A program made the translations under genes and the position numbers. A stretch of DNA of 64,000 bases from Fimbriimonadaceae bacterium (lineage in GTDB: Bacteria > Armatimonadota > Fimbriimonadia > Fimbriimonadales > Fimbriimonadaceae). Positions within the stretch are counted from its first letter, which is position 1; the number at the start of each line of letters is the position of its first letter. This document shows positions 1 through 64,000 of this stretch, piece by piece. Where the stretch lies: positions 62,001 through 126,000 of the forward strand of contig CP075365.1 in NCBI GenBank assembly GCA_019454125.1, in the 5' to 3' direction. The notes below the pieces were generated by a model. That model was not told the DNA's origin. It searched no databases and saw nothing but the letters and a program-made list of their open reading frames with translations.

Positions 1-549
1 CATCGCGGCCGGCATACGGATCGAACCGCCCGTGTCGGAGCCGAGCGAGAGCGGCGCCATCTCCGTTCCGACCGCCGTCGCGGACCCGCTCGAGCTGCCG
101 CCCGGGACCCGCCCGGCGTCCCACGGATTGCGGCTGACGCGGAAGGCGGAGTTCTCGCCGCTGGTGCCCATGGCGAACTCGTCCAAGTTCGTCTTGCCGA
201 GCATCACGAGCCCCTCCTCCCGCAACTGCCGCACGACCGTGGCGTCGAAGACGGGGCGATAGCCCTCCAGGATCCGTGAGGCGCACGTCGTCGGAACCCC
301 GCGCGTGGAGAGGTTGTCCTTTAGCGCGACGGGCACGCCCGCGAGCGGCCCCCCGTCCCCGGAGTCGATCAGATCCTGCGCGGCCTGGGCTTGGGCGCGG
401 GCGCCCTCTTCGTCCACATAGAGGAAGGCTTCGTAGGTGCCGTCAAGCTCCTTGATCCGGGCCAGGTGGGCCTCGCAAAGTTCAAGGGCGGAAATTTCAC
501 GGGCGCGCAGGCGGGCGGCCATTTCGGCCGCGGTCCACTGGGTCGCCAC
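1..549 (-). CDS. gatA: Aspartyl/glutamyl-tRNA(Asn/Gln) amidotransferase subunit A, N-terminal part (cut by window edge)
   Basis: GatA is the amidase subunit of GatCAB, which turns Glu-tRNA(Gln) or Asp-tRNA(Asn) into the amide forms. Only the first 183 codons are in the window. The amidase signature is readable: GVPVALKDN carries the catalytic Lys, [12 protein letters not shown] the serine-rich loop, and SDTGGSIR follows near the edge. I chose a GTG start at 549. It lies 3 nt after the gatC stop and has a GAGGA about 9 nt upstream, inside the end of gatC. An internal ATG ten codons later is the alternative. The order gatC-gatA suggests a co-transcribed, translationally coupled pair. Confidence 0.95.
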
Positions 550-552
550 CGC

Positions 553-843
553 TTATTCCTCGATGATCGTCGGCACGATGAAAAGGCCGGCGCGAGAGAC
601 GGCCGCGTTGGACAAGGCGTCCGTGCGGCTCAATCCAGGGGCCGCCACGTCGTCCGCCCAGACGTTTCGCAGCGAGACGGCGTGCGGCTTCGGCTCGGCG
701 TTCGACACGTCGATGTGCTGGATGTCCTGAAAGTGGCCGAGCAGGGCGTTCAGTTCGCCTTGGAAAGCCATAAGTTCCTTCTCATCCAGCTCGAGCCGGG
801 CCAGGCGCGCGACATGGCGCACCTCGTCCAGGGAAATCGACAT
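553..843 (-). CDS. gatC: Aspartyl/glutamyl-tRNA amidotransferase subunit C
   Basis: This 96-aa protein is the small stabilising subunit of the GatCAB amidotransferase. Its N-terminus (MSISLDEVRHVARLARLEL) is the typical GatC helix, followed by the family's LGHFQDIQHIDVS and PTIIEE segments at normal family length. It lies directly upstream of gatA, as in many genomes. A perfect TATAAT (856 to 851 on the minus strand) stands 7 nt before the ATG and no Shine-Dalgarno sequence is visible. The mRNA may therefore be leaderless; that is an inference from spacing. Confidence 0.95.
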   Translation of the reverse strand: MSISLDEVRHVARLARLELDEKELMAFQGELNALLGHFQDIQHIDVSNAEPKPHAVSLRNVWADDVAAPGLSRTDALSNAAVSRAGLFIVPTIIEE

Positions 844-850
844 CTGCTTG

Positions 851-868
851 ATTATAACCTTGCATAAT
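851..868. promoter_or_regulatory. Divergent -10 elements for gatC (minus) and the DUF255 gene (plus)
   Basis: On the minus strand TATAAT (856-851) is 7 nt from the gatC ATG. On the plus strand CATAAT (863-868) is 8 nt from the ATG at 877. Both spacings place the expected transcription start at or next to the start codon. No clear -35 boxes are seen. Confidence 0.5.
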
Positions 869-876
869 CCTCTCCA

Positions 877-2973
877 ATGCCGATCTGGGGACCACGGGAG
901 CAGTACCCGATGGTCACCGCCACCGTGACTGCCTTGGTGGCCGTCTTCGCCGTGACCTCGGCGATCCGCCCGTTCATCCCCGAACGGGCCGAAGGCCCAC
1001 TCACGAATTCATCCGGCGACTTCCTTCGCGCGGGGGCAAAACAGCGCATCGGCTGGCGCACCTTGACCGACGACCCGTTCCGGGAAGCCCTGCGGCGCGA
1101 CAAACCGATCTTTATGGTGCTGGGCACCAACATGAACGCGACTGCCCGCGAAGTCGACAGGACGATCCTGATGGAAAGCGAGGTCGCAGAAAGGATCAAC
1201 CGCGACTTCATCGCCGTCCGCGTCGACCTTGACCAGACTCCCGAGTGGCGCAACGCCTACCGTCCCCTCGCCTGCGCGGTCGACGGCGCCGACCCAGGCT
1301 GGCAGATCGTGGTGCTCGGCTCGCGTGGGGAGCTCCTCAGCCAGATCTTCCGCTACGACCGGCGACAAGAGCTCAACCCGACCTTCCTGCTCCGCGTCCT
1401 GCGCGAAGCCCAGCAAAGGGCGGTCCACAAAGTGGACGTCTTTGAAACGACGCTCGCCGACGGCCAAGCGTCGGAACGCAAACTGCTGCTCGACGGGAAG
1501 TTGGCGGACCACATCGACGCGTCGGCTTACGCCAACCGCCTTCGGGCGCGGCTCGACCCTCGGTACGGCGGCTATCCGCAGGGGGGCATGCAGCGGCTCT
1601 ATCCCTGGGAGTGGCGGTTCCTGGCCGCCTCCGGCGACTTGGACGCGTTGCGCGCCTCGCTTGCGCCGCTCATGCGCACGGCCCTGGTCAACTGGCTGGA
1701 CGGCGGCTTCTACCGCTATTCGATCGACCTCGGGGGATTCGTGCCGAAGTTCGAGGCCAGCGCGGAGCAAAGCGCCGACATGGCCGCCACTCTGGCCTTG
1801 GTCGCCACCCAGACGCGCGACCCGATCGTGCGCGAGCTCGCCCTGGAAACCTTCGACGGGACCTTGGAGAGCTTCGACCGGCCCAAGGGCTTCGCCGCCC
1901 ATTGGTACGAGAACTCGGGCACCATGGCGCGCGGCAAACGCTATAGCTTCCCGCCGCGGGAGCTCTCCTCGCGCCTCTCCGCGGCCGACGTCGAGTGGCT
2001 CGCCAAGAACGCGGGGCTGGACCCGCGCCTTAACCCCACGATGGTACCGTTCGTGGCCGACGCCCAGGTCTACGTGCGGTCGCCCGAAGACTTCCAGCAG
2101 CACCTCGACCTTCTCCGCCACCTGCGGAAGAACGACTCCCGGATCTTCGAGTCTCTGGACTTGTTGGACGCCACCGCGAGCGTTGCCGCCCGCCTGATCG
2201 AATCCGCACGGGTCCTCGGCGACAAGGCCCGCCTACAGGAGGCCCTCGCCCTGGGCGAGCGGACGCAGAATTTTCGGTCTGGCCCGGACGACGTGATGCA
2301 CCAGCTGAAGAAGGACGGGCGGAGCACCGCCTACCTTGGCGACTACCTGGCCTATGCCGATTGCGCGCTGCAACGGTACCTGGCGACAGGGGAAAAGGAC
2401 GTGCTGGAAGACGGCTTGGTCGTGTTGCGCCGAGGGATGGACTTGTTCAAAGCGGACCGCAGGGGCGTCTACGTGCTCGGGCGCGGGCCGAACGGCAAAG
2501 TCGGGCAGGACGTGGTCGAGATCCCGGAGGTTGTCGACGGGACGGGACAAGCCGCGACTTCGCGCTTGCTTTCGCTCTGCCACAGCTACGGATTCTTGTT
2601 CCGCGCCTCGGCCACCGGCCGCGACTTGGGCAACAAGGCGGTCGAGATCATCCGCGCCACCTCCCCAGCCGTGAAGGACGTGCCCTGGCGCATGGGCTCC
2701 TTCTACCTGGCTGGCTGGGCGACCGTCTCGGACATGGAGATCGCCACGGTCGGCCCGGACGCCGTCGCGAACGCGGCGAAGCTCGCCCCCCTCGCGCCGC
2801 ACATCTTGGTCACCCCGCTCACCGGCAGCCTGCTGCCCGAGATCCAGGCCAAAGGGCCGGGCGTCTACCTTGTGGTCCGGGGCTCGGCGAAGGGGCCCCT
2901 CACTTTCGAGCAAGCCGTCCGAATCCTCAAGGAACCAGCTGCCCTAACAACCCCCGCCCCGAAACAGCCATAA
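877..2973 (+). CDS. DUF255 (thioredoxin-like, YyaL/SSP411-type) protein without the usual cysteines
   Basis: A 698-aa protein. A hydrophobic N-terminal segment (about residues 12-30) suggests a membrane anchor or export signal. Residues of about 70-185 resemble the thioredoxin-like domain of the DUF255/YyaL family, with a helical, glycosidase-like repeat region after it. In typical members a CHWC-type motif follows the first strand; here that place reads NMNATAREVD, so no redox pair is visible. The function is unknown. The ATG at 877 fits a leaderless start, with CATAAT 8 nt upstream. An in-frame ATG at 910 has a better Shine-Dalgarno (GGGAG) and is the alternative. Confidence 0.65.
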   Translation: MPIWGPREQYPMVTATVTALVAVFAVTSAIRPFIPERAEGPLTNSSGDFLRAGAKQRIGWRTLTDDPFREALRRDKPIFMVLGTNMNATAREVDRTILMESEVAERINRDFIAVRVDLDQTPEWRNAYRPLACAVDGADPGWQIVVLGSRGELLSQIFRYDRRQELNPTFLLRVLREAQQRAVHKVDVFETTLADGQASERKLLLDGKLADHIDASAYANRLRARLDPRYGGYPQGGMQRLYPWEWRFLAASGDLDALRASLAPLMRTALVNWLDGGFYRYSIDLGGFVPKFEASAEQSADMAATLALVATQTRDPIVRELALETFDGTLESFDRPKGFAAHWYENSGTMARGKRYSFPPRELSSRLSAADVEWLAKNAGLDPRLNPTMVPFVADAQVYVRSPEDFQQHLDLLRHLRKNDSRIFESLDLLDATASVAARLIESARVLGDKARLQEALALGERTQNFRSGPDDVMHQLKKDGRSTAYLGDYLAYADCALQRYLATGEKDVLEDGLVVLRRGMDLFKADRRGVYVLGRGPNGKVGQDVVEIPEVVDGTGQAATSRLLSLCHSYGFLFRASATGRDLGNKAVEIIRATSPAVKDVPWRMGSFYLAGWATVSDMEIATVGPDAVANAAKLAPLAPHILVTPLTGSLLPEIQAKGPGVYLVVRGSAKGPLTFEQAVRILKEPAALTTPAPKQP

Positions 2974-2987
2974 TCTGGGGCTCGCCC

Positions 2988-3075
2988 GGAGAGGTCGCAT
3001 AGTGGTCTAGTGCGCCGCACTCGAAATGCGGTGAGGTGCAAGCCTCCGTGGGTTCGAATCCCACCCTCTCCGCCA
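2988..3075 (+). tRNA. tRNA-Ser (anticodon CGA)
   Basis: The 88-nt gene has an acceptor stem GGAGAGG/CCTCTCC with discriminator G and encoded CCA (3073-3075). The anticodon loop CTCGAAA puts CGA at 3022-3024. A long variable arm (GAGG...CCTC) is typical of serine tRNA, and the T-arm is GTGGG-TTCGAAT-CCCAC. The gene is intact. Its 3' end is the integration site of the adjoining element. Confidence 0.97.
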
Positions 3076-3077
3076 CC
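3057..3077 (+). repeat. Left attachment repeat (attL), within the tRNA-Ser 3' end
   Basis: This 21-bp sequence, ending CCCTCTCCGCCACC, matches 29538-29558 at 20 of 21 positions; the mismatch is A3063 against T29544. The last 14 bases are identical. It covers the T-arm 3' strand, acceptor 3' strand and CCA of the tRNA. Confidence 0.8.
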
Positions 3078-3354
3078 TTCCTCTCTGCAGGTTCCCGCTT
3101 GCCTCCAGAGGTCACTCTACCCCGGTCTGTACGCATGTTGTACGCACGTGACCTTTCCAAGTTTCGAACCCGATTGACGCTACGACGACCTTCACTTTGA
3201 CTGTCCGAGGGGTGGGGGTGGTCAAGATTTTGAGTCTCCTTTCCCGATTTGGGAAGTCCCAATTATCCGAGAGGCTCACATGCAAAACAGAGCCAGTCTT
3301 CCCGGTGTTCAGGAAGACTCGCTCATGTTCTCCGTGGGCAGCGAGTGAGGCTCT
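3076..3354. other. Non-coding left end of the element
   Basis: No convincing gene is seen in these 279 bases. The only structured feature I can see is the tandem repeat pair at 3128-3149. The rest is unassigned. Confidence 0.5.
3128..3149 (+). repeat. Tandem TGTACGCAYGT repeats, left end (candidate integrase arm sites)
   Basis: TGTACGCATGT (3128-3138) is followed directly by TGTACGCACGT (3139-3149). The same 11-mer occurs twice, in the same orientation, at 29431-29453 near the right end. Known arm-type sites of tyrosine integrases have this layout; the assignment is inferred. Confidence 0.6.
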
Positions 3355-4086
3355 TTAGGGAGGACACATCCCTCTCTGGGAGAGCCAGAGCCTGGCGTTC
3401 TGGTTATCGTGCCACTCAACTATGGCTCGCAGGAGCATTTTCTTGTAGTAGCGATGTGACCGTGCCTTCCCGAAGTGCCAGAACAGGGGCTTAGACCGCT
3501 CATAAATCCCTTGGGCAAATTTGCCTACCTCTCTGGCTTTTCGATTTCGAGAATTTGGAGCACAGTTAATCTGCTCTGCGGCAAGGACTCTATGGTTGAT
3601 GGCTTTGAAGCGCTCATCTAGCTGCTTCAAAAACATCTCCTGCTGCTTCCTCTTCAATGGCAACAGAAGCTCGTGCATATAGCTTGGTCGTTCCGGGATG
3701 CCGCTCACCCCAGCAAGCATCGCTCTGCACTCAAGCTGATTTACGTCGTCAACAAATGACTTGATTTGCGCTAACACGATTGCCGCTTCATCGCCCAAGT
3801 TTCGGTAGTGCTGGCTCGCCTGGCGAATTGCGTCTTGCCACGCTTCCTCTTGTTCGACGTAAGTCCTTCTCGCTTCATCGGGATTTGAAACACTCTCGGG
3901 GTGGATGAAGTGAGACGATGGCGGCATGAGCGAAGTCCGGCTCCGCTTCGCAAGAAGCTCACGCTGTCGCTCCGGTGACCTCAACCATCGCTGGTAGCAG
4001 CATGGACACAGTGAACGCTTCTGAACCGAAACGGGTCGCTCCTGACAGAAGCGGCAAAGGTCATTTGTATTTACTTGTTTTTCCAT
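3355..4086 (-). CDS. Unknown protein with an N-terminal CxxC...CxxC zinc-knuckle
   Basis: About 243 aa and not recognised. Near the N-terminus, CRFCQERPVSVQKRSLCPCC gives two CxxC pairs about 15 residues apart, probably a small zinc-binding finger. The rest is helical and charged, with many Arg/Lys/Gln, and ends in a basic HRYYKKMLLRAIVEWH segment. I chose the ATG at 4086 (MEKQVNTND), which has a GGAG about 12 nt upstream; the reading frame stays open to 4149. It is the first gene inside the element next to attL. A DNA-binding role is possible but unsupported. Confidence 0.6.
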   Translation of the reverse strand: MEKQVNTNDLCRFCQERPVSVQKRSLCPCCYQRWLRSPERQRELLAKRSRTSLMPPSSHFIHPESVSNPDEARRTYVEQEEAWQDAIRQASQHYRNLGDEAAIVLAQIKSFVDDVNQLECRAMLAGVSGIPERPSYMHELLLPLKRKQQEMFLKQLDERFKAINHRVLAAEQINCAPNSRNRKAREVGKFAQGIYERSKPLFWHFGKARSHRYYKKMLLRAIVEWHDNQNARLWLSQRGMCPP

Positions 4087-4253
4087 AAGTTGGTGGTACT
4101 CCTTCGATGCCACCAAGCCTGTCGTGCACCTTCCTGGAAATCCGGTCACCTGTTCTAGATTTTTCTGAAATGCTCTCCGATTCGAACCTGAAAGCCCTGC
4201 GCTGCTACCTTCACTAACATCCTCAACCTAGTCCGCATCTTGGGTAAAGGCGC

Positions 4254-4913
4254 ATGGAAAATCCATGCGCTTACCGAGCCCGGCGGGACTCAACCAATGC
4301 CTCGCCACTCCCGACTTATCCCGACCTCGACCCCAGTGTCAGAAGCGTCTTGGCGAACCTCAAGCGACTTGCATCCAGATATGCGAATCGGGAGAATTGG
4401 CTCACTTTCGACGACGCCCTGCAAACGCTGTTGCTCGGCGCTCAAACAGCACTTCAGAGGCTCGATAGGACATTGACCGTCCGTGAGCAGGGTCGATATA
4501 TTGTGGTTCGCTCAGAGAATTTCCTGAAGACACGAATTGACCTCGAATCTCACGTGTCATGTCCTTCGCACGTCACCGGTGCTCGGAATCGTGTACGAGA
4601 CGGTCGTGGCTCCGACGAAGACCACCAGGCTGCAGGGTTCCTCTCGTTCAAGAGGATTTTCTTTGGCGATTTCGAGGACGGTTGCCAAGCCTGCCAGTGC
4701 TCGTCCCTCGACGACATGGAGGGGGAAGCTCTGGAAAGGTGGGCGCTGGCTCAGCTTCCTGAACTCGATGCTGCGGTCTTTGAACTCGTTAGGCTGCTGC
4801 AGTTCAGCTATCAAGACGCTGCGAGAATCCTCGACATCTCGGTTGACCGTGTTCAGTCCCGCCTCAAAGCCGCCTCCAAGAGGCTCGCCGACTTGTTTGA
4901 CGACATCAACTAA
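4254..4913 (+). CDS. Sigma-70 region 4-like DNA-binding protein
   Basis: 219 aa. The C-terminal 60 residues (about 155-215) look like region 4 of an RNA polymerase sigma factor: LPELDAAVFELVRLLQFS, then the helix-turn-helix DAARILDISVDRVQSRLKAA. A region 2 (core-binding, -10 recognition) is not obvious in the N-terminal 150 residues, which hold a CQACQC cysteine cluster instead. It could be a degenerate ECF-type sigma factor or a sigma-like transcription regulator of the element. It is divergent from the preceding gene and convergent with the zinc-ribbon pair downstream. Confidence 0.5.
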   Translation: MENPCAYRARRDSTNASPLPTYPDLDPSVRSVLANLKRLASRYANRENWLTFDDALQTLLLGAQTALQRLDRTLTVREQGRYIVVRSENFLKTRIDLESHVSCPSHVTGARNRVRDGRGSDEDHQAAGFLSFKRIFFGDFEDGCQACQCSSLDDMEGEALERWALAQLPELDAAVFELVRLLQFSYQDAARILDISVDRVQSRLKAASKRLADLFDDIN

Positions 4914-5090
4914 CTTGGAGGGCAGAGTTCGCAGGTTCTTCCTAGCGACTCGTCGAACAATTGTCTGTTCAGCGGTCACTCATCAACGTGAACAGCGCAT
5001 ACCGTGGCTGCGGCAACCGACCGCATTGCCGAGCCACACCTCAATCTCTGCTTCGATAGCAGTATTGCCGGTGCAGACGGCATATTACTG

Positions 5091-5960
5091 TCAGCGAAGC
5101 AAGTCATTGTAGTCCCTTGTATTGGGGCTGGTAGGCAGCCAGTCGTTCGGATTATTGGGAAGGTTCGGAACCGGTGGTTGCCACCCATCATTGAAGTACA
5201 ACGGAAATTTATCACGAATTTCCTGCTGGTACCTTGACGCACTAGCCTTCCCATTTGCGGTGGCAGTGCTAGCACCGTCGCCAAGTATCTTTACCACCTT
5301 CGTCGAATAATCAACCAGGAATATGAGGTCATAAAAGCCAGTTCCTTTGCTTGTCGGGGTGCACGCAGGATTCTCCTCCCAGGGGTCATAGAAACCGTAG
5401 CGTCTCTCGAACTCCAAGACCTTGTATCGCCAAGCGCCGATAATGGTGTCGATTTGGCGGTCTGCTTTGTTCATCTCAGGACGCACAGCGGAGTCCAAGG
5501 TAGTTGGCGACGTTAGCGTGGCGCTGCGGCGTCCGGGCAACGGGTCAGCAGGGGAAGATGTATTGTTCACGATAATTGCACTGAATCCGAGCCAGCAAAG
5601 ATAAGCGACACCGACCCCGCCCAAAAGCCGAACGAACCAGTTCGACTTTTGGGAGGGTGGAGAATAGTAGATTTGTTGGTCAGCGGGCGCATGGTTCTTG
5701 GGCTGAGACTTTCGAAGAGTGCAGTCGCCACAAAGAAACTGTCCGTTAGCGACGGGCTTGCCGCACTCAATGCAGGTTGGTGCTCTAGGAGGTGCCTTCG
5801 GCGCATGGGCTCCGCTTTGTGCTGTACCGGTGATTCCACCACTATCGAACTTGGGAGACGGCGTTGCGATGGTTGAAGCGCCCTGTTCGATGAGTGAGCC
5901 GCAATTCGTGCAGAATCTCGTCGATTCGAGCTTGGAGCCGCACTTGGTGCAGAAGTTCAT
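5091..5960 (-). CDS. Double zinc-ribbon membrane protein
   Basis: About 289 aa from the ATG at 5960. The N-terminus has a zinc ribbon (MNFCTKCGSK...FCTNCGS), and a further pair follows at about residue 60-85 (CIECGKPVANGQFLCGDC). A single transmembrane helix (WFVRLLGGVGVAYLCWLGFSA) comes next, then a C-terminal domain of about 150 residues that I do not recognise. Its start overlaps the stop of the gene before it (ATGA at 5960-5957), so the two are coupled. The architecture is like bacterial zinc-ribbon membrane proteins of unknown function. The C-terminal domain is predicted to lie outside the membrane; its substrate is unknown. Confidence 0.65.
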   Translation of the reverse strand: MNFCTKCGSKLESTRFCTNCGSLIEQGASTIATPSPKFDSGGITGTAQSGAHAPKAPPRAPTCIECGKPVANGQFLCGDCTLRKSQPKNHAPADQQIYYSPPSQKSNWFVRLLGGVGVAYLCWLGFSAIIVNNTSSPADPLPGRRSATLTSPTTLDSAVRPEMNKADRQIDTIIGAWRYKVLEFERRYGFYDPWEENPACTPTSKGTGFYDLIFLVDYSTKVVKILGDGASTATANGKASASRYQQEIRDKFPLYFNDGWQPPVPNLPNNPNDWLPTSPNTRDYNDLLR

Positions 5961-6520
5961 TTGGACGCTCCCGGCTCCGAATAGCCACCTTCGGCAACTA
6001 CATTGCACCCAGCGACGCTAGCACGCAGCTTCATCGCATCGGCAACGACTGTAGCGCTACTTAACTCCAGGGGGGTCAGTTGGCGTTTGAAGTGCTCATT
6101 TTGCTTCGCTTCCTGAACCATAGCATTCAACTCCGTACAGTTCATTGAAGCGATTCGGTCGAGGATTTGCTGTTTCTGGGAGGTGAACACGTCCACGCCA
6201 TTCACCTTGAAGATGCTCCTGACGCAATCCTGGGGGGTCAATTCGGGCGGGCGATTGAGGGCTTTGAAAACGAGCGGAGAGGTGATGGCTATCACCGCCA
6301 CCAGCAGACCACCAAACAGGACTCGATTTCCGCCCCCACTTGGGCTCGCTGCCTCGGCTATTGGCGAACTGATGAAAACGGGTCGGACACCAGGTAGAGG
6401 TTGACTTGGGAATTCGGCAGGTGCTTGGCTCAGGGAGGCAGCGACGTAAGCCGCTCCGCAGTTTCCGCAAAACTTCTCATCCCCTTTCAAGGGAGCCTGG
6501 CATGCTTGGCACTTCGGCAT
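5957..6520 (-). CDS. Zinc-ribbon membrane protein, partner of the downstream gene
   Basis: 187 aa from the ATG at 6520, preceded by a strong Shine-Dalgarno (GGAGGTCAGG). It begins with a zinc ribbon (CQACQAPLKGDEKFCGNCG). A proline-rich linker and one transmembrane helix follow (VLFGGLLVAVIAITSPLVF, about residue 69-87), then a C-terminal domain of about 95 residues. It shares the zinc ribbon-linker-TM-domain plan with its downstream neighbour and overlaps it by 4 nt, so they probably act together. The frame is open upstream to 6652, but MPKCQAC is the sensible start. Confidence 0.65.
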   Translation of the reverse strand: MPKCQACQAPLKGDEKFCGNCGAAYVAASLSQAPAEFPSQPLPGVRPVFISSPIAEAASPSGGGNRVLFGGLLVAVIAITSPLVFKALNRPPELTPQDCVRSIFKVNGVDVFTSQKQQILDRIASMNCTELNAMVQEAKQNEHFKRQLTPLELSSATVVADAMKLRASVAGCNVVAEGGYSEPGASK

Positions 6521-6662
6521 CCTGACCTCCACCCAAGGGCAGATTGTCGCCAAGGATGCCCCGAGTGTAGTTATGATACCTACAGCATGAGTGCAACCCT
6601 GTCGCCAAGAAGTGGCGAAGCGCACCAGACAGTCCTCAATCTCGACTGACACCGACGTTCTA

Positions 6663-6890
6663 ATGGAAACGATTCGGTCGGCACGTGAGGCTGCGGGTCT
6701 CTCTCAAAGAGAGGTGGGTCGAAGACTTGGCTTCCATCCCACTGTTTATCACAAGATTGAACTCGGGGCTAGGGTTCTTGATGTCGTCGAGTTCGTCGCA
6801 CTGGCTCGGGCGATAGGCACAGACCCGATTGAACTGTTGGGCTCCTACCTCGTGAACCTTCAGCAGCGCCGAGTGGAAAACGCCCAATGA
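6663..6890 (+). CDS. Small XRE-family (HTH_3) transcriptional regulator
   Basis: 75 aa and almost entirely a Cro/CI-type helix-turn-helix: IRSAREAAGLSQREVGRRLGFHP and then YHKIELGARVLDVVEFVALARAIG. Proteins of this kind usually control lysogeny-type or excision genes of mobile elements. It is divergent from the zinc-ribbon pair, with about 140 bp between, and convergent with the DUF2293 gene. The ATG at 6663 opens the domain exactly. Confidence 0.8.
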   Translation: METIRSAREAAGLSQREVGRRLGFHPTVYHKIELGARVLDVVEFVALARAIGTDPIELLGSYLVNLQQRRVENAQ

Positions 6891-6912
6891 CGACCGCCAC
6901 TGCTGGTGAGCA

Positions 6913-7284
6913 TTACTGCCGTCTGTTTTTACGATATCGCCGTCGCTTTGACCAGATTTGAAGAATGATGCGGATTTTGGACTCGACTGAGTATCGAGCA
7001 TCTTCCTTAGCAATCTCTGGTTCGTCGTAGGTCAGGTTTTGCGCCAGAATCTCATCGTAGAGGGTGTAAACGTGCCGAATATATCCACGCACGGCACGAC
7101 TTGCTCGTTCGCTCACATGCAAATTTGTGTTCGTGCCGACCCGCTGGCACCCTTCCTCAAGGGTGTGGTCGAGAGTGGCTCGCAGGTCGTGCTCGGGGAT
7201 GCTTGGGTAGATGCGCAGAATCTCGGCTTCAAGTTGCTTCCGTTGACGATGAGGTGATTTCTGTTCTTCGATGTTCTTTGACAT
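6913..7284 (-). CDS. DUF2293-like protein
   Basis: 123 aa. The segment from ILRIYPSIPEHD through VGTNTNLHVSERASRAVRGYIRHVYTLYDEIL to RIILQIW resembles the DUF2293 family, whose members have a Y/FP.IP opening, a conserved IRH...YD core and a closing W. The function of that family is unknown. Both ends are strongly basic (KSPHRQRKQ at the start; SKRRRYRKNRRQ at the end), which suggests nucleic-acid contact. It is divergent from the recombinase gene at 7400. Confidence 0.55.
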   Translation of the reverse strand: MSKNIEEQKSPHRQRKQLEAEILRIYPSIPEHDLRATLDHTLEEGCQRVGTNTNLHVSERASRAVRGYIRHVYTLYDEILAQNLTYDEPEIAKEDARYSVESKIRIILQIWSKRRRYRKNRRQ

Positions 7285-7399
7285 GGCTCGATACGGGTCG
7301 AGTCAATGAACGTGAGGAACGTTGTGAAGAGAGGGAATTCCTCAAGTCAAAACCTGCGCACAGTAGCTATTGAGAATTGAAAGTTCTCGATGACCTCAG

Positions 7400-8350
7400 A
7401 TGAACCAAATTCAGCCCATCCAATCCAGCGAAATCCAGCGCCTCGTCGTTGATGCGATTGACTATGCCCGCCAATCGAGAGCACCCGCCACGCTGAGGGC
7501 ATATCAATCCGACTGGAGACTTTTTGAGGAGTTCTGCGGCTCGCATGGACTTGGGGCACTTCCTGCTGTACCATCAACGGTATCGCTCTTCATCACAAAG
7601 CTCGCTGAAACTCATCGACCGTCCTCGATTCAGCGTAAATTGGCAGCAATCTCCGTGGCTCACAAGACAGCCGGTGTGCCATCCCCCATCGCAGCCGAAA
7701 TCGTGCATTCCACGATGTCTGGGGTGCGACGGGCAAAGGGCATGGCGAAAACTCAGAAGTCACCCATCCGGGCAAGACACTTGCGGGAGGGGCTTTCTCT
7801 GATGCGCTCGGACTTAAAGGGAGTGCGAGATGCGGCTATCATCCTCGTTTCCTACGCAGGTGCGCTTCGCCGCTCGGAAGTCGTAGGGCTTGACCTAGCT
7901 GACCTCACGTTTACCTCTGAAGGCGTCGTCTTGAACTTGACCCGCAGCAAGACCGACCAGGAGGGCTCAGGGGTGAAAGTCGCAATCAAAGCTGGGAACA
8001 GGGCGGACACCTGTCCCATCAGAGCGCTGCGGAACTGGATTACGGCGGCTGAACTCTCCGATGGAGCGCTCTTTCGTCCAATAACGAGAGGCGGACGCCT
8101 TGGGATGACACGGCTGTCCGACCAGACCGTTTGCGCCATTTTCAAAGAGTTTGCGCTTATTCTGGGACTCGACCCGAGAGACTACGGTGGGCACTCGGGA
8201 CGAGCAGGAGTTATCACCGATGGCTTTGCAGCGTCGGTCGCTCAAGCAGTCATAGCCAAACACTCTCGGCACAGGTCGAACGCTATTTCAGACTATCTGC
8301 GGGAAGCCACATTGTTCGAGCAAAACCTCAGCGGCTTGGTTGGCTTGTGA
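7400..8350 (+). CDS. Tyrosine-type site-specific recombinase (second in the element)
   Basis: 316 aa. An N-terminal SAM-like core-binding domain (about 10-110) is followed by the catalytic domain. Candidate active-site residues are Arg in GALRRSEVVGL, Lys in TRSKTDQEG, His-x-x-Arg in GGHSGRAGV, His in AKHSRHRS, and Tyr in ISDYLREATLF near the C-terminus. The set looks complete, so the enzyme is probably active. It is not next to an attachment repeat, unlike the integrase at the right end. It might resolve dimers, invert a segment, or be left from an earlier insertion. It has its own upstream region shared with the divergent DUF2293 gene. Confidence 0.88.
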   Translation: MNQIQPIQSSEIQRLVVDAIDYARQSRAPATLRAYQSDWRLFEEFCGSHGLGALPAVPSTVSLFITKLAETHRPSSIQRKLAAISVAHKTAGVPSPIAAEIVHSTMSGVRRAKGMAKTQKSPIRARHLREGLSLMRSDLKGVRDAAIILVSYAGALRRSEVVGLDLADLTFTSEGVVLNLTRSKTDQEGSGVKVAIKAGNRADTCPIRALRNWITAAELSDGALFRPITRGGRLGMTRLSDQTVCAIFKEFALILGLDPRDYGGHSGRAGVITDGFAASVAQAVIAKHSRHRSNAISDYLREATLFEQNLSGLVGL

Positions 8351-8521
8351 GGCAAAGTTCTTCGGCTGATACTTTGAGACACACACTTTGATTTCGGGGA
8401 CTTTTCCGATGGTTTCTACCCGAACCTGCGTACCAGTGGAAGGAGGAAGGGAGGGAGGAGGAGATATGGATAGAAATTAGGAGAAATTCCAGTGGGAGCG
8501 ACTTTGTCGCCCTGAAAGGGC

Positions 8522-9883
8522 TCAAGCCTCAGACCACTCAAGGCTAGTTGGAATTCCCAACTCGCTACATTCCTGACTTACGACACCGGAGATTCTTCGT
8601 CTCAAGCAAGCTCGGTCTGAAGTGTCATGTGGATGGAGATGTAGCCCATCGAAGGTATTCACAAGGATGGTAAATCCATGTTTTCCTCTGCTTCGCTGAG
8701 CTAGTTCATAAGCCGCAAACATGATTCTCTGTTCGTAACTCTGCGACACTTGAGCCATGATGCTCTTAACATTGTCGCCTTTCGAGTCTGGAACAAGCGG
8801 AATTATCCTGCCCCAAGCGTCGGTGGCATAGCCCTCTGCACGAATCCTCCGCTTGACCTCCTCTCGACCTCTGAGTAGTGGATTGAAGAGACGGTGCTTC
8901 CGAAGCTCTCCCCAAAGTCCCCCTCGAATTTGTTCAGCCTTCTTTGGAAGGTTGACCCTGCCTCCGCCCGTATTCGACATGCCATAAAACAAGCAGAATA
9001 TCAACTCCTTGATTTGCTCTCTCGATTCGGACGGTAATCCAAGGTCTTCGATGATTTCATCGTATGGGCGCTCCGTAAATGAACAGCCAAACTCTCCAAG
9101 TTGCCATATAGCCACGTTAATCGCATACTGCGCCGCACGCAAATCGCACTTCATCCAGTCTTTACAAATGACCTCCCGAACGCACCGCTTCAATGAAGGC
9201 AGCATAGCTTTGTGAGCAGGGTAGATTCGGGCACTCCGTTTGACGGTCTTGTAGATTGGTTTGGGATGGGTCAGAAGGCGGGACAGGGTAGCCGCACAGT
9301 GCTTTCCTACCCCAGAGTTAATATCTCCCAGTTCCGCTGCGAGGGAAGCTGCCTCTTCCCAATGACGCTCGACGGCTGCAGTGAATCGGTTTGTAGGGAG
9401 GTCGTTCATGTATTGCGCCATTTCCACGGAAGCTTCGCAAGATGAATTGAGCACCGGTAACTCGTCGGGCACAATAGCCTTCGAGCCAGACACGAACTGT
9501 ATTCTCGGGGTTTGGCGTGTGCGGCGTTCTGCCTCCCAGAGCCCCGAAAGGGCTGTTGGAAGGGGCGAGTTCACGGTCTTTGAGAGGAACTTTCCCATTG
9601 AGGGACTGTATTCATGACCGCCAAGTGAGACTGCAAACACATGCGTTGAAAAGTCTTCTGCAATTCTTCTCACGCTGCCGTGCCCGCTGCCGAAGTGCCT
9701 TTGTCTGCCCATCCATTCGGAAAGCTCGTCCCTTGAGATGATGAGCTTCTCGTCATCGTCGAAGTGCACTCCGTAGAGCAGATACTGGAGGAACTCCCAT
9801 CGTCCCGGCTTTGAATCGAGAGCCGGATATAGTCTCAAAATCTCATCCCGAAACCATTGCGAGCAATACCGGATGACGCTCAC
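8522..9883 (-). CDS. Family-A DNA polymerase-like protein without an exonuclease domain
   Basis: 453 aa. The C-terminal half shows the order of family-A polymerase motifs: a motif-A-like strand with D247 followed by RAAQYAI, an O-helix/motif-B-like KELIFCLFYGMS (about 292-303), YATDAWGR (about 352-359), a QG-loop-like KSIMAQVSQSYEQRIMFAAY, and a motif-C-like VNTFDGLHLH with D412. No 3'-5' exonuclease motifs are seen. The N-terminal 240 residues are not recognised. The similarity is read by eye and is distant. The gene overlaps the AAA+ ATPase gene upstream by 4 nt (ATGA), suggesting one replication or repair module of the element. The alternative is a divergent single-subunit RNA polymerase-like or primase-like enzyme. 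Confidence 0.45.
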   Translation of the reverse strand: MSVIRYCSQWFRDEILRLYPALDSKPGRWEFLQYLLYGVHFDDDEKLIISRDELSEWMGRQRHFGSGHGSVRRIAEDFSTHVFAVSLGGHEYSPSMGKFLSKTVNSPLPTALSGLWEAERRTRQTPRIQFVSGSKAIVPDELPVLNSSCEASVEMAQYMNDLPTNRFTAAVERHWEEAASLAAELGDINSGVGKHCAATLSRLLTHPKPIYKTVKRSARIYPAHKAMLPSLKRCVREVICKDWMKCDLRAAQYAINVAIWQLGEFGCSFTERPYDEIIEDLGLPSESREQIKELIFCLFYGMSNTGGGRVNLPKKAEQIRGGLWGELRKHRLFNPLLRGREEVKRRIRAEGYATDAWGRIIPLVPDSKGDNVKSIMAQVSQSYEQRIMFAAYELAQRSRGKHGFTILVNTFDGLHLHPHDTSDRACLRRRISGVVSQECSELGIPTSLEWSEA

Positions 9884-10698
9884 GACTGTGACTCTCCATC
9901 TGTTGAGCGGTCTCGATTGCGGCGCTCCATCAACCTGTTCAAGTCTCGGAAGTAGGTTGCTCTGCTTCGTCCGGTTAGCCTCGCATACTCCTCAACCCTC
10001 TTTTCGGTCGGGATGTCTAGCGCCTGCAAATCGACGAGCAGTCGAGTGTTGTTGTCGATGCCCATCGTATCGAGGACAGTCCGCTGCCAATCCAGATTGC
10101 CTTTTCTCAACTGCGACGCCGTGATGTAGAGTCTTGCGCTGACGGTGCTGACATAGGGCAGCCATTTCCAGACAAAGTCAAGAACCTCTCGGTCGTCAAA
10201 CCAGGTCTCGACATACTTGTGGATGTCCTCGGGGCTAGGTGCAAAGTGAATGAGAAGTCCCCGGTCTTCAATGGCGGCGACATTTCGGTTCAAAGTGCGC
10301 CAGTCATTGGCAATGATGACAAATCGGCTCTTCGTCTCGAATTCAACTGGGACGCCCTCATCGCCGAGGTCACTATGTCTTGTTCGCCAAGATACGGTCT
10401 TGATTTCAGCCGTCTGGCAAGCTTGCTTGAGCAGTCGGATGAAAGCTCTGTCACCATATAGGGAGTCCACGTCGTCCAGAACGAACAGTTCATCTTGATG
10501 CTGATAGAGCAGCTTATAGAATTCGAATGCCGAGAGGTTCCCGTCGATGTGCTTGCCCGACCCATTGACCGCATTCTTGACAATCGAAGTTTTGGCAAGA
10601 CCGGGGTCGCCGACGAGAATGATATTGTTTGCGGTCAATGCGAAGTGCTCGATGGCTCTTTGAAGCTCTTTGTATGTGCAAATCGTGGTTTTCATCAC
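9880..10698 (-). CDS. AAA+ ATPase coupled to the polymerase-like gene
   Basis: 272 aa. Walker A is GDPGLAKTS (30-38), Walker B LFVLDDVD (71-78), and a sensor-1-like strand reads RFVIIANDW. The C-terminal 70 residues contain ARLTGRSRATYFRDLNRL, which looks like a helix-turn-helix for DNA binding. The fold is that of a small loader- or remodeller-type ATPase acting on DNA. The stop overlaps the polymerase-like start (ATGA, 9883-9880). The first codon is GTG at 10698 or the adjacent ATG at 10695. A helicase-loader or initiator role is inferred from the neighbour only. Confidence 0.7.
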   Translation of the reverse strand: MMKTTICTYKELQRAIEHFALTANNIILVGDPGLAKTSIVKNAVNGSGKHIDGNLSAFEFYKLLYQHQDELFVLDDVDSLYGDRAFIRLLKQACQTAEIKTVSWRTRHSDLGDEGVPVEFETKSRFVIIANDWRTLNRNVAAIEDRGLLIHFAPSPEDIHKYVETWFDDREVLDFVWKWLPYVSTVSARLYITASQLRKGNLDWQRTVLDTMGIDNNTRLLVDLQALDIPTEKRVEEYARLTGRSRATYFRDLNRLMERRNRDRSTDGESQS

Positions 10699-10797
10699 CT
10701 AGGGATTCGAACAGCGCACGATTTTGAGGAAAACAGTGAAGGACTGCCCACGCTTCACAAGTTTCCTCATGACTGGTGACTGGTTTGGCTAAGAGGT

Positions 10798-11109
10798 ATG
10801 CCGACCTTTACGATTCCCTTGGAAGAAGCCGCTACTGCGCTTCGTTCACTCTCTCAAAGACTCATCGACCTGGAAGCCGAGGCATCAAGGCTTGGGTTGC
10901 TTCTCACTGGTCTGCCTGATGCCGATGAGCCGCCAGCACCGCTTACAGACGCCAAACTGAAAGTGTGGGTGGACAATCTGGTCGCCCGACGCTTGGAAAC
11001 CAAGAAGTCCCTGAACTTCAGCATCCTCGTCTACGGCTTTTACCATCACAAGTTTCAAGCCCTCGATGGCTGGCTGGATGACCTCGAAGCAATCGTCGAG
11101 TTTGATTAG
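10798..11109 (+). CDS. Unknown small protein
   Basis: 103 aa and not recognised. The N-terminal half is a likely amphipathic helix or coiled coil (ALRSLSQRLIDLEAEASRLGLLL); the C-terminal half is mixed and ends DDLEAIVEFD. It is divergent from the AAA+ gene and convergent with hsdR. An AGAGG lies close to the ATG. Probably a real gene by position and frame, but nothing supports a function. Confidence 0.5.
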   Translation: MPTFTIPLEEAATALRSLSQRLIDLEAEASRLGLLLTGLPDADEPPAPLTDAKLKVWVDNLVARRLETKKSLNFSILVYGFYHHKFQALDGWLDDLEAIVEFD

Positions 11110-11141
11110 ACGAAATGCCCCATTTTCTGGCAAGCCTTATT

Positions 11142-14100
11142 TCAGCGCCCGTCTGTGTAGGTCGAATTGAAATTCGTGTCCGACAGCCACTTTTTGAAAG
11201 CAGGGTTGTCGGAGAACTGTTTGAACAATTCCGTGTGGTCGGTAAGTAGCTCGACTAGCACCCGTTGCAGAGCCTTGTCGTGCTCAATCCGAGCGTTCTG
11301 CTTGTCGGAGTTGGCAATGGCGTTTTGATACGCCTTGTCCGCCGCCACCTTCGCTGGAATCTCCTGCGTGATGACCTCCTTTATCTTGTCTCCGTCCTTC
11401 CACTCGATATTCCCGAACTGGTCATTGAACGACTTGAGGATGTTGCTCAGCCTGTCAAGCTCAGGCTCAGGAGGGTGCCCTCCGCCTGCTGTTGGCACGG
11501 GCTCAATCTCGGAATCCTCGTCTGTCAGCGAAATCGAAAGCGCCGACCGAACCTCGACCCGATAACTGTCCATGTCGATGGACTCCAGAATTCCCTTGGA
11601 TAAGTCCTCCTCTTTAGGGGCTGGAAGTTTGGGAATGAGGAAATTCAGGAAGATGGACAGCCGTTCCCATGAGGCGATGCTGTAGGTCAGAACCGAGGCT
11701 AAGAACCCATAGGTGCGGACGAACGCCTTGGCTTTGCCCTTGAACTCAACCTGTCCATCCTCGTCCAGCAAGTCCAGATACGTGGCGACGCAGCCATCGA
11801 GAATCGGGTCAAGCGTGTCACGGTCGGCACCAGCGAGATAAAGCTCGACTAGCTGTCGAATGTCGGAATCGCTGTAAACCTGAGCGCCATCGAGGTCAGC
11901 CTTGAGGTCATGCAGCTTGTTCGGGTCAGTCTCACGAGCCAGAACGGTCGTGCGGTAGTAATCGTCGAACGCCATCTGAATCGTGTCGATGTCGTTGACA
12001 AAGTCCAGCACAAAGGTGTCGTGCTTTTTGGGGTGCGCCCTATTCAACCGTGAAAGAGTTTGAACAGCCTTGATTCCAGAGAGCGGTTTGTCCACATACA
12101 TGGTGTGGAGGAGTGGCTCGTCGTACCCGGTCTGGAACTTGTCGGCGCAGATTAGGAAGCGGTAAGGGTCTTCCTGAATCATCTCGGCAATCTTGTTGCT
12201 GGCAAATCCGTTCAGAGATGCCTCGGTCACCTTCTGACCGCCGTATTCATGCTCGCCAGAGAAGGCAACGATGGCTTTGTACGGGCTCTTGCGCTCCTTC
12301 AGGTAGTCCTGAAAAGCGTGGAAGTAGTCGATGGCTCTCTTGATGCTTCCCGTGATGACCATTGCCCTCGCCTGACCGCCAATCTTCTGCTTGGCAATCA
12401 CATGGTCGTGGAAGTGGTCAACCATGATTTCGCTCTTCTCCCGAATGGCGTGGGTATGTGACTCGACGTACTTGCGGAGCTTTCGCTGAGCCTTCCTGGA
12501 ATCGAACTCGGGGTCATCCTCGACGGTCTTGATGAGGTTGTAATAGGAGTTGACCGGCGTGTAGCTTTTGAGCACGTCCAGGATGAAGCCCTCCTGAATC
12601 GCCTGCTTCATCGTGTAGCTATGGAATGGTCGATGCTTGACCACATCTCCTTCGGGATAAGGCTCGCCAAAGACTTCCAAGGTCTTGTTCTTGGGAGTCG
12701 CAGTGAACGCAAAATATGAGGCGTTCGGCAGCATCTTCCGGGCTGCCATGATGCGGTTGATTTGGTCTTCCGTGTCTTCTTCGTCGTCCTCGGCTGAGGT
12801 GCCCGAGAGAGCAATGTTCATCTTCGCAGCGGTCTGACCGCCTTGGCTCGAATGCGCCTCGTCGATGAGGATGGCGAACGTGCTGTCCTTGTTCGCAGAG
12901 CCGATGTCGTCCAAGATGAACGGAAACTTCTGGACAGTCGTGATAATGATTTTCTTTCCGTTCTTGAGGAAATCTTTGAGTTGCCCCGAGCGCTCAGCAT
13001 GACCCACCACTGACCCAACTTGGGCGAACTGCTTGATGGTGTCCCGGATTTGTTTGTCGAGGATGACCCTGTCGGTCACGACGATGACGGAGTCAAAGAC
13101 CGGCACGGAGTCCTTCTCCAGACCGACAAGCTGATGAGCCAGCCATGCAATTGAGTTTGACTTGCCGCTTCCCGCCGAGTGTTGAATCAGGTAGCGCTTG
13201 CCAGACCCGTGCGTTCGTGTGTCCGCCAAAAGCTTCCGCACCACATCCCGCTGGTGAAATCTAGGGAAGATGAGGAGGCGCTTGACTTTGCCTGTCTTGG
13301 GGTCTTTCTCCTCAACCCGCTCAGCATAGTTTTCGATGATGTCGGTCAGACCTTCTTTGGTGAGTATCTCTTTCCACAGATAGTCCGTTTTGAGTCCATT
13401 GGGGTTCGGCGGGTTGCCAGCGCCATCATTCCAGCCTTTGTTGAATGGGAGGAACCAGGAAGCCTTGTCCCGGAGGTGAGTACAGAACCGAACCTCGGCG
13501 TCATCCACGGCGAAGTGAACCAGGCATCGAGCGAATTGAAAGAGCAGTTCACGACTGTCCCGGTCTCGCTTGTATTGCTGGACGGCGTCCTCGACCGTCT
13601 GCTTGGTCAGGCTGTTCTTGAGTTCGAAGGTCGCAATCGGTAAACCATTGATGAAAAGGCAGAGGTCGAGCGCAAGCTGGGTTTCATCCTTGCTGTAGCA
13701 GAGTTGCCTGGTGATGCTGAAGATGTTGGAGTCCCAGCGTTCCTTCGCCTTCTGGTTGCCCGGTGAGGGTGTCCCATAGAACAGTTCGACGTGCGCAGCT
13801 TGGTGAGAGACGCCTTTGCGAAGCACGTCTACGATTCCACGCTTGGCGATTTCTCCTTGAAGTCGGGTCAGAAACTGGGTTCTCTTTATTCCATCGGTGC
13901 CAAGGTCAAGCTGGGCAAACACCTTCGGTTGAGTCTGAGCGAGGAACTGAAGGAGGTAAGTCAGGTCAACCGCATATTCTCTACTGTAGTCTTGGGAGCG
14001 CCCCAGCACATAGCCAGCGCCACCGTAGCCAGTTGGGTTCTCTGCAATGCCTGGAGCGACCGGCTTGAGAATCTGCTCATTGGTGAGCCCAGTGAGGCTG

Positions 14101-14156
14101 CGAATGATGAGAAGTTCGAGTCCCTTCTCGCTGGTGTCGGTCAATTCAACCTCCAT
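11142..14156 (-). CDS. hsdR: Type I restriction enzyme, motor/endonuclease subunit R
   Basis: 1004 aa, normal length for HsdR. The nuclease domain shows D...FELKN in LCLFINGLPIATFELKN (PD-(D/E)xK type). The translocase domain has Walker A SAGSGKSNS, motif II ILIDEAHSSQGG, motif III FTATPKNK and motif VI QTLSRLNRAHP. HsdR cuts DNA after ATP-driven translocation by the HsdM-HsdS complex. The gene is last in the minus-strand cluster, about 9.7 kb from hsdM. Its start overlaps the PIN gene by 16 nt, so it is translated with the HTH-PIN pair rather than directly with hsdM. All motifs look intact. Confidence 0.97.
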   Translation of the reverse strand: MEVELTDTSEKGLELLIIRSLTGLTNEQILKPVAPGIAENPTGYGGAGYVLGRSQDYSREYAVDLTYLLQFLAQTQPKVFAQLDLGTDGIKRTQFLTRLQGEIAKRGIVDVLRKGVSHQAAHVELFYGTPSPGNQKAKERWDSNIFSITRQLCYSKDETQLALDLCLFINGLPIATFELKNSLTKQTVEDAVQQYKRDRDSRELLFQFARCLVHFAVDDAEVRFCTHLRDKASWFLPFNKGWNDGAGNPPNPNGLKTDYLWKEILTKEGLTDIIENYAERVEEKDPKTGKVKRLLIFPRFHQRDVVRKLLADTRTHGSGKRYLIQHSAGSGKSNSIAWLAHQLVGLEKDSVPVFDSVIVVTDRVILDKQIRDTIKQFAQVGSVVGHAERSGQLKDFLKNGKKIIITTVQKFPFILDDIGSANKDSTFAILIDEAHSSQGGQTAAKMNIALSGTSAEDDEEDTEDQINRIMAARKMLPNASYFAFTATPKNKTLEVFGEPYPEGDVVKHRPFHSYTMKQAIQEGFILDVLKSYTPVNSYYNLIKTVEDDPEFDSRKAQRKLRKYVESHTHAIREKSEIMVDHFHDHVIAKQKIGGQARAMVITGSIKRAIDYFHAFQDYLKERKSPYKAIVAFSGEHEYGGQKVTEASLNGFASNKIAEMIQEDPYRFLICADKFQTGYDEPLLHTMYVDKPLSGIKAVQTLSRLNRAHPKKHDTFVLDFVNDIDTIQMAFDDYYRTTVLARETDPNKLHDLKADLDGAQVYSDSDIRQLVELYLAGADRDTLDPILDGCVATYLDLLDEDGQVEFKGKAKAFVRTYGFLASVLTYSIASWERLSIFLNFLIPKLPAPKEEDLSKGILESIDMDSYRVEVRSALSISLTDEDSEIEPVPTAGGGHPPEPELDRLSNILKSFNDQFGNIEWKDGDKIKEVITQEIPAKVAADKAYQNAIANSDKQNARIEHDKALQRVLVELLTDHTELFKQFSDNPAFKKWLSDTNFNSTYTDGR

Positions 14157-14740
14157 TCGGCTGGAGTGACTTCAGGCACCAGAATTCCCAGCGCTTCTCC
14201 AACGTGAGCGGAGAAACTAGGAACCGTCCAAGCCAACCTGCCCAGAGTTACCTCAACGCTCTTTCCACGGTCTCCCGAGAGGCGATAGAGCTTGTCAACG
14301 ACAACTCCCCTGTCGTGCTCAAAAAGAGTGATTAGATACGTTCCAGGGTGAACAGCAACAATGCCCCAGGGGTCGAGTGCCTCGGAAGGGAAGTGCTTGA
14401 TATTCGTCGTCACGATGGTCTCGACCTTCTCATGAATCGCCGCTGCCAACACATGGCGGTCGTCTTCGTTATTGTCGCACTTGCACTCCAGGTGCTCGAA
14501 CCCAGAAACCATCGCTTCCTCAAAGAAGTTCGTAGCAACCTCTCGGCGCTTTGCAACCACTTCGGGTCTCCAACTCAGCTTGTCTCGACAAGTCCGGTCA
14601 ACTTCGTCCCAAATCCGCTCCGTCCACTTAGGTAGGAGAAGGCGGGGTTCTTCAGACAGGCGGAGATAGAGGTCGGCGACCGAAGCCTCTGCGAGTACGC
14701 AGGCGTCAAGGACGACGGCAAAGTCCGCCCTGACCGGCAT
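14141..14740 (-). CDS. PIN-domain protein (probable toxin-type RNase)
   Basis: 199 aa. The PIN fold is indicated by an N-terminal strand with the first acidic residue (VVLDACVLAEAS), a central KCDNNEDDRHVLAAAI block with the middle acidic residues, and a VETIVTTNIKHFP strand. PIN toxins cleave RNA and are held by a cognate antitoxin. The gene starts 1 nt after the HTH gene's stop and overlaps hsdR by 16 nt. The HTH-PIN pair is therefore a toxin-antitoxin-like module embedded in the R-M operon. The C-terminal 60 residues extend beyond the usual PIN length. Confidence 0.8.
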   Translation of the reverse strand: MPVRADFAVVLDACVLAEASVADLYLRLSEEPRLLLPKWTERIWDEVDRTCRDKLSWRPEVVAKRREVATNFFEEAMVSGFEHLECKCDNNEDDRHVLAAAIHEKVETIVTTNIKHFPSEALDPWGIVAVHPGTYLITLFEHDRGVVVDKLYRLSGDRGKSVEVTLGRLAWTVPSFSAHVGEALGILVPEVTPAEWRLN

Positions 14741-15193
14741 TTACTCTTCCGACTCCAAGCGTCGGTCGTAGACTCCTTCCTCGTCCATCAACTTGGTCAG
14801 GTCAGTCAGTGCCTTGCTTCGCTCCTTGTTCCTAGCCTCCTGAAACACCAGGAGGTCTTTGAACATGATGCGCCTGTGGGTTCCGACTCGATGGAACGGA
14901 ATCCTGCCGTTTTCAAGCAGCCTCAGAAGGAATGGGCGAGACATGCCCAAGAAGTTCGCCGCAGCCTGAGTCGTGAAAGCCTCGTCCTCAGGCATGAGCA
15001 AAATTGCTTGCTTGCGCTTCATTGAGTCCACGATGAACAGCAGGAGGTCGTTGAGGGGCTTCGGTAGGGCGATGCGCTCGCCATGAAGACCAACGAGGCT
15101 GGCTTCACCCGTGTGGATGAGTCCGTCAAGCTGCTTCAGAATCTCGGGCGAGATTTCAGAGGGCTCCAATCTTCGGTCTTGTAGGCTGCTCAT
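14741..15193 (-). CDS. Excisionase-type HTH protein, likely antitoxin of the PIN protein
   Basis: 150 aa. Residues of about 75-125 form a MerR/excisionase-like winged helix (FTTQAAANFLGMSRPFLLRLLENGRIPFHRVGTHRRI), as in the DNA-binding antitoxins that precede PIN toxins in many genomes. The PIN gene follows immediately. A TATAAT (15205-15200) lies 6 nt from the ATG, so the HTH-PIN-hsdR part can be transcribed, perhaps leaderless, independently of the upstream operon. Autoregulation at this promoter is an inference from family behaviour. Confidence 0.8.
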   Translation of the reverse strand: MSSLQDRRLEPSEISPEILKQLDGLIHTGEASLVGLHGERIALPKPLNDLLLFIVDSMKRKQAILLMPEDEAFTTQAAANFLGMSRPFLLRLLENGRIPFHRVGTHRRIMFKDLLVFQEARNKERSKALTDLTKLMDEEGVYDRRLESEE

Positions 15194-15199
15194 ATGGAT

Positions 15200-15205
15200 A
15201 TTATA
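15200..15205 (-). promoter_or_regulatory. -10 box for the HTH-PIN-hsdR transcript
   Basis: A perfect TATAAT on the minus strand ends 6 nt before the ATG at 15193. It sits in a short AT-rich gap between hsdS and the HTH gene. A TTATTACAC stretch lies upstream, but no convincing -35 box is seen. Confidence 0.5.
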
Positions 15206-15276
15206 CGCCTAAGTGTAATAAACGAAACCCGCAAAACTGCCGGGTCTATTGAAATCGGGACGCTTGACTCACCGCT

Positions 15277-15372
15277 CCATCAAATGACCATCAAATAAGA
15301 ATCGGGGTCAACTTGAACCTAAAACTCGCTCTGAGAAGGCTGCCAATCAAATACCCATCAAATAAACTCGGG
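15277..15372. repeat. Imperfect direct repeat at the 3' end of the second hsdS
   Basis: Two copies of a 30-bp unit containing CCATCAAATAA and ending in CGGG lie at 15277-15306 and 15343-15372. The second copy includes the hsdS stop codon. This may be a small tandem duplication of the gene end. Confidence 0.45.
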
Positions 15373-16650
15373 CTTGCATCGAACCTCCCTTTGCCCCGTC
15401 ACCACGTCAGAAACTATCCTCGCCCGATACTCCCGCAGCAGAGCCAACTCCTTCGCCAACCTCCTCTTCGCACGAAGGACAGGACGAACGTGGTCATCAA
15501 ACCAGCGCACGGCCGTGCGCTGGCTCTCCAATGAAGACACCGCAACCTGAAGTTCCGACAGGCGGCTCGTGCGAATCCCCACCGCACCGGCACCGGTCGC
15601 AAGTCGGCGAAGCTCATCCTGGAACGCACCCGACCGGCACACCATCAGCAGAAACTCAGGAACCACCAAATCCAAACGAGGGCGGAAGGCGACCACTCGT
15701 TGGGCGATGGAGATGTCCGGTCGGTCAGCCAGAGCGAAATGCCCCATTGGAGCCTCAGTCGTCATCAGCAGGTCTCCGACCTCGGGTCGTCGGGCATTCT
15801 CAAATTCGTGAGACTCTGAGACGAAGTCCACCGACACCTCATAGTCCACATAGCCTTGGCGGACGTTCTTCGAGGTCACCAGACGCCGCCCAGAGTCGGT
15901 TCGGTTGGGAGTCGTGCCTCGGTTGTCGATGCGGGTCGAGAAGCACCGGGTGAACGGGAGTCTCAGAATCTCACCGTTTGCCGTGTTCGTGTCCACGACA
16001 TGCTGCAGCAAAGCCTGTTCCTGTTCGTCCAAGAGCGCCAGCATCCGTTCCTTGGCAGCGACCAGGCGGTTCATCTTCCCGTCGAACACCGCCACACGCC
16101 GAACGATGGCAAGCTGCTCATCGGGCGGAGGCAGAGGAATCTTCAGTGAGGCGAAGTTGCCAAACAGCAAGTCAGCGACCCGTTCTCGCACGCCACGGGC
16201 AGCCGCAAAGAGGAAGCCGTTCCGAGCCAGGTCACGAAACAAGAGAGCCAAGTAGTGTGCATCGGCTCCAGGAAGGGTCGTGCAGACGGCGCAGGCAGGC
16301 GTGGTCTTTCCATCCGAGTCGGAAACCCCAATGGCTCCGGCATAGGCATCGAGGTCGTGAATTACCAGGTCACCCTCTCGGACTCCCTGGTAACCGACCT
16401 CAAAGAGCGACTCCATGATGCCCTGTGGCTTCTTGGGATGACGCAACGTGACCTCGCCGTCTCGGAAGCAAGTGACCACTTCGTCGCAGAGTCTCACCGG
16501 TCGCTGCATGCGCCGCAAGATGGTCTTCGGTCGAACGATGCGCCAGTGGGCTGGGCATGAAGCAAGCCAAGGCAGATTCGTAGCCTGACTTAACTGAACA
16601 TGCCCTTGCTGAGTCTCGGGCTCAGGCTTCGAAAGGAGGACGACGCTCAA
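15358..16650 (-). CDS. hsdS: Type I restriction specificity subunit S, second copy
   Basis: About 430 aa. HsdS subunits have two target-recognition domains, each followed by a helical spacer. Here the first ends with PLPPPDEQLAIVRRVAVFDGKMNRLVAAKERMLALLDEQEQALL, in shortened form IPLPPPDEQ; the second ends in the AKRRLAKELALLREYRARIVSDVVTG helix. The start is not obvious: the frame is open to 16773, but the 44-aa ORF occupies that stretch. I prefer the TTG at 16650, which has AAGGA about 10 nt upstream and lies 7 nt after the small ORF. The sequence is clearly different from the other hsdS, so the two probably confer different target sites. Confidence 0.88.
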   Translation of the reverse strand: MSVVLLSKPEPETQQGHVQLSQATNLPWLASCPAHWRIVRPKTILRRMQRPVRLCDEVVTCFRDGEVTLRHPKKPQGIMESLFEVGYQGVREGDLVIHDLDAYAGAIGVSDSDGKTTPACAVCTTLPGADAHYLALLFRDLARNGFLFAAARGVRERVADLLFGNFASLKIPLPPPDEQLAIVRRVAVFDGKMNRLVAAKERMLALLDEQEQALLQHVVDTNTANGEILRLPFTRCFSTRIDNRGTTPNRTDSGRRLVTSKNVRQGYVDYEVSVDFVSESHEFENARRPEVGDLLMTTEAPMGHFALADRPDISIAQRVVAFRPRLDLVVPEFLLMVCRSGAFQDELRRLATGAGAVGIRTSRLSELQVAVSSLESQRTAVRWFDDHVRPVLRAKRRLAKELALLREYRARIVSDVVTGQREVRCKPEFI

Positions 16651-16657
16651 TAGTGTT

Positions 16658-16792
16658 TCAGTCCTTGCCGTCGTTGTCCCGAGGAGGTTTGATTTCCTTG
16701 GTCTCACCCTTATCGCCGCCCTTCTCGACGACCTCACTTTCCATTGCCACCTGTCGAGGCGGCATATCTTCATCAGTTTCTGGATTGAACAT
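16658..16792 (-). CDS. Small acidic/basic ORF between the membrane protein and hsdS
   Basis: 44 aa, starting MFNPETDEDMPPRQVAMES and ending PPRDNDGKD. It begins 2 nt after the stop of the three-TM gene and ends 7 nt before the TTG start of the second hsdS, exactly filling the gap. Charged and probably disordered. The MPPRQ..M segment resembles the C-terminal tail of the preceding protein (MPPRQPAMDGG), so it could be a duplicated tail or a real small subunit. Confidence 0.4.
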   Translation of the reverse strand: MFNPETDEDMPPRQVAMESEVVEKGGDKGETKEIKPPRDNDGKD

Positions 16793-16794
16793 GG

Positions 16795-17511
16795 CTACTT
16801 CTTGGTTGTTGGCGGAGGCGTGGTCGTTCTTGGTGGCTTTTCTCCACGTTCGATTGTGCCCCCGTCCATCGCTGGCTGTCGAGGCGGCATTGGAGGCTCC
16901 GACCTCGTAATCGGCTTGGAAATCTGTTCTTTGTTCATTGCTGAAGTGAAGACGATAGAGAACGACAAACTGAATGAGATTGCCGTGGAGATGAGGAGTA
17001 AGACCACACCCCAGCGAAGTCCTCGACCGATGGTCTTGGTGCGCTCGATATGGTCTGCGATGAAAGACTCAGCGTTGTCAATAAGCTGCCTCAGAAGTTG
17101 CGCCTCCGAGTCGTATCCTCCTTCTTTCTCGATGATTTGATTCCCGTTAGGTAGATTGCGCACCTTGCGTGTGAGGGCTCCCGCAAGAGCAAGAAATGAA
17201 CCCAATACAAGCAGAGCGGTCGAACTCAAACCCCCAACTATCAACACCATCCCGACCTCCTGGGCATCTTTGAGAAGAGAGACGAGGGCGACCAGCGCTG
17301 CCACCGACCCGCCTGAGGCAAAGCTTGCAACGATACTTGAACTCGTTCGAATCTGAAAGTAGCTCTGTTCTGCCTGAGTAATTCGAAGCTTTTCAAGCTC
17401 CCAAGCCTCCCTGCAAATTTGAGCGTTCGATGGCTTAGCGCTCTTTGGTTCGGGCACCAAGGCGGCTGGCACCGTACTGACAGGCGAGAACTTTGTTGAG
17501 TCGGATGGCAC
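16795..17511 (-). CDS. Three-TM membrane protein in the R-M operon
   Basis: About 238 aa from a GTG at 17511, with GAAGGA just upstream and 16 nt after the first hsdS. Two adjacent hydrophobic helices (VASFASGGSVAALVALVSLL and GMVLIVGGLSSTALLVLGSF) and a third further on (WGVVLLLISTAISFSLSFSI) are separated by a charged helical region of about 45 residues. The C-terminal tail is proline-rich (PPRTTTPPPTTKK). Not recognised. Membrane proteins of two or three helices are often effectors in defence operons, which makes the location suggestive; no catalytic domain is seen. Confidence 0.65.
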   Translation of the reverse strand: MPSDSTKFSPVSTVPAALVPEPKSAKPSNAQICREAWELEKLRITQAEQSYFQIRTSSSIVASFASGGSVAALVALVSLLKDAQEVGMVLIVGGLSSTALLVLGSFLALAGALTRKVRNLPNGNQIIEKEGGYDSEAQLLRQLIDNAESFIADHIERTKTIGRGLRWGVVLLLISTAISFSLSFSIVFTSAMNKEQISKPITRSEPPMPPRQPAMDGGTIERGEKPPRTTTPPPTTKK

Positions 17512-17527
17512 CGCTTCCTTCGCCTTA

Positions 17528-18925
17528 CTAGTTCTCTGTTTCCTCGTCCTCAAGCTCCAAGTCCTCCGGCGAGTGGGCATCAATGGCTTCGAAGAGCGAT
17601 TCTTCGACCTCGGGCAAGTCGAGGTGGCGGACATCGAGTTGACCGGTCACCACGTCAGCGACGAGGCGGGTGCGGTATTCACGAATGAAGTCGATTTCAG
17701 ACCTCGTCAGTTGTAGTGCGCGGTCGATTTCTCGGCTCTCTTCTGCAATCCGAGTAACTATTCCGGCTTGTTCAGACAGCGGTGGCTCTATGATGACGCA
17801 GTCCCGAATTCGCCCTTGGCTGATGTTCGGGTCTTTGCGTGTTCCATCCGCACCCACCATCCAGAAAGGGCGTTGAAGTTGCATGAACCTAAAGAGGAAT
17901 TCAGGTTGGAATCTCTTGTTCGGAAGGATTCCGCAAACAGCCTGATTGAGCGCCGCTGGGAATGTGAGGAGTCCATTCTTGCCAATTGTTCCAGCGCCGC
18001 CGTACATGGCGACCAATACCGTTCCTGCTGAAACGACTTTGCAGGCTGTATCCCGAAGCGCCCGGTCGGTGATTCCAATTTCGAAGGAATCCATGATGTC
18101 GTTGGTCAGGTCGGTCGTTCGAATCCACGGAGTTGAACCACCGTAGTAAAGCTCCTGCATGGAGGTGTTTGGCGTTCCTCCACTGGTAGTTCTGAATGCC
18201 CACTTTACTTTCACCTCATTCCAGTGGGCTGGAATCTCTTCCAGCCAGTCGATGCCGGAGGGTTTGAGGGGGACGGTGGGGTCGAGACCTCGGGTGACGG
18301 CACGGTGGATGATGGCTTGCTTCTGCTCGTTCAGCAACTCGATGAGCCGCCGCTTGGTCTTGATAAGCTGATTCACCCGATGGTCGAGGTGGCGAATGAA
18401 GCGCACAATTTGCGCCTGCTCGTCGGGAGGCGGAACGGGGATTGGCAGGCGTCGGAAGTCCACCCAAGACAGATTCTGCCGTAGACCTGACCCTAACCCA
18501 TAGAACACCTTCTTGATGTCGTATGCGTGAAGCAACAGGTGGGCATAATCCTCCGTCAGCTTGCCCTTCGTTTCGAGGCACATATACGCTGAGGTGATGA
18601 TGCCTCGGTCTTTCGCCTGACCCACTCGCAGACTGACATGGTCGTTCTGTAGGTCGGTCGGTCGAATGATGATGTTGCCTGGTTCGACAATCTGGTAGGT
18701 CTCGAATGATTCGGGCACGAGTCCACGCAGCTTGTCCTGTGGCTTGATGACCACTCGACCGTAGCTGAGAGAGAGCACTGTGGGTTCAACCAGACCGATG
18801 TTCTTGACCTGCCGTTCCTGGAGGACAGCCAATCCGGGCTCTACTTGCCAGCGGCTCGGGAACTCTCCAAGCCACTCAAGAGCCGTTGGCTGGAAGTCCG
18901 AATTCTGCTTGAGCGCCGTGCTCAC
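17528..18925 (-). CDS. hsdS: Type I restriction specificity subunit S, first copy
   Basis: About 465 aa. Both half-repeats are clear: WLGEFPSRWQV opens the first and WLEEIPAHWNEVKV the second. Each is followed by a spacer, LPIPVPPPDEQAQIVRFIRHLD and EPPLSEQAGIVTRIAEES. HsdS sets the DNA target of the methylase and nuclease. I chose the GTG at 18925, whose G-T-G-A overlaps the stop of the upstream GHKL gene; an upstream ATG at 18982 lies inside that gene. The acidic C-terminal tail (about 40 residues after VTGQLDVRHL) is longer than usual. Confidence 0.95.
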   Translation of the reverse strand: MSTALKQNSDFQPTALEWLGEFPSRWQVEPGLAVLQERQVKNIGLVEPTVLSLSYGRVVIKPQDKLRGLVPESFETYQIVEPGNIIIRPTDLQNDHVSLRVGQAKDRGIITSAYMCLETKGKLTEDYAHLLLHAYDIKKVFYGLGSGLRQNLSWVDFRRLPIPVPPPDEQAQIVRFIRHLDHRVNQLIKTKRRLIELLNEQKQAIIHRAVTRGLDPTVPLKPSGIDWLEEIPAHWNEVKVKWAFRTTSGGTPNTSMQELYYGGSTPWIRTTDLTNDIMDSFEIGITDRALRDTACKVVSAGTVLVAMYGGAGTIGKNGLLTFPAALNQAVCGILPNKRFQPEFLFRFMQLQRPFWMVGADGTRKDPNISQGRIRDCVIIEPPLSEQAGIVTRIAEESREIDRALQLTRSEIDFIREYRTRLVADVVTGQLDVRHLDLPEVEESLFEAIDAHSPEDLELEDEETEN

Positions 18926-21900
18926 GCCTTCACCTCGCCGGTCTCGACGTTGACCTGGCTGACCATCGCAATCTCTCTCCATCCTTCATCGAAAGTGAAG
19001 GTTCGAGCATTCCCAGCAGGGTCTTGGATTTTCAGGATTCGAGGTTCCTCAGAAGTGGCGTTTTCGACGATATAGAGCCAGTAGCGGTAGCCCTTCTCAA
19101 GAGCCATCTCGAACTGCGCCTTCGACATCCCGACCGGATGATTCGCCAACGTGCCGACCATCGCCTTGACCTCAATCCAGCGGTTCGTGTGACCGTCGTC
19201 GTCCGTGCCAAAGAGGTCATAGCCCTTGTTGCCTGCTGGCGTCCGCTGCAGGTCTGATTCGAGCGTGAGGATGTGGTCGATGGCGACCGCCTCGACCTTC
19301 ATTCGCTGCTCATGGGTCTCGGAATCCGAGAATTCATCGTCCTCGACCTCGACGGGATGAGTCTTCAGATAGCTGAAGAACTCTCGACGACCGGCATGGG
19401 AGTTCTTGCTGGTCGAGGAACTAGACCCACCTGCGCCGCTAGAGGAGCCACTGCCAATTGACCTTGAGCCCCCCACATTTGAGCTACCACCTCCGCCTCC
19501 TGCACCCGTTCCCTCACCCTGGTTGCTGCCACTACCAGCACTGGCTCCAGAATCTCCTGCATCGCCGCCCTCGTCACCTTGATTGTTGTTATCGCCCTCT
19601 TCGTTCTCGTCTTCCTCAACCCCAATGACTAACCCAAGGCGCTGAAGGACTTCTTCGTCGCTAAGCCCGCTCTTCTTGATTCGGCTTAAGACATCCAAGT
19701 TCAAGCCAGTCGCCTCAGCAAGCTGAGCTAGGGCAGATGGGCGGAACTTGAGTGCAGATTGGAGAACGGCGTTCGGTTCCCATGGTGGCTCGATGTGCTC
19801 GAACACAACCTCATCTGGACTAGAAAGTTTGCCCTCGGGAGTCGGAATCCACTCTGAAGCCTTAAGGATGCGAACAAACTCAGCGTCATACTTTGTGCTG
19901 CGTCCGGTTCCATAAAACCAATGGTACGTTGCCCTCAGAACAGCCTCACGTCGATATTCGACCAAATCACCTAGAGCATCCCAAAGGATTTGGCAACGCA
20001 CCACTGCCTGCTCAAACGGCAGTTCAGCAATGCGCTTAAGGAGGGCATTTAGACGCCCAATCGTCCGGTTGTCATGAGATTCACCGCCCGTTGAGGTTGC
20101 ATAGCCTGCCATCTGCCGGAGTTCTGCACGTTCGCTCTCATCTGGCTTGGCGTCTGTCGTGACGGTTTTCAGAGTTCGTGAAACCCCGCTGGCAAGCAAA
20201 ACTTCCCGCATATCCTCCCCCTGCAGACCTGTCACTGACTCGTCGATGAAGCGGACGCCAGATACGCCTTCGAATAGCGTCTTGAGGCGCTCCGTCGGAA
20301 GGTAGCACTGAGTGGGCACAACCCACTTCCGCACCCCAGTATCATCAACTGAAGGAATCCAATAGGCAGTGCGAAGCTCATTCGTGAGGCGCTCTCTGGT
20401 GTTTCTGTTTTCGAATGCGGACTGAATCGCTTGCAGATGCTCTCGATAGAGTTCGAGGTCGTCATGCTCCATTCCATCCCCGTACAACGGCAGAATATTG
20501 ACGATGACCCCGTCCACTGGGTCAGGCTTGGTGAGCTTGAGGCTGTTCTGAAGGAAAGCGAATGCGTCTTCCGAAGCACAAACAGTGGAGCGAACAGTTG
20601 GGAACCCACTTGTCGAGGCGGAAGGAAGATAGGCATTGTGCCTTTCGCCACTTCGAGCCGCAACGTGAGAACCATCTTCAAGCCGCGCCCAAGGTTTGTT
20701 GAGGTTTGCAGCGACCTTCCAGAGATAGGGCAATCCCCCAAGATATTCGTAGAGGTGCTCAATCCAAGAATCAGGTTGAGCCGTAAGGAACTGAGGCGTC
20801 ACCCTCGTTACGAAGCCTTGCGGTGTTAACTCTGTGATACCGTGCTCGTTTCGCAGGTAGTCGCTTACCGCAGACATCCGCTCCAAGGTGAGATTTGGGT
20901 CTAGCCATTCAAGCTCAGTGTCGGACTCGAATAGTGCTTGCAGTTGCTCCGGGCTCACCAGTTCGATAAGCTCTCGTCGTGTTAGCTTAACTTCTCCAAC
21001 TCTCGCAAAGCTGCCGCCGCTAGTGGGAAGGAGGGGAATCTGTTCAAGGGCTTCAGCGAAGGCGTCATACAAGGGACGGAACATCGAGCCCTCAGGAAAG
21101 TCGTCCTCGTCAATCGGCATCCCGCTGAGGACATCGACCGAAAGGGCGTCCATGTCTCTGAGCACACCCAACGACTCTACAAGCAACGAAGCAGTCTCTT
21201 CGATGAGATGCTGATTCCAGGTGGCTTTTGGGGGAACGTTGTCCCGAGCCGGAGTGGTTCGATAGGGAGCTTGAAGAACTACCCCAAGATTCGTTTGGAC
21301 GCTCGTCGGAAAGAACGCTGCCAGTCTTGAGTCGGCAACGGGTTTCAGCTTGAGTTCGCCCGGTGGCGATGCCAAGTCCACTGAGTAGGCAATCTCAACC
21401 GCTCCAACCTCTACGCCGTCGGATTCGACAGGTCGAGAGAAGACGAGCCACTGCTCTTCTGCAAGTTCTCCGCCCGTGTTACTGGTGCCAATGAGGGTCA
21501 CTCGCCTCAATCCTGGCTTCAACTCGACCGACTCACGGCAGTACGTGCCGCTTGCACCGTCCTCGATGCTCCAATCTACTTCCTCGACGTGACGGAGAAA
21601 CAGCAGGGTTTTCGCATCCAGCTTTTCGAGCCCTTCACTGATTTCACCGAATGCTGGACTGTCTTCAGGGCGGAAAGGGAACCAGAAGCTGGTCTCGCCA
21701 TCTTGCTGTTCGCAGGGCTGCAATTCAACGGGATGGACATAGTCTTCGATGGCAAAGTGTTGTCCTGCCGAGCGAATCTCCGGTCGGTCGGTGACGGCAT
21801 AAACCGACTTGAAGCCAATACCAAATCGCCCGATTGCGGTCAGTTCATCCTTCTTGGTGCTCTTGTTAATGCCGCAGATTCCTCGAACATCTGCTTCGTC

Positions 21901-22137
21901 GAACGGCTTGCCCTTGTGGGAGACTCTGAGCCCCTCACGACTTAGCTCGAACCGAACCGAGCGTGAGCCGGTGCTGGCTCGCTTTCGGATTGCATCCTCG
22001 GCGTTTTGGAGAAGCTCGAAGACGAAGTGAGTTCGTTCGTGGTACAGGTTGGCGAGCAGTTCAGGAGCCCATTCGCCGACATCCGTGCCATAGCGCTTGA
22101 GGTTTTCTTCACTGAGGGCTGCGTAGTCAATCTGCAT
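18922..22137 (-). CDS. NO VEIN/sacsin-like GHKL ATPase with C-terminal DUF3883 nuclease-like domain
   Basis: 1071 aa. The N-terminal 200 residues are an Hsp90-type GHKL ATPase: ELLQNAEDA (N box), the GICGINKSTK and IGRFGIGFKSVY loops (G boxes). A long unassigned middle follows. An acidic Gly/Ser-rich linker (about residues 840-925) precedes a C-terminal DUF3883 domain with GYDLFGTDDDGHTNRWIEVKA, a D...ExK arrangement typical of PD-(D/E)xK nucleases. The plant NO VEIN protein has the same two end domains. Placed between the PIN-like gene and hsdS and coupled to hsdS (GTGA), it is most likely a defence component. Whether it works with HsdMRS or independently cannot be told from sequence. Confidence 0.8.
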   Translation of the reverse strand: MQIDYAALSEENLKRYGTDVGEWAPELLANLYHERTHFVFELLQNAEDAIRKRASTGSRSVRFELSREGLRVSHKGKPFDEADVRGICGINKSTKKDELTAIGRFGIGFKSVYAVTDRPEIRSAGQHFAIEDYVHPVELQPCEQQDGETSFWFPFRPEDSPAFGEISEGLEKLDAKTLLFLRHVEEVDWSIEDGASGTYCRESVELKPGLRRVTLIGTSNTGGELAEEQWLVFSRPVESDGVEVGAVEIAYSVDLASPPGELKLKPVADSRLAAFFPTSVQTNLGVVLQAPYRTTPARDNVPPKATWNQHLIEETASLLVESLGVLRDMDALSVDVLSGMPIDEDDFPEGSMFRPLYDAFAEALEQIPLLPTSGGSFARVGEVKLTRRELIELVSPEQLQALFESDTELEWLDPNLTLERMSAVSDYLRNEHGITELTPQGFVTRVTPQFLTAQPDSWIEHLYEYLGGLPYLWKVAANLNKPWARLEDGSHVAARSGERHNAYLPSASTSGFPTVRSTVCASEDAFAFLQNSLKLTKPDPVDGVIVNILPLYGDGMEHDDLELYREHLQAIQSAFENRNTRERLTNELRTAYWIPSVDDTGVRKWVVPTQCYLPTERLKTLFEGVSGVRFIDESVTGLQGEDMREVLLASGVSRTLKTVTTDAKPDESERAELRQMAGYATSTGGESHDNRTIGRLNALLKRIAELPFEQAVVRCQILWDALGDLVEYRREAVLRATYHWFYGTGRSTKYDAEFVRILKASEWIPTPEGKLSSPDEVVFEHIEPPWEPNAVLQSALKFRPSALAQLAEATGLNLDVLSRIKKSGLSDEEVLQRLGLVIGVEEDENEEGDNNNQGDEGGDAGDSGASAGSGSNQGEGTGAGGGGGSSNVGGSRSIGSGSSSGAGGSSSSTSKNSHAGRREFFSYLKTHPVEVEDDEFSDSETHEQRMKVEAVAIDHILTLESDLQRTPAGNKGYDLFGTDDDGHTNRWIEVKAMVGTLANHPVGMSKAQFEMALEKGYRYWLYIVENATSEEPRILKIQDPAGNARTFTFDEGWREIAMVSQVNVETGEVKA

Positions 22138-22153
22138 CGAACCTCCTCAACTC

Positions 22154-22672
22154 TCAGCCTTCCTTGGGCACGATGTCCAACTTGTAGCCACACTCGTTCA
22201 GCCAACCGTAGAAGTCAACACACTTGACCCCAAGGTGGTCACAGGCATCAGGAACCTTTAACCGCTGCTTCTCTGGTTTCTTGCGTTTCTCCATCGTGAC
22301 GACAATGGCTTCGCCTGCAAACAGGTCTTGATTAGGATTCCGGTGATGGGCAAGAGCCGTCGCAACCAAGAAGTGGTCGGCATCGACAGACTCGGTCTTG
22401 GTGGCGTCAACAAAATCCGGTATGGCAGCGACTTCCCGAATAACTTTCATAGTCTCGTTTGTCACAGGCTCAAAGCACTTCTCCTTGTGCTGGTCAGCCC
22501 ATTCCTTAGCGACACCGCCTTTCATTTCACGGAATACGTGTTCGCACACCCTTATCCTTCCAGTCTTTACCTGGGACTCGGCAAGCTCGTGAATCTTGGG
22601 GATTATTGTCGATGGGAATTGCTCGTTGAGCGTGATGATGATATTCGCATCCCAATAGAAGATGGCTTCCAT
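22154..22672 (-). CDS. DUF4411 PIN-like protein
   Basis: 172 aa. It opens with FYWDANIIITLNEQFP, has a conserved Glu in HVFREMKGG, an acidic SVDADHFLVATALA block and an IVVTMEKRKKPEKQRLKVPDAC segment when read in pieces, matching the DUF4411 family as I remember it. That family has a PIN-like fold and commonly follows an XRE-ImmA/IrrE gene, as here. TGATG joins the two genes (shared base at 22672). A toxin-type RNase is the likely role, with the XRE-peptidase as partner or regulator. Confidence 0.75.
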   Translation of the reverse strand: MEAIFYWDANIIITLNEQFPSTIIPKIHELAESQVKTGRIRVCEHVFREMKGGVAKEWADQHKEKCFEPVTNETMKVIREVAAIPDFVDATKTESVDADHFLVATALAHHRNPNQDLFAGEAIVVTMEKRKKPEKQRLKVPDACDHLGVKCVDFYGWLNECGYKLDIVPKEG

Positions 22673-23904
22673 CAGTCCACCACCTTGCGCCGACTAAGCT
22701 CAAGTTCTAGCGCTTCGAACTGGTAATCCCGCAGACCTAAGAGGTCTTGCGCATCGGAGAATTCAAGCGTGCCCGAAGACATCGCCTGAAGCACTCGTCG
22801 GGTAAGGGTCTCACCACGAGCCGACAGGGAGTCGGCAACAGGCGATGCCCCTTTGCGTTCCTTGCCAAGCAGCTTGTTCTTCTCCTCCCGAGCCTTTTGC
22901 TTCGCCTCCCGAAGTTCAGACTCTTCTTCGTCGATTTTTCTCCAAGCTGAGAATACGGCAGTGGACTTGGACTTGGGAACTTTGCCCGATTCGATAAGCC
23001 TGTGAAGCAAAACGTATTTGCTGACCCGGAATTTCTTTGCATACTTATCCACGAGCCCAGCGTCCGTCGCTCCTTCTTTGGAGATGTCAGCAACGGCGGC
23101 TTGAACCTCCTTCGCCCCCGGTGGCAGAAGTAGCGCCGAAGCGAACCTGTTGCAGAACGTCTCCGTTCTCTTTACTGCGTCTCGACCAGTCTGAATACGG
23201 TCGGCTCCTAAATCGGAAACCACCGACTGTCGCAAGCACAAGTGCGCTAACTCATGGAAGAGTGTAAAGACCTGTTGGGACTTGTAGCCTTCTAAGTTGA
23301 AACCAACCAATGGGAAGCGGGGATGCCAAATAGCAAATCCCAACGCCTGCTCTCGTTCAACTCTGAATCCGAATGTGAGGACGCCAGTCAGGAAGAGTGC
23401 GTGCCTCCACTCTCGTAAACCTCGATTTTCTAGTTTGAACTTCTTTTGCTGAGCTAAGGTTACGCCCAAGGCTGTTCGCATTTCGTCAGCCCGCACAACG
23501 GGGTCGTCGCTGATTTGGAAGGCAGGCAGGTTTGAAGTCCACTCAGAAAGGACATCTTCCCAGTCCTCATCCAATCGCGACTGAAGGTACCGTGCTCGCC
23601 GAATATCGAGAACGAGGTCTGCTGAGAAACTCCCTTTGCTTCGGTTGCCCACCGTTCTGTAATCCAGCAGGGGCTTGGGTTCAGAAGGTTCTTCGGGCAT
23701 GAAGAAGACAATGCAGGGTCGCTTGACCTTGTTCGCTATCCTTTCAATTTGGCGAAGAGTCGGAAAGGAAACGCCAGATTCCCATTCCCGATATCTCTCG
23801 ACTGAAACGTCAGCAACCTGAGCCAACTCCTCTTCAGTTCGAAGCGAAGCTTTGCGAGCCCAGACCAGCACCTCCTTTGTGATTGGTGCTAACACGCTGC
23901 TCAT
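22672..23904 (-). CDS. XRE HTH-ImmA/IrrE metallopeptidase
   Basis: 410 aa. The N-terminal helix-turn-helix (EELAQVADVSVERYREWESGVSFP, about 24-48) is of Cro/CI type. The peptidase domain has the zinc motif HELAH in FTLFHELAHLCLR, with a nearby Arg/Glu-rich stretch. The ImmA/IrrE family cleaves repressors during stress or induction. It overlaps hsdM by 4 nt upstream (ATGA) and DUF4411 downstream (TGATG), so its output is tied to the methylase. It may control the toxin-like partner or the operon; this is inferred. Confidence 0.88.
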   Translation of the reverse strand: MSSVLAPITKEVLVWARKASLRTEEELAQVADVSVERYREWESGVSFPTLRQIERIANKVKRPCIVFFMPEEPSEPKPLLDYRTVGNRSKGSFSADLVLDIRRARYLQSRLDEDWEDVLSEWTSNLPAFQISDDPVVRADEMRTALGVTLAQQKKFKLENRGLREWRHALFLTGVLTFGFRVEREQALGFAIWHPRFPLVGFNLEGYKSQQVFTLFHELAHLCLRQSVVSDLGADRIQTGRDAVKRTETFCNRFASALLLPPGAKEVQAAVADISKEGATDAGLVDKYAKKFRVSKYVLLHRLIESGKVPKSKSTAVFSAWRKIDEEESELREAKQKAREEKNKLLGKERKGASPVADSLSARGETLTRRVLQAMSSGTLEFSDAQDLLGLRDYQFEALELELSRRKVVD

Positions 23905-25871
23905 GTCTCGACCTCCACGAGAACCTCATCTAGCAGACCCTCTGTCTCTTTCTCCAGGGCTTCGATGTCCCGCCGAATCTCTTCCAGCGTCCGCATCGGC
24001 TTGGGCTTGTAGAAGTAGCGGGTGAAGCTGATTTCGTAGCCAATCTGCGTTTTGTCGTCATCAACCCAAGCATCAGGTACGTTCGGCAGCACTTCCCGCT
24101 GAATGAACGCTTCGATGCCGCCATCTTCGAGCAGCGGCACGTTCTCGGTGTCTCGGAGGTCGGTGTCTGGCTCGTATTCCACGACGCAGGTCTTGCCGCC
24201 GATGACGACTTCGAAAAGCCCGTGCATGGGGTCGGCTACGGCGTTCTTGTGAATCTTCTTGATAACCGGATGGGCAGACTCGTCCACTCCGTTCGTCGCC
24301 TTAAGCTCCTTGATTTCCTTGGAAGAATAGGCTCTTGCCGGGTCGATTCCCTTGATGCGCAGGGGACGCTCGACAACGACCTTCCAGTATCCAAACGCCT
24401 CATTGGGGAAGAGCTTTGACTGCTCTGACTCCTCGAATGCTAGGAAGGCATCCATGACCCGCTGGATATCCTCAGGCGCAAGTTCACAGTTCTTCTTGCC
24501 CAGGTTCTTGCGCAGGGACTTGAACCACTGCGTAGCGTCGATGAGTTGGACTTTGCCTCGCCGGTGCTCTGGCTTTCGATTGGTGAGCACCCAGATGTAC
24601 GTGGCAATGCCGGTGTTGTAGAACATGTTAAGCGGGAGTGCAATGATGGCTTCAAGCCAGTCATTCTCCAGAATCCAACGTCGTATATTGGACTCGCCCT
24701 GCCCAGCGTCGCCTGTGAAGAGCGAACTGCCGTTGTGTACTTCGGCGATACGACTCCCGAGAGGCGTGTTGTGCTTCATCTTGGCGAGCTTGTTCACGAG
24801 GAACATCAACTGACCGTCGCTGGAACGGGTGATGAGACTGAACTCGGGGTCTCCAGCGTGCTCGATGATGAAGCGTTGGTCGGTGAGTTCACCCTTGCCG
24901 CCCATACGCTCCAGGTCGGTCTTCCAACTCTTGCCATAGGGCGGGTTGGAGAGCATGAAGTCGAACTCACGGGACGGGAAACCATCTTGAGAGAGCGTTG
25001 AGCCGAGCCGGAAGTTCTCTGCCTCTTCACCCTCGCCTTTCAGAATCAAGTCCGCCTTTGTGATGGCATAGGTCTCAGGATTCACCTCCTGACCAAAGAG
25101 GTGAATGGTCACGTCTTTCCCATGCTCTTTCGCAAGCTCTTTGAGCCGCTCTTCAGCAACGGTGAGCATGCCTCCGGTTCCACAGGCGGCATCGTAGACC
25201 AGGTATGGGGCGGACTGTATCTGGTCGGCGATTGGACGGAAGATGAGTTCCGCCATCAGCTTGACGACATCTCTGGGAGTAAAGTGCTCTCCGGCTTCCT
25301 CGTTGTTCTCCTCGTTGAATCGGCGAATCAACTCCTCGAACATCGTGCCCATCGCATGGTTATCGAGAGCAGGAACCTTCTCCTTGCCATCTGTGTCGAG
25401 CACCGGCTGTGGTGAGAGGTTGATGGAGCGGTCAAGAAATTTCTCGATGAGGCTGCCAAGGATGTCGGCTTCCACGAGGGTCGGAATCTGGTTGCGGAAC
25501 TTGAATTTGTCGAGAATCTCCTGAACGTTCGAAGAGAAACCGTCGAGATATGCCTCGAAATCATCCTTCAAGCGCTGTGCGGTCGCTCTGGACTTGAGGT
25601 CTCGGAGGGTGAAAGGGGACGCATTGTAAAACGCCTGACCTGCAGCTTGTCGAAGTGCCGCCTCCTGGTTGGCGACGCCCGCTGCATCCAGGTTCTTCTT
25701 CATGTCCAGGACGGCTTGCTTGGTCGGTTCCAGGACGGCGTCGAGGCGTCGAATAACGACCATCGGCAGGATGACATCCCGGTATTTGCCCCGGACGTAA
25801 ACGTCCCTGAGCACGTCGTCGGCGATGCCCCAGATGAAATTTGTAATCCAGCCCAGCGTTTGTGCGTTCAT
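23901..25871 (-). CDS. hsdM: Type I restriction-modification methyltransferase subunit M
   Basis: 656 aa. The N-terminal HsdM helical domain (about 15-150) is followed by the N6-adenine methylase core. AdoMet motif I is VYDAACGTGGML (about 225-236), and the catalytic motif IV is SNPPYGKSW (about 308-316). HsdM with HsdS methylates the target and protects host DNA. The start overlaps the Phd-like gene by 4 nt (ATGA at 25871-25868), and the stop overlaps the XRE-ImmA gene. The long C-terminal part has the usual coiled-coil end (RTLEEIRRDIEALEKETEGLL). Confidence 0.97.
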   Translation of the reverse strand: MNAQTLGWITNFIWGIADDVLRDVYVRGKYRDVILPMVVIRRLDAVLEPTKQAVLDMKKNLDAAGVANQEAALRQAAGQAFYNASPFTLRDLKSRATAQRLKDDFEAYLDGFSSNVQEILDKFKFRNQIPTLVEADILGSLIEKFLDRSINLSPQPVLDTDGKEKVPALDNHAMGTMFEELIRRFNEENNEEAGEHFTPRDVVKLMAELIFRPIADQIQSAPYLVYDAACGTGGMLTVAEERLKELAKEHGKDVTIHLFGQEVNPETYAITKADLILKGEGEEAENFRLGSTLSQDGFPSREFDFMLSNPPYGKSWKTDLERMGGKGELTDQRFIIEHAGDPEFSLITRSSDGQLMFLVNKLAKMKHNTPLGSRIAEVHNGSSLFTGDAGQGESNIRRWILENDWLEAIIALPLNMFYNTGIATYIWVLTNRKPEHRRGKVQLIDATQWFKSLRKNLGKKNCELAPEDIQRVMDAFLAFEESEQSKLFPNEAFGYWKVVVERPLRIKGIDPARAYSSKEIKELKATNGVDESAHPVIKKIHKNAVADPMHGLFEVVIGGKTCVVEYEPDTDLRDTENVPLLEDGGIEAFIQREVLPNVPDAWVDDDKTQIGYEISFTRYFYKPKPMRTLEEIRRDIEALEKETEGLLDEVLVEVET

Positions 25872-26065
25872 CCCTGCCCTCTACCTTCTGCCCGTTCAAG
25901 CCGCTCCAAAAGCTCTTGATAACCTTCGGCGTCTTGGAGCACCAGCGTCGCCTTTCCTTTGACCGTCAACACGACCGGTGCCTTGGATTCCGACAGTCGA
26001 GCAATGTGCTCTTTGTGGTTCCGCAGGAAGTCGGTCAGCGAGTAGACGTGTCTTAAATCCAGCAT
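25868..26065 (-). CDS. Phd/YefM-type antitoxin-like protein at the head of the hsdM operon
   Basis: 65 aa. The Phd fold is suggested by LTDFLRNHKEHIARLSESK, then VVLTVKGKATLVLQDAEGYQELL, at the family's normal length. No RelE/ParE or Doc toxin follows; hsdM is the next gene, overlapping by 4 nt. A TATGAT and a GGAGGG lie before the ATG, so this looks like the first gene of the long operon. Phd proteins bind their own promoter, so it may act as the operon repressor. Confidence 0.75.
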   Translation of the reverse strand: MLDLRHVYSLTDFLRNHKEHIARLSESKAPVVLTVKGKATLVLQDAEGYQELLERLERAEGRGQG

Positions 26066-26160
26066 CGGCGCAACCCTCCAATCATACTTTTCTCAGACGA
26101 TACCCGGATGAGCTTCCAGCCTCATTTCCTCAAACTGTGAATGGCTACGGATAGGAGAAT

Positions 26161-26625
26161 GTGGTAGTTCAACCCGCTCCCTTCGTTCACTCCGTCAGCT
26201 TCGTTTGGGAGCATGACCCCTGTGGTGAGCCCGACTACCTTGAGCGCTCCGCTGCAGACCACTTTGGAGATGGCTGGAGCCATGTTTCCGATGCTGAAAA
26301 AGCACGAGTCATCGAGCAGTTCGGGTCGATTGAGGCTGCCTGTCGTCACTTCGCCGAAGAGGATGCTCAGCGGATTCGAGATTTTCGAGCAGGTGACCGG
26401 TGGTTCGAAAGTTGCCGAGCGGTCGCCGAGGTTCGGTACGAACTCTACGATGGCAGCTTCCGAATCGAGCGGTTTTCGAGCGGCGGACTATATGGCATCG
26501 AGTCAGATTGCGGTGAAGACTGTTCGAGGCGGTTCACCATGCCTCACATCGTTCTCGGTCGGAGTCGCCGTGCAAGGCTCTCGACGGACTCACGAATGCT
26601 CAAGAAAGGGCTGGTGCAGCGATGA
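26161..26625 (+). CDS. Unknown protein
   Basis: 154 aa from a GTG at 26161 with AGGAG just upstream. Not recognised. It is mildly acidic, with a WEHDPCGEPDYLERSAADHFGDGW region and a CGEDC pair near the C-terminus. The stop overlaps the start of the next gene by 4 nt, which supports this frame over the overlapping one in frame +2. Divergent from the R-M operon. Confidence 0.5.
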   Translation: MVVQPAPFVHSVSFVWEHDPCGEPDYLERSAADHFGDGWSHVSDAEKARVIEQFGSIEAACRHFAEEDAQRIRDFRAGDRWFESCRAVAEVRYELYDGSFRIERFSSGGLYGIESDCGEDCSRRFTMPHIVLGRSRRARLSTDSRMLKKGLVQR

Positions 26626-27071
26626 GCCAGCCATTCCCGGACACGTACAAATGGCTTCGAGAGGCAACGGCGCTTGACGCCAAAATGGAACTGCTGGGGC
26701 TCTTGTATGACGGCGCTCCGCTTGACAAGAGCGATATCTGGGATGTCGTCGAGGAAGTGGCTTACAAGACGGTCGTTCACCTCGTCGAGAACACCTCCCT
26801 GCTGACCACATATCTGATGCGGGGCGAAGTCGTATTCCCATGCACGGAGCCGACCTACCTGGAGCGCCTCATCAATGAGGTGTCGCTTAAAGCACCATTG
26901 AGCTTCTTGCCTGACATGCATCGGCGAATCGCTGCTGCAATCTACTTTCTGGCTCTGAAAGTCAAGAGGGACAACTTCGCCCTGTTCTCTCACGCCGCCA
27001 ATGGGTTCATCCCTGACTGGGAGAACCGATATGAGGGAACCCTGTTCGACAGCAAGCAGGACACGGACTGA
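26622..27071 (+). CDS. Unknown protein coupled to the preceding gene
   Basis: 149 aa. Not recognised. Helical, with WDVVEEVAYKTVVHLVENTSLL and MHRRIAAAIYFLALKVKRDNF in sequence. It overlaps the previous gene (ATGA at 26622) and is followed after 36 nt by the ArdC-like gene in the same direction. The three are likely one operon at the right end of the element. Confidence 0.55.
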   Translation: MSQPFPDTYKWLREATALDAKMELLGLLYDGAPLDKSDIWDVVEEVAYKTVVHLVENTSLLTTYLMRGEVVFPCTEPTYLERLINEVSLKAPLSFLPDMHRRIAAAIYFLALKVKRDNFALFSHAANGFIPDWENRYEGTLFDSKQDTD

Positions 27072-27107
27072 TTTCCTCAAAGTGGATGCGCCTCTGAATA
27101 AACAGGG

Positions 27108-27983
27108 GTGAAGAGCACTTACCAAAGAATCACCGAGCAGGTCATCCAGGCAATCGAGACGGGCAACGTGCTGCCGTGGAAAAAGCCGTGGGCTGTTCGA
27201 CGACCATGCAATGCAGTGACCAACAGACCCTATCGAGGAATCAATAGGTTCATGCTTTCGCTCAGTGAGTTCAGCGACCACCGGTGGCTCACCTTCAACC
27301 AGGCAAGGGCTCTCGGCGGTTCCGTTTGCAAGGGCGAGAGGGGTTCAACGGTGTTGTTATGGTCGGACGTTGAAGACGAGGTGACGGGGAAGGAGCGAGT
27401 TGTTTGCCGAGCTTTCACCGTGTTCAACGTCGAGCAGTGCAACGGGCTTGAGTTGCCGAGCGGCTCAATTGCTCAAGCACAGGGCTGCGGGTTCGAAGCT
27501 GCAGAGCGAATCGTCGCTGGATACAAAGACTGCCCAACCCTTCACTTCGGCACCGAGCAGGCGGCATATTATCCTGTTCGAGACGCAGTGGTGGTTCCCC
27601 ACATGCGAGACTTTGAGACCCCAGAGGCGTTCTACGGAACGCTCTATCACGAGCTTATCCATTCGACGGGTCACCCTTCCCGCTTGGGGAGAATCTCCCT
27701 TGGTGCAGGCATCGACTTTGGCTCAGATGAATACAGTCGAGAAGAAATTTTGGCTGAAATCGGAGCGGCGTTCTTGTCGAGCGAGGCATCCATTCAGAAT
27801 CTCTCGCCTACCACGAACTACATCAACTCTTGGTTGACCAAAGCGCTGAACGCTGATGCGAGCCTCATCATCAAGGCTGCATCGCATGCTCAAAAAGCGG
27901 TTGATTGGATTCTTGGCGACAGTCATCATGATGACAACTCGGAGCCAGAACCTCGGCTGACGGGCGAACTAGTCGCTTTGTAG
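27108..27983 (+). CDS. ardC: ArdC-type antirestriction protein (ssDNA-binding + zincin domain)
   Basis: 291 aa from a GTG. The N-terminal 110 residues have the ArdC/DUF1738 pattern: ITEQVIQAIETGNVLPWKKPW, RPCNAVTNRPYRGIN, then WLTFNQARALGG and KGERGSTVLLW. The C-terminal metallopeptidase-like domain has HELIHSTGH (181-189) with a downstream EEILAEIGAAF supplying the third ligand. ArdC of conjugative plasmids protects incoming DNA from type I enzymes. Here it rides on an element that itself encodes a type I system. An excess antirestriction function during transfer is inferred. Confidence 0.88.
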   Translation: MKSTYQRITEQVIQAIETGNVLPWKKPWAVRRPCNAVTNRPYRGINRFMLSLSEFSDHRWLTFNQARALGGSVCKGERGSTVLLWSDVEDEVTGKERVVCRAFTVFNVEQCNGLELPSGSIAQAQGCGFEAAERIVAGYKDCPTLHFGTEQAAYYPVRDAVVVPHMRDFETPEAFYGTLYHELIHSTGHPSRLGRISLGAGIDFGSDEYSREEILAEIGAAFLSSEASIQNLSPTTNYINSWLTKALNADASLIIKAASHAQKAVDWILGDSHHDDNSEPEPRLTGELVAL

Positions 27984-28037
27984 GGATTCGAACTCTGAAT
28001 TCTCTGAGTTGAGCGATTCGCCCAGGTTCAATGGAGA

Positions 28038-28074
28038 CTGACTTGAAGTCGTAAGTCACTCGACTTCAAGTCAG
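28038..28074. repeat. Perfect 14-bp inverted repeat between ardC and int
   Basis: CTGACTTGAAGTCG (28038-28051) is repeated as its reverse complement at 28061-28074 around a 9-nt loop, in the gap between the convergent ardC and integrase genes. It may be a bidirectional terminator, although no T-run follows, or a protein-binding site. Confidence 0.6.
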
Positions 28075-28135
28075 AAAACCATCGACCGGTTGGAGAAATC
28101 CACCCGAGTTTAGGTCGAGGTTTTCAGAGACACAG

Positions 28136-29410
28136 CTACCTGCTCTGCAACCCGAAAGCCTGCGTCACCTGGCGTCCTGCGGCATCGTTGACCCTTGCTT
28201 CATCCTCATCGCTGCTCCGCAAGTACAGCATTGTCGTGTCAAGCGTGGTATGTCCCATGCTGTGGCGGATGGCATCTGGGCTCACCGACTCCGTGCGCAT
28301 CAATCCCGTGGCATAGAGCCGACGACCATCGTGCGGTCTAAATGGAACCCCGACCTTTTCGGTCAACTCCTTGAGCGCTAAAAGGAAGTCGTTATAATGC
28401 CAGTCCGCACCATTGGCGTTCGGCACGACGAATCTGTGGCTCTCCCACTTCCGGGTCACCTCGTTGTAAACCTTTGTTGCTTTGGCTAGCTTCAGGGATT
28501 CATGAAGGATGTCGAGTTCAGCCTGAGTCAGTTCGAAGCTCTTTTCTTCGGCGTCGTGCTTGAGTTTCGCGAGTCCCCACACGCTCTTTGATTCAGCACC
28601 GTTCGGATTCCAAAGGTCATTGACTTGGTAACAAACGGTGAGCCTGCTACCCTTAATGGAGTCCTCGGTCACAGCAAGTGCCTCTCCTGCCCGCAAACTT
28701 CGCCGAAGCAAAACCAGTGCCGCTTTCAGGCGAATGTCGGCGGCATCGAACAACTTCTGCAAGTCGCCGTCGCTGACTTGCAGCTTCTTCCGAGTCTTTC
28801 TTCGCTTCGCCCTTGGCAAGTCTTCCGCTGGATTGTCGGAAACGTTGCGTAGCTTGATGTGCCGTTTGAAAAGACCGTTGAGCATGTCCCGCATGAACGG
28901 CTGACTTTGCCCGACATGGTTTTTGCACCAGGCTCGATACATCGGCTCCAGATGATGCAGTTGAATCTCGTTCAATAGGTAGTCCCCAAGCGGTCTGCCA
29001 ACCCCCAAGGGCTGGAAGCTGCATGCGAACTCAACCACCGAGCGGTACTTCTTGAAGGAAGTGAATGGCTGGTCGTTGTGCAAGTGGCGCTCGGTCAGTG
29101 CTTGACGAAGCGTCGGAACGACCCTGGGAGCCACTCCGTTCCTCAACTGCCATTCGGCGTCATGAGCATCTGCTTTTGCACGAGCAGCCGCCTCTGCCTG
29201 CGTTTTCGTTTTCCCGGAAGCGTAATGCTTGCGCAGCCCGTTGGGTAGTGGATGCTTCGAGAAGACGTAGCCGTACGCAAATCTGGTCACTCGACCCGTT
29301 GCGCCGACTCGTTCCCTGTACTCGAAATGCCCGGTAGCGTATGCTCGCACACGGGGTCTGTCATGCGTTTTCGATTGTTTTCGGTCAGTCATTTGCAGCG
29401 TTTGCTGCAA
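28136..29410 (-). CDS. int: Tyrosine integrase of the element
   Basis: 424 aa. An N-terminal arm-binding-type region (Lys/Arg-rich, RFAYGYVFSKHPLPNGLRKHYASGKTK in pieces) precedes the core-binding domain (about 100-195). The catalytic residues are Arg in RRSLRAGEAL, Lys near SVWGLAKLKHD, His-x-x-Arg in RPHDGRRLYAT, His in SMGHTTLDTT and Tyr in TMLYLRSS. The gene ends about 1.4 kb from, and starts 128 bp from, the right attachment repeat. Repeats of TGTACGCACGT lie between its start and attR, in its promoter region, which suggests that integrase can regulate its own expression. The integrase is at the end away from the tRNA. Confidence 0.95.
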   Translation of the reverse strand: MQQTLQMTDRKQSKTHDRPRVRAYATGHFEYRERVGATGRVTRFAYGYVFSKHPLPNGLRKHYASGKTKTQAEAAARAKADAHDAEWQLRNGVAPRVVPTLRQALTERHLHNDQPFTSFKKYRSVVEFACSFQPLGVGRPLGDYLLNEIQLHHLEPMYRAWCKNHVGQSQPFMRDMLNGLFKRHIKLRNVSDNPAEDLPRAKRRKTRKKLQVSDGDLQKLFDAADIRLKAALVLLRRSLRAGEALAVTEDSIKGSRLTVCYQVNDLWNPNGAESKSVWGLAKLKHDAEEKSFELTQAELDILHESLKLAKATKVYNEVTRKWESHRFVVPNANGADWHYNDFLLALKELTEKVGVPFRPHDGRRLYATGLMRTESVSPDAIRHSMGHTTLDTTMLYLRSSDEDEARVNDAAGRQVTQAFGLQSR

Positions 29411-29430
29411 GCGGTTCAGCGAACCCGGCT

Positions 29431-29453
29431 TGTACGCACGTCTGTACGCACGT
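29431..29453 (+). repeat. Paired TGTACGCACGT repeats, right end
   Basis: Identical 11-mers at 29431-29441 and 29443-29453 are separated by one base. They match the tandem pair at 3128-3149 at the other end. They lie 20 bp upstream of the integrase start. Confidence 0.65.
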
Positions 29454-29537
29454 TGTCCTCGCTCCTAGGATGAGCGCAGACTCAACCGCTGGTACACTTT
29501 GAGTCGGTCGGGAAGGGTTTAGGTTCCCTGTGTAGGT

Positions 29538-29558
29538 AATCCCTCCCTCTCCGCCACC
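29538..29558 (+). repeat. Right attachment repeat (attR)
   Basis: 20 of 21 bases match 3057-3077 in the tRNA-Ser 3' end; the last 14 are identical. Host-type, GC-rich sequence resumes just after it. Confidence 0.8.
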
Positions 29559-29570
29559 GACCGGTTCGAG

Positions 29571-29641
29571 CCATCGACATATTCTTCAGAAACGTCGATG
29601 GATCCTGCGATTCATCGACACGTTTAGGTAATGTGTCGATG
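29571..29641 (+). promoter_or_regulatory. Two inverted repeats with CATCGAC arms over the Fic gene start
   Basis: Repeat 1 has arms CCATCGAC (29571-29578) and GTCGATGG (29594-29601). Repeat 2 has 9-bp arms CATCGACAC (29613-29621) and GTGTCGATG (29633-29641) around an 11-nt loop. The right arm of repeat 2 contains the start codon, and the loop contains the AGG that could serve as Shine-Dalgarno. Either a DNA operator with two palindromes or an RNA hairpin that masks the start. Confidence 0.55.
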
Positions 29642-30736
29642 GTGACGACAGAAGGCTACGCGCCGACCAAGCCCTATAACGAACTCTCTCCCTTGCCGCC
29701 CCGCGCTGAGGTCGAGACCAGGGCCACGCTGAAGGCGGCGATCACGGCGAACTCGGCTTTGGCCGAGCTCCGGTGGGCGGGGGATTTGATCCCGAACCAG
29801 ACCGTCCTCCTTCGGTCGATCCTCGTCCAGGAGGCAAAGCTCTCCAGCGAGATCGAGAACGTGGTCACCACGAACGACGAGCTTTATCGGGCGTTGGGCG
29901 AGCTCGCCTCCCAAACCGATGCGCCGACCAAGGAAGTCCTGCGCTACGGCGAGGCGCTCTGGCACGGCTACGAAAGATTGGGGAAGGGGGAGCGGCTCGG
30001 CCCGGAGCTCTTCCTGGAGATCGCCCGGACGATAAAGGAAGGCTCCATCAACCTACGCCCCGGCCAGTGCCAGATCGCCAACCAGCGAACGGGCGAGGTC
30101 GTCTACACGCCCCCGGTTGGCACGGCACGGATCCAGGGCCTGCTCGATAACGTCGCGGACTATTTGGAGGCCCGCGACGGCACCGACCCGCTCATCAAGA
30201 TGGCGGTCGGCCATTACCAGTTCGAGGCGATCCACCCCTATCCCGACGGCAACGGCCGCACCGGGCGGGTGCTGAACATCCTCTACTTGGTCTCGCGAGG
30301 GCTGCTGCGCGTCCCCGTGCTCTACTTGAGCCGCTTCGTCATCGAGAACAAGAACGACTACTACCAGTTGCTCCGCGCCGTGACAGAGCGTGGGGAATGG
30401 GAGGATTGGACCATCTTCATGCTGCGAGCTGTCGAAGAGACCGCGCGGCAGACGGTCGAGACGATCCTCAGCGTTCGCGACGCCCTCGCCCAAGGGGTCG
30501 AGACAGCGCGCACCGGGATGCGCAAGGGCTATAGCAAGGAATTGGTGGAGCTCGTCTATTCCCAGCCCTACGTCCGGATCTCGCACCTAAGCGAGGCTGG
30601 CCTCGCGAAGCGGCAAACGGCGAGCGAATACCTGCGCGAGCTGGAACGGGTCGGCTTGCTGGAAGGTCAGAAGGTCGGCCGCGAGATGCTCTATGTGAAC
30701 AAAGGGCTCTTACGAGCCCTGACGGGGCGGGCTTAG
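29639..30736 (+). CDS. Fic-family protein (probable AMPylase)
   Basis: 365 aa. Fic enzymes usually transfer AMP to a hydroxyl side chain of a target protein. The active-site motif HPYPDGNGRTGR is complete, at about residue 199-210. An N-terminal SSEIEN (about 69-74) matches the inhibitory S/TxxxE motif of class II Fic proteins, so the enzyme is probably self-inhibited. The C-terminal 60 residues look like a winged helix (VRISHLSEAGLAKRQTASEYLRELERVGLL). I chose ATG 29639; GTG 29633 is two codons earlier. It is the first gene right of attR and overlaps the convergent DUF4870 gene by 4 nt. Confidence 0.93.
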   Translation: MVTTEGYAPTKPYNELSPLPPRAEVETRATLKAAITANSALAELRWAGDLIPNQTVLLRSILVQEAKLSSEIENVVTTNDELYRALGELASQTDAPTKEVLRYGEALWHGYERLGKGERLGPELFLEIARTIKEGSINLRPGQCQIANQRTGEVVYTPPVGTARIQGLLDNVADYLEARDGTDPLIKMAVGHYQFEAIHPYPDGNGRTGRVLNILYLVSRGLLRVPVLYLSRFVIENKNDYYQLLRAVTERGEWEDWTIFMLRAVEETARQTVETILSVRDALAQGVETARTGMRKGYSKELVELVYSQPYVRISHLSEAGLAKRQTASEYLRELERVGLLEGQKVGREMLYVNKGLLRALTGRA

Positions 30737-31098
30737 ACCCGCGCGTTCCGGCGGGCGATCGTGCCGATCAAGGGAAGCTCGTAGAGCTGCCCGTCGTAGG
30801 CCTTGACCGCGCCCAGGATCGGGAGCGCGAAGCTCGCGACCAGCAGGACAATGCCCATCACGATGGCGACCGGGATCAAGACGATCGTCACGGCGAGGAA
30901 GCCGGCGACGATCCCCAGCACGGTGAGCGCGACCTGAAAGAGCAGGGCCTGCAGCGCATGGAAGGCGACAAACCGGGACTTGTCCTTATAAACCATCCAC
31001 ACCACGAGGGCGACCACCCAGCCAAAGCCGACCCAGCCCCCCACCATGCCGAGGACGTGGGCGAGCGCGCCCCAAGTTTTTTCTTCCGAAGAGTTCAT
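30733..31098 (-). CDS. DUF4870 (Tic20-like) membrane protein
   Basis: About 121 aa. The opening EKTWGALAHVLGMVGGWVG, the DKSRFVAFHALQALLFQ core and two later hydrophobic helices (VALTVLGIVAGFLAVTIVLIP, VMGIVLLVASFALPILGAV) are typical of DUF4870, whose function is unknown. The ATG at 31098 has AGGTGG five bases before it. The stop overlaps the convergent Fic gene end. Confidence 0.85.
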   Translation of the reverse strand: MNSSEEKTWGALAHVLGMVGGWVGFGWVVALVVWMVYKDKSRFVAFHALQALLFQVALTVLGIVAGFLAVTIVLIPVAIVMGIVLLVASFALPILGAVKAYDGQLYELPLIGTIARRNARV

Positions 31099-31107
31099 GT
31101 GACCCAC

Positions 31108-31638
31108 CTAACCGCTATCACGCGGGCCGCTCTCCTCGGGTTGCGCGCTTTCGTTCTCAGAGGCGAAGCGGTGGGCCTCGTCGGCGTCGAGGATGACGAC
31201 ATTAGGCTCCGCGATGCGGATGAACTCTTCGACCGAGACGCCCTTCACGACGCCGTCCCGGCTGAACTCGCGGTAAAGGCACTCGACGACCTCGCCGCCG
31301 CTCGGCTGGTGATAGGTGGCGTCCACCCAGAGGCCCGGCTTGTCCTCCGAGCTCTTGTAGGCCACGGCCGCGAACCAGACTGGGCGCACGACCTTGAGCA
31401 ACTCAGCCTCTTCCTCCGGCGACCATTGGCCCCGTCCGATCTCGAGCCCCGCCTCCTGCAGCAGGAACTGGGCGGATTCGAGCGACATCTTCGTCTCCGC
31501 GCGGACGAGGAAATTGGCCGCGGGGTGGGCCGCGCTGGCCACCGTCCTGCCTGCGAGCCGCGTGAGGTAGGCGAGGGGTCGGGGGCAGTGCCGCTTGACC
31601 TCTTCGGCGAACCGGTCGAATTCCACCAGCAATACCAT
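31108..31638 (-). CDS. Unknown soluble protein
   Basis: 176 aa and not recognised. It is acidic and predicted soluble, with WSPEEEAELLKVVRPVWFAAVAYKSSEDKPGLW when read in pieces, then GEVVECLYREFSRDGV and an FIRIAEPNVVILDADEAHRF ending. A perfect TATAAT (31652 to 31647) lies 8 nt before the ATG and no Shine-Dalgarno is seen, so it may be leaderless. The DUF4870 gene follows after 9 nt. Confidence 0.6.
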   Translation of the reverse strand: MVLLVEFDRFAEEVKRHCPRPLAYLTRLAGRTVASAAHPAANFLVRAETKMSLESAQFLLQEAGLEIGRGQWSPEEEAELLKVVRPVWFAAVAYKSSEDKPGLWVDATYHQPSGGEVVECLYREFSRDGVVKGVSVEEFIRIAEPNVVILDADEAHRFASENESAQPEESGPRDSG

Positions 31639-31647
31639 CTGCGGCGA

Positions 31648-32301
31648 TTATAGTGGGGTAACCACTGCCCGGTCGTCCTCTGCGCCCCGGTCGTGGCACC
31701 AAGCGAGCCCAAAGGGGTCGACGAAGACACTCTCAAAGACCTCCTTGAACCCCAGCGCAACCAGGTCTTCCGCGCTCGGCAACGAGGTGAGCCAGAGGGC
31801 CGGCTGCGAAACCGGAGCCTGACGGAACCGCAACCGGACCAAGCCGGACTCGATCGCCACGCTCCTGTCCGGGAGCAGATCGGGCGCCTGGCACAGGAGC
31901 TCTCCGTAGAAGTCCGCCGCCTCACCGGGCGAAAGGAGGAGGCCGCCCACGAACGGCTTCACGAGGCGGCTGTCCGTGAGTTCGACCTCGGGGGACTCGA
32001 ACGTGCTCGGCGAGCTGTAGATGTTGAAGACATAGCCGAACGGGTCGCGCACCAGGTTGCTTCCTCCCGGCCCTTTCCAGGCGATCTCCTCAAAGCCAAA
32101 CCCTTTTAGGCGAAGCCGCGCCTCCAGCAAGTCGCACGTCAGGAGTTCCAGCACCAAGGGTCGGGGCGCGCCCGGATCGAGGAACAAACGGAGGAGCCCG
32201 CCCGAAAGTTCGATGCCGTTTTCCCTGCTGACGATGGCCATACCCAAGTGGCCCGCATAGAATGCGGCCGCCGCGCTGGGTTCGGGCGTGACGAGTCCCA
32301 C
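31648..32301 (-). CDS. VOC-superfamily (glyoxalase/bleomycin-resistance-like) protein with two modules
   Basis: 217 aa. The first module begins VGLVTPEPSAAAAFYAGHLGMAIV and ends NLVRDPFGYVFNIYS; the second begins PFVGGLLLSPGEAADFYGELL and ends VFVDPFGLAWCHD. This is the usual paired VOC arrangement, in which His/Glu ligands bind a metal. The substrate is unknown. The GTG at 32301 is the only standard start, although the coding pattern (LFRLSRC before it) seems to extend a few codons upstream. Confidence 0.75.
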   Translation of the reverse strand: MGLVTPEPSAAAAFYAGHLGMAIVSRENGIELSGGLLRLFLDPGAPRPLVLELLTCDLLEARLRLKGFGFEEIAWKGPGGSNLVRDPFGYVFNIYSSPSTFESPEVELTDSRLVKPFVGGLLLSPGEAADFYGELLCQAPDLLPDRSVAIESGLVRLRFRQAPVSQPALWLTSLPSAEDLVALGFKEVFESVFVDPFGLAWCHDRGAEDDRAVVTPL

Positions 32302-32406
32302 GCACCGACTGAGTCGGAAAAGCTCGTCGATAAAGTCAAGACGAAACGATCTGCCTCACCGCGTCGTGAACATCGGCGGCAAAACGCGGTTAGAATCCAT
32401 CGTAAG

Positions 32407-34419
32407 ATGAACGACAACCGCCAGGGCCGCATCTTTGAAAAGAGGGTCTTTCCACCGCCGGCCGACTTTGCCGCACGAGCGAACGTCCGCGACCGGAGCC
32501 TCTACGAAGAGGCCGACCGCGACCGGATCGCGTTCTGGGAAAGTTGGGCGCGGAAGTTGCACTGGGAGGAGCCCTGGCACACGCCCCTGGTGTGGGAGAA
32601 CCCGTTCGCCCAGTGGTTCGTCGGCGGCAAGCTGAACGCTTGCTACAACTGCGTCGACCGGCACGTCGAGGCAGGGCTCGGAGACAAGACCGCGTTCATC
32701 TCGGAAGGCGAACCGGGCGACGTGCGCCACTTCACCTATCAGCAGGTCCAGGACGAAGTTTCGCGGATTGCGAACGGCCTCAAGTCCCTGGGCGTCGGCA
32801 AGGGCGACCGCGTCTGCCTTTATCTGCCGATGGTCGCGGAACTCCCCATGGCGATGCTCGCCTGCGCCCGCATCGGCGCGATCCATTCCGTGGTCTTTGG
32901 CGGCTTCGCGGCCGAATCGCTCCATGAACGCATCAACGACGCGGGCGCCAAGGTGCTCCTCACTGCCGACGGCGGTTGGCGTAAGGGCCACGTCGTCGAG
33001 TTGAAGCGCATCGCCGACGAAGCGCTGGAACTTGGCTGCCCGACGATTGAAAAGGTCGTCGTGCTCGACCGCATCACGCCGGGGATCACCGCCACCGCCG
33101 ACCACCCTCGCGACTATGACCCGGGGGTCTGGACCGAAGGCCGCGACCTTTCCTGGGCCGAGGTCGTGAAGACGCAGTCCACCGAATGCCCCTGCGTCCC
33201 CATGGACGCGGAAGACCCCCTCTTCATCCTCTATACAAGCGGCTCGACAGGGCACCCGAAGGGCATCGTCCACTCGACCGGCGGCTACCTGACCCAGGCG
33301 GCGATGACCGCCTACACAGTCTTCGACCTCAAGCCGGAGGACGTGTTCTGGTGCACGGCGGACTGCGGTTGGATCACCGGCCACAGTTACGTCACCTATG
33401 GCCCCATGGCGAACGCGGCGACCCAGGTGCTCTATGAAGGGGCGCCGGACTCGCCCGGGCGCGACCGCTTTTGGGAGATCATAGAGAAGCACTCGGTCAC
33501 CATCCTTTACACCGCGCCGACCACGATCCGCACCTTCATGAAGTGGGGCGACGAGTTGGTCCAAAGCCACGACCTCTCGTCCCTGCGACTCCTCGGGTCG
33601 GTCGGCGAGCCCATCAACCCGGAGGCCTGGATGTGGTACCGCGACCTTGTCGGCGGAGGGCGCTGCCCCGTGGTGGACACCTATTGGCAGACGGAGACGG
33701 GGGCCGTCGTCGTCTCTCCCCTTCCTGGGCTCTCCGCGACCAAGCCGGGTTCAGCGACGCAGCCGATGCCCGGCATGGCGGTGGGGATCTTCGCCGAGGA
33801 CGGCCGGGACATCACGCCGTACCCAGGTTCAAGTCCCGGGGAGGTGACCGGGCTGCTCGGCATCAGCGAGCCTTGGCCTTCGATGCTGCGGGGGATTTGG
33901 GGCGATCCGGAGCGCTATAAGGCCACCTATTGGGGCAGGCTGGAAGGCACTTACTTCGCCGGCGACGGGGCCATGGTCGACGAGGACGGCTGCTTCTGGC
34001 TGCTTGGCCGGGTGGACGACGTCATCATCGTGGCGGGGCACAACATCTCCTCGATGGAGGTGGAGAGCGCCCTTGTCGACCATGTCTCCGTCGCCGAGGC
34101 GGCCGTCATCGGCCGTGCCCACGAGGTCAAGGGCCAAGCCATTTCCGCCTTCGTCCTACTTCGCGCGGGCTATGACGCCGCGGACTCCGACCAATTGGTG
34201 GCCCTGCTAAAGGAGCACGTCGCCCACAAGATCGGGCCCATCGCCCGTCCCGAGGAGGTCTTCGTCTGCGCCGATCTGCCCAAGACGCGTTCCGGCAAGA
34301 TCATGCGGCGCCTGCTCCGGGACATCGCGGAAGGGCGGGCCCTCGGCGACACCACCACCCTGGCCGACCGCGCCGTGGTCTTCTCCCTCCAACACCAATA
34401 CGAAAGTACGGAGGGGTAA
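32407..34419 (+). CDS. acs: Acetyl-CoA synthetase (AMP-forming)
   Basis: 670 aa, close to the usual 650. It makes acetyl-CoA from acetate, ATP and CoA through acetyl-AMP. The AMP-binding P-loop YTSGSTGHPKGI, the YWQTETGAV motif, and the C-terminal catalytic-Lys motif PKTRSGKIMRR are all present. The lysine of that last motif is the one acetylated in known enzymes. The N-terminal extension upstream of 32407 is open but the ATG at 32407 is preferred; a TAGAAT lies 10 nt before it. The gene stands alone. Confidence 0.97.
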   Translation: MNDNRQGRIFEKRVFPPPADFAARANVRDRSLYEEADRDRIAFWESWARKLHWEEPWHTPLVWENPFAQWFVGGKLNACYNCVDRHVEAGLGDKTAFISEGEPGDVRHFTYQQVQDEVSRIANGLKSLGVGKGDRVCLYLPMVAELPMAMLACARIGAIHSVVFGGFAAESLHERINDAGAKVLLTADGGWRKGHVVELKRIADEALELGCPTIEKVVVLDRITPGITATADHPRDYDPGVWTEGRDLSWAEVVKTQSTECPCVPMDAEDPLFILYTSGSTGHPKGIVHSTGGYLTQAAMTAYTVFDLKPEDVFWCTADCGWITGHSYVTYGPMANAATQVLYEGAPDSPGRDRFWEIIEKHSVTILYTAPTTIRTFMKWGDELVQSHDLSSLRLLGSVGEPINPEAWMWYRDLVGGGRCPVVDTYWQTETGAVVVSPLPGLSATKPGSATQPMPGMAVGIFAEDGRDITPYPGSSPGEVTGLLGISEPWPSMLRGIWGDPERYKATYWGRLEGTYFAGDGAMVDEDGCFWLLGRVDDVIIVAGHNISSMEVESALVDHVSVAEAAVIGRAHEVKGQAISAFVLLRAGYDAADSDQLVALLKEHVAHKIGPIARPEEVFVCADLPKTRSGKIMRRLLRDIAEGRALGDTTTLADRAVVFSLQHQYESTEG

Positions 34420-34472
34420 GGCCCGGCAGGTTTTCTAGTGGGAAGGGGCGTTCAAAACGGAACGAACCCCCT

Positions 34473-35177
34473 ATGCGACGCATGGCGATCCTGGGATTCC
34501 TGGCCTTTTCGGCCGTGGCGGTCAGTCAGCAGCAGTCCGAAATGTTCAACCCGGAGCTCAAGGCGCCGGGTCAGTCCTTCACGCTGAAGGGGATCGCAGG
34601 GTGGTCGCAGGAAGTCTCCGGCGTCATGGGCATCCTGATCGAGTTGCCCGCCCGAATGGGGGTGCGCCAGCACTACCTTTTCCGCATGACTGACCCCAAG
34701 GCGAAGGACGTGAGGGCCGGCATGGAAGTCCAGGTCAACGGCCAGTTCGTCGCCAAGCAGTACTTCAAGGAGCAGAACACGGCGGTCTATACCTTTGACC
34801 AGACCAAACTGCTCTCCGCAAGCGGGCAAGCGGCCCCGGGGGCGGACCAGCAAGCCCTGAGCCCGGGCGGTCTCTCCACCGAGACCTCCATGGCCCCGGC
34901 CGGCGGACGTGGCCCCAGCAGCCTCCACGATGGCTCCCGGGCCGCTGGCGGCGAGGCGCCCGAGAAGCCGAAGTTTACCGACCAGCTCAAGGGCTGGGCG
35001 TTCAGGGGCACGGTCCGATCGGAGCACGGCGTCACCGCCGTCTTCGTAAACGCGGCCCGGACCCGCTATGTGCAGGTCGGCGGCAAGATTGAAGACGACC
35101 TCTTCGTCGTCGGGTTGAACTCGGACCGCGTCCAGGTCAAGGGACCGGCGGGCCGCTTCGACCTCACGCCCTGGTAG
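34473..35177 (+). CDS. Exported protein of unknown function, PilP/GspC-like C-terminus
   Basis: 234 aa with a short signal peptide (MRRMAILGFLAFSAVAVSQQ). The middle is low in complexity (Gly/Ser/Ala). The last 60 residues (AFRGTVRSEHGVTAVFVNAARTRYVQVGG in pieces, then IEDDLFVVGLNSDRVQVKGPAG) have the beta-rich pattern seen in PilP- and GspC-type periplasmic domains and in this window's own PilP-like protein. A role near a pilus or secretion system is possible. It is about 16 kb from the pil operon and stands alone. Confidence 0.6.
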   Translation: MRRMAILGFLAFSAVAVSQQQSEMFNPELKAPGQSFTLKGIAGWSQEVSGVMGILIELPARMGVRQHYLFRMTDPKAKDVRAGMEVQVNGQFVAKQYFKEQNTAVYTFDQTKLLSASGQAAPGADQQALSPGGLSTETSMAPAGGRGPSSLHDGSRAAGGEAPEKPKFTDQLKGWAFRGTVRSEHGVTAVFVNAARTRYVQVGGKIEDDLFVVGLNSDRVQVKGPAGRFDLTPW

Positions 35178-35203
35178 TCTAAAGTCAGGGGCGTGTGTTC
35201 CCC

Positions 35204-35237
35204 AGCCGGGCGGCCGATGCGAATCAGCCGCCCGGCT
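35204..35237. terminator. Stem-loop between convergent genes
   Basis: An 11-bp stem (AGCCGGGCGGC and its complement) with a 12-nt loop lies between the convergent 34473 gene and serC. A bidirectional terminator is likely; the T-run is weak. Confidence 0.7.
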
Positions 35238-35246
35238 CCGTTTGGC

Positions 35247-36338
35247 TCAGCCGTTCTTGGCGGCGAAGTCGCCCATAAAGGAGGCGAGGTCGCGGCAGCC
35301 CTCCAGCGGGAAAGCGTTGTATACGCTCGCCCGGCAACCGCCCACGCTGCGGTGGCCCTTGAGCTCGACCATGTTGTTCGCCTGGGCTTCCTTTAGGAAC
35401 TTGTCCGTGAGCTCGTCGCTCGGAAGGACGAACGGAATGTTCATGCGGCTCCGGTTCTTCTCCACCGCGTGCGGCTTGTAGAACCCGCCCGAGCCGTCGA
35501 TCGCGTCGTAGATCACCTTAGCCTTGGCCTCGTTGTGCTTGCCGACCGCTTCCAGGCCGCCGAACTCGAGCCAGTGCTCGCAGACTAGCCCGATCATATA
35601 CGCGCCCCAGCAGGGCGGCGTGTTGTACATCCAGTCGTTCTCGACCTGGACCTTGTAGTCCAGCATCGGAGGGAGGCCGGCCGGAACCAGTTCCAGCATG
35701 TCTTCGCGCAACAGCACGAGGCAGACGCCGCTCGGACCGAGGTTCTTCTGCGCGCCCGCATAGACCATCGCGTACCGCGAAACGTCGAAGGGGCGGCTTG
35801 CGATGCAGCTGGACATGTCGCAGACGACGTCCTTGGCGACCGTCGGGTCGGCCAGGTAGTCGACGCCTTGGATCGTCTCGTTCAGGGTGGTGTGGAGGAA
35901 GCGGGCGTCAGCCGAGATGTCGAGCGATCCAAGGTCCGGGGCGCTCGTGTACTTGCCTTCCTTCCCGCTCCAAAGGAGCCGCGCTTCGCCCTCAAGGTTG
36001 GCCGCCGCTATCGCCTTCTCGCCCCAGGAGCCGGTGACGATATAGTCAGCCTTTCCTCCGCGCAGGAAGTTCATGGCGAGCATCGTGAACTGAAGGCTCG
36101 CCCCACCCTGCAAGAAGAGGACTTTGTAGTTGTCGGGCACGCCCATCAATCGCCGCACGGCGCTTTCGGACTCTTCCGCGATCTTAAGGAAGTTCTTCCC
36201 GCGGTGGCTCATCTCCATGACGCTCATGCCGCTTCCCCGCCAGTCGAGCATCTCTTCCTTCGCGCGCTCAAGCACAGGCACCGGCATCACGCCCGGGCCG
36301 GCCGAGAAGTTGTACGTTCTTGTCTGCGTCAGGGCCAT
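35247..36338 (-). CDS. serC: Phosphoserine aminotransferase
   Basis: 363 aa, normal length. SerC transaminates 3-phosphohydroxypyruvate to phosphoserine and also serves in pyridoxal phosphate synthesis. YNFSAGPGVMP at the start, the PLP-lysine region VYAGAQKNLGPSG, and the C-terminal GHRSVGGCRASVYNA are diagnostic. A TAAACT (36350 to 36345) lies 6 nt before the ATG without a Shine-Dalgarno, fitting a leaderless start. Confidence 0.97.
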   Translation of the reverse strand: MALTQTRTYNFSAGPGVMPVPVLERAKEEMLDWRGSGMSVMEMSHRGKNFLKIAEESESAVRRLMGVPDNYKVLFLQGGASLQFTMLAMNFLRGGKADYIVTGSWGEKAIAAANLEGEARLLWSGKEGKYTSAPDLGSLDISADARFLHTTLNETIQGVDYLADPTVAKDVVCDMSSCIASRPFDVSRYAMVYAGAQKNLGPSGVCLVLLREDMLELVPAGLPPMLDYKVQVENDWMYNTPPCWGAYMIGLVCEHWLEFGGLEAVGKHNEAKAKVIYDAIDGSGGFYKPHAVEKNRSRMNIPFVLPSDELTDKFLKEAQANNMVELKGHRSVGGCRASVYNAFPLEGCRDLASFMGDFAAKNG

Positions 36339-36385
36339 GGGCCGAGTTTACTCACGGCGGGGGCAGGGCTGACGGCTGCCGCCGC

Positions 36386-36973
36386 CTAATTGCCAGGAAG
36401 GGTGCTCGCGAGCTCGCGGCAGTGCCGGTGCCGGGGGCAGTCCACCAAATGGTCGTTCACCATCCCCACCGCTTGCATGTGGGCGTACATGATGGTCGGA
36501 CCCACGAAATTGAAGCCCCGCTTCTTCAGGTCTTTGCTGAACTCCTCTGCTTCTTTCGTGACCGCCGGGACTTCATCGAGGGACTTCCAGGTGTTCTGGA
36601 TCGGCCTTCCGTCCACAAAGCGCCACTGGTAGTTTGAGAAGGAGCCGAACTCCTCGACGACGCGCAAAAACGCGATCGCGTTGTTCACGCTGCTCGCCAC
36701 TTTCGCCCGGTTGCGGATGATGCCCTCGTCCGAAAGGAGCCGTTGCTGGTCCGCCTCCGTATACCGCGCGACGACCTGCGGGTCGAAGCCCTGGTACGCG
36801 CGGCGGTAGCCTGCGCGCCGGTTCAAGATCGTCGACCAGCTCAGCCCGGCCTGCGCGCCTTCCAGGATCAAGAACTCGAAGAGCACGCGGTCGTCGAGGA
36901 CGGGAACCCCCCATTCCTCGTCGTGGTAGCGCTGATAGACCTCGCTCCCCTCGGCCCAAGCGCAGCGAGGCAT
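36386..36973 (-). CDS. tag: DNA-3-methyladenine glycosylase I
   Basis: 195 aa. Tag removes 3-methyladenine from alkylated DNA. It begins MPRCAWAEGSEVYQRYHDEEWG with the conserved zinc ligands Cys4 and His, and ends with HLVDCPRHRHC, the second zinc pair. The GAQAGLSWSTIL segment is the base-flipping helix region. The ATG lies 2 nt after the VOC gene stop. The gene is last in a repair-related minus-strand run with both uvrA parts. Confidence 0.95.
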   Translation of the reverse strand: MPRCAWAEGSEVYQRYHDEEWGVPVLDDRVLFEFLILEGAQAGLSWSTILNRRAGYRRAYQGFDPQVVARYTEADQQRLLSDEGIIRNRAKVASSVNNAIAFLRVVEEFGSFSNYQWRFVDGRPIQNTWKSLDEVPAVTKEAEEFSKDLKKRGFNFVGPTIMYAHMQAVGMVNDHLVDCPRHRHCRELASTLPGN

Positions 36974-36975
36974 CG

Positions 36976-37395
36976 TTATCCGCCGGCGACGGCCTTCGCT
37001 TCCTCGGCATTCTGGCCCATCGACCATTTGTGGCCGAAGGGGTCGATGAACTGGCCGTAACGGTCGCCCCAGAACTGGTCTTCGAGGGGCATGGTCACTG
37101 TCGCGCCCGCGTCGACCGCCCGTTGGAAGTCCGCGTCCACGGCTTTGGAGGAGATGTGGATCGTGACCGAAGAGCCGCTGTAGTGCTTCGGGCCGAGTGC
37201 GCCGTAGTCCGGATACTCGTCGTTCAGCATCAGCATCGAGTCGCCGACCTTGAGCTGGGCATTCATGACCTTGCCGTCCTCGCCCTTCATCACGTCGACG
37301 ACCTGCGCGCCGAGCGCCTTTTGATAGAAGTCGATCGCCGCCATCGCATCGTCGACGACGAGGTACGGGGTGAGGGTCGGGAATTGGTTCGCCAT
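36976..37395 (-). CDS. PhnB-like VOC protein
   Basis: 139 aa. TLTPYLVVDDAMAAIDFYQKALGA and the closing DQFWGDRYGQFIDPFGHKW are characteristic of the PhnB/YkcA-like glyoxalase subfamily. The substrate is unknown. The ATG at 37395 opens the domain; a longer frame upstream overlaps uvrA and is discarded. Coupled to tag by a 2-nt gap. Confidence 0.85.
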   Translation of the reverse strand: MANQFPTLTPYLVVDDAMAAIDFYQKALGAQVVDVMKGEDGKVMNAQLKVGDSMLMLNDEYPDYGALGPKHYSGSSVTIHISSKAVDADFQRAVDAGATVTMPLEDQFWGDRYGQFIDPFGHKWSMGQNAEEAKAVAGG

Positions 37396-37423
37396 GCGGA
37401 CGATGGTACCGGCAAAGCCCGCG

Positions 37424-38434
37424 TCACCCGGTGGGCTGCAGGAGCGCCTTGAGGAAGCGGCCCGTGTGGGACGCCTCGCACGCGGCGACGTCCTCCGGCG
37501 TTCCCTCGACGATGATCTGGCCGCCGCCCGCCCCGCCTTCCGGCCCGAGGTCCACCACCCAGTCCGCGGTCTTGATGACGTCCAAGTTGTGCTCGATGAC
37601 GAGCACCGTGTTCCCCTGGTCAACCAATTGGTGGAGCACCGCGAGCAGGCGGCGGACGTCCTCGAAGTGGAGCCCGGTGGTCGGCTCGTCAAGGATGTAG
37701 AGCGTGCTGCCGGTCGAGCGCTTGCTCAATTCTTCCGCTAGCTTGACGCGCTGGGCCTCGCCGCCGCTGAGCGTCGTCGCGGGCTGGCCCATGCGGATGT
37801 AGCCGAGCCCGACGTCGAGCAGGGTCTTCAGCTTGCGGTAAATCTTGGGGATCGGCTGGAAAAACTCGCACGCTTCTTCGATCGTCATCTCGAGCACTTC
37901 GGCGATCGACTTTCCCTTGTACTTCACCTCCAGGGTCTCGCGGTTATAGCGCTTGCCTTTGCAGACTTCGCAGGGGACGTAGACGTCCGGCAGGAACACC
38001 ATCTCGATCTTGATGATCCCGTCCCCTTTGCAAGCCTCGCACCGCCCACCCTTCACGTTAAAGCTGAAGCGGCCCTGCTTGTAGCCCCTCGCGCGCGAGT
38101 CCGCCGTTTGGGCGAAGAGGTCGCGCACCATGTCGAACGTCCCCGTATAGGTGGCCGGGTTCGAACGCGGCGTCCGGCCGATGGGCGACTGGTCGATATC
38201 GATGACTTTGTCAAGTTCGTCGGCCCCTTCAAGGCTATCGTGCGGCGCCCACACCCCGCGCGTGCCATAGACCTCGTACATGAGCCGCGGGAACAACGTG
38301 TCCTGGACCAAGGTCGACTTACCGCTGCCGCTTACGCCCGTGACGCAGACGAAGAGCCCCAGCGGCACGTGGAAATCGACCCCTTTGAGGTTATTTCCCC
38401 GCGCTCCGCGCAGGCTCAACCAGCCACTCGACAT
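37424..38434 (-). CDS. uvrA: UvrA C-terminal half (ATPase module II) as a separate gene
   Basis: 336 aa. UvrA normally has about 940 residues and two ABC-type ATPase halves. This gene is the second half alone. It starts at [16 protein letters not shown], then Walker [10 protein letters not shown], the C-terminal zinc finger (CEACKGDG and CEVCKGKRY), signature [16 protein letters not shown] and Walker [13 protein letters not shown]. It starts with its own ATG precisely at the domain boundary. It follows the VOC gene by 75 nt; the N-terminal half lies upstream beyond the AraC-VOC pair. Both halves look intact, so a two-subunit UvrA is likely. Confidence 0.95.
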
Positions 38435-38509
38435 GTAGACGGGAGGATACCCATTCCTGCAGGCCGGGAACGGGCTCCCCCGTTTAGGCTTCCCACGCCG
38501 GGCGCCTGG

Positions 38510-38875
38510 TCAGCGAGCGTCCTCAGCGTACATGACCATCCCGACCCGGTTGCCGTCCGGGTCGCGGACGACGGCCGACCAGCCCACGCTGGCGACTTCG
38601 CCCTTCTCCTCCTCGATGCTCCCGCCCAAGCCGCAGGCCGTGTCAATCGATTTGTCGAGGTCCGCGACGCGGTACCAAACGCTCGGGCTACGCGAGGGCT
38701 CGACCCGGTCGACCCGCATCAGTCCGCCGATGTGTTCCTCCTCCTGACCGAACACCACCATGTCCGGCATGGCGAACTCGCTGAAGTGCCATCCGAAGAG
38801 GCCTTGGTAGAACGCCTGGGAGCGCTTGAGGTCGGTGACTTCAATCTCGATGTGGCAGACAGTGTTGTGCTTCAC
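38510..38875 (-). CDS. VOC-superfamily protein inserted between the uvrA halves
   Basis: 121 aa. HIEIEVTDLKRSQAFYQGLFGW opens and SAVVRDPDGNRVGMVMY closes a single VOC module. GTGA at 38875-38872 overlaps the AraC gene's stop, so the two are a coupled pair. AraC-type regulators are often paired with VOC proteins. Confidence 0.85.
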   Translation of the reverse strand: MKHNTVCHIEIEVTDLKRSQAFYQGLFGWHFSEFAMPDMVVFGQEEEHIGGLMRVDRVEPSRSPSVWYRVADLDKSIDTACGLGGSIEEEKGEVASVGWSAVVRDPDGNRVGMVMYAEDAR

Positions 38876-39324
38876 GGTCTCGATTCTTGCCGGTGGCCGT
38901 CATCGTCTGATTGTCCGGGCTTGCTAATTTTGTGCTTCGTAGCGTGGAGGCCGACGAGAGTCGCTCCCGGTGCGTGCCCAAACTGCTTGCGGTAAGCGCG
39001 GTGGAACGAGGACGGGCTGCTGAAGCCGATTTCGGCGCAGACCGCGTTCACCGCCCAACCCTCCTTCAAGAGCGCCACCGCCCTTTCGAGCCTGCGCCTT
39101 CGCAAATAGGTCTGCGGGGTCAGGCCGTAGGCTTCGCGGAAGAGGCGGTGGAAGTGGTAGGGCGAGAGGTCCGCCAGCCGGGCAAGCTCGGGCAACGAAT
39201 GACGGTCTTGGGCCTCGTCCAGGATCCGGCGCGCGCCCTCCAGCCTGCGAAGGACGTCCTCCCGCGTCCCCCATTTCTTGGCCGGGATGCGGGCCATCGT
39301 CAGCGCGGAAGGGCAAGGGGGCAT
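38872..39324 (-). CDS. AraC-family regulator inserted between the uvrA halves
   Basis: 150 aa. Two helix-turn-helix units are seen: LPELARLADLSPYHFHRLFREAYGLTPQTYL in pieces, and VNAVCAEIGFSSPSSFHRAYRKQFG. This is an AraC DNA-binding domain with only a short N-terminus and no sensor domain. The ATG at 39324 lies 5 nt after the stop of the UvrA N-terminal gene, so it is translated as part of the uvrA operon. Confidence 0.88.
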   Translation of the reverse strand: MPPCPSALTMARIPAKKWGTREDVLRRLEGARRILDEAQDRHSLPELARLADLSPYHFHRLFREAYGLTPQTYLRRRRLERAVALLKEGWAVNAVCAEIGFSSPSSFHRAYRKQFGHAPGATLVGLHATKHKISKPGQSDDDGHRQESRP

Positions 39325-39329
39325 GGCGG

Positions 39330-41423
39330 TCAGACCTTGGCCGGTCGCCCCCGCTTCTTGGCTCTCGGCGCGACCACGGCCGCGACGACGGCTTGGCCGG
39401 ACTTCGTCCCTAGAGGTTTCCGCGGCTTTCGGCGCACCGCAGGCACTTCGATCATGTCCTTTCCAGTGAGATAGCGGGAGGTGGGCGAATCGCGGGTGAC
39501 GAAGTCGTCGTACGCCCCTTCGTTCACGACCTCTCCCCCGTGCTCGCCTGCTCCTGGACCCATGTCGATGAGCCAATCGGCGGCCCGCATCGTGTCCTCG
39601 TCATGCTCCACGACAAGGACGGTGTTGCCGACGTCGCGCAACCGCTTGAGGGTCTCGATCAGGCGCGCGTTGTCGCGCTGGTGCAGGCCGATGCTGGGTT
39701 CGTCCAAGACGTAGAGGCAACCCATCAGCCCGCTCCCGATCTGGGTGGCGAGGCGAATTCGCTGGGCTTCGCCGCCGGCCAGCGTGTTCGTGTTGCGGTC
39801 GAGGTTCAGGTAGCTCAGGCCGACGTCGTTCAGGAACGTCAGACGCTCGGTGACCTCCTTCACCGCCCGCTCGCCGATCGTCATCTGCCGCTTTGAAAGC
39901 TTGCCCGGCAACTCGACGAAGTAGGTCAGCGCGTCCGCCACCGCGAGGCTGGTGACGTCCGCGATCGAGACGCCCCGGAGACTGGCCCCGCCACCCCCTG
40001 CCCCCTCGCCCGCGACAGGAGGGGGGGCCGCCGCAGACCTCGCCGTCCCGGGGAGGCGGACGCTGAGCGTCTCGGGCTTGAGGCGCTGGCCGTGGCAGAC
40101 GGGGCAGGGGCGGGTGCTCATGTACTGCTGCAAGTCAGCCTTGACCCACTCGCTTTCGGTCTGTTCGTAGCGCTTACGCAGGATCGCGGTCACACCCTCC
40201 CACCGCGCGTTGAACGTGCGCTCCGTCTTTCCGTACCGCATTTTGACGGGCACAGGGTTCGGCAGGCCCTCCCAGACCACGCGCATCGCCTCCTCGTCGA
40301 GGTCCTTCACGGCACGCGAAGCGTCGAAGCCGCACGCGCGCCCGACCCCGTCGAGCACGTCCGGCCACCACTCCTTGGTCTCGCCCGACTTATAGACAAA
40401 GGCCTTGATCGCGCCGTCCCGCAGGGGCTGCGTCTTGTCCGGGATAACGAGGTCCGGGTCGAACTCGGTCTTGGTGCCGAGCCCCGTACACTCGGGGCAC
40501 GCGCCGAAGGGCGAGTTGAACGAAAACATGCGCGGCTCCAGTTCCGGCATGCTGAAGCCGCAGACCGCGCAGGCGTAGTGCTCGCTGAAGGTCTTTTCCT
40601 GGGGCCCGTCTCCCCCCCCAACCCCCCCCTCAGTTTCGGGGGCACGATCATCCCCCAAAACCGAGGGGAGGGCTTCCCAGACGAGAGTCACAAGACCCTT
40701 GCCCATCTTGAGGGCGGCCTCGACCGAATCGGCCAGTCGCCGCTCGATTCCCTCCTTCATCACGATCCGGTCCACGACGACCTCGATCGTGTGCTGCTTG
40801 TACCGGTCCATCGGAATGTCGTCCGTCACCTCGTACATCTCGCCGTCCACGCGGACACGGACGAACCCCGCGGCCTGCACCTCCTTCAGCTCCTTTTGAT
40901 AGGTGCCTTTTCGGGCCCGGACCACGGGGGCCATGACCTGGAGGCGCGTGCCCTCGGGCAGGGCAAGGGCCGCGTCGACGATCGTGTCGGTCGACTGGCG
41001 CTCGATTGGGCCGTGACCGTTCGGACAGTGGGGGACGCCGACCCGGGCGAAGAGGATGCGAAGGTAGTCGTAGATCTCCGTGACCGTGCCGACGGTCGAG
41101 CGGGGGTTCTTCGAAGCGCTCTTCTGGTCGATGCTGATGGCGGGCGAAAGGCCGTCGATGTGATCGACGTCCGGTTTGTCCATTTGGCCGAGGAATTGGC
41201 GGGCGTAGGCGCTCAGGCTCTCGACGTAGCGTCGTTGGCCCTCTGCATAAATCGTGTCGAACGCGAGGCTGGACTTGCCGCTACCGCTCAAGCCGGTGAT
41301 CACCACAAGCTTGTCACGGGGGATCTCGACGGTCACGTTCTTGAGGTTGTTCTCTCGCGCGCCGACGACAACGATCTTCTCGCTGGACACGGCCCCGATC
41401 ATACCCGTGCCATGAGTAGACAT
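39330..41423 (-). CDS. uvrA: UvrA N-terminal half (ATPase module I) as a separate gene
   Basis: 697 aa. Walker [10 protein letters not shown], the UvrB-binding/insertion region, the first zinc finger (CAVCG...CPECTG), signature [13 protein letters not shown] and Walker [13 protein letters not shown] are present. It stops about where full-length UvrA would cross to its second half. The C-terminal tail is basic ([16 protein letters not shown]) and resembles an AT-hook. Two low-complexity stretches ([29 protein letters not shown]) coincide with palindromic DNA repeats read in frame. The second half is encoded separately at 37424-38434. Confidence 0.95.
39984..40027. repeat. GC-rich palindromic repeat read in frame within uvrA (N-half)
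   Basis: CCCCCTC (40001-40007) and GAGGGGG (40019-40025) form the core of a GC-rich palindrome with poly-C/G flanks. It encodes the stretch around [13 protein letters not shown], which typical UvrA proteins lack. Confidence 0.5.
40628..40666. repeat. Palindromic repeat read in frame within uvrA (N-half)
   Basis: The arms CCTCAGTTTCGGGGG (40628-40642) and CCCCCAAAACCGAGG (40652-40666) are 15-nt inverted copies with two differences around a 9-nt loop. They encode the low-complexity insert near [14 protein letters not shown]-runs flank the unit. Confidence 0.65.
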
Positions 41424-41541
41424 ATGACGACTTAATGCCTATCGTTCCATGGAAGTCCCGGCCTCGTACGTTTGGGTCGAACCTGTGGAAAATTGTAACG
41501 ACGGGGATGGATTTCTCCGATTTAGGCGTATCATGGCTAGG

Positions 41542-42624
41542 ATGCGAGTTAAGAGCCTCTACGTCGGTCTATTGACCGTTGCGCTCGCGGGTAGCGCCTT
41601 TTCTCAAGAAACCCCGCAGCCGCTGACCATCGGCGACCCGGCCCCGACTTTCAAGCCGGTCGGCTGGGTGAAGGGAACCCCGGTGCCCGAGTTCGAGAAA
41701 GGGAAGGTCTACGTCGTCGAGTTTTGGGCCACTTGGTGCGGCCCTTGCCTGCAGTCCATGCCCCACCTGAGCGACATGGCCGACAAGATGAAAGGCAAGG
41801 TCGACTTCATCGGAGTGAACACGTGGGACCGGAACGAGGAGGGCGAGAAAGAGCCCGGCAACGCGAAGCACGAGGAGCGCATCAAGAAGTTCGTGGCCGA
41901 GAACGGCCAGAAGATGCGCTACAACGTCGCGATGGACGACGAGCGCGACACGATCGCCAACACTTGGATGCGCGCCGCCGGCCAAAACGGCATCCCCTGC
42001 GCCTTCATCGTCAACCAGGAGGGCCAGATCGCTTGGATCGGCCACCCGATGAGCATGGAAGAGCCGGTCGAGCAGGTCTATAACGGCACGTTCGACCTCC
42101 AAGCCTTCAAGACGAAGTTCGACGAGGAAGCCGCCCAGGCCCGCGCCGAGATGAAGCTTTCCCAAGACGCCCAGGCCGCCGCTAAGGAAGGCGACATGGA
42201 GAAGTTCGAGGGGCTCATCGCAAAATTCGACGGTGAGAAGAGCGACGCGGTCGTGCGGGGCGCGAGCATCGCTTCCCGCGCGAACCCCGAGTTCGCCATG
42301 AAGTATGTTGAGGCGAACATGGACAAGGTCACCGTCGACCCCGTCGACTGGTGCAACATCCTGGGCTCGATCGCCCAGTCCACCAAGGACGAAGCGACGA
42401 AGACCAAGGCTCTCGCGATGTCGGCCGATTGTGCCGAGAAGGCGAACCCCGAGATGAAGGGCGTCGCCTACGCCTTCCACGCCCGGTCGCTCTCCCAAAC
42501 CGGACGCAAGGACGAGGCGAAGCAGTACATCGCGAAGGCGCGCGCGGCCGTCAAGGACTATCCTGAGCAGGGCCGCGAATCGCTGTCCAAGTTCATCGAC
42601 GGCATCGAGAAGTCGATCCAGTAA
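41542..42624 (+). CDS. Exported TlpA/ResA-like thioredoxin-fold protein
   Basis: 360 aa. A signal peptide (MRVKSLYVGLLTVALAGSAFSQ) is followed by a thioredoxin domain with the redox motif WCGPC (65-69) in VVEFWATWCGPCLQSMPHL. A cis-Pro-like GIPCAFIVNQEGQIAWIG follows. The C-terminal half is a helical repeat region with EAKQYIAKARAAV, possibly TPR-like. A periplasmic disulfide reductase is likely. The ATG at 41542 follows TATCAT by 7 nt, a possible leaderless start. It is convergent with the MFS gene. Confidence 0.9.
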   Translation: MRVKSLYVGLLTVALAGSAFSQETPQPLTIGDPAPTFKPVGWVKGTPVPEFEKGKVYVVEFWATWCGPCLQSMPHLSDMADKMKGKVDFIGVNTWDRNEEGEKEPGNAKHEERIKKFVAENGQKMRYNVAMDDERDTIANTWMRAAGQNGIPCAFIVNQEGQIAWIGHPMSMEEPVEQVYNGTFDLQAFKTKFDEEAAQARAEMKLSQDAQAAAKEGDMEKFEGLIAKFDGEKSDAVVRGASIASRANPEFAMKYVEANMDKVTVDPVDWCNILGSIAQSTKDEATKTKALAMSADCAEKANPEMKGVAYAFHARSLSQTGRKDEAKQYIAKARAAVKDYPEQGRESLSKFIDGIEKSIQ

Positions 42625-42638
42625 CGGGGGCGAGACCC

Positions 42639-43787
42639 TTATGCAGGGGGCGCGGGCCGACTTTGGCCCGCGCCCCCGGTCGTTTCGCCGGGCTCGTGCT
42701 CGTACTCGACCAGCGCCTTGGCCCGCGACCAGAGTCCGGCGACCACCATGCACATGAACCCGCCGATGACGATCGACGCCCGTTCGCCGACCCAGCTCGC
42801 CACCGCACCGGCCTCGAAATCGCCAAGCTGGGGCCCGCTAATGTGGAAGAGGCTGCTGGTCGCGGACATCCGTCCGCGAAGCTCGTCCGGCGTGGCCAAC
42901 TGGCGGATCGTTTGGCGCATCACCGTGCTCACCATGTCCGCCGCCCCCACGCACGCCAGGCAGGCACAGGCCACTGGCAGGTTCGGCGCTAGTCCGAAGC
43001 CGATTGTGGCCAGGCCGAAGAGCGCGATCATGGCCACCACCCATCGACCCTGGTTGCGGATGGTCGGAAGCCAGGCGAGCGAGGATGCGGCCAGAAGCGC
43101 GCCCATGGCACTGCTCGCGGCCAGGATCCCGTAACCCTTGGACTCCAGTCCGAGCACGACGGTCGCGAATGCGGGCAACAGCGCCTCCGCCCCCGAGAAA
43201 AAGGTCGCCCAGAAGTCGACCCACATCGCGTGGCGCACGACAGGCGTCCTGTTCACGAACCGCAGTCCGTCGCCGACCAGCCGCAGGACGTCGCCGATGC
43301 TCGTCGCCGACGCGACGTCCGGAGCGGGCCTCGGCCCGAGCCGCCAGATGACCGCGAACACGGCGAAGAAGGAGAGGAAGTTCAGCCCATAGGCCAGGCT
43401 CAACCCGTTCAGACCGAGGAACCCGTGCGAGGCGATGAGCAACCCCGCCGAAACCGGGCCAAGGACGTCGCTGAGCCGCCAAGCCACCCCGTTCAGGCTC
43501 GCCGCGTTCGGGAAGTCTTTGATCGGAACGAGGCTGACCTGGAGCGCTTGGCGGGTGGGACCGTCGAAGGCGCGGGCGACCGCGTTCAGGGCGACCAAAA
43601 GGTACAGAGGCGCGACCGACTGGATCCCCGCCGTCGCCGTCGCGAACAGCGCAAGCGAGATTCCGGCCATCGCCGCCTGGGTCACAAGCAGCACCTTGCG
43701 GCGGTCCGCCCGGTCCGCGATCACCCCGCCAAAGAGCGCGAACACCAACAAGGGGCCGACCCTCGCCAGGCCCAAAAGCCCGACCAT
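42639..43787 (-). CDS. MFS transporter (EntS/MFS_3-like); N-terminus uncertain
   Basis: At least 382 aa, with about 11 hydrophobic segments. The MFS loop motif reads GGVIADRADRRKVLL. It resembles the EntS-type exporters of the MFS_3 group. The first standard start codon is at 43787, but the same frame carries clear TM1 coding upstream (TYRSYLAGSFVSNVGNSIQAW) back to about 43922 without ATG, GTG or TTG. Either a non-standard start is used, or a small indel separates the frame from the ATG at 43931. Substrate unknown. A strong terminator stem lies in the 3' end. Confidence 0.85.
   Translation of the reverse strand: MVGLLGLARVGPLLVFALFGGVIADRADRRKVLLVTQAAMAGISLALFATATAGIQSVAPLYLLVALNAVARAFDGPTRQALQVSLVPIKDFPNAASLNGVAWRLSDVLGPVSAGLLIASHGFLGLNGLSLAYGLNFLSFFAVFAVIWRLGPRPAPDVASATSIGDVLRLVGDGLRFVNRTPVVRHAMWVDFWATFFSGAEALLPAFATVVLGLESKGYGILAASSAMGALLAASSLAWLPTIRNQGRWVVAMIALFGLATIGFGLAPNLPVACACLACVGAADMVSTVMRQTIRQLATPDELRGRMSATSSLFHISGPQLGDFEAGAVASWVGERASIVIGGFMCMVVAGLWSRAKALVEYEHEPGETTGGAGQSRPAPPA
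42646..42677. terminator. Stem-loop at the convergent ends of the TlpA-like and MFS genes
   Basis: A perfect 13-bp GC stem (GGGGGCGCGGGCC with its complement) with loop GACTTT overlaps the last codons of the MFS gene. Likely a bidirectional terminator. Confidence 0.75.
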
Positions 43788-43962
43788 GAGCGAGCTCTGG
43801 GTGAGGGCGAAGACTTGCCAGGCGATGGCCCAGGCTTGGATGCTGTTGCCGACGTTCGAGACAAAGGAGCCCGCGAGGTAACTGCGGTAGGTCGCGTGTT
43901 TGAGCGCGGGCGGAAGGTGGATAGCGCATTTTGGCGCGGCCCATCAACGGGGCATCCGCCCC

Positions 43963-44634
43963 TCAGCCCACGAACTTGTATCCGACGCCGCGCACCGTCA
44001 CCAAGTGGCTGGGCTTGCTCGCGTCGGGCTCGATGCGCTCTCGCAGCCAACGGACGTGGACGTCGACGGTGCGGGGCGAGACATACGACTCCTTCTCCCA
44101 CACCCGGTCCAGGAGCGTCTCGCGCGAGAAGACTTGGCCGGAGTGCCGGGCCAAGAAGTGCAGCAACGCGAACTCGCGGGGCGAAAAACTCACCGGCTCG
44201 CCGTCCACCCACACTTCATGGGTCCGAGGGTCGATCTTCAGTCTGCCGGATTCGATGATCCCGCTGGAGTGATCACCGCTGGACCGGCGGAGCACCGACC
44301 GGATCCGCGCCACGAGTTCGGAGAGCGAGAACGGTTTGACGACGTAGTCGTCCGCCCCAAGGTCAAGCCCTTGGACGCGGTCCTCTTCGCTCAAGCGCGC
44401 GGTGAGGAAGATGATCGGCACGTTCGAGACGCGGCGCAGCGCCCGGCACAGCTCAAAGCCAGAACGCTGGGGAAGCATGACGTCCAGCAAGATGAGATCT
44501 GGCTTGACGAGCTTGAAGAGCCGCATCGCCTCCTCCGCGGTGTCCGCGGAAAAGGTGGTGTAACCTTCTTTCCGAAGCTTGTTCTCGACTGTCTCGAGGA
44601 TGTTCTGTTCGTCGTCTACGACTAGGATCGTCAT
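43963..44634 (-). CDS. OmpR/PhoB-family response regulator, no kinase nearby
   Basis: 223 aa. The receiver domain has the acidic pair in VVDDEQN, the phospho-acceptor Asp in LILLDVMLP and Lys in YVVKPFS. The C-terminal winged helix is complete (SPREFALLHFLARHSGQVFSRE through VRGVGYKFVG). It activates or represses promoters when phosphorylated. No histidine kinase adjoins it; the partner gene upstream is a KOW protein overlapping by 4 nt (ATGA at 44634). Confidence 0.95.
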   Translation of the reverse strand: MTILVVDDEQNILETVENKLRKEGYTTFSADTAEEAMRLFKLVKPDLILLDVMLPQRSGFELCRALRRVSNVPIIFLTARLSEEDRVQGLDLGADDYVVKPFSLSELVARIRSVLRRSSGDHSSGIIESGRLKIDPRTHEVWVDGEPVSFSPREFALLHFLARHSGQVFSRETLLDRVWEKESYVSPRTVDVHVRWLRERIEPDASKPSHLVTVRGVGYKFVG

Positions 44635-45755
44635 GATGTGGCGATGATCTCGACATTGGCGCGAGGTACCGTCACCTCGCGGCCATCATCGAGTCTCGCC
44701 GTCAAAACGCGAACCTCTGCCCCGGACTCCACCTGTTGCAGCGTCGCGGGAAGGCCGGTGACCTTGCCCAACTCGCCGAAATACGGTTCACGGATGATCC
44801 GGATCGGTGTACCAACCTCCAGAGGGGCACCGCTGGCGGCCAAGTGGCCCGCCCCGGTCAATCCCTCTATTGGCGCTATGACTTCGGGTCTGATGACGCC
44901 CGCCCGGATCTGGGTCGCCCCGTTCAGGCTGGCTTGTCGGCCTTCGATGGACTTCAACAAGTTGAAGGTTCTCTCGGCCATCTGGAGTCTACCAAAACCT
45001 TCGGTCGCAATGACAGTCACATTGATAGATTCTTGCCCCGTGATCGCCACTCCGATGTCATAGCCCAGGAATTGAATCAGGTCGACGTCCCGCACAGCCC
45101 CGACCACGAGGCCGACCACGCCGGAGGAGTTCGCCTTCTCCAGGGCCGCCAAAGTCAAACCGGCGCCACCGACCAAGATCTTCCCCGCGTCGCCGTCGCC
45201 GATATGCTGGGCGTCCAGGATCTCGCCCGGGTTCTGGACCGCCACCCGGAGCGTGCCGTTCCTTTCGCCGCCGACGCCGAAGATGCCCTGCACCATGGCG
45301 CCGCGCGTCTCCACCATCGCGCCGTCGCCGTCAGAGACCTCGATGATCTTGCCGTCCACGTAGGCCGTCACATCGACCGGGATCGAAGGCTCGCGGATCA
45401 GGGCGTGCCCGGTGAGCTCGGAGACCGAGTCCACCGTCCCCGTGAAGTCGGAGACGACCTTTTGCTTGAAGAGGCCAAAGAACCCTTTCGACTCGGCCAC
45501 GATCTGGCCCGCTTCCACCGGGTCGCCGACCTTCAGCTGGAAGTAAGGCGGCGCATCCTTGGCGTCCACCCCAAGGCGCTCCGAAAGGCGGATCGTCTGC
45601 AGGACGCCGGGCAACATCGCGCGGGCCACGACGGTGTCGTGTTTCACCTCGTCGCCGACTTTCACCAAGACCTCGCCTTTGATCGGCAGTCGCCTCACGC
45701 GCTGGACGACGATGTCACGGCTAACGGTTAGTCCTGGTGTGTAGGCGCTCCCCAA
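44631..45755 (-). CDS. KOW-motif/barrel-sandwich protein of unknown function
   Basis: 374 aa. The N-terminal 90 residues resemble lipoyl-like barrel-sandwich folds (GEVLVKVGDEVKHDTVVAR ... FQLKVGDPVEAGQIVAE). The C-terminal 60 residues (GTPIRIIREPYFGELGKVTGLP ... VTVPRANVEIIA) are a KOW-type domain like that in NusG and ribosomal proteins. The central part (VQNPGEILDAQHIGDGDAGKI) is not recognised. The start is a TTG at 45755, preceded by GGGAGG. It is translationally coupled to the response regulator. A role in transcription or ribosome-related control is a guess. Confidence 0.6.
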   Translation of the reverse strand: MGSAYTPGLTVSRDIVVQRVRRLPIKGEVLVKVGDEVKHDTVVARAMLPGVLQTIRLSERLGVDAKDAPPYFQLKVGDPVEAGQIVAESKGFFGLFKQKVVSDFTGTVDSVSELTGHALIREPSIPVDVTAYVDGKIIEVSDGDGAMVETRGAMVQGIFGVGGERNGTLRVAVQNPGEILDAQHIGDGDAGKILVGGAGLTLAALEKANSSGVVGLVVGAVRDVDLIQFLGYDIGVAITGQESINVTVIATEGFGRLQMAERTFNLLKSIEGRQASLNGATQIRAGVIRPEVIAPIEGLTGAGHLAASGAPLEVGTPIRIIREPYFGELGKVTGLPATLQQVESGAEVRVLTARLDDGREVTVPRANVEIIATS

Positions 45756-46039
45756 CTTTTTACGATCCTCCCTAATCGGACGGGCGTCGTCGCCCTCCGG
45801 TGCGGGAGTTTAGCACGGGCTAGGGCGAGCTAGGGTGAGGGGTTTCCGCGCAGTGGCCCACACGCCGGCTCCGGGTTGTAGACCCGGTTTGGAGGGGCCT
45901 TCCGACTGGACGACGTCGGATCCCACGCCCAGTTCCCCGGCCCGGGAGGGCTCCCGGTGCTATAATGCCCGGTCGGACTCCGGGTGACGCTTCCCACTCC
46001 CCGCCGTAGTTCCAGAAACCTTTACAACGAGACCGCCCT
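45756..46039. other. Intergenic region upstream of rplK
   Basis: No gene is seen in these 284 bases. The 3' part holds the rplK -10 box (TATAAT, 45961-45966) and a 74-nt leader containing a short CCCGG/CCGGG stem. The 5' part is the upstream region of the KOW gene. Confidence 0.5.
45961..45966 (+). promoter_or_regulatory. -10 box of rplK
   Basis: A perfect TATAAT lies 73 nt before the rplK ATG. No good -35 box is found at the usual distance. The leader includes a small hairpin that could serve in regulation. Confidence 0.55.
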
Positions 46040-46465
46040 ATGGCAAAGAAGATCACAAGCGTCATCAAGCTCAACATCGCCGCTGGAAAGGGAACGCCTG
46101 CGCCGCCCGTCGGCCCTGCCCTTGGCCAGGCCGGCATCAACATGATGGAGTTCCTGAAGAAGTTCAACGAGCAGACCGCGCCGCAGATGGGCTTCACCCT
46201 GCCGGTCGAGATCGTCGTCTTCGAAGACCGGTCTTACAACTTCCGGGTCAAGCAGCCGCTCATGACCGACCTCATCAAGCGCGCGGTCGGGATCGAGAAG
46301 GGCTCCCAGACCCCCGGCAAAGCGATCGCGGGCAAACTGACCAAGGATAAGGCTTTGGAAGTCGCTCGCCTGAAGATGGCGGACCTCAACACCGACGATG
46401 AGGAAATGGCCGCCAGGATCGTCGCTGGCTCGGCCCGCTCGATGGGCCTCGAAGTCGACTTTTGA
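46040..46465 (+). CDS. rplK: 50S ribosomal protein L11
   Basis: 141 aa, normal length. L11 forms the GTPase-associated centre of the large ribosomal subunit. The PPVGPALGQAGINMMEF motif and the KQPLMTDLIKRAVGI to GSARSMGLEV C-terminal domain are conserved. Unusually, rplA does not follow; the next gene is an exported 5'-nucleotidase-C-like protein. secE and nusG are not upstream either. Confidence 0.98.
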   Translation: MAKKITSVIKLNIAAGKGTPAPPVGPALGQAGINMMEFLKKFNEQTAPQMGFTLPVEIVVFEDRSYNFRVKQPLMTDLIKRAVGIEKGSQTPGKAIAGKLTKDKALEVARLKMADLNTDDEEMAARIVAGSARSMGLEVDF

Positions 46466-46537
46466 CCTGGAAATCCGGCCTGTTTCTCGAAATGTGCCGA
46501 AACCAATGCAAGGCCCCGGAGTCATAAGGACATAGAG

Positions 46538-47110
46538 ATGAAGAAGGCCCGGGTTTTTGCATGCCTTGGGGCGATGGCTGCGTGCCTGGCCCTAGCCGGG
46601 CCCGACCGCGAAGCCTTCGGCCCCGCCCAGGTCGCCGCCGACTACCTTCGGTCCGCGGCGCGGACCGACATCGCCTTCCTTCCCGCGGGCGTTCTGAAGC
46701 CCGAGTTCAAGTCGGGCGACTTGAGCGGCATGCTTCAGTTCCCGACTGACGACCTCTGTGTCGTGCAGCTGACCGGCGCCCAGCTTCGTGCAGCGATGGA
46801 GCGGTCGGTGTCTCTCTACCCTTCGCCGAATCCGGGCTTCCTTCAGGTCAGCGGCATCTCGGTGACGTTCAAGAAGGGCGCCGCTCCGAACAAGAGGGTC
46901 GTCGACCTTAATGTGGCAGGGGCGGACGTCCAGGGCGACGCCAAGTACAAGGTCGCGATGCCGGGCAGCCTTGCCCGCGGCGGTCTGGGCTACTTCACGA
47001 TCTGGGATCGCTCACAGATTCTGGACACCCTCCCGGGCCAGGACCTCGAGTCCGTGCTGAAAGGGAAGTCCGGCACAGACCCGAACCCTCGCGTCCGCCC
47101 CGTCGACTAG
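46538..47110 (+). CDS. Exported protein with a stand-alone 5'-nucleotidase C-terminal-like domain
   Basis: 190 aa with a signal peptide (MKKARVFACLGAMAACLALA). The body (AADYLRSAARTDIAFLPAG, LCVVQLTGAQLRAAMERSV, PGFLQVSGISVTF) resembles the substrate-binding C-terminal domain of 5'-nucleotidases (UshA-type). The metallophosphatase domain that does the catalysis is missing. It is therefore probably a binding protein or a degenerate enzyme. Shine-Dalgarno AAGGA upstream. Confidence 0.7.
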   Translation: MKKARVFACLGAMAACLALAGPDREAFGPAQVAADYLRSAARTDIAFLPAGVLKPEFKSGDLSGMLQFPTDDLCVVQLTGAQLRAAMERSVSLYPSPNPGFLQVSGISVTFKKGAAPNKRVVDLNVAGADVQGDAKYKVAMPGSLARGGLGYFTIWDRSQILDTLPGQDLESVLKGKSGTDPNPRVRPVD

Positions 47111-47152
47111 GCACCGGGTGCAACAGCGCCGACTGCGCGTAGAATCCCAGGG

Positions 47153-47851
47153 ATGCTGACGCCCTACGACTGGCAAGAAAACATCACCCACCGTGCCGAA
47201 TTTGTCGAGGCGAGGATCGCCAGCGGCGTTCCCGTCGCGGCTGTCTCCCGGCCGGAGGGCATCGTCGCGGCCAGCTTCAAGCGGCGCACACGGAAGCTCT
47301 ATGAGATCTACGACCGACTCATGTACGCGGCGATCGGCCAACAGTCGGACGTGGAGTCCCTCCGGGTCGCGGCGATCGACTTTGCCCACCGCGAAGGTTT
47401 CAACCGGAGCGAGGAAGACGTCACCGTCCAGCGCGTCGTCAGCGCCTTGAGCCAGCCCATCAAGAGTTCGTTCGGCAACTTCCAAACCGCGCCTTGGGTC
47501 GGCAAGGCCCTCTTCATGGAAGTCGGGGATGAGCCCGCGCTCGACCGCTACTACTGTCTGGAGTACGACGGCGACTATTGCATCGACGCGAACTGGACGT
47601 GGCTCGCCGGAACGAAAGACGCAGGCGACCGCATGAAGAAGGTCATCGAGGAGCAAGCGCTGGAAGCCAAGACGCTCGAAGACGCGGTCGCGGCCCTGCG
47701 CGCGGCGGTCGTGGAAGCGATGGGGGAAGCCGGCGACCAGCGGAGCGAGGACGAGCGCTGCTCCGGCCTGGTCTTCGAAGCGGCCCTCATGTCCCGCGAG
47801 CCCTCCCACGAGCGGCGTTTCCGGACTCTGGCCGGAGACGGCCTGGCATAA
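47153..47851 (+). CDS. prcA: Proteasome alpha-type subunit (PrcA-like)
   Basis: 232 aa. Bacterial 20S alpha subunits form the outer gate rings of the proteasome. The N-terminus TPYDWQENITHRAEFVEARI, the VAAVSRPEGIVAASF strand, KLYEIYDRLMYAAIGQQSDV and LRVAAIDFAHREGF match PrcA-type alpha subunits in order and spacing. No beta subunit, ARC/Mpa ATPase, Pup/UBact or ligase gene lies nearby. TAGAAT ends 7 nt before the ATG, so the message may be leaderless. Recognition is by eye; HslV-like or other Ntn folds are less likely because the alpha-type N-terminal helix is present. Confidence 0.72.
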   Translation: MLTPYDWQENITHRAEFVEARIASGVPVAAVSRPEGIVAASFKRRTRKLYEIYDRLMYAAIGQQSDVESLRVAAIDFAHREGFNRSEEDVTVQRVVSALSQPIKSSFGNFQTAPWVGKALFMEVGDEPALDRYYCLEYDGDYCIDANWTWLAGTKDAGDRMKKVIEEQALEAKTLEDAVAALRAAVVEAMGEAGDQRSEDERCSGLVFEAALMSREPSHERRFRTLAGDGLA

Positions 47852-47873
47852 TTCGGCGGTAAGGCGAATTGCT

Positions 47874-47942
47874 ATGACCCGAAACCCGTTCATCATGTTC
47901 ACCGACCAAACTGCCGCCGGGTTCCTGACGGAGGCCCCCTAA
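47874..47942 (+). CDS. Possible 22-aa ORF between prcA and the phytase-like gene
   Basis: ATG at 47874, TAA at 47940-47942, with TAAGG about 10 nt upstream. The peptide begins MTRNPFIMFTDQT. It does not end in GGQ or GGE, so it is not an evident Pup/UBact tag. It may be chance. Confidence 0.2.
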   Translation: MTRNPFIMFTDQTAAGFLTEAP

Positions 47943-47953
47943 GGAGCTTAGAC

Positions 47954-48988
47954 ATGGGACCTTTACTTCCCCTTCTCGCCTTGTGGGCGCTCCTACCGAC
48001 GCAAGAGCCCGCTCGCACCTTAGAACTGACGCCCGCCTTCGCGACCGAACCCGTCGGCCATGACGCCGACGACCCCGCCATCTGGGTGAACCGTCGCGAC
48101 CCCTCCAAGAGCCTGATCATCGGCACCGACAAGAACGCGGAAGACGGCGGTCTCTTCGTCTTCGACCTCGAGGGCCGCGTCGTGCAGTCCTTCGTGGGGA
48201 TGAAGCGACCGAACAACGTCGATGTCCAGTACGGCTTCGTGATGGGCGAGGACACGGTCGACCTGGCCGTCGCTACCGAGCGGGGCGCTAAGAAGCTTCG
48301 CGTCCTGGCGATCGACCCGGACACCGGGAAGATGCAGGACGTGACCGGGGAGACCCGAGTCTTCATCGGCCGCACGGGTGAAAGCGGCGCGCCGATGGGC
48401 ATCTCGTTAGCCAAGCGCCCGAACGGAGAGATCTGGGCGGTGGTCGGCTCGAAGACCGGGCCGACGGAAGGCTATCTCGAAATGCTCCGCGTCACCGCGA
48501 TCGGCTCGCGCGTCGCCACGGAGCCTTTGGGCAACTTTGGCGCGTTCAGCGGCGAGGGCGAGATCGAGGCCATCGCCGTAGACAGTGAGATGAACGAGGT
48601 CTGCTATGCGGACGAAGGCTTCGGCCTCCGGCGCTACCGCTTCGACGAGCAAGGCTCGGCGACGAAGGTCGAGGAGTTCGCCACCGCGGGGTACTCCGGA
48701 GACCGCGAGGGGCTCGCCTACGCCACCATCAAGGGCCGACGGTTCCTCTTCAGTAGCGACCAGATCGAGAACGGCTCGAAAGTCTTCGTCTGGGAAGAAG
48801 TCGAGGGCCGGTTCAAACTTAAGCTCACCCTGCTGACAGGCGCGGACTCTACCGACGGCTTGGAGGTCACGACCGAGGCCCTTGGCGAGAGATTCCCGCA
48901 GGGGGCGCTTGTCGTCATGAATTCGAAGGGAAAGAACTTCCTCGTCTTCGACCTGGCTCCCGTAATCTCGGCCTTGGCCCAAGAATAA
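47954..48988 (+). CDS. Exported beta-propeller phytase-like protein
   Basis: 344 aa. A short signal peptide (MGPLLPLLALWALLPTQEPA) is followed by the phytase pattern: FATEPVGHDADDPAIWVNR, SLIIGTDKNAEDGGLFVFDL, and later GYSGDREGLAYATIKG and NSKGKNFLVFDLAP. Beta-propeller phytases release phosphate from phytate with calcium. AAGGAG stands 8 nt before the ATG. A strong terminator follows. Confidence 0.88.
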   Translation: MGPLLPLLALWALLPTQEPARTLELTPAFATEPVGHDADDPAIWVNRRDPSKSLIIGTDKNAEDGGLFVFDLEGRVVQSFVGMKRPNNVDVQYGFVMGEDTVDLAVATERGAKKLRVLAIDPDTGKMQDVTGETRVFIGRTGESGAPMGISLAKRPNGEIWAVVGSKTGPTEGYLEMLRVTAIGSRVATEPLGNFGAFSGEGEIEAIAVDSEMNEVCYADEGFGLRRYRFDEQGSATKVEEFATAGYSGDREGLAYATIKGRRFLFSSDQIENGSKVFVWEEVEGRFKLKLTLLTGADSTDGLEVTTEALGERFPQGALVVMNSKGKNFLVFDLAPVISALAQE

Positions 48989-48994
48989 ACGCAA

Positions 48995-49032
48995 AGGCGC
49001 CCCCCGTATAAGGCTCTCATCGGGGGGCGCCT
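48995..49032. terminator. Bidirectional terminator
   Basis: A 12-bp GC stem (AGGCGCCCCCCG/CGGGGGGCGCCT) with a 14-nt loop stands between the convergent phytase-like gene and the PEP-CTERM gene. Confidence 0.8.
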
Positions 49033-49044
49033 GGTCTTGGAGCC

Positions 49045-49911
49045 TTAGCTCTTGCGGCGTCGGGCCACGAGGGCAGCGAGGCCCGCGCCAAGCGCGATCA
49101 TCGAAGCGGGCTCCGGCACCACCGCGAGGCCGCGAAGGTTCTGCGAGTTGCCGCCGACCACGCTCATAGCCGTTGCCTGGCCCGTGGTCAGGTTGATCGA
49201 AGTGAGCCAGGAACGGGCGTCCCCGGCCCGTTGCATCACCGCCCAGGCGGTGTTGACTCCGACGATGTCGAAGCCGGCAAGGTTCGTAATATCCATGCCA
49301 AGCGAGCCCACCGTGACGAGCGCACCGCTGTTTGCCGGGTTCTGGATCACAAGGACGTCCAGGTTCGAATCGATGTTGTACAGGGTCGTGCTCTGGGCGC
49401 CCGCGAAGTTGTTCGTATAGGCGGAGGCGACGATGTTCGGGTTGGCGCCGAAATTGACGTCGCCGCTCGCGAAGGCCAAGTTGCCATCAAGCAGGACGGT
49501 GCCGTCGTTCGGGTTCCCGCGCAGGTTCTGCTCCAGATCGCTCACGATCCGGACGCGGTCGACCGTCGGGTTGAAGTCAAACCCGTGCTCGACGCCGTTC
49601 AGCGTCGGGCTAAACGGGCCGGAACCCACTGCGGTGAGCACGCCCGTGTTCTCGTTCACTGTGTACAAGCGGCTCGAGCTGCCGAGCGCGTAGAGCTGGC
49701 CCGTGGCCGGCCGGTAGTCGATGGCCAGGATCAGTTCGTTCTGCTGGGCGAACCCTGAGAAGTTCACGTTGCTGGTCAAATTGACCGGGTTCATCACGTC
49801 GAATCCGACCAGGCGGTTGTCCGAGGTAAGGGCGTAGGCTTGCTGCGCATTGGCCGCAATCGCGATCGCGGCCAGGGCGACCGTGCTGCTGAAGTGAATG
49901 GCTCTAGTCAT
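49045..49911 (-). CDS. DUF4394 protein with PEP-CTERM sorting signal
   Basis: 288 aa. It has an N-terminal signal peptide (MTRAIHFSSTVALAAIAIAANA), a DUF4394-type repeat body (YALTSDNRLVGFD, AIDYRPATGQLYALGSS, GVEHGFDFNPTVDRVRIVSD), and a C-terminal VPEPASMIALGAGLAAL plus RRRKS. The VPEP-hydrophobic-basic tail is the PEP-CTERM signal recognised by exosortase. It is likely a surface or matrix protein. Strong Shine-Dalgarno AAGGAG before the ATG. Confidence 0.92.
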   Translation of the reverse strand: MTRAIHFSSTVALAAIAIAANAQQAYALTSDNRLVGFDVMNPVNLTSNVNFSGFAQQNELILAIDYRPATGQLYALGSSSRLYTVNENTGVLTAVGSGPFSPTLNGVEHGFDFNPTVDRVRIVSDLEQNLRGNPNDGTVLLDGNLAFASGDVNFGANPNIVASAYTNNFAGAQSTTLYNIDSNLDVLVIQNPANSGALVTVGSLGMDITNLAGFDIVGVNTAWAVMQRAGDARSWLTSINLTTGQATAMSVVGGNSQNLRGLAVVPEPASMIALGAGLAALVARRRKS

Positions 49912-50040
49912 GCTTTCTCCTTGGAAACAAGGGGGAACAGTGCCCCCATGCCGACCATCAGGCCGACTACTGAAAGAGTAAGCGCACGACTTGAACGAGA
50001 CCTGAACGAGAATTGACGGGGATCTAACGCTGGGCAGAAA

Positions 50041-50421
50041 TCACGGGTTAAGCTCGACCAAATGGCTTCGCAAAGGGGCGGGCTCGAAGGGCTCCGGCCA
50101 GAATTCGACGATCCTGGTGACGAGCCCGTCCGTTACGGTGAAAAACGTGAGGGCCCGGCCCGAGACACTCCCATCGGTGACCTTGACGTCCGAGACCGCT
50201 TCAACGTCGTTCCCCACGACCCTCTGGACCGAGAACTGCCAGGCGCCGTGCTTCGGATATTCGGTGTTCATCCGGGCGAGGTTCTCAGCCCCGAGGATGC
50301 GCTCTCCCGACTGGGGCCACTCCAGGACAAAGTCCTCGGAGAGCAAGACCCCTACCGAAAAGAAGTCGTTCGTGGCCATCAGCCGCCAGAACTCGTGCAC
50401 GATCTCGACCGCAGATTTCAT
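50041..50421 (-). CDS. SnoaL/NTF2-like protein
   Basis: 126 aa. VEIVHEFWRLMATNDFFSVGVLLSEDFVLEWP with a C-terminal ALTFFTVTDGLVTRIVEFWPEP is the cone-fold pattern of SnoaL-like/NTF2 proteins. The substrate is unknown. GAGGGG precedes the ATG. Confidence 0.85.
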   Translation of the reverse strand: MKSAVEIVHEFWRLMATNDFFSVGVLLSEDFVLEWPQSGERILGAENLARMNTEYPKHGAWQFSVQRVVGNDVEAVSDVKVTDGSVSGRALTFFTVTDGLVTRIVEFWPEPFEPAPLRSHLVELNP

Positions 50422-50488
50422 GTCGATCCCCTCGATCGTGACGGGTGGCCTGAGCCGATAGGTTGCGAGCGGGTCCTCTGGCCTTATG

Positions 50489-50650
50489 TTAACGCAATGT
50501 TAACAAACGAGGTATAGTTGGGTCGTCTCTCCCCCGGGAATCCGGTGGGACAGAGCTGAAGCGGGGAAGGCGTTTGGTTCATTTGCTTCGGGTCAGAACC
50601 GGCGCCCCCCGCTTTGGCGTTCGCTAGAGCGGAGAGCTACCCCTTCTCAC
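50489..50650 (+). ncRNA. Possible unassigned transcript with its own promoter
   Basis: TTAACG (50489-50494) and TATAGT (50513-50518) are 18 nt apart, a good promoter geometry. No open frame on the plus strand follows before the fasciclin gene's 3' end. The region after it contains GGGAATCCGGTG, part of a cobalamin-riboswitch-like core, but the remaining conserved parts and a downstream gene are missing. It could be a small RNA or the promoter may be spurious. Confidence 0.25.
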
Positions 50651-50658
50651 CCCGTTTC

Positions 50659-51468
50659 TTAGGGGATCAAGACCTTGTCGACCTCGTGGACGAGGCCGTT
50701 TTTGGCGAGGATGTCGGCTTTGATGAACTTGGCGCCTCCAATCTTGAGGTCTTTTTCGCCGCCCGAAATGTCCCAGGCCTTCCCGCCCTTTGACATCACC
50801 CGTTCGACGTGGACGAGGTCCTCGACGCGGCTCTGCCCATAGAGCATGTGCGACCGGATAAAAGTCTTGAGCCTTTCCGGATCCTTGCGCAAAGCGTCAA
50901 GCGTGGCCGCCGGGACGGCCTTGAACGCGTCATCGGTCGGGGCGAGCAAGGTCATCCGGTCCTCGCCGGTCAACTCAGAGCTAATGCCGGACTTGGCGAC
51001 CAAGCCGATGAAGACGGAAAACCTCTTGGGGTCCAAAGTGGCGAGCATGTCCTTGCCCGCCCCTGTCGGCGCGTACGTGATGCCCCGTGCCCGAGCTTCC
51101 TTTGCCGCCTCTTCAGCCTGCTTCTGAGGGTCTCTGTTGATCGCCTTCGCCACTTTCTCGGGCTGCACCTTCACGGTGCCCGTGCCGCCAGGTCCGGGCT
51201 GCACTTTGGCTCCGGGGGAATCGGTGGCGTGGAGGGTCACTGCCCCGTCCGACGCGCCTGACTCTTGGACTTGGCCGGCCTTGGGAGCGGACGTTTCGGC
51301 GTCGCCCTTCTTCCCATCGATCGGTTCCAGCGCACCTTCGACACTGTCGGGTCGTATGTCCCTGGGATTGGGACCGTTCTGTAATCGGCAGCCGGCGCCC
51401 ATGGTGAGGAGGGCCAGGCCGAAAAGAATGGAGGTTGCGGAAAGCCGCATACCCCCATTTTGGTTCAT
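50659..51468 (-). CDS. Fasciclin-domain lipoprotein
   Basis: 269 aa. LTMGAGC is a lipobox near residue 22-27. A disordered Lys/Glu/Pro-rich spacer follows, then the fasciclin (FAS1) domain: MLATLDPKRFSVFIGLVAKSG, LTLLAPTDDAFKAVP, and a C-terminal NGLVHEVDKVLIP. FAS1 lipoproteins mediate adhesion. The start may be ATG 51468 or 51450 (MRLSATS, with GGGGG close upstream). Confidence 0.9.
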   Translation of the reverse strand: MNQNGGMRLSATSILFGLALLTMGAGCRLQNGPNPRDIRPDSVEGALEPIDGKKGDAETSAPKAGQVQESGASDGAVTLHATDSPGAKVQPGPGGTGTVKVQPEKVAKAINRDPQKQAEEAAKEARARGITYAPTGAGKDMLATLDPKRFSVFIGLVAKSGISSELTGEDRMTLLAPTDDAFKAVPAATLDALRKDPERLKTFIRSHMLYGQSRVEDLVHVERVMSKGGKAWDISGGEKDLKIGGAKFIKADILAKNGLVHEVDKVLIP

Positions 51469-51497
51469 TTCGACTTCTATCCCAGGGACAAAATGAA

Positions 51498-51525
51498 CCC
51501 GCCCCGGCAGTCTTGCCGGGGCGGG
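51498..51525. terminator. Terminator after pilQ
   Basis: A perfect 12-bp stem (CCCGCCCCGGCA/TGCCGGGGCGGG) with a GTCT loop, 13 bases beyond the pilQ stop. On the minus strand the stem is followed by TTCATTTTGT. It ends the pil operon. Confidence 0.75.
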
Positions 51526-51538
51526 GAGTGGGCTGCCT

Positions 51539-54379
51539 TTAGCCGCCGACTCGCGGGGGGGCGGACTCGCCCTTTCGCTTTGCGCGCTCTTCGAGGCCGC
51601 GCTGCTCAGCCTCTTTACGAGACTCCTTGTAGTCTTCGAGCGGGCGGGGCGACCGCTCCATCGAGGTCTCCGGCGAGGCCGCCATTGCGCGGTCCTTTCC
51701 GGTGACTTCCATGGCGGTCAGGAAGAAGACGATCTCCGTCCGGACCTTGCTGTCGTTCCTGCGGCTGAAGAGCTGCCCGATGATCGGGATGTCCTTCAGG
51801 ATCGGAATGCCGCTCACGCTCTTGCGGTCCTGGTCCATGATCAGGCCGCCGAGGGCGATGGTCTCGCCGCTCCGCATGTTCACGAACATGCTGGTCTCGC
51901 GGTCGCTCGTCTGGGGCAGCTGGCCGCCGCCCGGCACCGGCGTGAAGCCGGTCAGGATGCTGAAGTTCTGCTTCAGGTCCAGGGCGATGTTGCCGCCCGA
52001 GCCGATGCGGGCCTTGATCCCGAAGACCACGCCGACCTTGATCTGGTCGGTGATGACCGTCGTCCCGTTCTGGCTCGTCTGAATGCTCTTGATGTAGCGG
52101 ACCGTGTCGCCGACGAAGAGGTCGGTGCTGCGGCCGTCGCTGACCAAGGCGTTCGGGCGGGCGATGAGGTTGCGGTTGTTCGCGACCTGGTCAAGCGTGC
52201 CCAGGAACGAACCGTTCTCGAAGAACGGGGCGTTGGTCACGCCGTTCAGGGCTTGGTCGAAGTTGACGTTTCCTTGGAAGGAGCCGGGGTTCGCGATGTT
52301 GTCGCCCAGACCCTGGTTGATCCGGATCACGTTGCCGCGAGCGCCTGTCACCAGGCTCCAGTCGAGCCCGATCTTCAGGGCGTCTTCCTTCGTCATCTCC
52401 ATGACCCGGAGCTCGAGCGCCACCTGGCGCGGAGCCACGTCGATCATGGCGAGATAGGCCTTGGCCTGCGAGATCTGCTGGCGGGTGCCGCGAAGCACGA
52501 GCTTCATGGGTTCCCGACCGATCTGCCGCTTCAGCTTGGCCTCGTCGGGCTTCGCCGTGGAGCCACCGCCGCCGGGGGCGCTCTCTTGCGGAGTGTCCGC
52601 CTTCTTGCTCTCGTCCTCGCCCGTGATGCCCGGCGTGACCGGGTCCGGCACGACCGTGACCCAGAGCCCGCGAATGCGGTTCTTCAGGTCGAACTCGGCG
52701 ACCATCGGCTCCAGATACTTAAGGTCGATGACTTCGTAGACCCGGTTCAGGTCGTTGACGGAGTCGAGGTAGGCGATGCCCGAGGCGCGACAGAGTTCCT
52801 GGTCGAGCGCGACCGTGAACTTCTTAAGCGTCTCCAACTCCTCGGCGGGGCCGATCATCAGGAGCATGTGGGTGGCGAGTTCGCCCTCAGGGAGCTCCTT
52901 GACGGAGGTCTCGGAGATCGAATAGTCGCTGGCCCGCGGGTTGTCGACCAAGAGACGGTCGATCATCTGTTTGATGCGCTGGGTCTCACCGCTCTGGATC
53001 GGCACGACGACCGTTCCGGCCGTGTCCGCCATGTTCAGCGAGAACGACTGTGCGATGCGCGCGTCCAAATCGCGGATGTACTGCTCCACGACGCTCAGCC
53101 TCGTCGTGTCGCCGACGAGCATCAGATAGAACGCTCGAGTGCGACCGTTGCGGGGCGAATCGTTGGAAGCAGGCGCCTCCTGGCCCTTCTGGGGCGGGTT
53201 GGGAGCGGCCCCACCCTGTCCCATGGCGGCGGCGAGTTGGTCGGCGGTCGACGGGTTACCCCCGTCGGTCGGCGCCTTCTGGCCGGGCCCGTTCGCCTGC
53301 GCGGCGGCTTGGCCCGGAACGATGATCTCGTAGTAGCCGTTTCGGCCGTCCGGCGGAAGGGCCTTGAGGGCGGCGTCGCGGATTTGGGCGCCTTCACCGC
53401 TGATCAGGTTGATGACGCGGGTCTGGTAGCTGTCCGCGTTGCGCTCCATGATCTGGCGCATGGCGGTCGTGAACGACGCGCCCGGCGTCACCACGAACGT
53501 GTTGCCGACTTTCGCATATCGGAGCCCCGTGATCGAGGTCAGCATCGAGAGCGCGTCTTCGAGCTGGACGTCGTTGAGCGACAGGGTCACGCGAAGAGGC
53601 TTGTCCTGCGGACTGACTTCCGGCGCAGCAATGATGTTCACGCCCGCCTGGATGCTCAGCGCCTTGAGGATCTGGACCACGTCCGTGCCCACAAAGTCGA
53701 GGGACACGCGCTGGCGCATGGCCTGCTGCGCGCTGACGCCCGTGTTGGCGTCGAGCGACGGGCTCGGGCTCGGGGCCGATTCGGCCAGGGCTGGCTTCGG
53801 ACCCTTGGCGGCCACGGTCTCCGCGGCGTTCTCCTGCAGCTTTCGGGTCGCTTCCTCGAGGGCGATGCGGTCGGCATCGCTCGCCTGGGCGAACGGGTCA
53901 GGCAGCTGCTCCAATTCGTCGGACGTGGTCTGCGGGGCAGCGTTGATCGGCTCGGAGACCGATCCAAAGAGGTCTTGCGGCGTCTGGCCCTCGCCGGACT
54001 CGCCGTTCGGCGGGGTCACGCGGACGATCCACTGGCCGCCTCGGTTCACGAGGTCGACCTTCGCCAAGCTGGTCGTCCGGACGCGAAGGCGGACCTTCGG
54101 CGGCCGGGCGCTGTACCAGTTCAACTGGATGTCCTTGATGTGGTGGTGGCCGACCGTCTCGAACTGCTTCCGGCCCTCCATAGCCCCCGTGAACTCAAGG
54201 ATGTAGGAGGTGTCCTGCAGCAGTCGGTAGACCTTCGGCTTTTGGAGCCCTTGCCCTTGGACGGCTATCTCGAGGCTGCCGCCTGCCTTGTTGGTTTGAA
54301 ATCCGGTCAGGCGAGCCTGGCCCAGCGCGTTCGACGCCAGTGCCGCCAGCAAGCCTACCGTCAGTGTCAGGTGCTTCAT
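51539..54379 (-). CDS. pilQ: Type IV pilus secretin
   Basis: 946 aa. PilQ forms the outer-membrane channel for the pilus. An N-terminal signal peptide (about 1-20) leads to an AMIN-like domain (about 25-115). A secretin-type N-domain follows (RVSLDFVGTDVVQILKALSIQAGVNI in pieces), then a Gln/Gly/Pro-rich insert. The C-terminal secretin domain contains SGETIALGGLIMDQDRKSV and the VPIL-like GIPILKDIPIIGQLF. It is the last gene of the pil operon, with the start one base after the PilP-like stop. Longer than the usual 700 or so, owing to the inserts. Confidence 0.95.
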   Translation of the reverse strand: MKHLTLTVGLLAALASNALGQARLTGFQTNKAGGSLEIAVQGQGLQKPKVYRLLQDTSYILEFTGAMEGRKQFETVGHHHIKDIQLNWYSARPPKVRLRVRTTSLAKVDLVNRGGQWIVRVTPPNGESGEGQTPQDLFGSVSEPINAAPQTTSDELEQLPDPFAQASDADRIALEEATRKLQENAAETVAAKGPKPALAESAPSPSPSLDANTGVSAQQAMRQRVSLDFVGTDVVQILKALSIQAGVNIIAAPEVSPQDKPLRVTLSLNDVQLEDALSMLTSITGLRYAKVGNTFVVTPGASFTTAMRQIMERNADSYQTRVINLISGEGAQIRDAALKALPPDGRNGYYEIIVPGQAAAQANGPGQKAPTDGGNPSTADQLAAAMGQGGAAPNPPQKGQEAPASNDSPRNGRTRAFYLMLVGDTTRLSVVEQYIRDLDARIAQSFSLNMADTAGTVVVPIQSGETQRIKQMIDRLLVDNPRASDYSISETSVKELPEGELATHMLLMIGPAEELETLKKFTVALDQELCRASGIAYLDSVNDLNRVYEVIDLKYLEPMVAEFDLKNRIRGLWVTVVPDPVTPGITGEDESKKADTPQESAPGGGGSTAKPDEAKLKRQIGREPMKLVLRGTRQQISQAKAYLAMIDVAPRQVALELRVMEMTKEDALKIGLDWSLVTGARGNVIRINQGLGDNIANPGSFQGNVNFDQALNGVTNAPFFENGSFLGTLDQVANNRNLIARPNALVSDGRSTDLFVGDTVRYIKSIQTSQNGTTVITDQIKVGVVFGIKARIGSGGNIALDLKQNFSILTGFTPVPGGGQLPQTSDRETSMFVNMRSGETIALGGLIMDQDRKSVSGIPILKDIPIIGQLFSRRNDSKVRTEIVFFLTAMEVTGKDRAMAASPETSMERSPRPLEDYKESRKEAEQRGLEERAKRKGESAPPRVGG

Positions 54380-55111
54380 TTACTGTCCCTCCGAGAGGGT
54401 CAGCGTCTTGTCCTTCCCTCTGTGGCGGATGCGAACCTTTCCTCTTTCGATGCCGACGACCTTGCTGTCTCCATCGACCGAGCCACCGAGCGGCACGAGC
54501 CGCTGGTTGCCGTCGTCGTCCTCGAACACGGCCATCGGCTTGCTGCCGACGACCACGCCTTTTACGCTGTATGCGAACTCGCCCACGTTTCGCACGGGCT
54601 TGCCCGGGGTCGTGAGCATTCCCGCGTCCGTCGAAGGCGGCAAGCCAGGATTGGCGTTGCCGGGCAACGGGTTCATGGGGGGGATGCTGACGCCGTTGTC
54701 GGAGCTCGCTCGCCGCGGCGCCCTCGTCACCTTGTTGACGGGCGGGGCCGCTGGGGGGCTGTCCGGCCGCTTGGTGCCTTCCGGGACGATCTTGTTCGCG
54801 GGAGGTTGGAGCGTGCTGTTGCCCGCGGTCGTGAACGAAGCCATCATGAAGGGGTCTCGTTTGGGCAGTGGCCCGGTCACCATGGCCATGAGCGCCTCGC
54901 GCTGCGGATCCAGTTGGACCTTTTGCGCCTCGCCCTCCTTGCCACCGGCATTCACCGCGCCCTCGGTGGCTTTCGCCCCCTTGGAAGACTTCTTCGCCGT
55001 CGGGTCTTCGAGCTCGCCGCCTTGGCCCATTCCAGAGAACTGGAACACGCCGACGCAAACGAGCACGAGCCCAAGGCCGCCCACGACCATCATCTTTCTC
55101 TTGTCGTTCAT
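54380..55111 (-). CDS. pilP: PilP-like lipoprotein/periplasmic pilus assembly protein
   Basis: 243 aa. One N-terminal hydrophobic helix (MMVVGGLGLVLVCVGVFQFSG), a long Pro/Gly/Ala-rich linker, and a C-terminal beta domain (FAYSVKGVVVGSKPMAVFEDDDGNQRL in pieces, closing GKVRIRHRGKDKTLTLSEG). PilP links PilNO to the secretin; this protein lacks a lipobox and has a membrane helix instead. The assignment is supported mainly by its place between PilO and PilQ. Confidence 0.75.
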   Translation of the reverse strand: MNDKRKMMVVGGLGLVLVCVGVFQFSGMGQGGELEDPTAKKSSKGAKATEGAVNAGGKEGEAQKVQLDPQREALMAMVTGPLPKRDPFMMASFTTAGNSTLQPPANKIVPEGTKRPDSPPAAPPVNKVTRAPRRASSDNGVSIPPMNPLPGNANPGLPPSTDAGMLTTPGKPVRNVGEFAYSVKGVVVGSKPMAVFEDDDGNQRLVPLGGSVDGDSKVVGIERGKVRIRHRGKDKTLTLSEGQ

Positions 55112-55749
55112 GATGTCGACACCGCCGACTTGTCCGTGGCCTTGTCGTCCGTTGTGAACAGGAAGGCCTTGATGCGAATGGAAACATCGAGGAGCGGGCC
55201 GTCGCCAGGGGCGACCTCCAGATCCTTGGTGACCCTCTTGGGTTGAAGGCCGACCGTCTGGACCGCGATGATCTTCGGGAAGGTCTTCAGGGCCTCGACC
55301 ATGCCCATCACGTTGGCGTACGTGCCGCGGCCGGTGATGTCGATCATGATCTCCTGGTAAGCCTTCTTTGCCTCGCCCAGCTCTTTCTTGTTCGCGCCCT
55401 TACCCTTGCCCAGGCTCTTCGAATCGACGATCGGACGGACGCCCGTCACCGTGATCTGGTGCTGCCGGCCAAGCTCTTCGAGCTCTTGGAGCAGGGTCGG
55501 GACATACGCGAGGCCAGGGACTCCGGCCTCGAGGTGGTCGAGCTGGGCACGGTACTCGTCGACCGAGTACTGCGACTCGGCGAGTTGTTCCTGCAGCTCC
55601 TCCTCCTCGGGGACCTCGGCTCGCAGCGCGTTGTAACGCTGTTTGGCGTCCACGCTCATGTTAAAGGTCCACATCGTGGCGAGGAAGCCAATGAAAATGA
55701 CTCCGAGCGCCATCAAGACCATCGTCTTTAAGCTAGGGGTGCGACTCAT
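55108..55749 (-). CDS. pilO: Pilus assembly protein PilO
   Basis: 213 aa. An N-terminal transmembrane helix (MVLMALGVIFIGFLATMWTFNM), a coiled coil (LRAEVPEEEELQEQLAESQYS, VDEYRAQLDHLE), then a ferredoxin-like domain with YVPTLLQELEELGRQHQITV and the GTYANVMGMVEALKTFPKI strand. PilO dimerises with PilN at the inner membrane. It overlaps PilN by 4 nt (ATGA) and PilP by 4 nt. Confidence 0.9.
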   Translation of the reverse strand: MSRTPSLKTMVLMALGVIFIGFLATMWTFNMSVDAKQRYNALRAEVPEEEELQEQLAESQYSVDEYRAQLDHLEAGVPGLAYVPTLLQELEELGRQHQITVTGVRPIVDSKSLGKGKGANKKELGEAKKAYQEIMIDITGRGTYANVMGMVEALKTFPKIIAVQTVGLQPKRVTKDLEVAPGDGPLLDVSIRIKAFLFTTDDKATDKSAVSTS

Positions 55750-56345
55750 GCGGACTCCTTCTTCTTCTCGGCGACCGTCTTCTTAACTTCGGTGCCGGTG
55801 AGAGTGGCAAGGATTTCGAACTCCAAAACCTTCTGCTGGTCGATCGGGCGTTCCTGGCTGAACTTCAGGGAGACATTGGCCAGGTCGGGGCAGGTGCCCA
55901 AGCGGATCAGAAGCTCGCCGATCTGTTCTTGGGTCAGCCCGTATCCGTCGACCGTGACGACCACGCCTTTGGACGCGTCGTTGCTGTTGCTCCGGACCTG
56001 GGTGAGCCAGACGCCGTTCGGCGTGTTGTAGCTCAGGTGGTCCATCACCCGGAACCAGCGCTCCGTCGCCTTGACCGCGCTGCCCAGCGACTCGATCCTC
56101 GGCTCGAGCTCCTTCATCTCCTTCAGGTTCGCCTGGTACTTGTCGATCTGGGGTTGGAGCCGTTGCTTCTCGCCCGAGAGGCTCATCACCATCACCTGGT
56201 AGCGCGCCGCTTCGAACGTGAAGAAGCCTGCACACAGGAACGCCAGGGCGCCGAGCCCGACTGTGGCGAACAGCAGGGCGCGGATCTTTTGCTCGCGCTC
56301 TTGGATCGCCAGGCGCTGTTCTTGGATCAGGTTGATCATCGGCAT
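55746..56345 (-). CDS. pilN: Pilus assembly protein PilN
   Basis: 199 aa. It starts MPMINLIQEQRLAIQERE, a PilN N-terminal peptide of the type that binds PilM (the INL motif). One transmembrane helix follows (ALLFATVGLGALAFLCAGFF), then a coiled coil and a C-terminal ferredoxin-like part (GVWLTQVRSNSNDASKGVVVTVDGYGLTQ in pieces). It overlaps PilO by 4 nt. Confidence 0.92.
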   Translation of the reverse strand: MPMINLIQEQRLAIQEREQKIRALLFATVGLGALAFLCAGFFTFEAARYQVMVMSLSGEKQRLQPQIDKYQANLKEMKELEPRIESLGSAVKATERWFRVMDHLSYNTPNGVWLTQVRSNSNDASKGVVVTVDGYGLTQEQIGELLIRLGTCPDLANVSLKFSQERPIDQQKVLEFEILATLTGTEVKKTVAEKKKESA

Positions 56346-56358
56346 GGGTGGTTGCTCC

Positions 56359-57447
56359 TTAAGCCGCCTTGGCGAACGGTCGCATGGCGAGGCCCGACGC
56401 GACGGTCAGGTCGAATCCGTGCCCCGGATCGTCAGGCCCGGAATACATAAACCGGGGGTTGTCGAAGACTCCGAGACACAAGGTCTCGAGCCCGAGCTTG
56501 TTCTGCATATAGGTGCTGAGCCCCTTCATCGAGGCACCTCCGCCACAGACCAGGATCTTCGTGACCGGCTTGTTCTGGCCCGCCTCGGTCTGCTGCGACT
56601 GGTAGTAGTTCAAAGACCGCCGAATCTCCCGGACGAGGTCGTCCAGGTGCGGCTGGATCACCCTCAAAGGCGGGTTCTCCTGAGGCTTCTCGGCGTCAAG
56701 CAGGGACTGAAGGTCAAGCTGGGCCTTGCCCGCCTCGGCGTCCTCTTCCGGCAGCTTGAAGTAGTTCTTCAGCGCCTCCGTAAAGATTTGGCCGGCCTGC
56801 GGGATGGTGCGCGTCATGGCAAAGACGCCCTCGCTCACCACGCTCACGTTGGTCGTCTGGCTGCCCACGTCGACCAAAGCGATCGTCTGACCGAAGAGGT
56901 CGTCGCCCGGCGCCGCCTCGACCATGACGCGATAGGCGGCAAAGGCATCGACGTCGACGGTCTCGACCTCGAGCCCGGCCCCTTCGCACGCCTTCACACG
57001 GCTCTCGACCACTTCCTTGGGCGCGGCCACGACCAAGATCTCCATCTGGCCGTCTTCCGTCTCGCCCAAAATCTCGAACTCGATGTAGCTGTCCTCGACG
57101 CTCGACGGGACGTAGCGGCCCGCCTCGAACTTGATCGACTTGCGCAAAACGTTCTCGGGCATCTTCTGCGTCCGGACCGAACGCACGATGACCGAGGCGC
57201 CGGCCGCGCCGACGACCGCGGTGGTCGCGCTGATCTTCGCGTCCCGAAGGGCGGCGTGGATGGTGGCGGCCATCGCCTGGACGTCCGTGACGACTCCGTC
57301 CTTGATGCAGTCCTCGGGGGTCGGGGCGTGCGCGAAGCGCGTGACCTTCCACCCGTGGGCGGCCCGTTCGACCTGCACCGCCTTGATGGACTTGGCCCCA
57401 AGGTCGAGGCCCACGTATGACTTTGCCCTGAAAAGCTTAAGCGACAT
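56359..57447 (-). CDS. pilM: Actin-like pilus assembly ATPase PilM
   Basis: 362 aa. Actin-like fold motifs: LDLGAKSIKAVQ (about 15-26), VDVGSQTTNVSVV and ILVCGGGASMKGLS. PilM is cytoplasmic and binds PilN's INL tail. It starts inside the end of the HTH gene (11-nt overlap) and is followed by pilN after 13 nt. Confidence 0.95.
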   Translation of the reverse strand: MSLKLFRAKSYVGLDLGAKSIKAVQVERAAHGWKVTRFAHAPTPEDCIKDGVVTDVQAMAATIHAALRDAKISATTAVVGAAGASVIVRSVRTQKMPENVLRKSIKFEAGRYVPSSVEDSYIEFEILGETEDGQMEILVVAAPKEVVESRVKACEGAGLEVETVDVDAFAAYRVMVEAAPGDDLFGQTIALVDVGSQTTNVSVVSEGVFAMTRTIPQAGQIFTEALKNYFKLPEEDAEAGKAQLDLQSLLDAEKPQENPPLRVIQPHLDDLVREIRRSLNYYQSQQTEAGQNKPVTKILVCGGGASMKGLSTYMQNKLGLETLCLGVFDNPRFMYSGPDDPGHGFDLTVASGLAMRPFAKAA

Positions 57448-57874
57448 CTGTCTTCTCCTCGGCTGTCACCGCTTGGTGCAGCCACTCGTCGAGCACGTGC
57501 TTCTGGAACCGGTAGCGGCCGTCGATCTCCACGGACGGGATCTCGCCGTCGCGGGCGAGCTTCGCCAGCGACTGCGGCCGGATACGGAGGTACTGCGCGG
57601 CCTCGGCCATGGTCATCACGGTGTGCTGGCCCGCCATGATCGCGCGCAACATGCTGCTGGTCTGTTCGGAACTGAGGAACAGCTCGATCCGGACAACATT
57701 GCCGCTCAAGATCGCCGCGCTGGGCGCATCCGGCGGCAAACCCTGGCCCACGGTCGCGTCGCCACTCTCCGGAACGTTATGGTTCGGGCTGGGCGCGAAC
57801 GCGGTCGGGACTGACCCGATTGGGGGCAGGGATCCTTCTTGGGCTGCCTTTCGAATGGCATCGGCTAGGTTCAT
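57437..57874 (-). CDS. Excisionase/MerR-type HTH protein of the pil operon
   Basis: 145 aa. The C-terminal 60 residues are a winged helix (TMAEAAQYLRIRPQSLAKLARDGEIPSVEIDGRYRFQK in pieces). The N-terminal 80 residues are low in complexity. It overlaps the ExeA-like gene by 4 nt (ATGA) and pilM by 11 nt. A transcriptional role in the operon is likely. Confidence 0.8.
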   Translation of the reverse strand: MNLADAIRKAAQEGSLPPIGSVPTAFAPSPNHNVPESGDATVGQGLPPDAPSAAILSGNVVRIELFLSSEQTSSMLRAIMAGQHTVMTMAEAAQYLRIRPQSLAKLARDGEIPSVEIDGRYRFQKHVLDEWLHQAVTAEEKTDVA

Positions 57875-58686
57875 GCCGCGACTCCGGTGTACTCCTCTGC
57901 GACTTCGTGCATCAAGAAAGCGTCGATCATGTGCTCGTTGCGAGCCATGGCCATCATCATCGCGTTGTCCGCCAGCTGGCAGATCACGCGGGGGGCGCCG
58001 CCAGAGATCTGATGGAGCTTGTGGACGGCGTCAGGCGTGAACGGGCTCTTTTCCCCGGCGTAGCCCGCCACCCGCAGGCGGTGGAGGATCAGCTCGCCAC
58101 AGTCCGTGAGGTCGAGCGGCTTCAGCACGTGCCGCACGGCAAGGCGCTGCTCGAGGGCGGGGACTTTGGCGATCCGACCGCGGAGCTCCGGCTGACCCAG
58201 GAACAGCAGGCTCATGAGGAACTGGTCGTTCATCTGACAGTTCAGCAGGAGCCGCATCTCCTCAAAGGTCGCGGCGCTCTTGATCAGGTGCGCCTCGTCG
58301 ATCAACACGACGACACGCCGCCCCTTGTCGTAGTACTCTAGCAGGGCAAGGTGAAGCCGCTGGACCAGCACCTGGCGGTTTCGGGACTGGATGTCAATGT
58401 CCAGCTGGTCCAAAACCTCTTGGAGCATCTGAGTCGGCGTGAAGATCGGGTTCACGATGAGGACGACCCGGTACTGGACCGGATCGAGCGTCTCGATCAA
58501 CTTTCGGCTAATTGTCGTCTTGCCCAGCCCGATCTCGCCAGCTAGCATCGCCGCACCCTTGTTCCGGGTGACAGCGTAGTGCAGCATCATGAGCGCGTCC
58601 TCGTGCGCCCGGCTCATAAAGAGGAAACGGGGATCGGGCGTTAGGGAAAAAGGTGGCTCGTTTAAGCCCCAAAACTGCTCGTACAT
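57871..58686 (-). CDS. ExeA/GspA-like AAA ATPase at the head of the pil operon
   Basis: 271 aa. The opening YEQFWGLNEPPFSLTPDPRFLFMSRAHEDAL is characteristic of ExeA-type ATPases. Walker A GEIGLGKTT and Walker B VVVLIDEAH are intact. ExeA helps insert secretins through the peptidoglycan. The usual ExeA C-terminal peptidoglycan-binding domain is missing. It is the first gene of the run to pilQ. Confidence 0.92.
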   Translation of the reverse strand: MYEQFWGLNEPPFSLTPDPRFLFMSRAHEDALMMLHYAVTRNKGAAMLAGEIGLGKTTISRKLIETLDPVQYRVVLIVNPIFTPTQMLQEVLDQLDIDIQSRNRQVLVQRLHLALLEYYDKGRRVVVLIDEAHLIKSAATFEEMRLLLNCQMNDQFLMSLLFLGQPELRGRIAKVPALEQRLAVRHVLKPLDLTDCGELILHRLRVAGYAGEKSPFTPDAVHKLHQISGGAPRVICQLADNAMMMAMARNEHMIDAFLMHEVAEEYTGVAA

Positions 58687-58863
58687 GCGCGATACTCCGG
58701 TCGGTAGACCCGGTGAACATATCGGGCAGCTAGAGCGAGAACTTAAGGGGCCGCTTCAGGTCTTGCCGGGTGAAAGTTAGATCGGACCCTGCGAGCCGAA
58801 CCTGGCGGGCGGGGCATACTCTTCTGGACGCCGGGGCCGCGAAGCCTCAAAAGCTTAACTATT

Positions 58864-60276
58864 GTGGACACCATCGAACCTGGAGACGTGACCGGGCCGG
58901 GCGCCCCCGAGAGAGAGCCGAGGCGATTCTATTGGGGCTGGGCCCTATTGTCCATCCTTTTCGCCGCTTGGATCGGCTATGCATTGACCGGGTACTTCAG
59001 TCCCGGTGAAAGCAAAGAGAAGGACTTCACGCAAGAGCGAGTCGCTATCCGCTTGACCGGCGTCTACCTGGCCGCCCTCCGCAAGTCGGGCCAGACCGAG
59101 GCCATCGAGAAGGTCGAGGAACAGTACGGCAAGAGCCTGGCCGAAATCCGCAAGAACCTCTTCGAAGAACGCGGCGCCCAGGCCGGGGCGGCGGAGATCG
59201 TCCTCGTCATCGACGCCCTGGAGAATCGTCCGCCCGACCCCCAGGCCCTAGAGAAGCTGGCAGCTAGTAAGGACACCGACGAGCGGATGTTCGGCGAGGC
59301 GTTCCAGCCCGGGCTCGAGAAGACTCGCGCACAGGAGCTCTCCCGCAAGCTGGACGCGGATTTCTTTGAGCGTCTGGCCGGTGCCCAGGCCCTGGAGGAG
59401 GGCGGTCTCGTCGAAAGGAGCTCCAGACGGTTTGGGCTCGTCGATCGGGTCTCCGACCCGGAGACGTACATCCCCGTGGTCGCGGTGATGCTGGCGGCCC
59501 CAGCCATTGTCGTCGTCGGCCTCGTCGTCCTGGCCCTTGGCGTGGTGTTCCACTTGAGCAAGGCCTTCAAGCCGCTCGGGACGCCTCTGGGTGAGATTTC
59601 CGCCCTCGATGCAGACCGCCTCGCCCTGCGGGTGGCCCTGGCCCTCCTCTGCTTCGCGATCGTGCCGCCCATGGTCGTCGCCTTTTTCCCGCCCGGCACG
59701 CGGGGCAGCTTCTCGACCTTCACCGGCATGCTGGTGGTCTTCGGCGCGATCGTCTTCATGCTGCGCATCCCCCTCGTCGGGGTGGCCGACCCGTGGCCGA
59801 AGCTCGTGGGCCGGGTGAGGCCCGCCTGGCAGCTCGTGGGGCTCGGCGTCCTGGGCTTCTTGGCGAACCTGCCGATCGTGATCCTTCTCGCCGTCGGCTC
59901 GTCCCAGCTCTTGAAGAATCTGCCCGCCCCCAGCCACCCGGTCACCGAGATCTTGGGAAGGGGCGGCGCCTTCGGAACGATCGGGCTCTACCTGCTGGTC
60001 TCGCTCACGGCCCCGCTGATCGAGGAGACCATGTTCCGTGGGATGCTCTTCCCCGCGCTGGGCCGGTTCATGAAGCCGGTGGCGGCGGGGCTCCTCACGG
60101 GCCTGCTGTTCGCCTCAGTCCACCCCCAGGGCCCCATCCTCTGGGCGTCGCTCGCCGCGGTCGGATGCATGGCCTGCTACCTCACCTATATGACGGGCTC
60201 GCTGGTGCCCGCTCTCGTCATGCACAGTGTGCACAACGCGGCGATCGTCACCCTCGCCCTCGCCCTGGCCGGATGA
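58864..60276 (+). CDS. CPBP-family intramembrane metalloprotease
   Basis: 470 aa from a GTG. The N-terminal 200 residues are mostly soluble (with one early TM helix, FYWGWALLSILFAAWIGYAL). The C-terminal half has six or more TM helices with the CPBP (Abi) motifs: LIEETMFRGMLFP, LLFASVHPQG and MHSVHNAA. CPBP proteins include prenyl-processing and bacteriocin-immunity proteases. It overlaps the cysteine desulfurase by 4 nt (ATGA). Confidence 0.9.
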   Translation: MDTIEPGDVTGPGAPEREPRRFYWGWALLSILFAAWIGYALTGYFSPGESKEKDFTQERVAIRLTGVYLAALRKSGQTEAIEKVEEQYGKSLAEIRKNLFEERGAQAGAAEIVLVIDALENRPPDPQALEKLAASKDTDERMFGEAFQPGLEKTRAQELSRKLDADFFERLAGAQALEEGGLVERSSRRFGLVDRVSDPETYIPVVAVMLAAPAIVVVGLVVLALGVVFHLSKAFKPLGTPLGEISALDADRLALRVALALLCFAIVPPMVVAFFPPGTRGSFSTFTGMLVVFGAIVFMLRIPLVGVADPWPKLVGRVRPAWQLVGLGVLGFLANLPIVILLAVGSSQLLKNLPAPSHPVTEILGRGGAFGTIGLYLLVSLTAPLIEETMFRGMLFPALGRFMKPVAAGLLTGLLFASVHPQGPILWASLAAVGCMACYLTYMTGSLVPALVMHSVHNAAIVTLALALAG

Positions 60277-61403
60277 ACCGGTTCTATCTCGACCACGCCG
60301 CCACCACGCCCCTCGCCGCGCCCGCCCGAGAAGCCATGGCCCGGTGGCTGGGCCAGCCGGCCAACGCGTCCTCGCTCCATGCCGAAGGCCGCGCCGCCCG
60401 CGACGCGGTCGACCAAGCAAGAGAAACCGTGGCCGAAGCCTTCGGCTGCCTTTTCGGCGAGGTCGCCTTCACCTCGGGCGGGACCGAGGCCGCGAACCTC
60501 GCGATCCTGGGCACGGCCCTTGCGAATCCGGACGAGCGACGCAGGCGCGTCCTCTTTGGCGCGGCCGAGCACCACTGCGTGCTGCACACCCGTCCGATCC
60601 TCGAGCGGCTGGGCTACCGGGTGGAGATCCTGCCGACCTGCCCCGACGCTACCGTTGCGCCCGAGAGCCTTGCCGCGGCCCTGGGCGAGGACGTGTTCCT
60701 CGTGAGCGTGATGCAAGCGAACAACGAGGTCGGCTCCATCAACCCGATCGAGGCCCTCGCCGGGCTCGCCCACGAGGCGGGCGCCCTCTTCCACACCGAC
60801 GCGGTGCAGACCTTCCCCTTTGACGAGGCGGCTCGACCGGCCACGGCCGACCTCATAAGCGCGGCCTCCCACAAGACGTACGGCCCGCAAGGGGCCGGAG
60901 CGCTCTACGCACGGTCGGGCGTCCCGTTGCAGCCCCTCGCCGTCGGCGGCGGCCAAGAACGGGAGGTCCGGGCGGGGACCGAGAACGTGGCCGCCATCGT
61001 CGGCTTCGCGGCCGCGGTCGCTTGGCGCCTGGCCGAGCCCGGCCTCTTGGCCAAGAAGAGGGCGGCCCGGGACGCCTTCGCCCAAGCGCTGCTCAAGGAC
61101 GGGAGGTTCCAAGCGACACTTCTAGATTGGCAGGGGCCAGGCGTGCTCTGCGGACATTTCCACTGCCGCTTGCCGGGGCTCTCAGCCGAAACCGCCCTCA
61201 TACGCCTTGACCGGGCCGGGGTCGCGGCCAGCAGTGGCGCCGCGTGCAGCAGCGGCAGCCTCCTCCCCAGCCACGTGCTCCTATCCATGGGGTTTTCCGA
61301 GGCCGCGGCCCGCGAGGGGTTGCGCTTCTCCTTCGGCCCCGCCCAAGACGCCGCTTTCGGGGAAGCGGTAGCCGCCCATGTTCGCGGGTCACTAACCGGG
61401 TGA
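60273..61403 (+). CDS. Cysteine desulfurase (NifS/IscS family)
   Basis: 376 aa, normal length. It moves sulfur from cysteine through an enzyme persulfide for Fe-S clusters or tRNA thiolation. FYLDHAATTPL opens it. The PLP-lysine lies in ISAASHKTYGPQGAGALY; the catalytic Cys in SSGAACSSGSLLPSHVL. The ATG at 60273 overlaps the stop of the CPBP gene; longer upstream frames lie within that gene. Which desulfurase paralogue it is (IscS, NifS, SufS-like) I cannot tell. Confidence 0.93.
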   Translation: MNRFYLDHAATTPLAAPAREAMARWLGQPANASSLHAEGRAARDAVDQARETVAEAFGCLFGEVAFTSGGTEAANLAILGTALANPDERRRRVLFGAAEHHCVLHTRPILERLGYRVEILPTCPDATVAPESLAAALGEDVFLVSVMQANNEVGSINPIEALAGLAHEAGALFHTDAVQTFPFDEAARPATADLISAASHKTYGPQGAGALYARSGVPLQPLAVGGGQEREVRAGTENVAAIVGFAAAVAWRLAEPGLLAKKRAARDAFAQALLKDGRFQATLLDWQGPGVLCGHFHCRLPGLSAETALIRLDRAGVAASSGAACSSGSLLPSHVLLSMGFSEAAAREGLRFSFGPAQDAAFGEAVAAHVRGSLTG

Positions 61404-61895
61404 TGCCTCTCCCCAGCTTCGGGAAGGAGGCCTCTTTATGCCTCGGCTGTCGGGGCTGGCCCAACAAGACTTTGCGCGGACTCGACGCGAAGGGCTCCCC
61501 TTGCGTTCCCCTCTTGGCAGCCCATGGCCGTCCATCCCTCGCCCCACCGTCGGCCACTCGTGATCGGACGACAATCGGACGACAATCGGACGACGAAGCT
61601 TGGGAAAGGGGTGTGTCAAGCCGACCGTCTGGTCATAGCCGAAGCCTTTCTGGGGTTGAGCGGGAGGTTCGGCAACGCCGTCTCTTACCAGACCGTCGAG
61701 GCGCGGTCCTTCGTGGGGAGGCCGGGCGCTCCTTGGCCGCGCAAGACATCCTTCCCAGGCTTGGGAAGAGGGAAAGGAACGCTCATCTAGAACCCCCTCC
61801 CCAGGCTTGGGGAGGGGGCAGGGGGAGGGGTTAGTCGAGGTAGCGATCGGCCCCGGACCCATAGCCCCTCACCCCGCCAAACGTTGAATCAATAG
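61404..61895. repeat. Non-coding region rich in palindromic and tandem repeats
   Basis: No credible gene in these 492 bases. A perfect 10-bp inverted repeat CCCCCTCCCC/GGGGAGGGGG (61793-61802, 61809-61818, loop AGGCTT) has a relative at about 61751-61767 (CTTCCCAGGCTTGGGAAG) and more degenerate ones near 61408 and 61596. ATCGGACGACA is tandemly repeated about three times at 61563-61595. GC-rich palindromes also occur inside uvrA. Confidence 0.65.
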
Positions 61896-62279
61896 ATGGA
61901 TTGGTCATGGGTTGAGCGGAACTGGGACTCGCTGAGGCACGACGTTGTGGAGCGGTGGAACGCGGTGACGAGCGAGGACCTCACCTCGATCGCGGGGAAC
62001 CGGAACCGGTTCGTCGAGATGTTGCAGCACAGGTACGAGATGGGCCGACAGGCCGCCGAGGCCGCGGCGGACGACTGGGCCAGGAGGATGCGCGACCCGA
62101 GGAAGCGCCAGGCGGCCTTGACCGTCGGCGGCGCGCTCCTGCTGATCGGGGCTGCGTTCGCGGGATACATGCTGTTCCAGAACATGTGCCGCCGGCGCGA
62201 GCTCGAACACCGCGAGAGCCGGTTGGACGAGGAGGTCGCCTCCACGATGGATGCCAGCGACCCGATCGCCCGGTACTGA
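61896..62279 (+). CDS. CsbD-like membrane-anchored protein
   Basis: 127 aa. The N-terminal part (WERNWDSLRHDVVERWNAVTSEDLTSIAG in pieces, then NRNRFVEMLQHRYEMGRQAAEAAADDW) resembles the CsbD-type stress family. A transmembrane helix (AALTVGGALLLIGAAFAGYMLF) and a charged tail follow. Function unknown. Precedes hslU by 64 nt. Confidence 0.7.
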   Translation: MDWSWVERNWDSLRHDVVERWNAVTSEDLTSIAGNRNRFVEMLQHRYEMGRQAAEAAADDWARRMRDPRKRQAALTVGGALLLIGAAFAGYMLFQNMCRRRELEHRESRLDEEVASTMDASDPIARY

Positions 62280-62343
62280 GCGCCGCCTTTCAGAACCAGC
62301 CGATCCCGCCGTCCGGACGGGCGACGGGTACAACGAAGACTCC

Positions 62344-63711
62344 ATGTCGCTGCCGATTGAAGACCTCACGCCCCGCCAGATCGTAAAGGAGCTCGACAAG
62401 TACATCGTCGGGCAGGCGGCCGCGAAGAGGGCAGTGGCCGTCGCCCTGCGCAACCGCTACCGCCGCCAGCGCGTCGACCCCAAGCAGCGCGAGGACATCC
62501 TTCCCAAGAACATCCTTATGATGGGGCCGACGGGAGTGGGCAAGACCGAGATCGCCCGCCGACTCGCCCAGCTCGCTCGGGCGCCCTTCATCAAGATCGA
62601 GGCGACCAAGTTCACGGAGGTCGGCTATGTCGGGCGCGACGTTGAGAGCATGGTCCGCGACCTGGTCGGCTCCGCCGTCCGGCTGGTCGAGAACGAGAAG
62701 ATCGAGGCGGTGCGGCCCCAGGCGGAGGAGGCGGCGATCGACCGCCTGGTGGAGCTCCTGGACAAGAACCCGCACCCGGCCTACGCCATCTTCGGCGAGC
62801 CCGGCGAGCAAGAGGACTACGCGCAGATGGAGGCGGAAATGGAGCAGCGCCGCGCCGAACTGCGCCAGGCAATCCTCCGGGGCGAGCACGATTCCACCTT
62901 GATCGAGGTCGAGACCGAGGACGCGGGCAGCGGCTTCATTCAGATGTTCACCCCGCAGGGGATGGAGGAGATCGGCGTGGACAACCTCCCCTTTAACCAG
63001 AGCACGAAGTACGTCCGCACCAAGATGACCGTCCGCGAGGCGAAGGAGTTCCTGGTCGATGCGGAGGCCCGGCGCTTCCTAGACCGCACAAGCGTGAACC
63101 GGGAGGCTGTCCGGCGGACCGAGCAGACCGGCATCATCTTCTTGGACGAGATCGACAAGATCGGCGCGAAAGGAGGGGGCAGCGGCCCCGAGGTCAGCCG
63201 AGAAGGCGTCCAACGCGACCTCCTGCCCATCATCGAGGGTTCGACCGTGCCGACCAAGTTCGGCCCGGTGCGCACCGACCACGTCCTCTTCATCTGCGCG
63301 GGGGCGTTCCACATGTCCAAGCCCAGCGACCTGATCCCCGAATTGCAGGGCCGCCTGCCCATCCGGGTCGAACTCGACCCTTTGAACCAGGAGGACTTCC
63401 GCCGCATCCTTTTAGAGCCGCAGAACGCCATCACCCGGCAGTACCAGCTGCTGCTTGCAGTGGAGGGCGTAGACCTCACTTTCACCGACGACGCCCTCTC
63501 CGAGATCGCCCTCTTCGCGGCGGCCGTGAACGAGAAGGCGGAGAACATCGGTGCCAGGCGGCTCCACACAATGCTGGAACGGCTGCTGGAGCCGGAGATG
63601 TTCGACGCGCCCGAATGTGGGGCCAAGCGCATCGACGTCGACAAGGCCATGGTCGAAGAACGGCTCGGGCCGGTGATGAAAGACCTGCAGCTCAGCCAAA
63701 CGGTGGTGTAG
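62344..63711 (+). CDS. hslU: ATP-dependent protease ATPase subunit HslU
   Basis: 455 aa, normal length. HslU unfolds substrates for the HslV peptidase. It begins SLPIEDLTPRQIVKELDKYIVGQ; Walker A is GPTGVGKTE, the pore-loop region VGYVGRDVESMVRDL, Walker B IIFLDEIDKI, and the C-terminus VEERLGPVMKDLQLSQTVV has the LSxxxV-type HslV-contact end. hslV is not in the window. I chose the ATG at 62344; an upstream start would overlap the CsbD-like gene. Confidence 0.97.
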   Translation: MSLPIEDLTPRQIVKELDKYIVGQAAAKRAVAVALRNRYRRQRVDPKQREDILPKNILMMGPTGVGKTEIARRLAQLARAPFIKIEATKFTEVGYVGRDVESMVRDLVGSAVRLVENEKIEAVRPQAEEAAIDRLVELLDKNPHPAYAIFGEPGEQEDYAQMEAEMEQRRAELRQAILRGEHDSTLIEVETEDAGSGFIQMFTPQGMEEIGVDNLPFNQSTKYVRTKMTVREAKEFLVDAEARRFLDRTSVNREAVRRTEQTGIIFLDEIDKIGAKGGGSGPEVSREGVQRDLLPIIEGSTVPTKFGPVRTDHVLFICAGAFHMSKPSDLIPELQGRLPIRVELDPLNQEDFRRILLEPQNAITRQYQLLLAVEGVDLTFTDDALSEIALFAAAVNEKAENIGARRLHTMLERLLEPEMFDAPECGAKRIDVDKAMVEERLGPVMKDLQLSQTVV

Positions 63712-63732
63712 CGGCTCATTCATACTAAGGGC

Positions 63733-64000
63733 ATGGCCGAGGAAAAGCGACGGGGAGTCAACCCCCTCGTGAAGCTCTTCGTGGCGTTCCACGCCTTCAT
63801 GGTCTTGAGCTGGTCGCTGCCCAGACCCGCGCCCGCGGTGATGAACGGGGCACTGCCGCCGACCGCGGCCAACCTGGCTACCCACGCGCCGGACTTCCTC
63901 TTGGCCGCAAACCTCCGGCTCAGGAGCGAAGCCCCGACCCGCTACTACATGCTCTCGAGCGGCCTTTGGCAGTACTGGGACATGTTCTCCCCAAACCCCG
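63733..64000 (+). CDS. N-terminal part of a membrane protein (cut by window edge)
   Basis: 89 codons are visible. After a basic start (MAEEKRRG) comes a hydrophobic segment (LVKLFVAFHAFMVLSWSLP). Near the window edge is a WQYWDMFSPNP segment, a pattern common in HTTM/VKORC-type and DoxX-like membrane proteins. Product not assigned. Confidence 0.6.
   Translation, partial: MAEEKRRGVNPLVKLFVAFHAFMVLSWSLPRPAPAVMNGALPPTAANLATHAPDFLLAANLRLRSEAPTRYYMLSSGLWQYWDMFSPNP

Follow-up and report, generated by a model that had tools for sequence, protein, structure and literature searches.

A predicted nuclease-free family-A polymerase of the TV-Pol kind, overlapping an AAA+ ATPase gene in a tRNA-Ser integrative element of Fimbriimonadaceae

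The window analysed here is a stretch of 64,000 nucleotides that belongs to a single-contig genome of 2.65 Mb from a Fimbriimonadaceae bacterium. Two genes on its minus strand are considered. POL (8522-9883) starts with GTG and encodes a protein of 453 residues, predicted from its profile, fold and catalytic residues to be a minimal TV-Pol-like family-A polymerase. The second gene (9880-10698) encodes an AAA+ ATPase of 272 residues with a C-terminal HTH-like segment. Both open reading frames had been proposed in a sequence-only reading of the stretch, whose coordinates turned out to be exact. It also gave correctly the overlap of 4 nt. The overlapping letters are GTGA, in which the start GTG of POL and the stop TGA of the ATPase gene are merged (9883-9880). 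The identical overlap is retained in a related element of another genome (G088); the POL-ATPase operon is real and kept.

Both genes are carried by an integrative element of about 26.5 kb (3064-29558), delimited by an att direct repeat, by blastn and by GC content. Its integration target is a tRNA-Ser(cga) gene (2988-3075, plus strand, found with ARAGORN), the 3' end of which forms attL, and attR (29545-29558) is an exact copy of that end, the 14-bp repeat thus starting at 3064 and at 29545. In blastn comparisons of the window with G088 or with a third genome, G015, similarity begins exactly at the tRNA-Ser gene and ends at 29556, and the GC content is 54.8% within the element versus 65-67% in the flanks. 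The repeat of the G088 copy measures 18 bp at its own tRNA-Ser(cga), and that of the G015 copy 17 bp, matching its own tRNA-Ser(tga). Since the three copies occupy two different tRNA-Ser genes, the element moves. The tRNA-Ser gene is present in nearly all relatives, but its flanks there are non-syntenic and a direct empty site was not found among them. Two tyrosine recombinases are encoded: int1 (7400-8350, plus strand; PF00589, E 2.2e-7), convergent with POL, and a second one beside attR (28136-29410, minus strand; PF00589 at G000:C1:90205-90495, PHROG integrase E 2.3e-24), which is probably the element integrase.

The cargo includes type I restriction-modification (R-M) genes, all on the minus strand: the restriction subunit HsdR (11142-14156; PF04313, PF18766 and PADLOC REase_I), an HsdS-like specificity subunit (15358-16773) and a second HsdS (17528-18982), both with PF01420 and PADLOC matches, and the methyltransferase HsdM (23901-25871; PF02384, PF12161). 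Several other genes of the element deserve mention. A PIN-like protein and an HTH_17/mads_1-like protein, possibly a toxin-antitoxin pair, are encoded between HsdR and HsdS (14141-15193, minus strand). Inside the R-M cluster, between the HsdS and HsdM genes, lies the gene of a 1071-aa protein with Sacsin-like ATPase and NO VEIN C-terminal domains that matches the PADLOC TmtA models with E 9e-83 (18922-22137, minus strand). Within the same cluster a DUF4411 gene is followed by an HTH/peptidase M78 gene (22154-23904, minus strand), possibly another toxin-antitoxin-like pair. The left end holds the gene of a sigma-70 region 4 protein (4254-4913, plus strand), which is 87% identical in G088 and possibly the element's own regulator.

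The three copies of the element have not fared alike. That of G015 (contig C6, L052/L053), in the different tRNA-Ser gene, is decaying: POL and the ATPase gene are pseudogenes and about 4.4 kb including int1 is deleted, with hsdR and hsdM still open. Between the window and G088, identity amounts to 98% for HsdR, 96% for HsdM and 90% for int1 and the ATPase, versus 51% for POL. The first 40 residues of POL are 90% identical and the remainder about 50%, with a sharp break, and comparable divergence is found only in the second HsdS (37%) and in the HTH_17/mads_1-like gene (55%). Judged from these sequences, the divergence of POL between otherwise near-identical elements looks like allele exchange; in plasmid replication proteins, such an exchange would change compatibility.

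As a single sequence, POL gave nothing significant in Pfam, PHROG, NCBIfam or PADLOC, and its best meaningful sequence match in the PDB was Klenow, with E 0.5 over the O-helix. A profile of the 17-member POL family, by comparison, matched solved family-A polymerases with E values from 7e-9 to 1e-6, including Pol nu (6.7e-9) and Taq (5.7e-8) together with Pol theta and Klenow. The structure prediction that had been suggested as a check was carried out with AlphaFold2 from four sequences, giving a mean pLDDT of 75.5 and values of 85-94 in much of the palm and fingers. Foldseek returned fragments of Klenow and Bst Pol I as best matches of this model. By VIA-align, the model was superposed on family-A DNA polymerases with Z scores of 14.5-16.7 (Pol theta 16.7, T7 DNA polymerase 15.9, Klenow 15.6, over about 290 residues), no RNA polymerase being among the 50 matches listed. 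These alignments start at residues 137-151 and run to full length (for example 137-453, 139-453 and 144-453), so the thumb begins near residue 140. The N-terminal 240 residues had been called unrecognised, which was too long, since residues from about 140 to 240 align with the thumb and only about the first 140 are unrecognised. The domain-profile search found no nuclease model in POL or in the ATPase and no proofreading domain in POL, as had been supposed for the exonuclease. Profile and model thus both point to a family-A polymerase core of thumb, palm and fingers with no nuclease domain.

The catalytic residues agree with this assignment. The aspartates expected at about positions 247 and 412 are D247 of motif A (DLRAAQ; codon 9143-9145, minus strand) and D412 of motif C (FDG; codon 8648-8650, minus strand), each invariant in 17/17 relatives. 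Likewise invariant in the 17 aligned proteins are Y211, R219, R236, K292, G301, Q381, E384 and G413, and Q252 and Y296 occur in 16 each. The Arg of the hairpin before the palm, R219, is also found in all three aligned TV-Pols and all five aligned Pol I sequences. In the fingers motif [RK]xxxK, the position four residues before the invariant K292 is R in two proteins and K in 15; no column matching the conserved fingers aspartate of TV-Pols was assignable in the 17-protein alignment. The steric-gate position, Glu in Pol I, is Q in 16 proteins and H in one, and the motif C aspartate is always followed by G (DG versus the DE of Pol I). As far as can be judged from the alignment, these two changes could alter the activity of POL. 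Taken together, family profile, fold and residues bear out the polymerase reading well beyond chance.

In the ATPase, Walker A (GDPGLAKT) and Walker B (DDVD) motifs are accompanied by N131 as sensor Asn and R146 as Arg finger, and all of these are unchanged in six relatives. The HTH-like segment at its C-terminus is retained in the five of them that are not from phages. The Walker motifs and an HTH-like helix had been noticed beforehand. By profile it is nearest to the RFC subunits RFC5/RFC3, and it matches PHROG_1250 with E 2e-15; its AlphaFold2 model, with pLDDT 46, is too low in confidence to interpret. Its relatives include the T4-like NrdC.10, a G007 protein with an integrase as neighbour, a G011 protein next to type I R-M genes, and one encoded directly after the annotated replication initiator RepA on the planctomycete plasmid pK2D_1 (L065:1-2510). 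The suggestion that POL and the ATPase form one machine stands as far as their overlapping operon is kept. Against it, the pair is limited to one element lineage in three genomes, and the relatives in G011 and G007 come without POL, the one on the planctomycete plasmid being next to RepA. Because the pairing is confined to the three copies of this element, the polymerase family at large does not have this ATPase as its partner.

POL relatives were found by whole-genome searches in 9 of 201 related genomes and in 20 of 291 genomes of the phylum, the last six of these 20 being weak (E about 1e-4); five of the six, with frames of 870-990 aa, are probably host Pol I, and the sixth is a 73-aa frame with stops. 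Besides contigs of Fimbriimonadaceae and other Armatimonadota, relatives are present on plasmid pDEIPE01 of Deinococcus peraridilitoris and on four Synechococcus elongatus plasmids, and the 17 aligned proteins are mostly 16-31% identical to the POL of the window. Phages searched by tblastn and viral contigs scanned for patterns yielded no relative. The Rep protein CyRepX1 of cyanobacterial plasmids, which we take to be the 1121-aa protein of pSYSX, was considered as possible kin and rejected, no profile match being obtained.

At 6/16 POL loci of Armatimonadota an integrase is encoded within 3.5 kb (0.23 expected), and at 7/16 a type I-like N6-methyltransferase within 15 kb (0.37 expected); these counts are not fully independent, as three of the loci are the same element. 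No ParA-type gene was found near POL in Armatimonadota. POL is encoded beside ParA/ParB on circular Synechococcus plasmids of 24.4-31.6 kb. In the ~24-kb S. elongatus plasmids its neighbours are ParA and ParB, a recombinase and CRISPR-Cas genes, and no Rep is annotated; these plasmids share a conserved 366-aa protein weakly resembling a DnaD-like helicase loader (E 0.002). The 31.6-kb plasmid pIITB7_1 carries POL, ParAB, CyRepA1 and DISARM. Comparing the loci L047, L048 and L049, the ~24-kb plasmids have a related backbone and differ in their type I CRISPR-Cas systems, the 31.6-kb one having DISARM. One of the 24.4-kb plasmids is pMAS of strain UTEX 3055, matched by size and strain, which has been described with a plasmid maintenance region (PMC9239245). 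Only two-copy repeats at chance level were found in a search for iterons or origin-like repeats near POL in the window and the plasmids, and plasmid GC skew was uninformative, except that in pIITB7_1 it reaches its minimum immediately before POL, on the upstream side.

A family of transposon and virus polymerases, TV-Pol, was defined by Iyer, Abhiman and Aravind in 2008, who placed one member in an element of phage Ma-LMM01 (PMC2579912). We presume that this is gp030 of the phage, which adjoins transposases, and it was compared with POL together with two plasmid relatives, from Calothrix and Polaromonas. These last TV-Pols are unannotated or misnamed: that of Calothrix plasmid6 (13.7 kb) crosses the start of its record (L085:12455-13693 plus that start) and has no entry in the gene table, and that of Polaromonas pH8NP1 (11.2 kb; L086:6095-7600) occurs together with RepA. 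With hhalign, the POL family matched the three TV-Pols with Prob 98.2 and E 3.5e-14, and host Pol I with Prob 96.9 and E 1.5e-10. The homology to the Ma-LMM01 protein rests on this profile-profile match; the 17-member profile gave no match by whole-genome search of the Ma-LMM01 record and a weak one by local search. Three signatures, namely the Q/H steric gate, QxxE and an (H)DG motif C, are present in 17/17 POLs and 3/3 TV-Pols, the Pol I counterparts being the steric-gate Glu, QGTAAD and DE. In the tree, Pol I forms a fully supported group, and long branches leave unsettled how POL, TV-Pols and the Synechococcus proteins are placed relative to one another. Since the three signatures are common to TV-Pols and absent from Pol I, POL is best placed in the TV-Pol group, though unrecognised by any profile library searched: it is a new, divergent member of this kind and not a new kind.

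Like other TV-Pols, POL is a predicted minimal thumb-palm-fingers core with two palm Asp and no fused or linked nucleases, has an Arg before motif A and a basic residue followed by K in the fingers, and is found in mobile elements that also carry tyrosine recombinases and R-M genes, the nearby HsdR gene being a known type of TV-Pol neighbour. It differs in having no fused or adjacent D5-type helicase, which is a trait of a subset of TV-Pols and not a required one, its partner being another type of AAA+ protein, with an HTH and nearest to RFC. Moreover, the Armatimonadota, Deinococcota and Synechococcus lineages are absent from the 2008 paper (PMC2579912), and identity across most of the POL group is just 16-31%. 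The CcPol-MP/PolA-SSB primases of SCCmec and other elements of Bacillota (PMC7581432, PMC10061031) are also family-A enzymes devoid of a 5' nuclease, encoded in an operon with an ATPase on integrative elements with recombinases and R-M-type cargo. However, the operon studied here has two genes, ATPase and POL, and no OB-fold SSB gene. The partial exonuclease domain of those primases is not recognised in POL, and the ATPase is nearest to RFC by profile and not recognised as a helicase of the Cch2 type. Both recombinases are here of the tyrosine type as opposed to large serine recombinases, which according to Rice 2023 are found in PolA-SSB elements "in most cases". With Pol I (PolA1), POL shares the polymerase-domain fold, the metal-binding aspartates and the O-helix K and Y/F, but its 453 residues include neither a 5'-3' nor a 3'-5' exonuclease; HDE is replaced by (H)DG (FDG in the window), the E710 position is Q (Q252), and QxxE stands in the region of Q849. 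Pol I-like genes are present in related genomes separately from POL. Pipolins are likewise integrative elements and plasmids with their own polymerase, which is of family B, unlike POL by fold and profile (PMC7385651). A 2026 survey of bacterial polymerases distinguishes PolA1, PolA2, PolA3 and a minor PolA1-like group and, in the section considered here, describes no nuclease-free group resembling POL (PMC12926913).

We think it rather probable that POL, as a TV-Pol-type enzyme devoid of nucleases, serves a replicative phase of the tRNA-Ser element, in which the ATPase would be the initiator or a loader. The integrase would excise the element as a circle, the AAA+/HTH ATPase may act as an origin-recognition or helicase-loading factor, and POL would synthesize a primer or the initial part of the new strand at the element origin, by analogy with CcPol-MP, a TV-Pol relative able to prime DNA at a putative origin of SCCmec in vitro (PMC7581432); host replicases would then complete the copy. 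The polymerase fold, the catalytic residues, the mobile-element polymerase family, the ends of the element and the plasmid relatives beside partition genes are observed; excision, priming, replication and interaction of POL with the ATPase we infer. A self-replicating phase, already suggested by the sequence-only reading, is the best-supported role, as the element has well-defined att ends and relatives occur on circular plasmids where ParAB is encoded alongside. POL is not necessarily the initiator, as pIITB7_1 has CyRepA1, pH8NP1 has RepA and the 24-kb plasmids encode the weakly DnaD-like protein. Further points against the replicative reading are that the search around POL gave no origin-like repeats, that the operon includes no SSB-like partner of the CcPol-MP kind, that the steric-gate and motif C changes could affect activity, and that the ATPase accompanies POL in a single lineage.

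Other roles have to be weighed against this one. POL could fill in DNA at transfer or integration, making DNA that enters as a single strand double-stranded or repairing gaps before or during integration, as has been proposed for the related PolA-SSB primases (PMC10061031). The integrases of the element and the lack of a proofreading domain in POL would suit such a task, conjugation genes not being recognised among the annotated ones. Nevertheless, we find it unlikely, since relatives reside on stably maintained circular plasmids with ParAB and a one-off entry function fits a partition neighbourhood less well. Another alternative is an anti-phage defence in which POL would act with the type I R-M genes; defence by DNA synthesis had also been considered in the sequence-only reading. 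The excess of N6-methyltransferases near POL and the ATPase relative beside R-M genes in G011 speak for it. However, the accompanying defence genes change from type I R-M to CRISPR-Cas types and DISARM, and POL stays with recombinase and partition genes; R-M genes are common cargo of TV-Pol elements anyway (PMC2579912). PADLOC has no model for POL or the ATPase, and the fold of POL is that of family A and not of a reverse transcriptase. We regard this defensive role as quite unlikely.

It has also to be asked whether POL makes RNA or is otherwise non-canonical, as a primer-only primase or a transcriptase, or is catalytically crippled, because its motif C is DG instead of DE and its steric-gate Glu is Gln. 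T7-like RNA polymerases likewise have no second motif C carboxylate, and both substitutions are general in the family (Q, or H in one, for the motif A E, and G after the motif C Asp, in 17/17 relatives). Yet the metal-binding and O-helix residues are all conserved among relatives mostly 16-31% identical, which argues for activity, E384 of QxxE is a new invariant acid, and the closest folds among the matches listed are DNA polymerases. This seems to us very improbable.

Returning to replication of the element, a broader and tentative proposal is that of a replicon class, possible though doubtful at present, in which the classical Rep would give way to a family-A primase-polymerase devoid of nucleases, together with a loader of the AAA+/HTH or the DnaD-like type, the POL allele being exchanged between near-identical elements as a compatibility determinant. 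It would comprise integrated elements and free plasmids of Armatimonadota, Deinococcota, Cyanobacteriota and, via the TV-Pol relatives, Pseudomonadota.

No biochemically studied TV-Pol other than CcPol was known to Bebel et al. 2020 (PMC7581432), and even in the case of SCCmec the purpose of replication of such elements is not understood (PMC7581432, PMC10061031). The Q/H, QxxE and DG signature provides a simple finder for enzymes that escape the libraries searched here (Pfam, NCBIfam, PHROG and PADLOC). POL relatives are encoded on pMAS, a described plasmid of 24.4 kb (PMC9239245) whose cyanobacterial host is genetically tractable; ParAB is adjacent there and no Rep is annotated, which makes a part of TV-Pols in replicon maintenance testable by ordinary genetics. 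In our opinion, the value of the finding is that little-studied polymerases are linked to the definite ends of an element and to plasmids of a tractable host.
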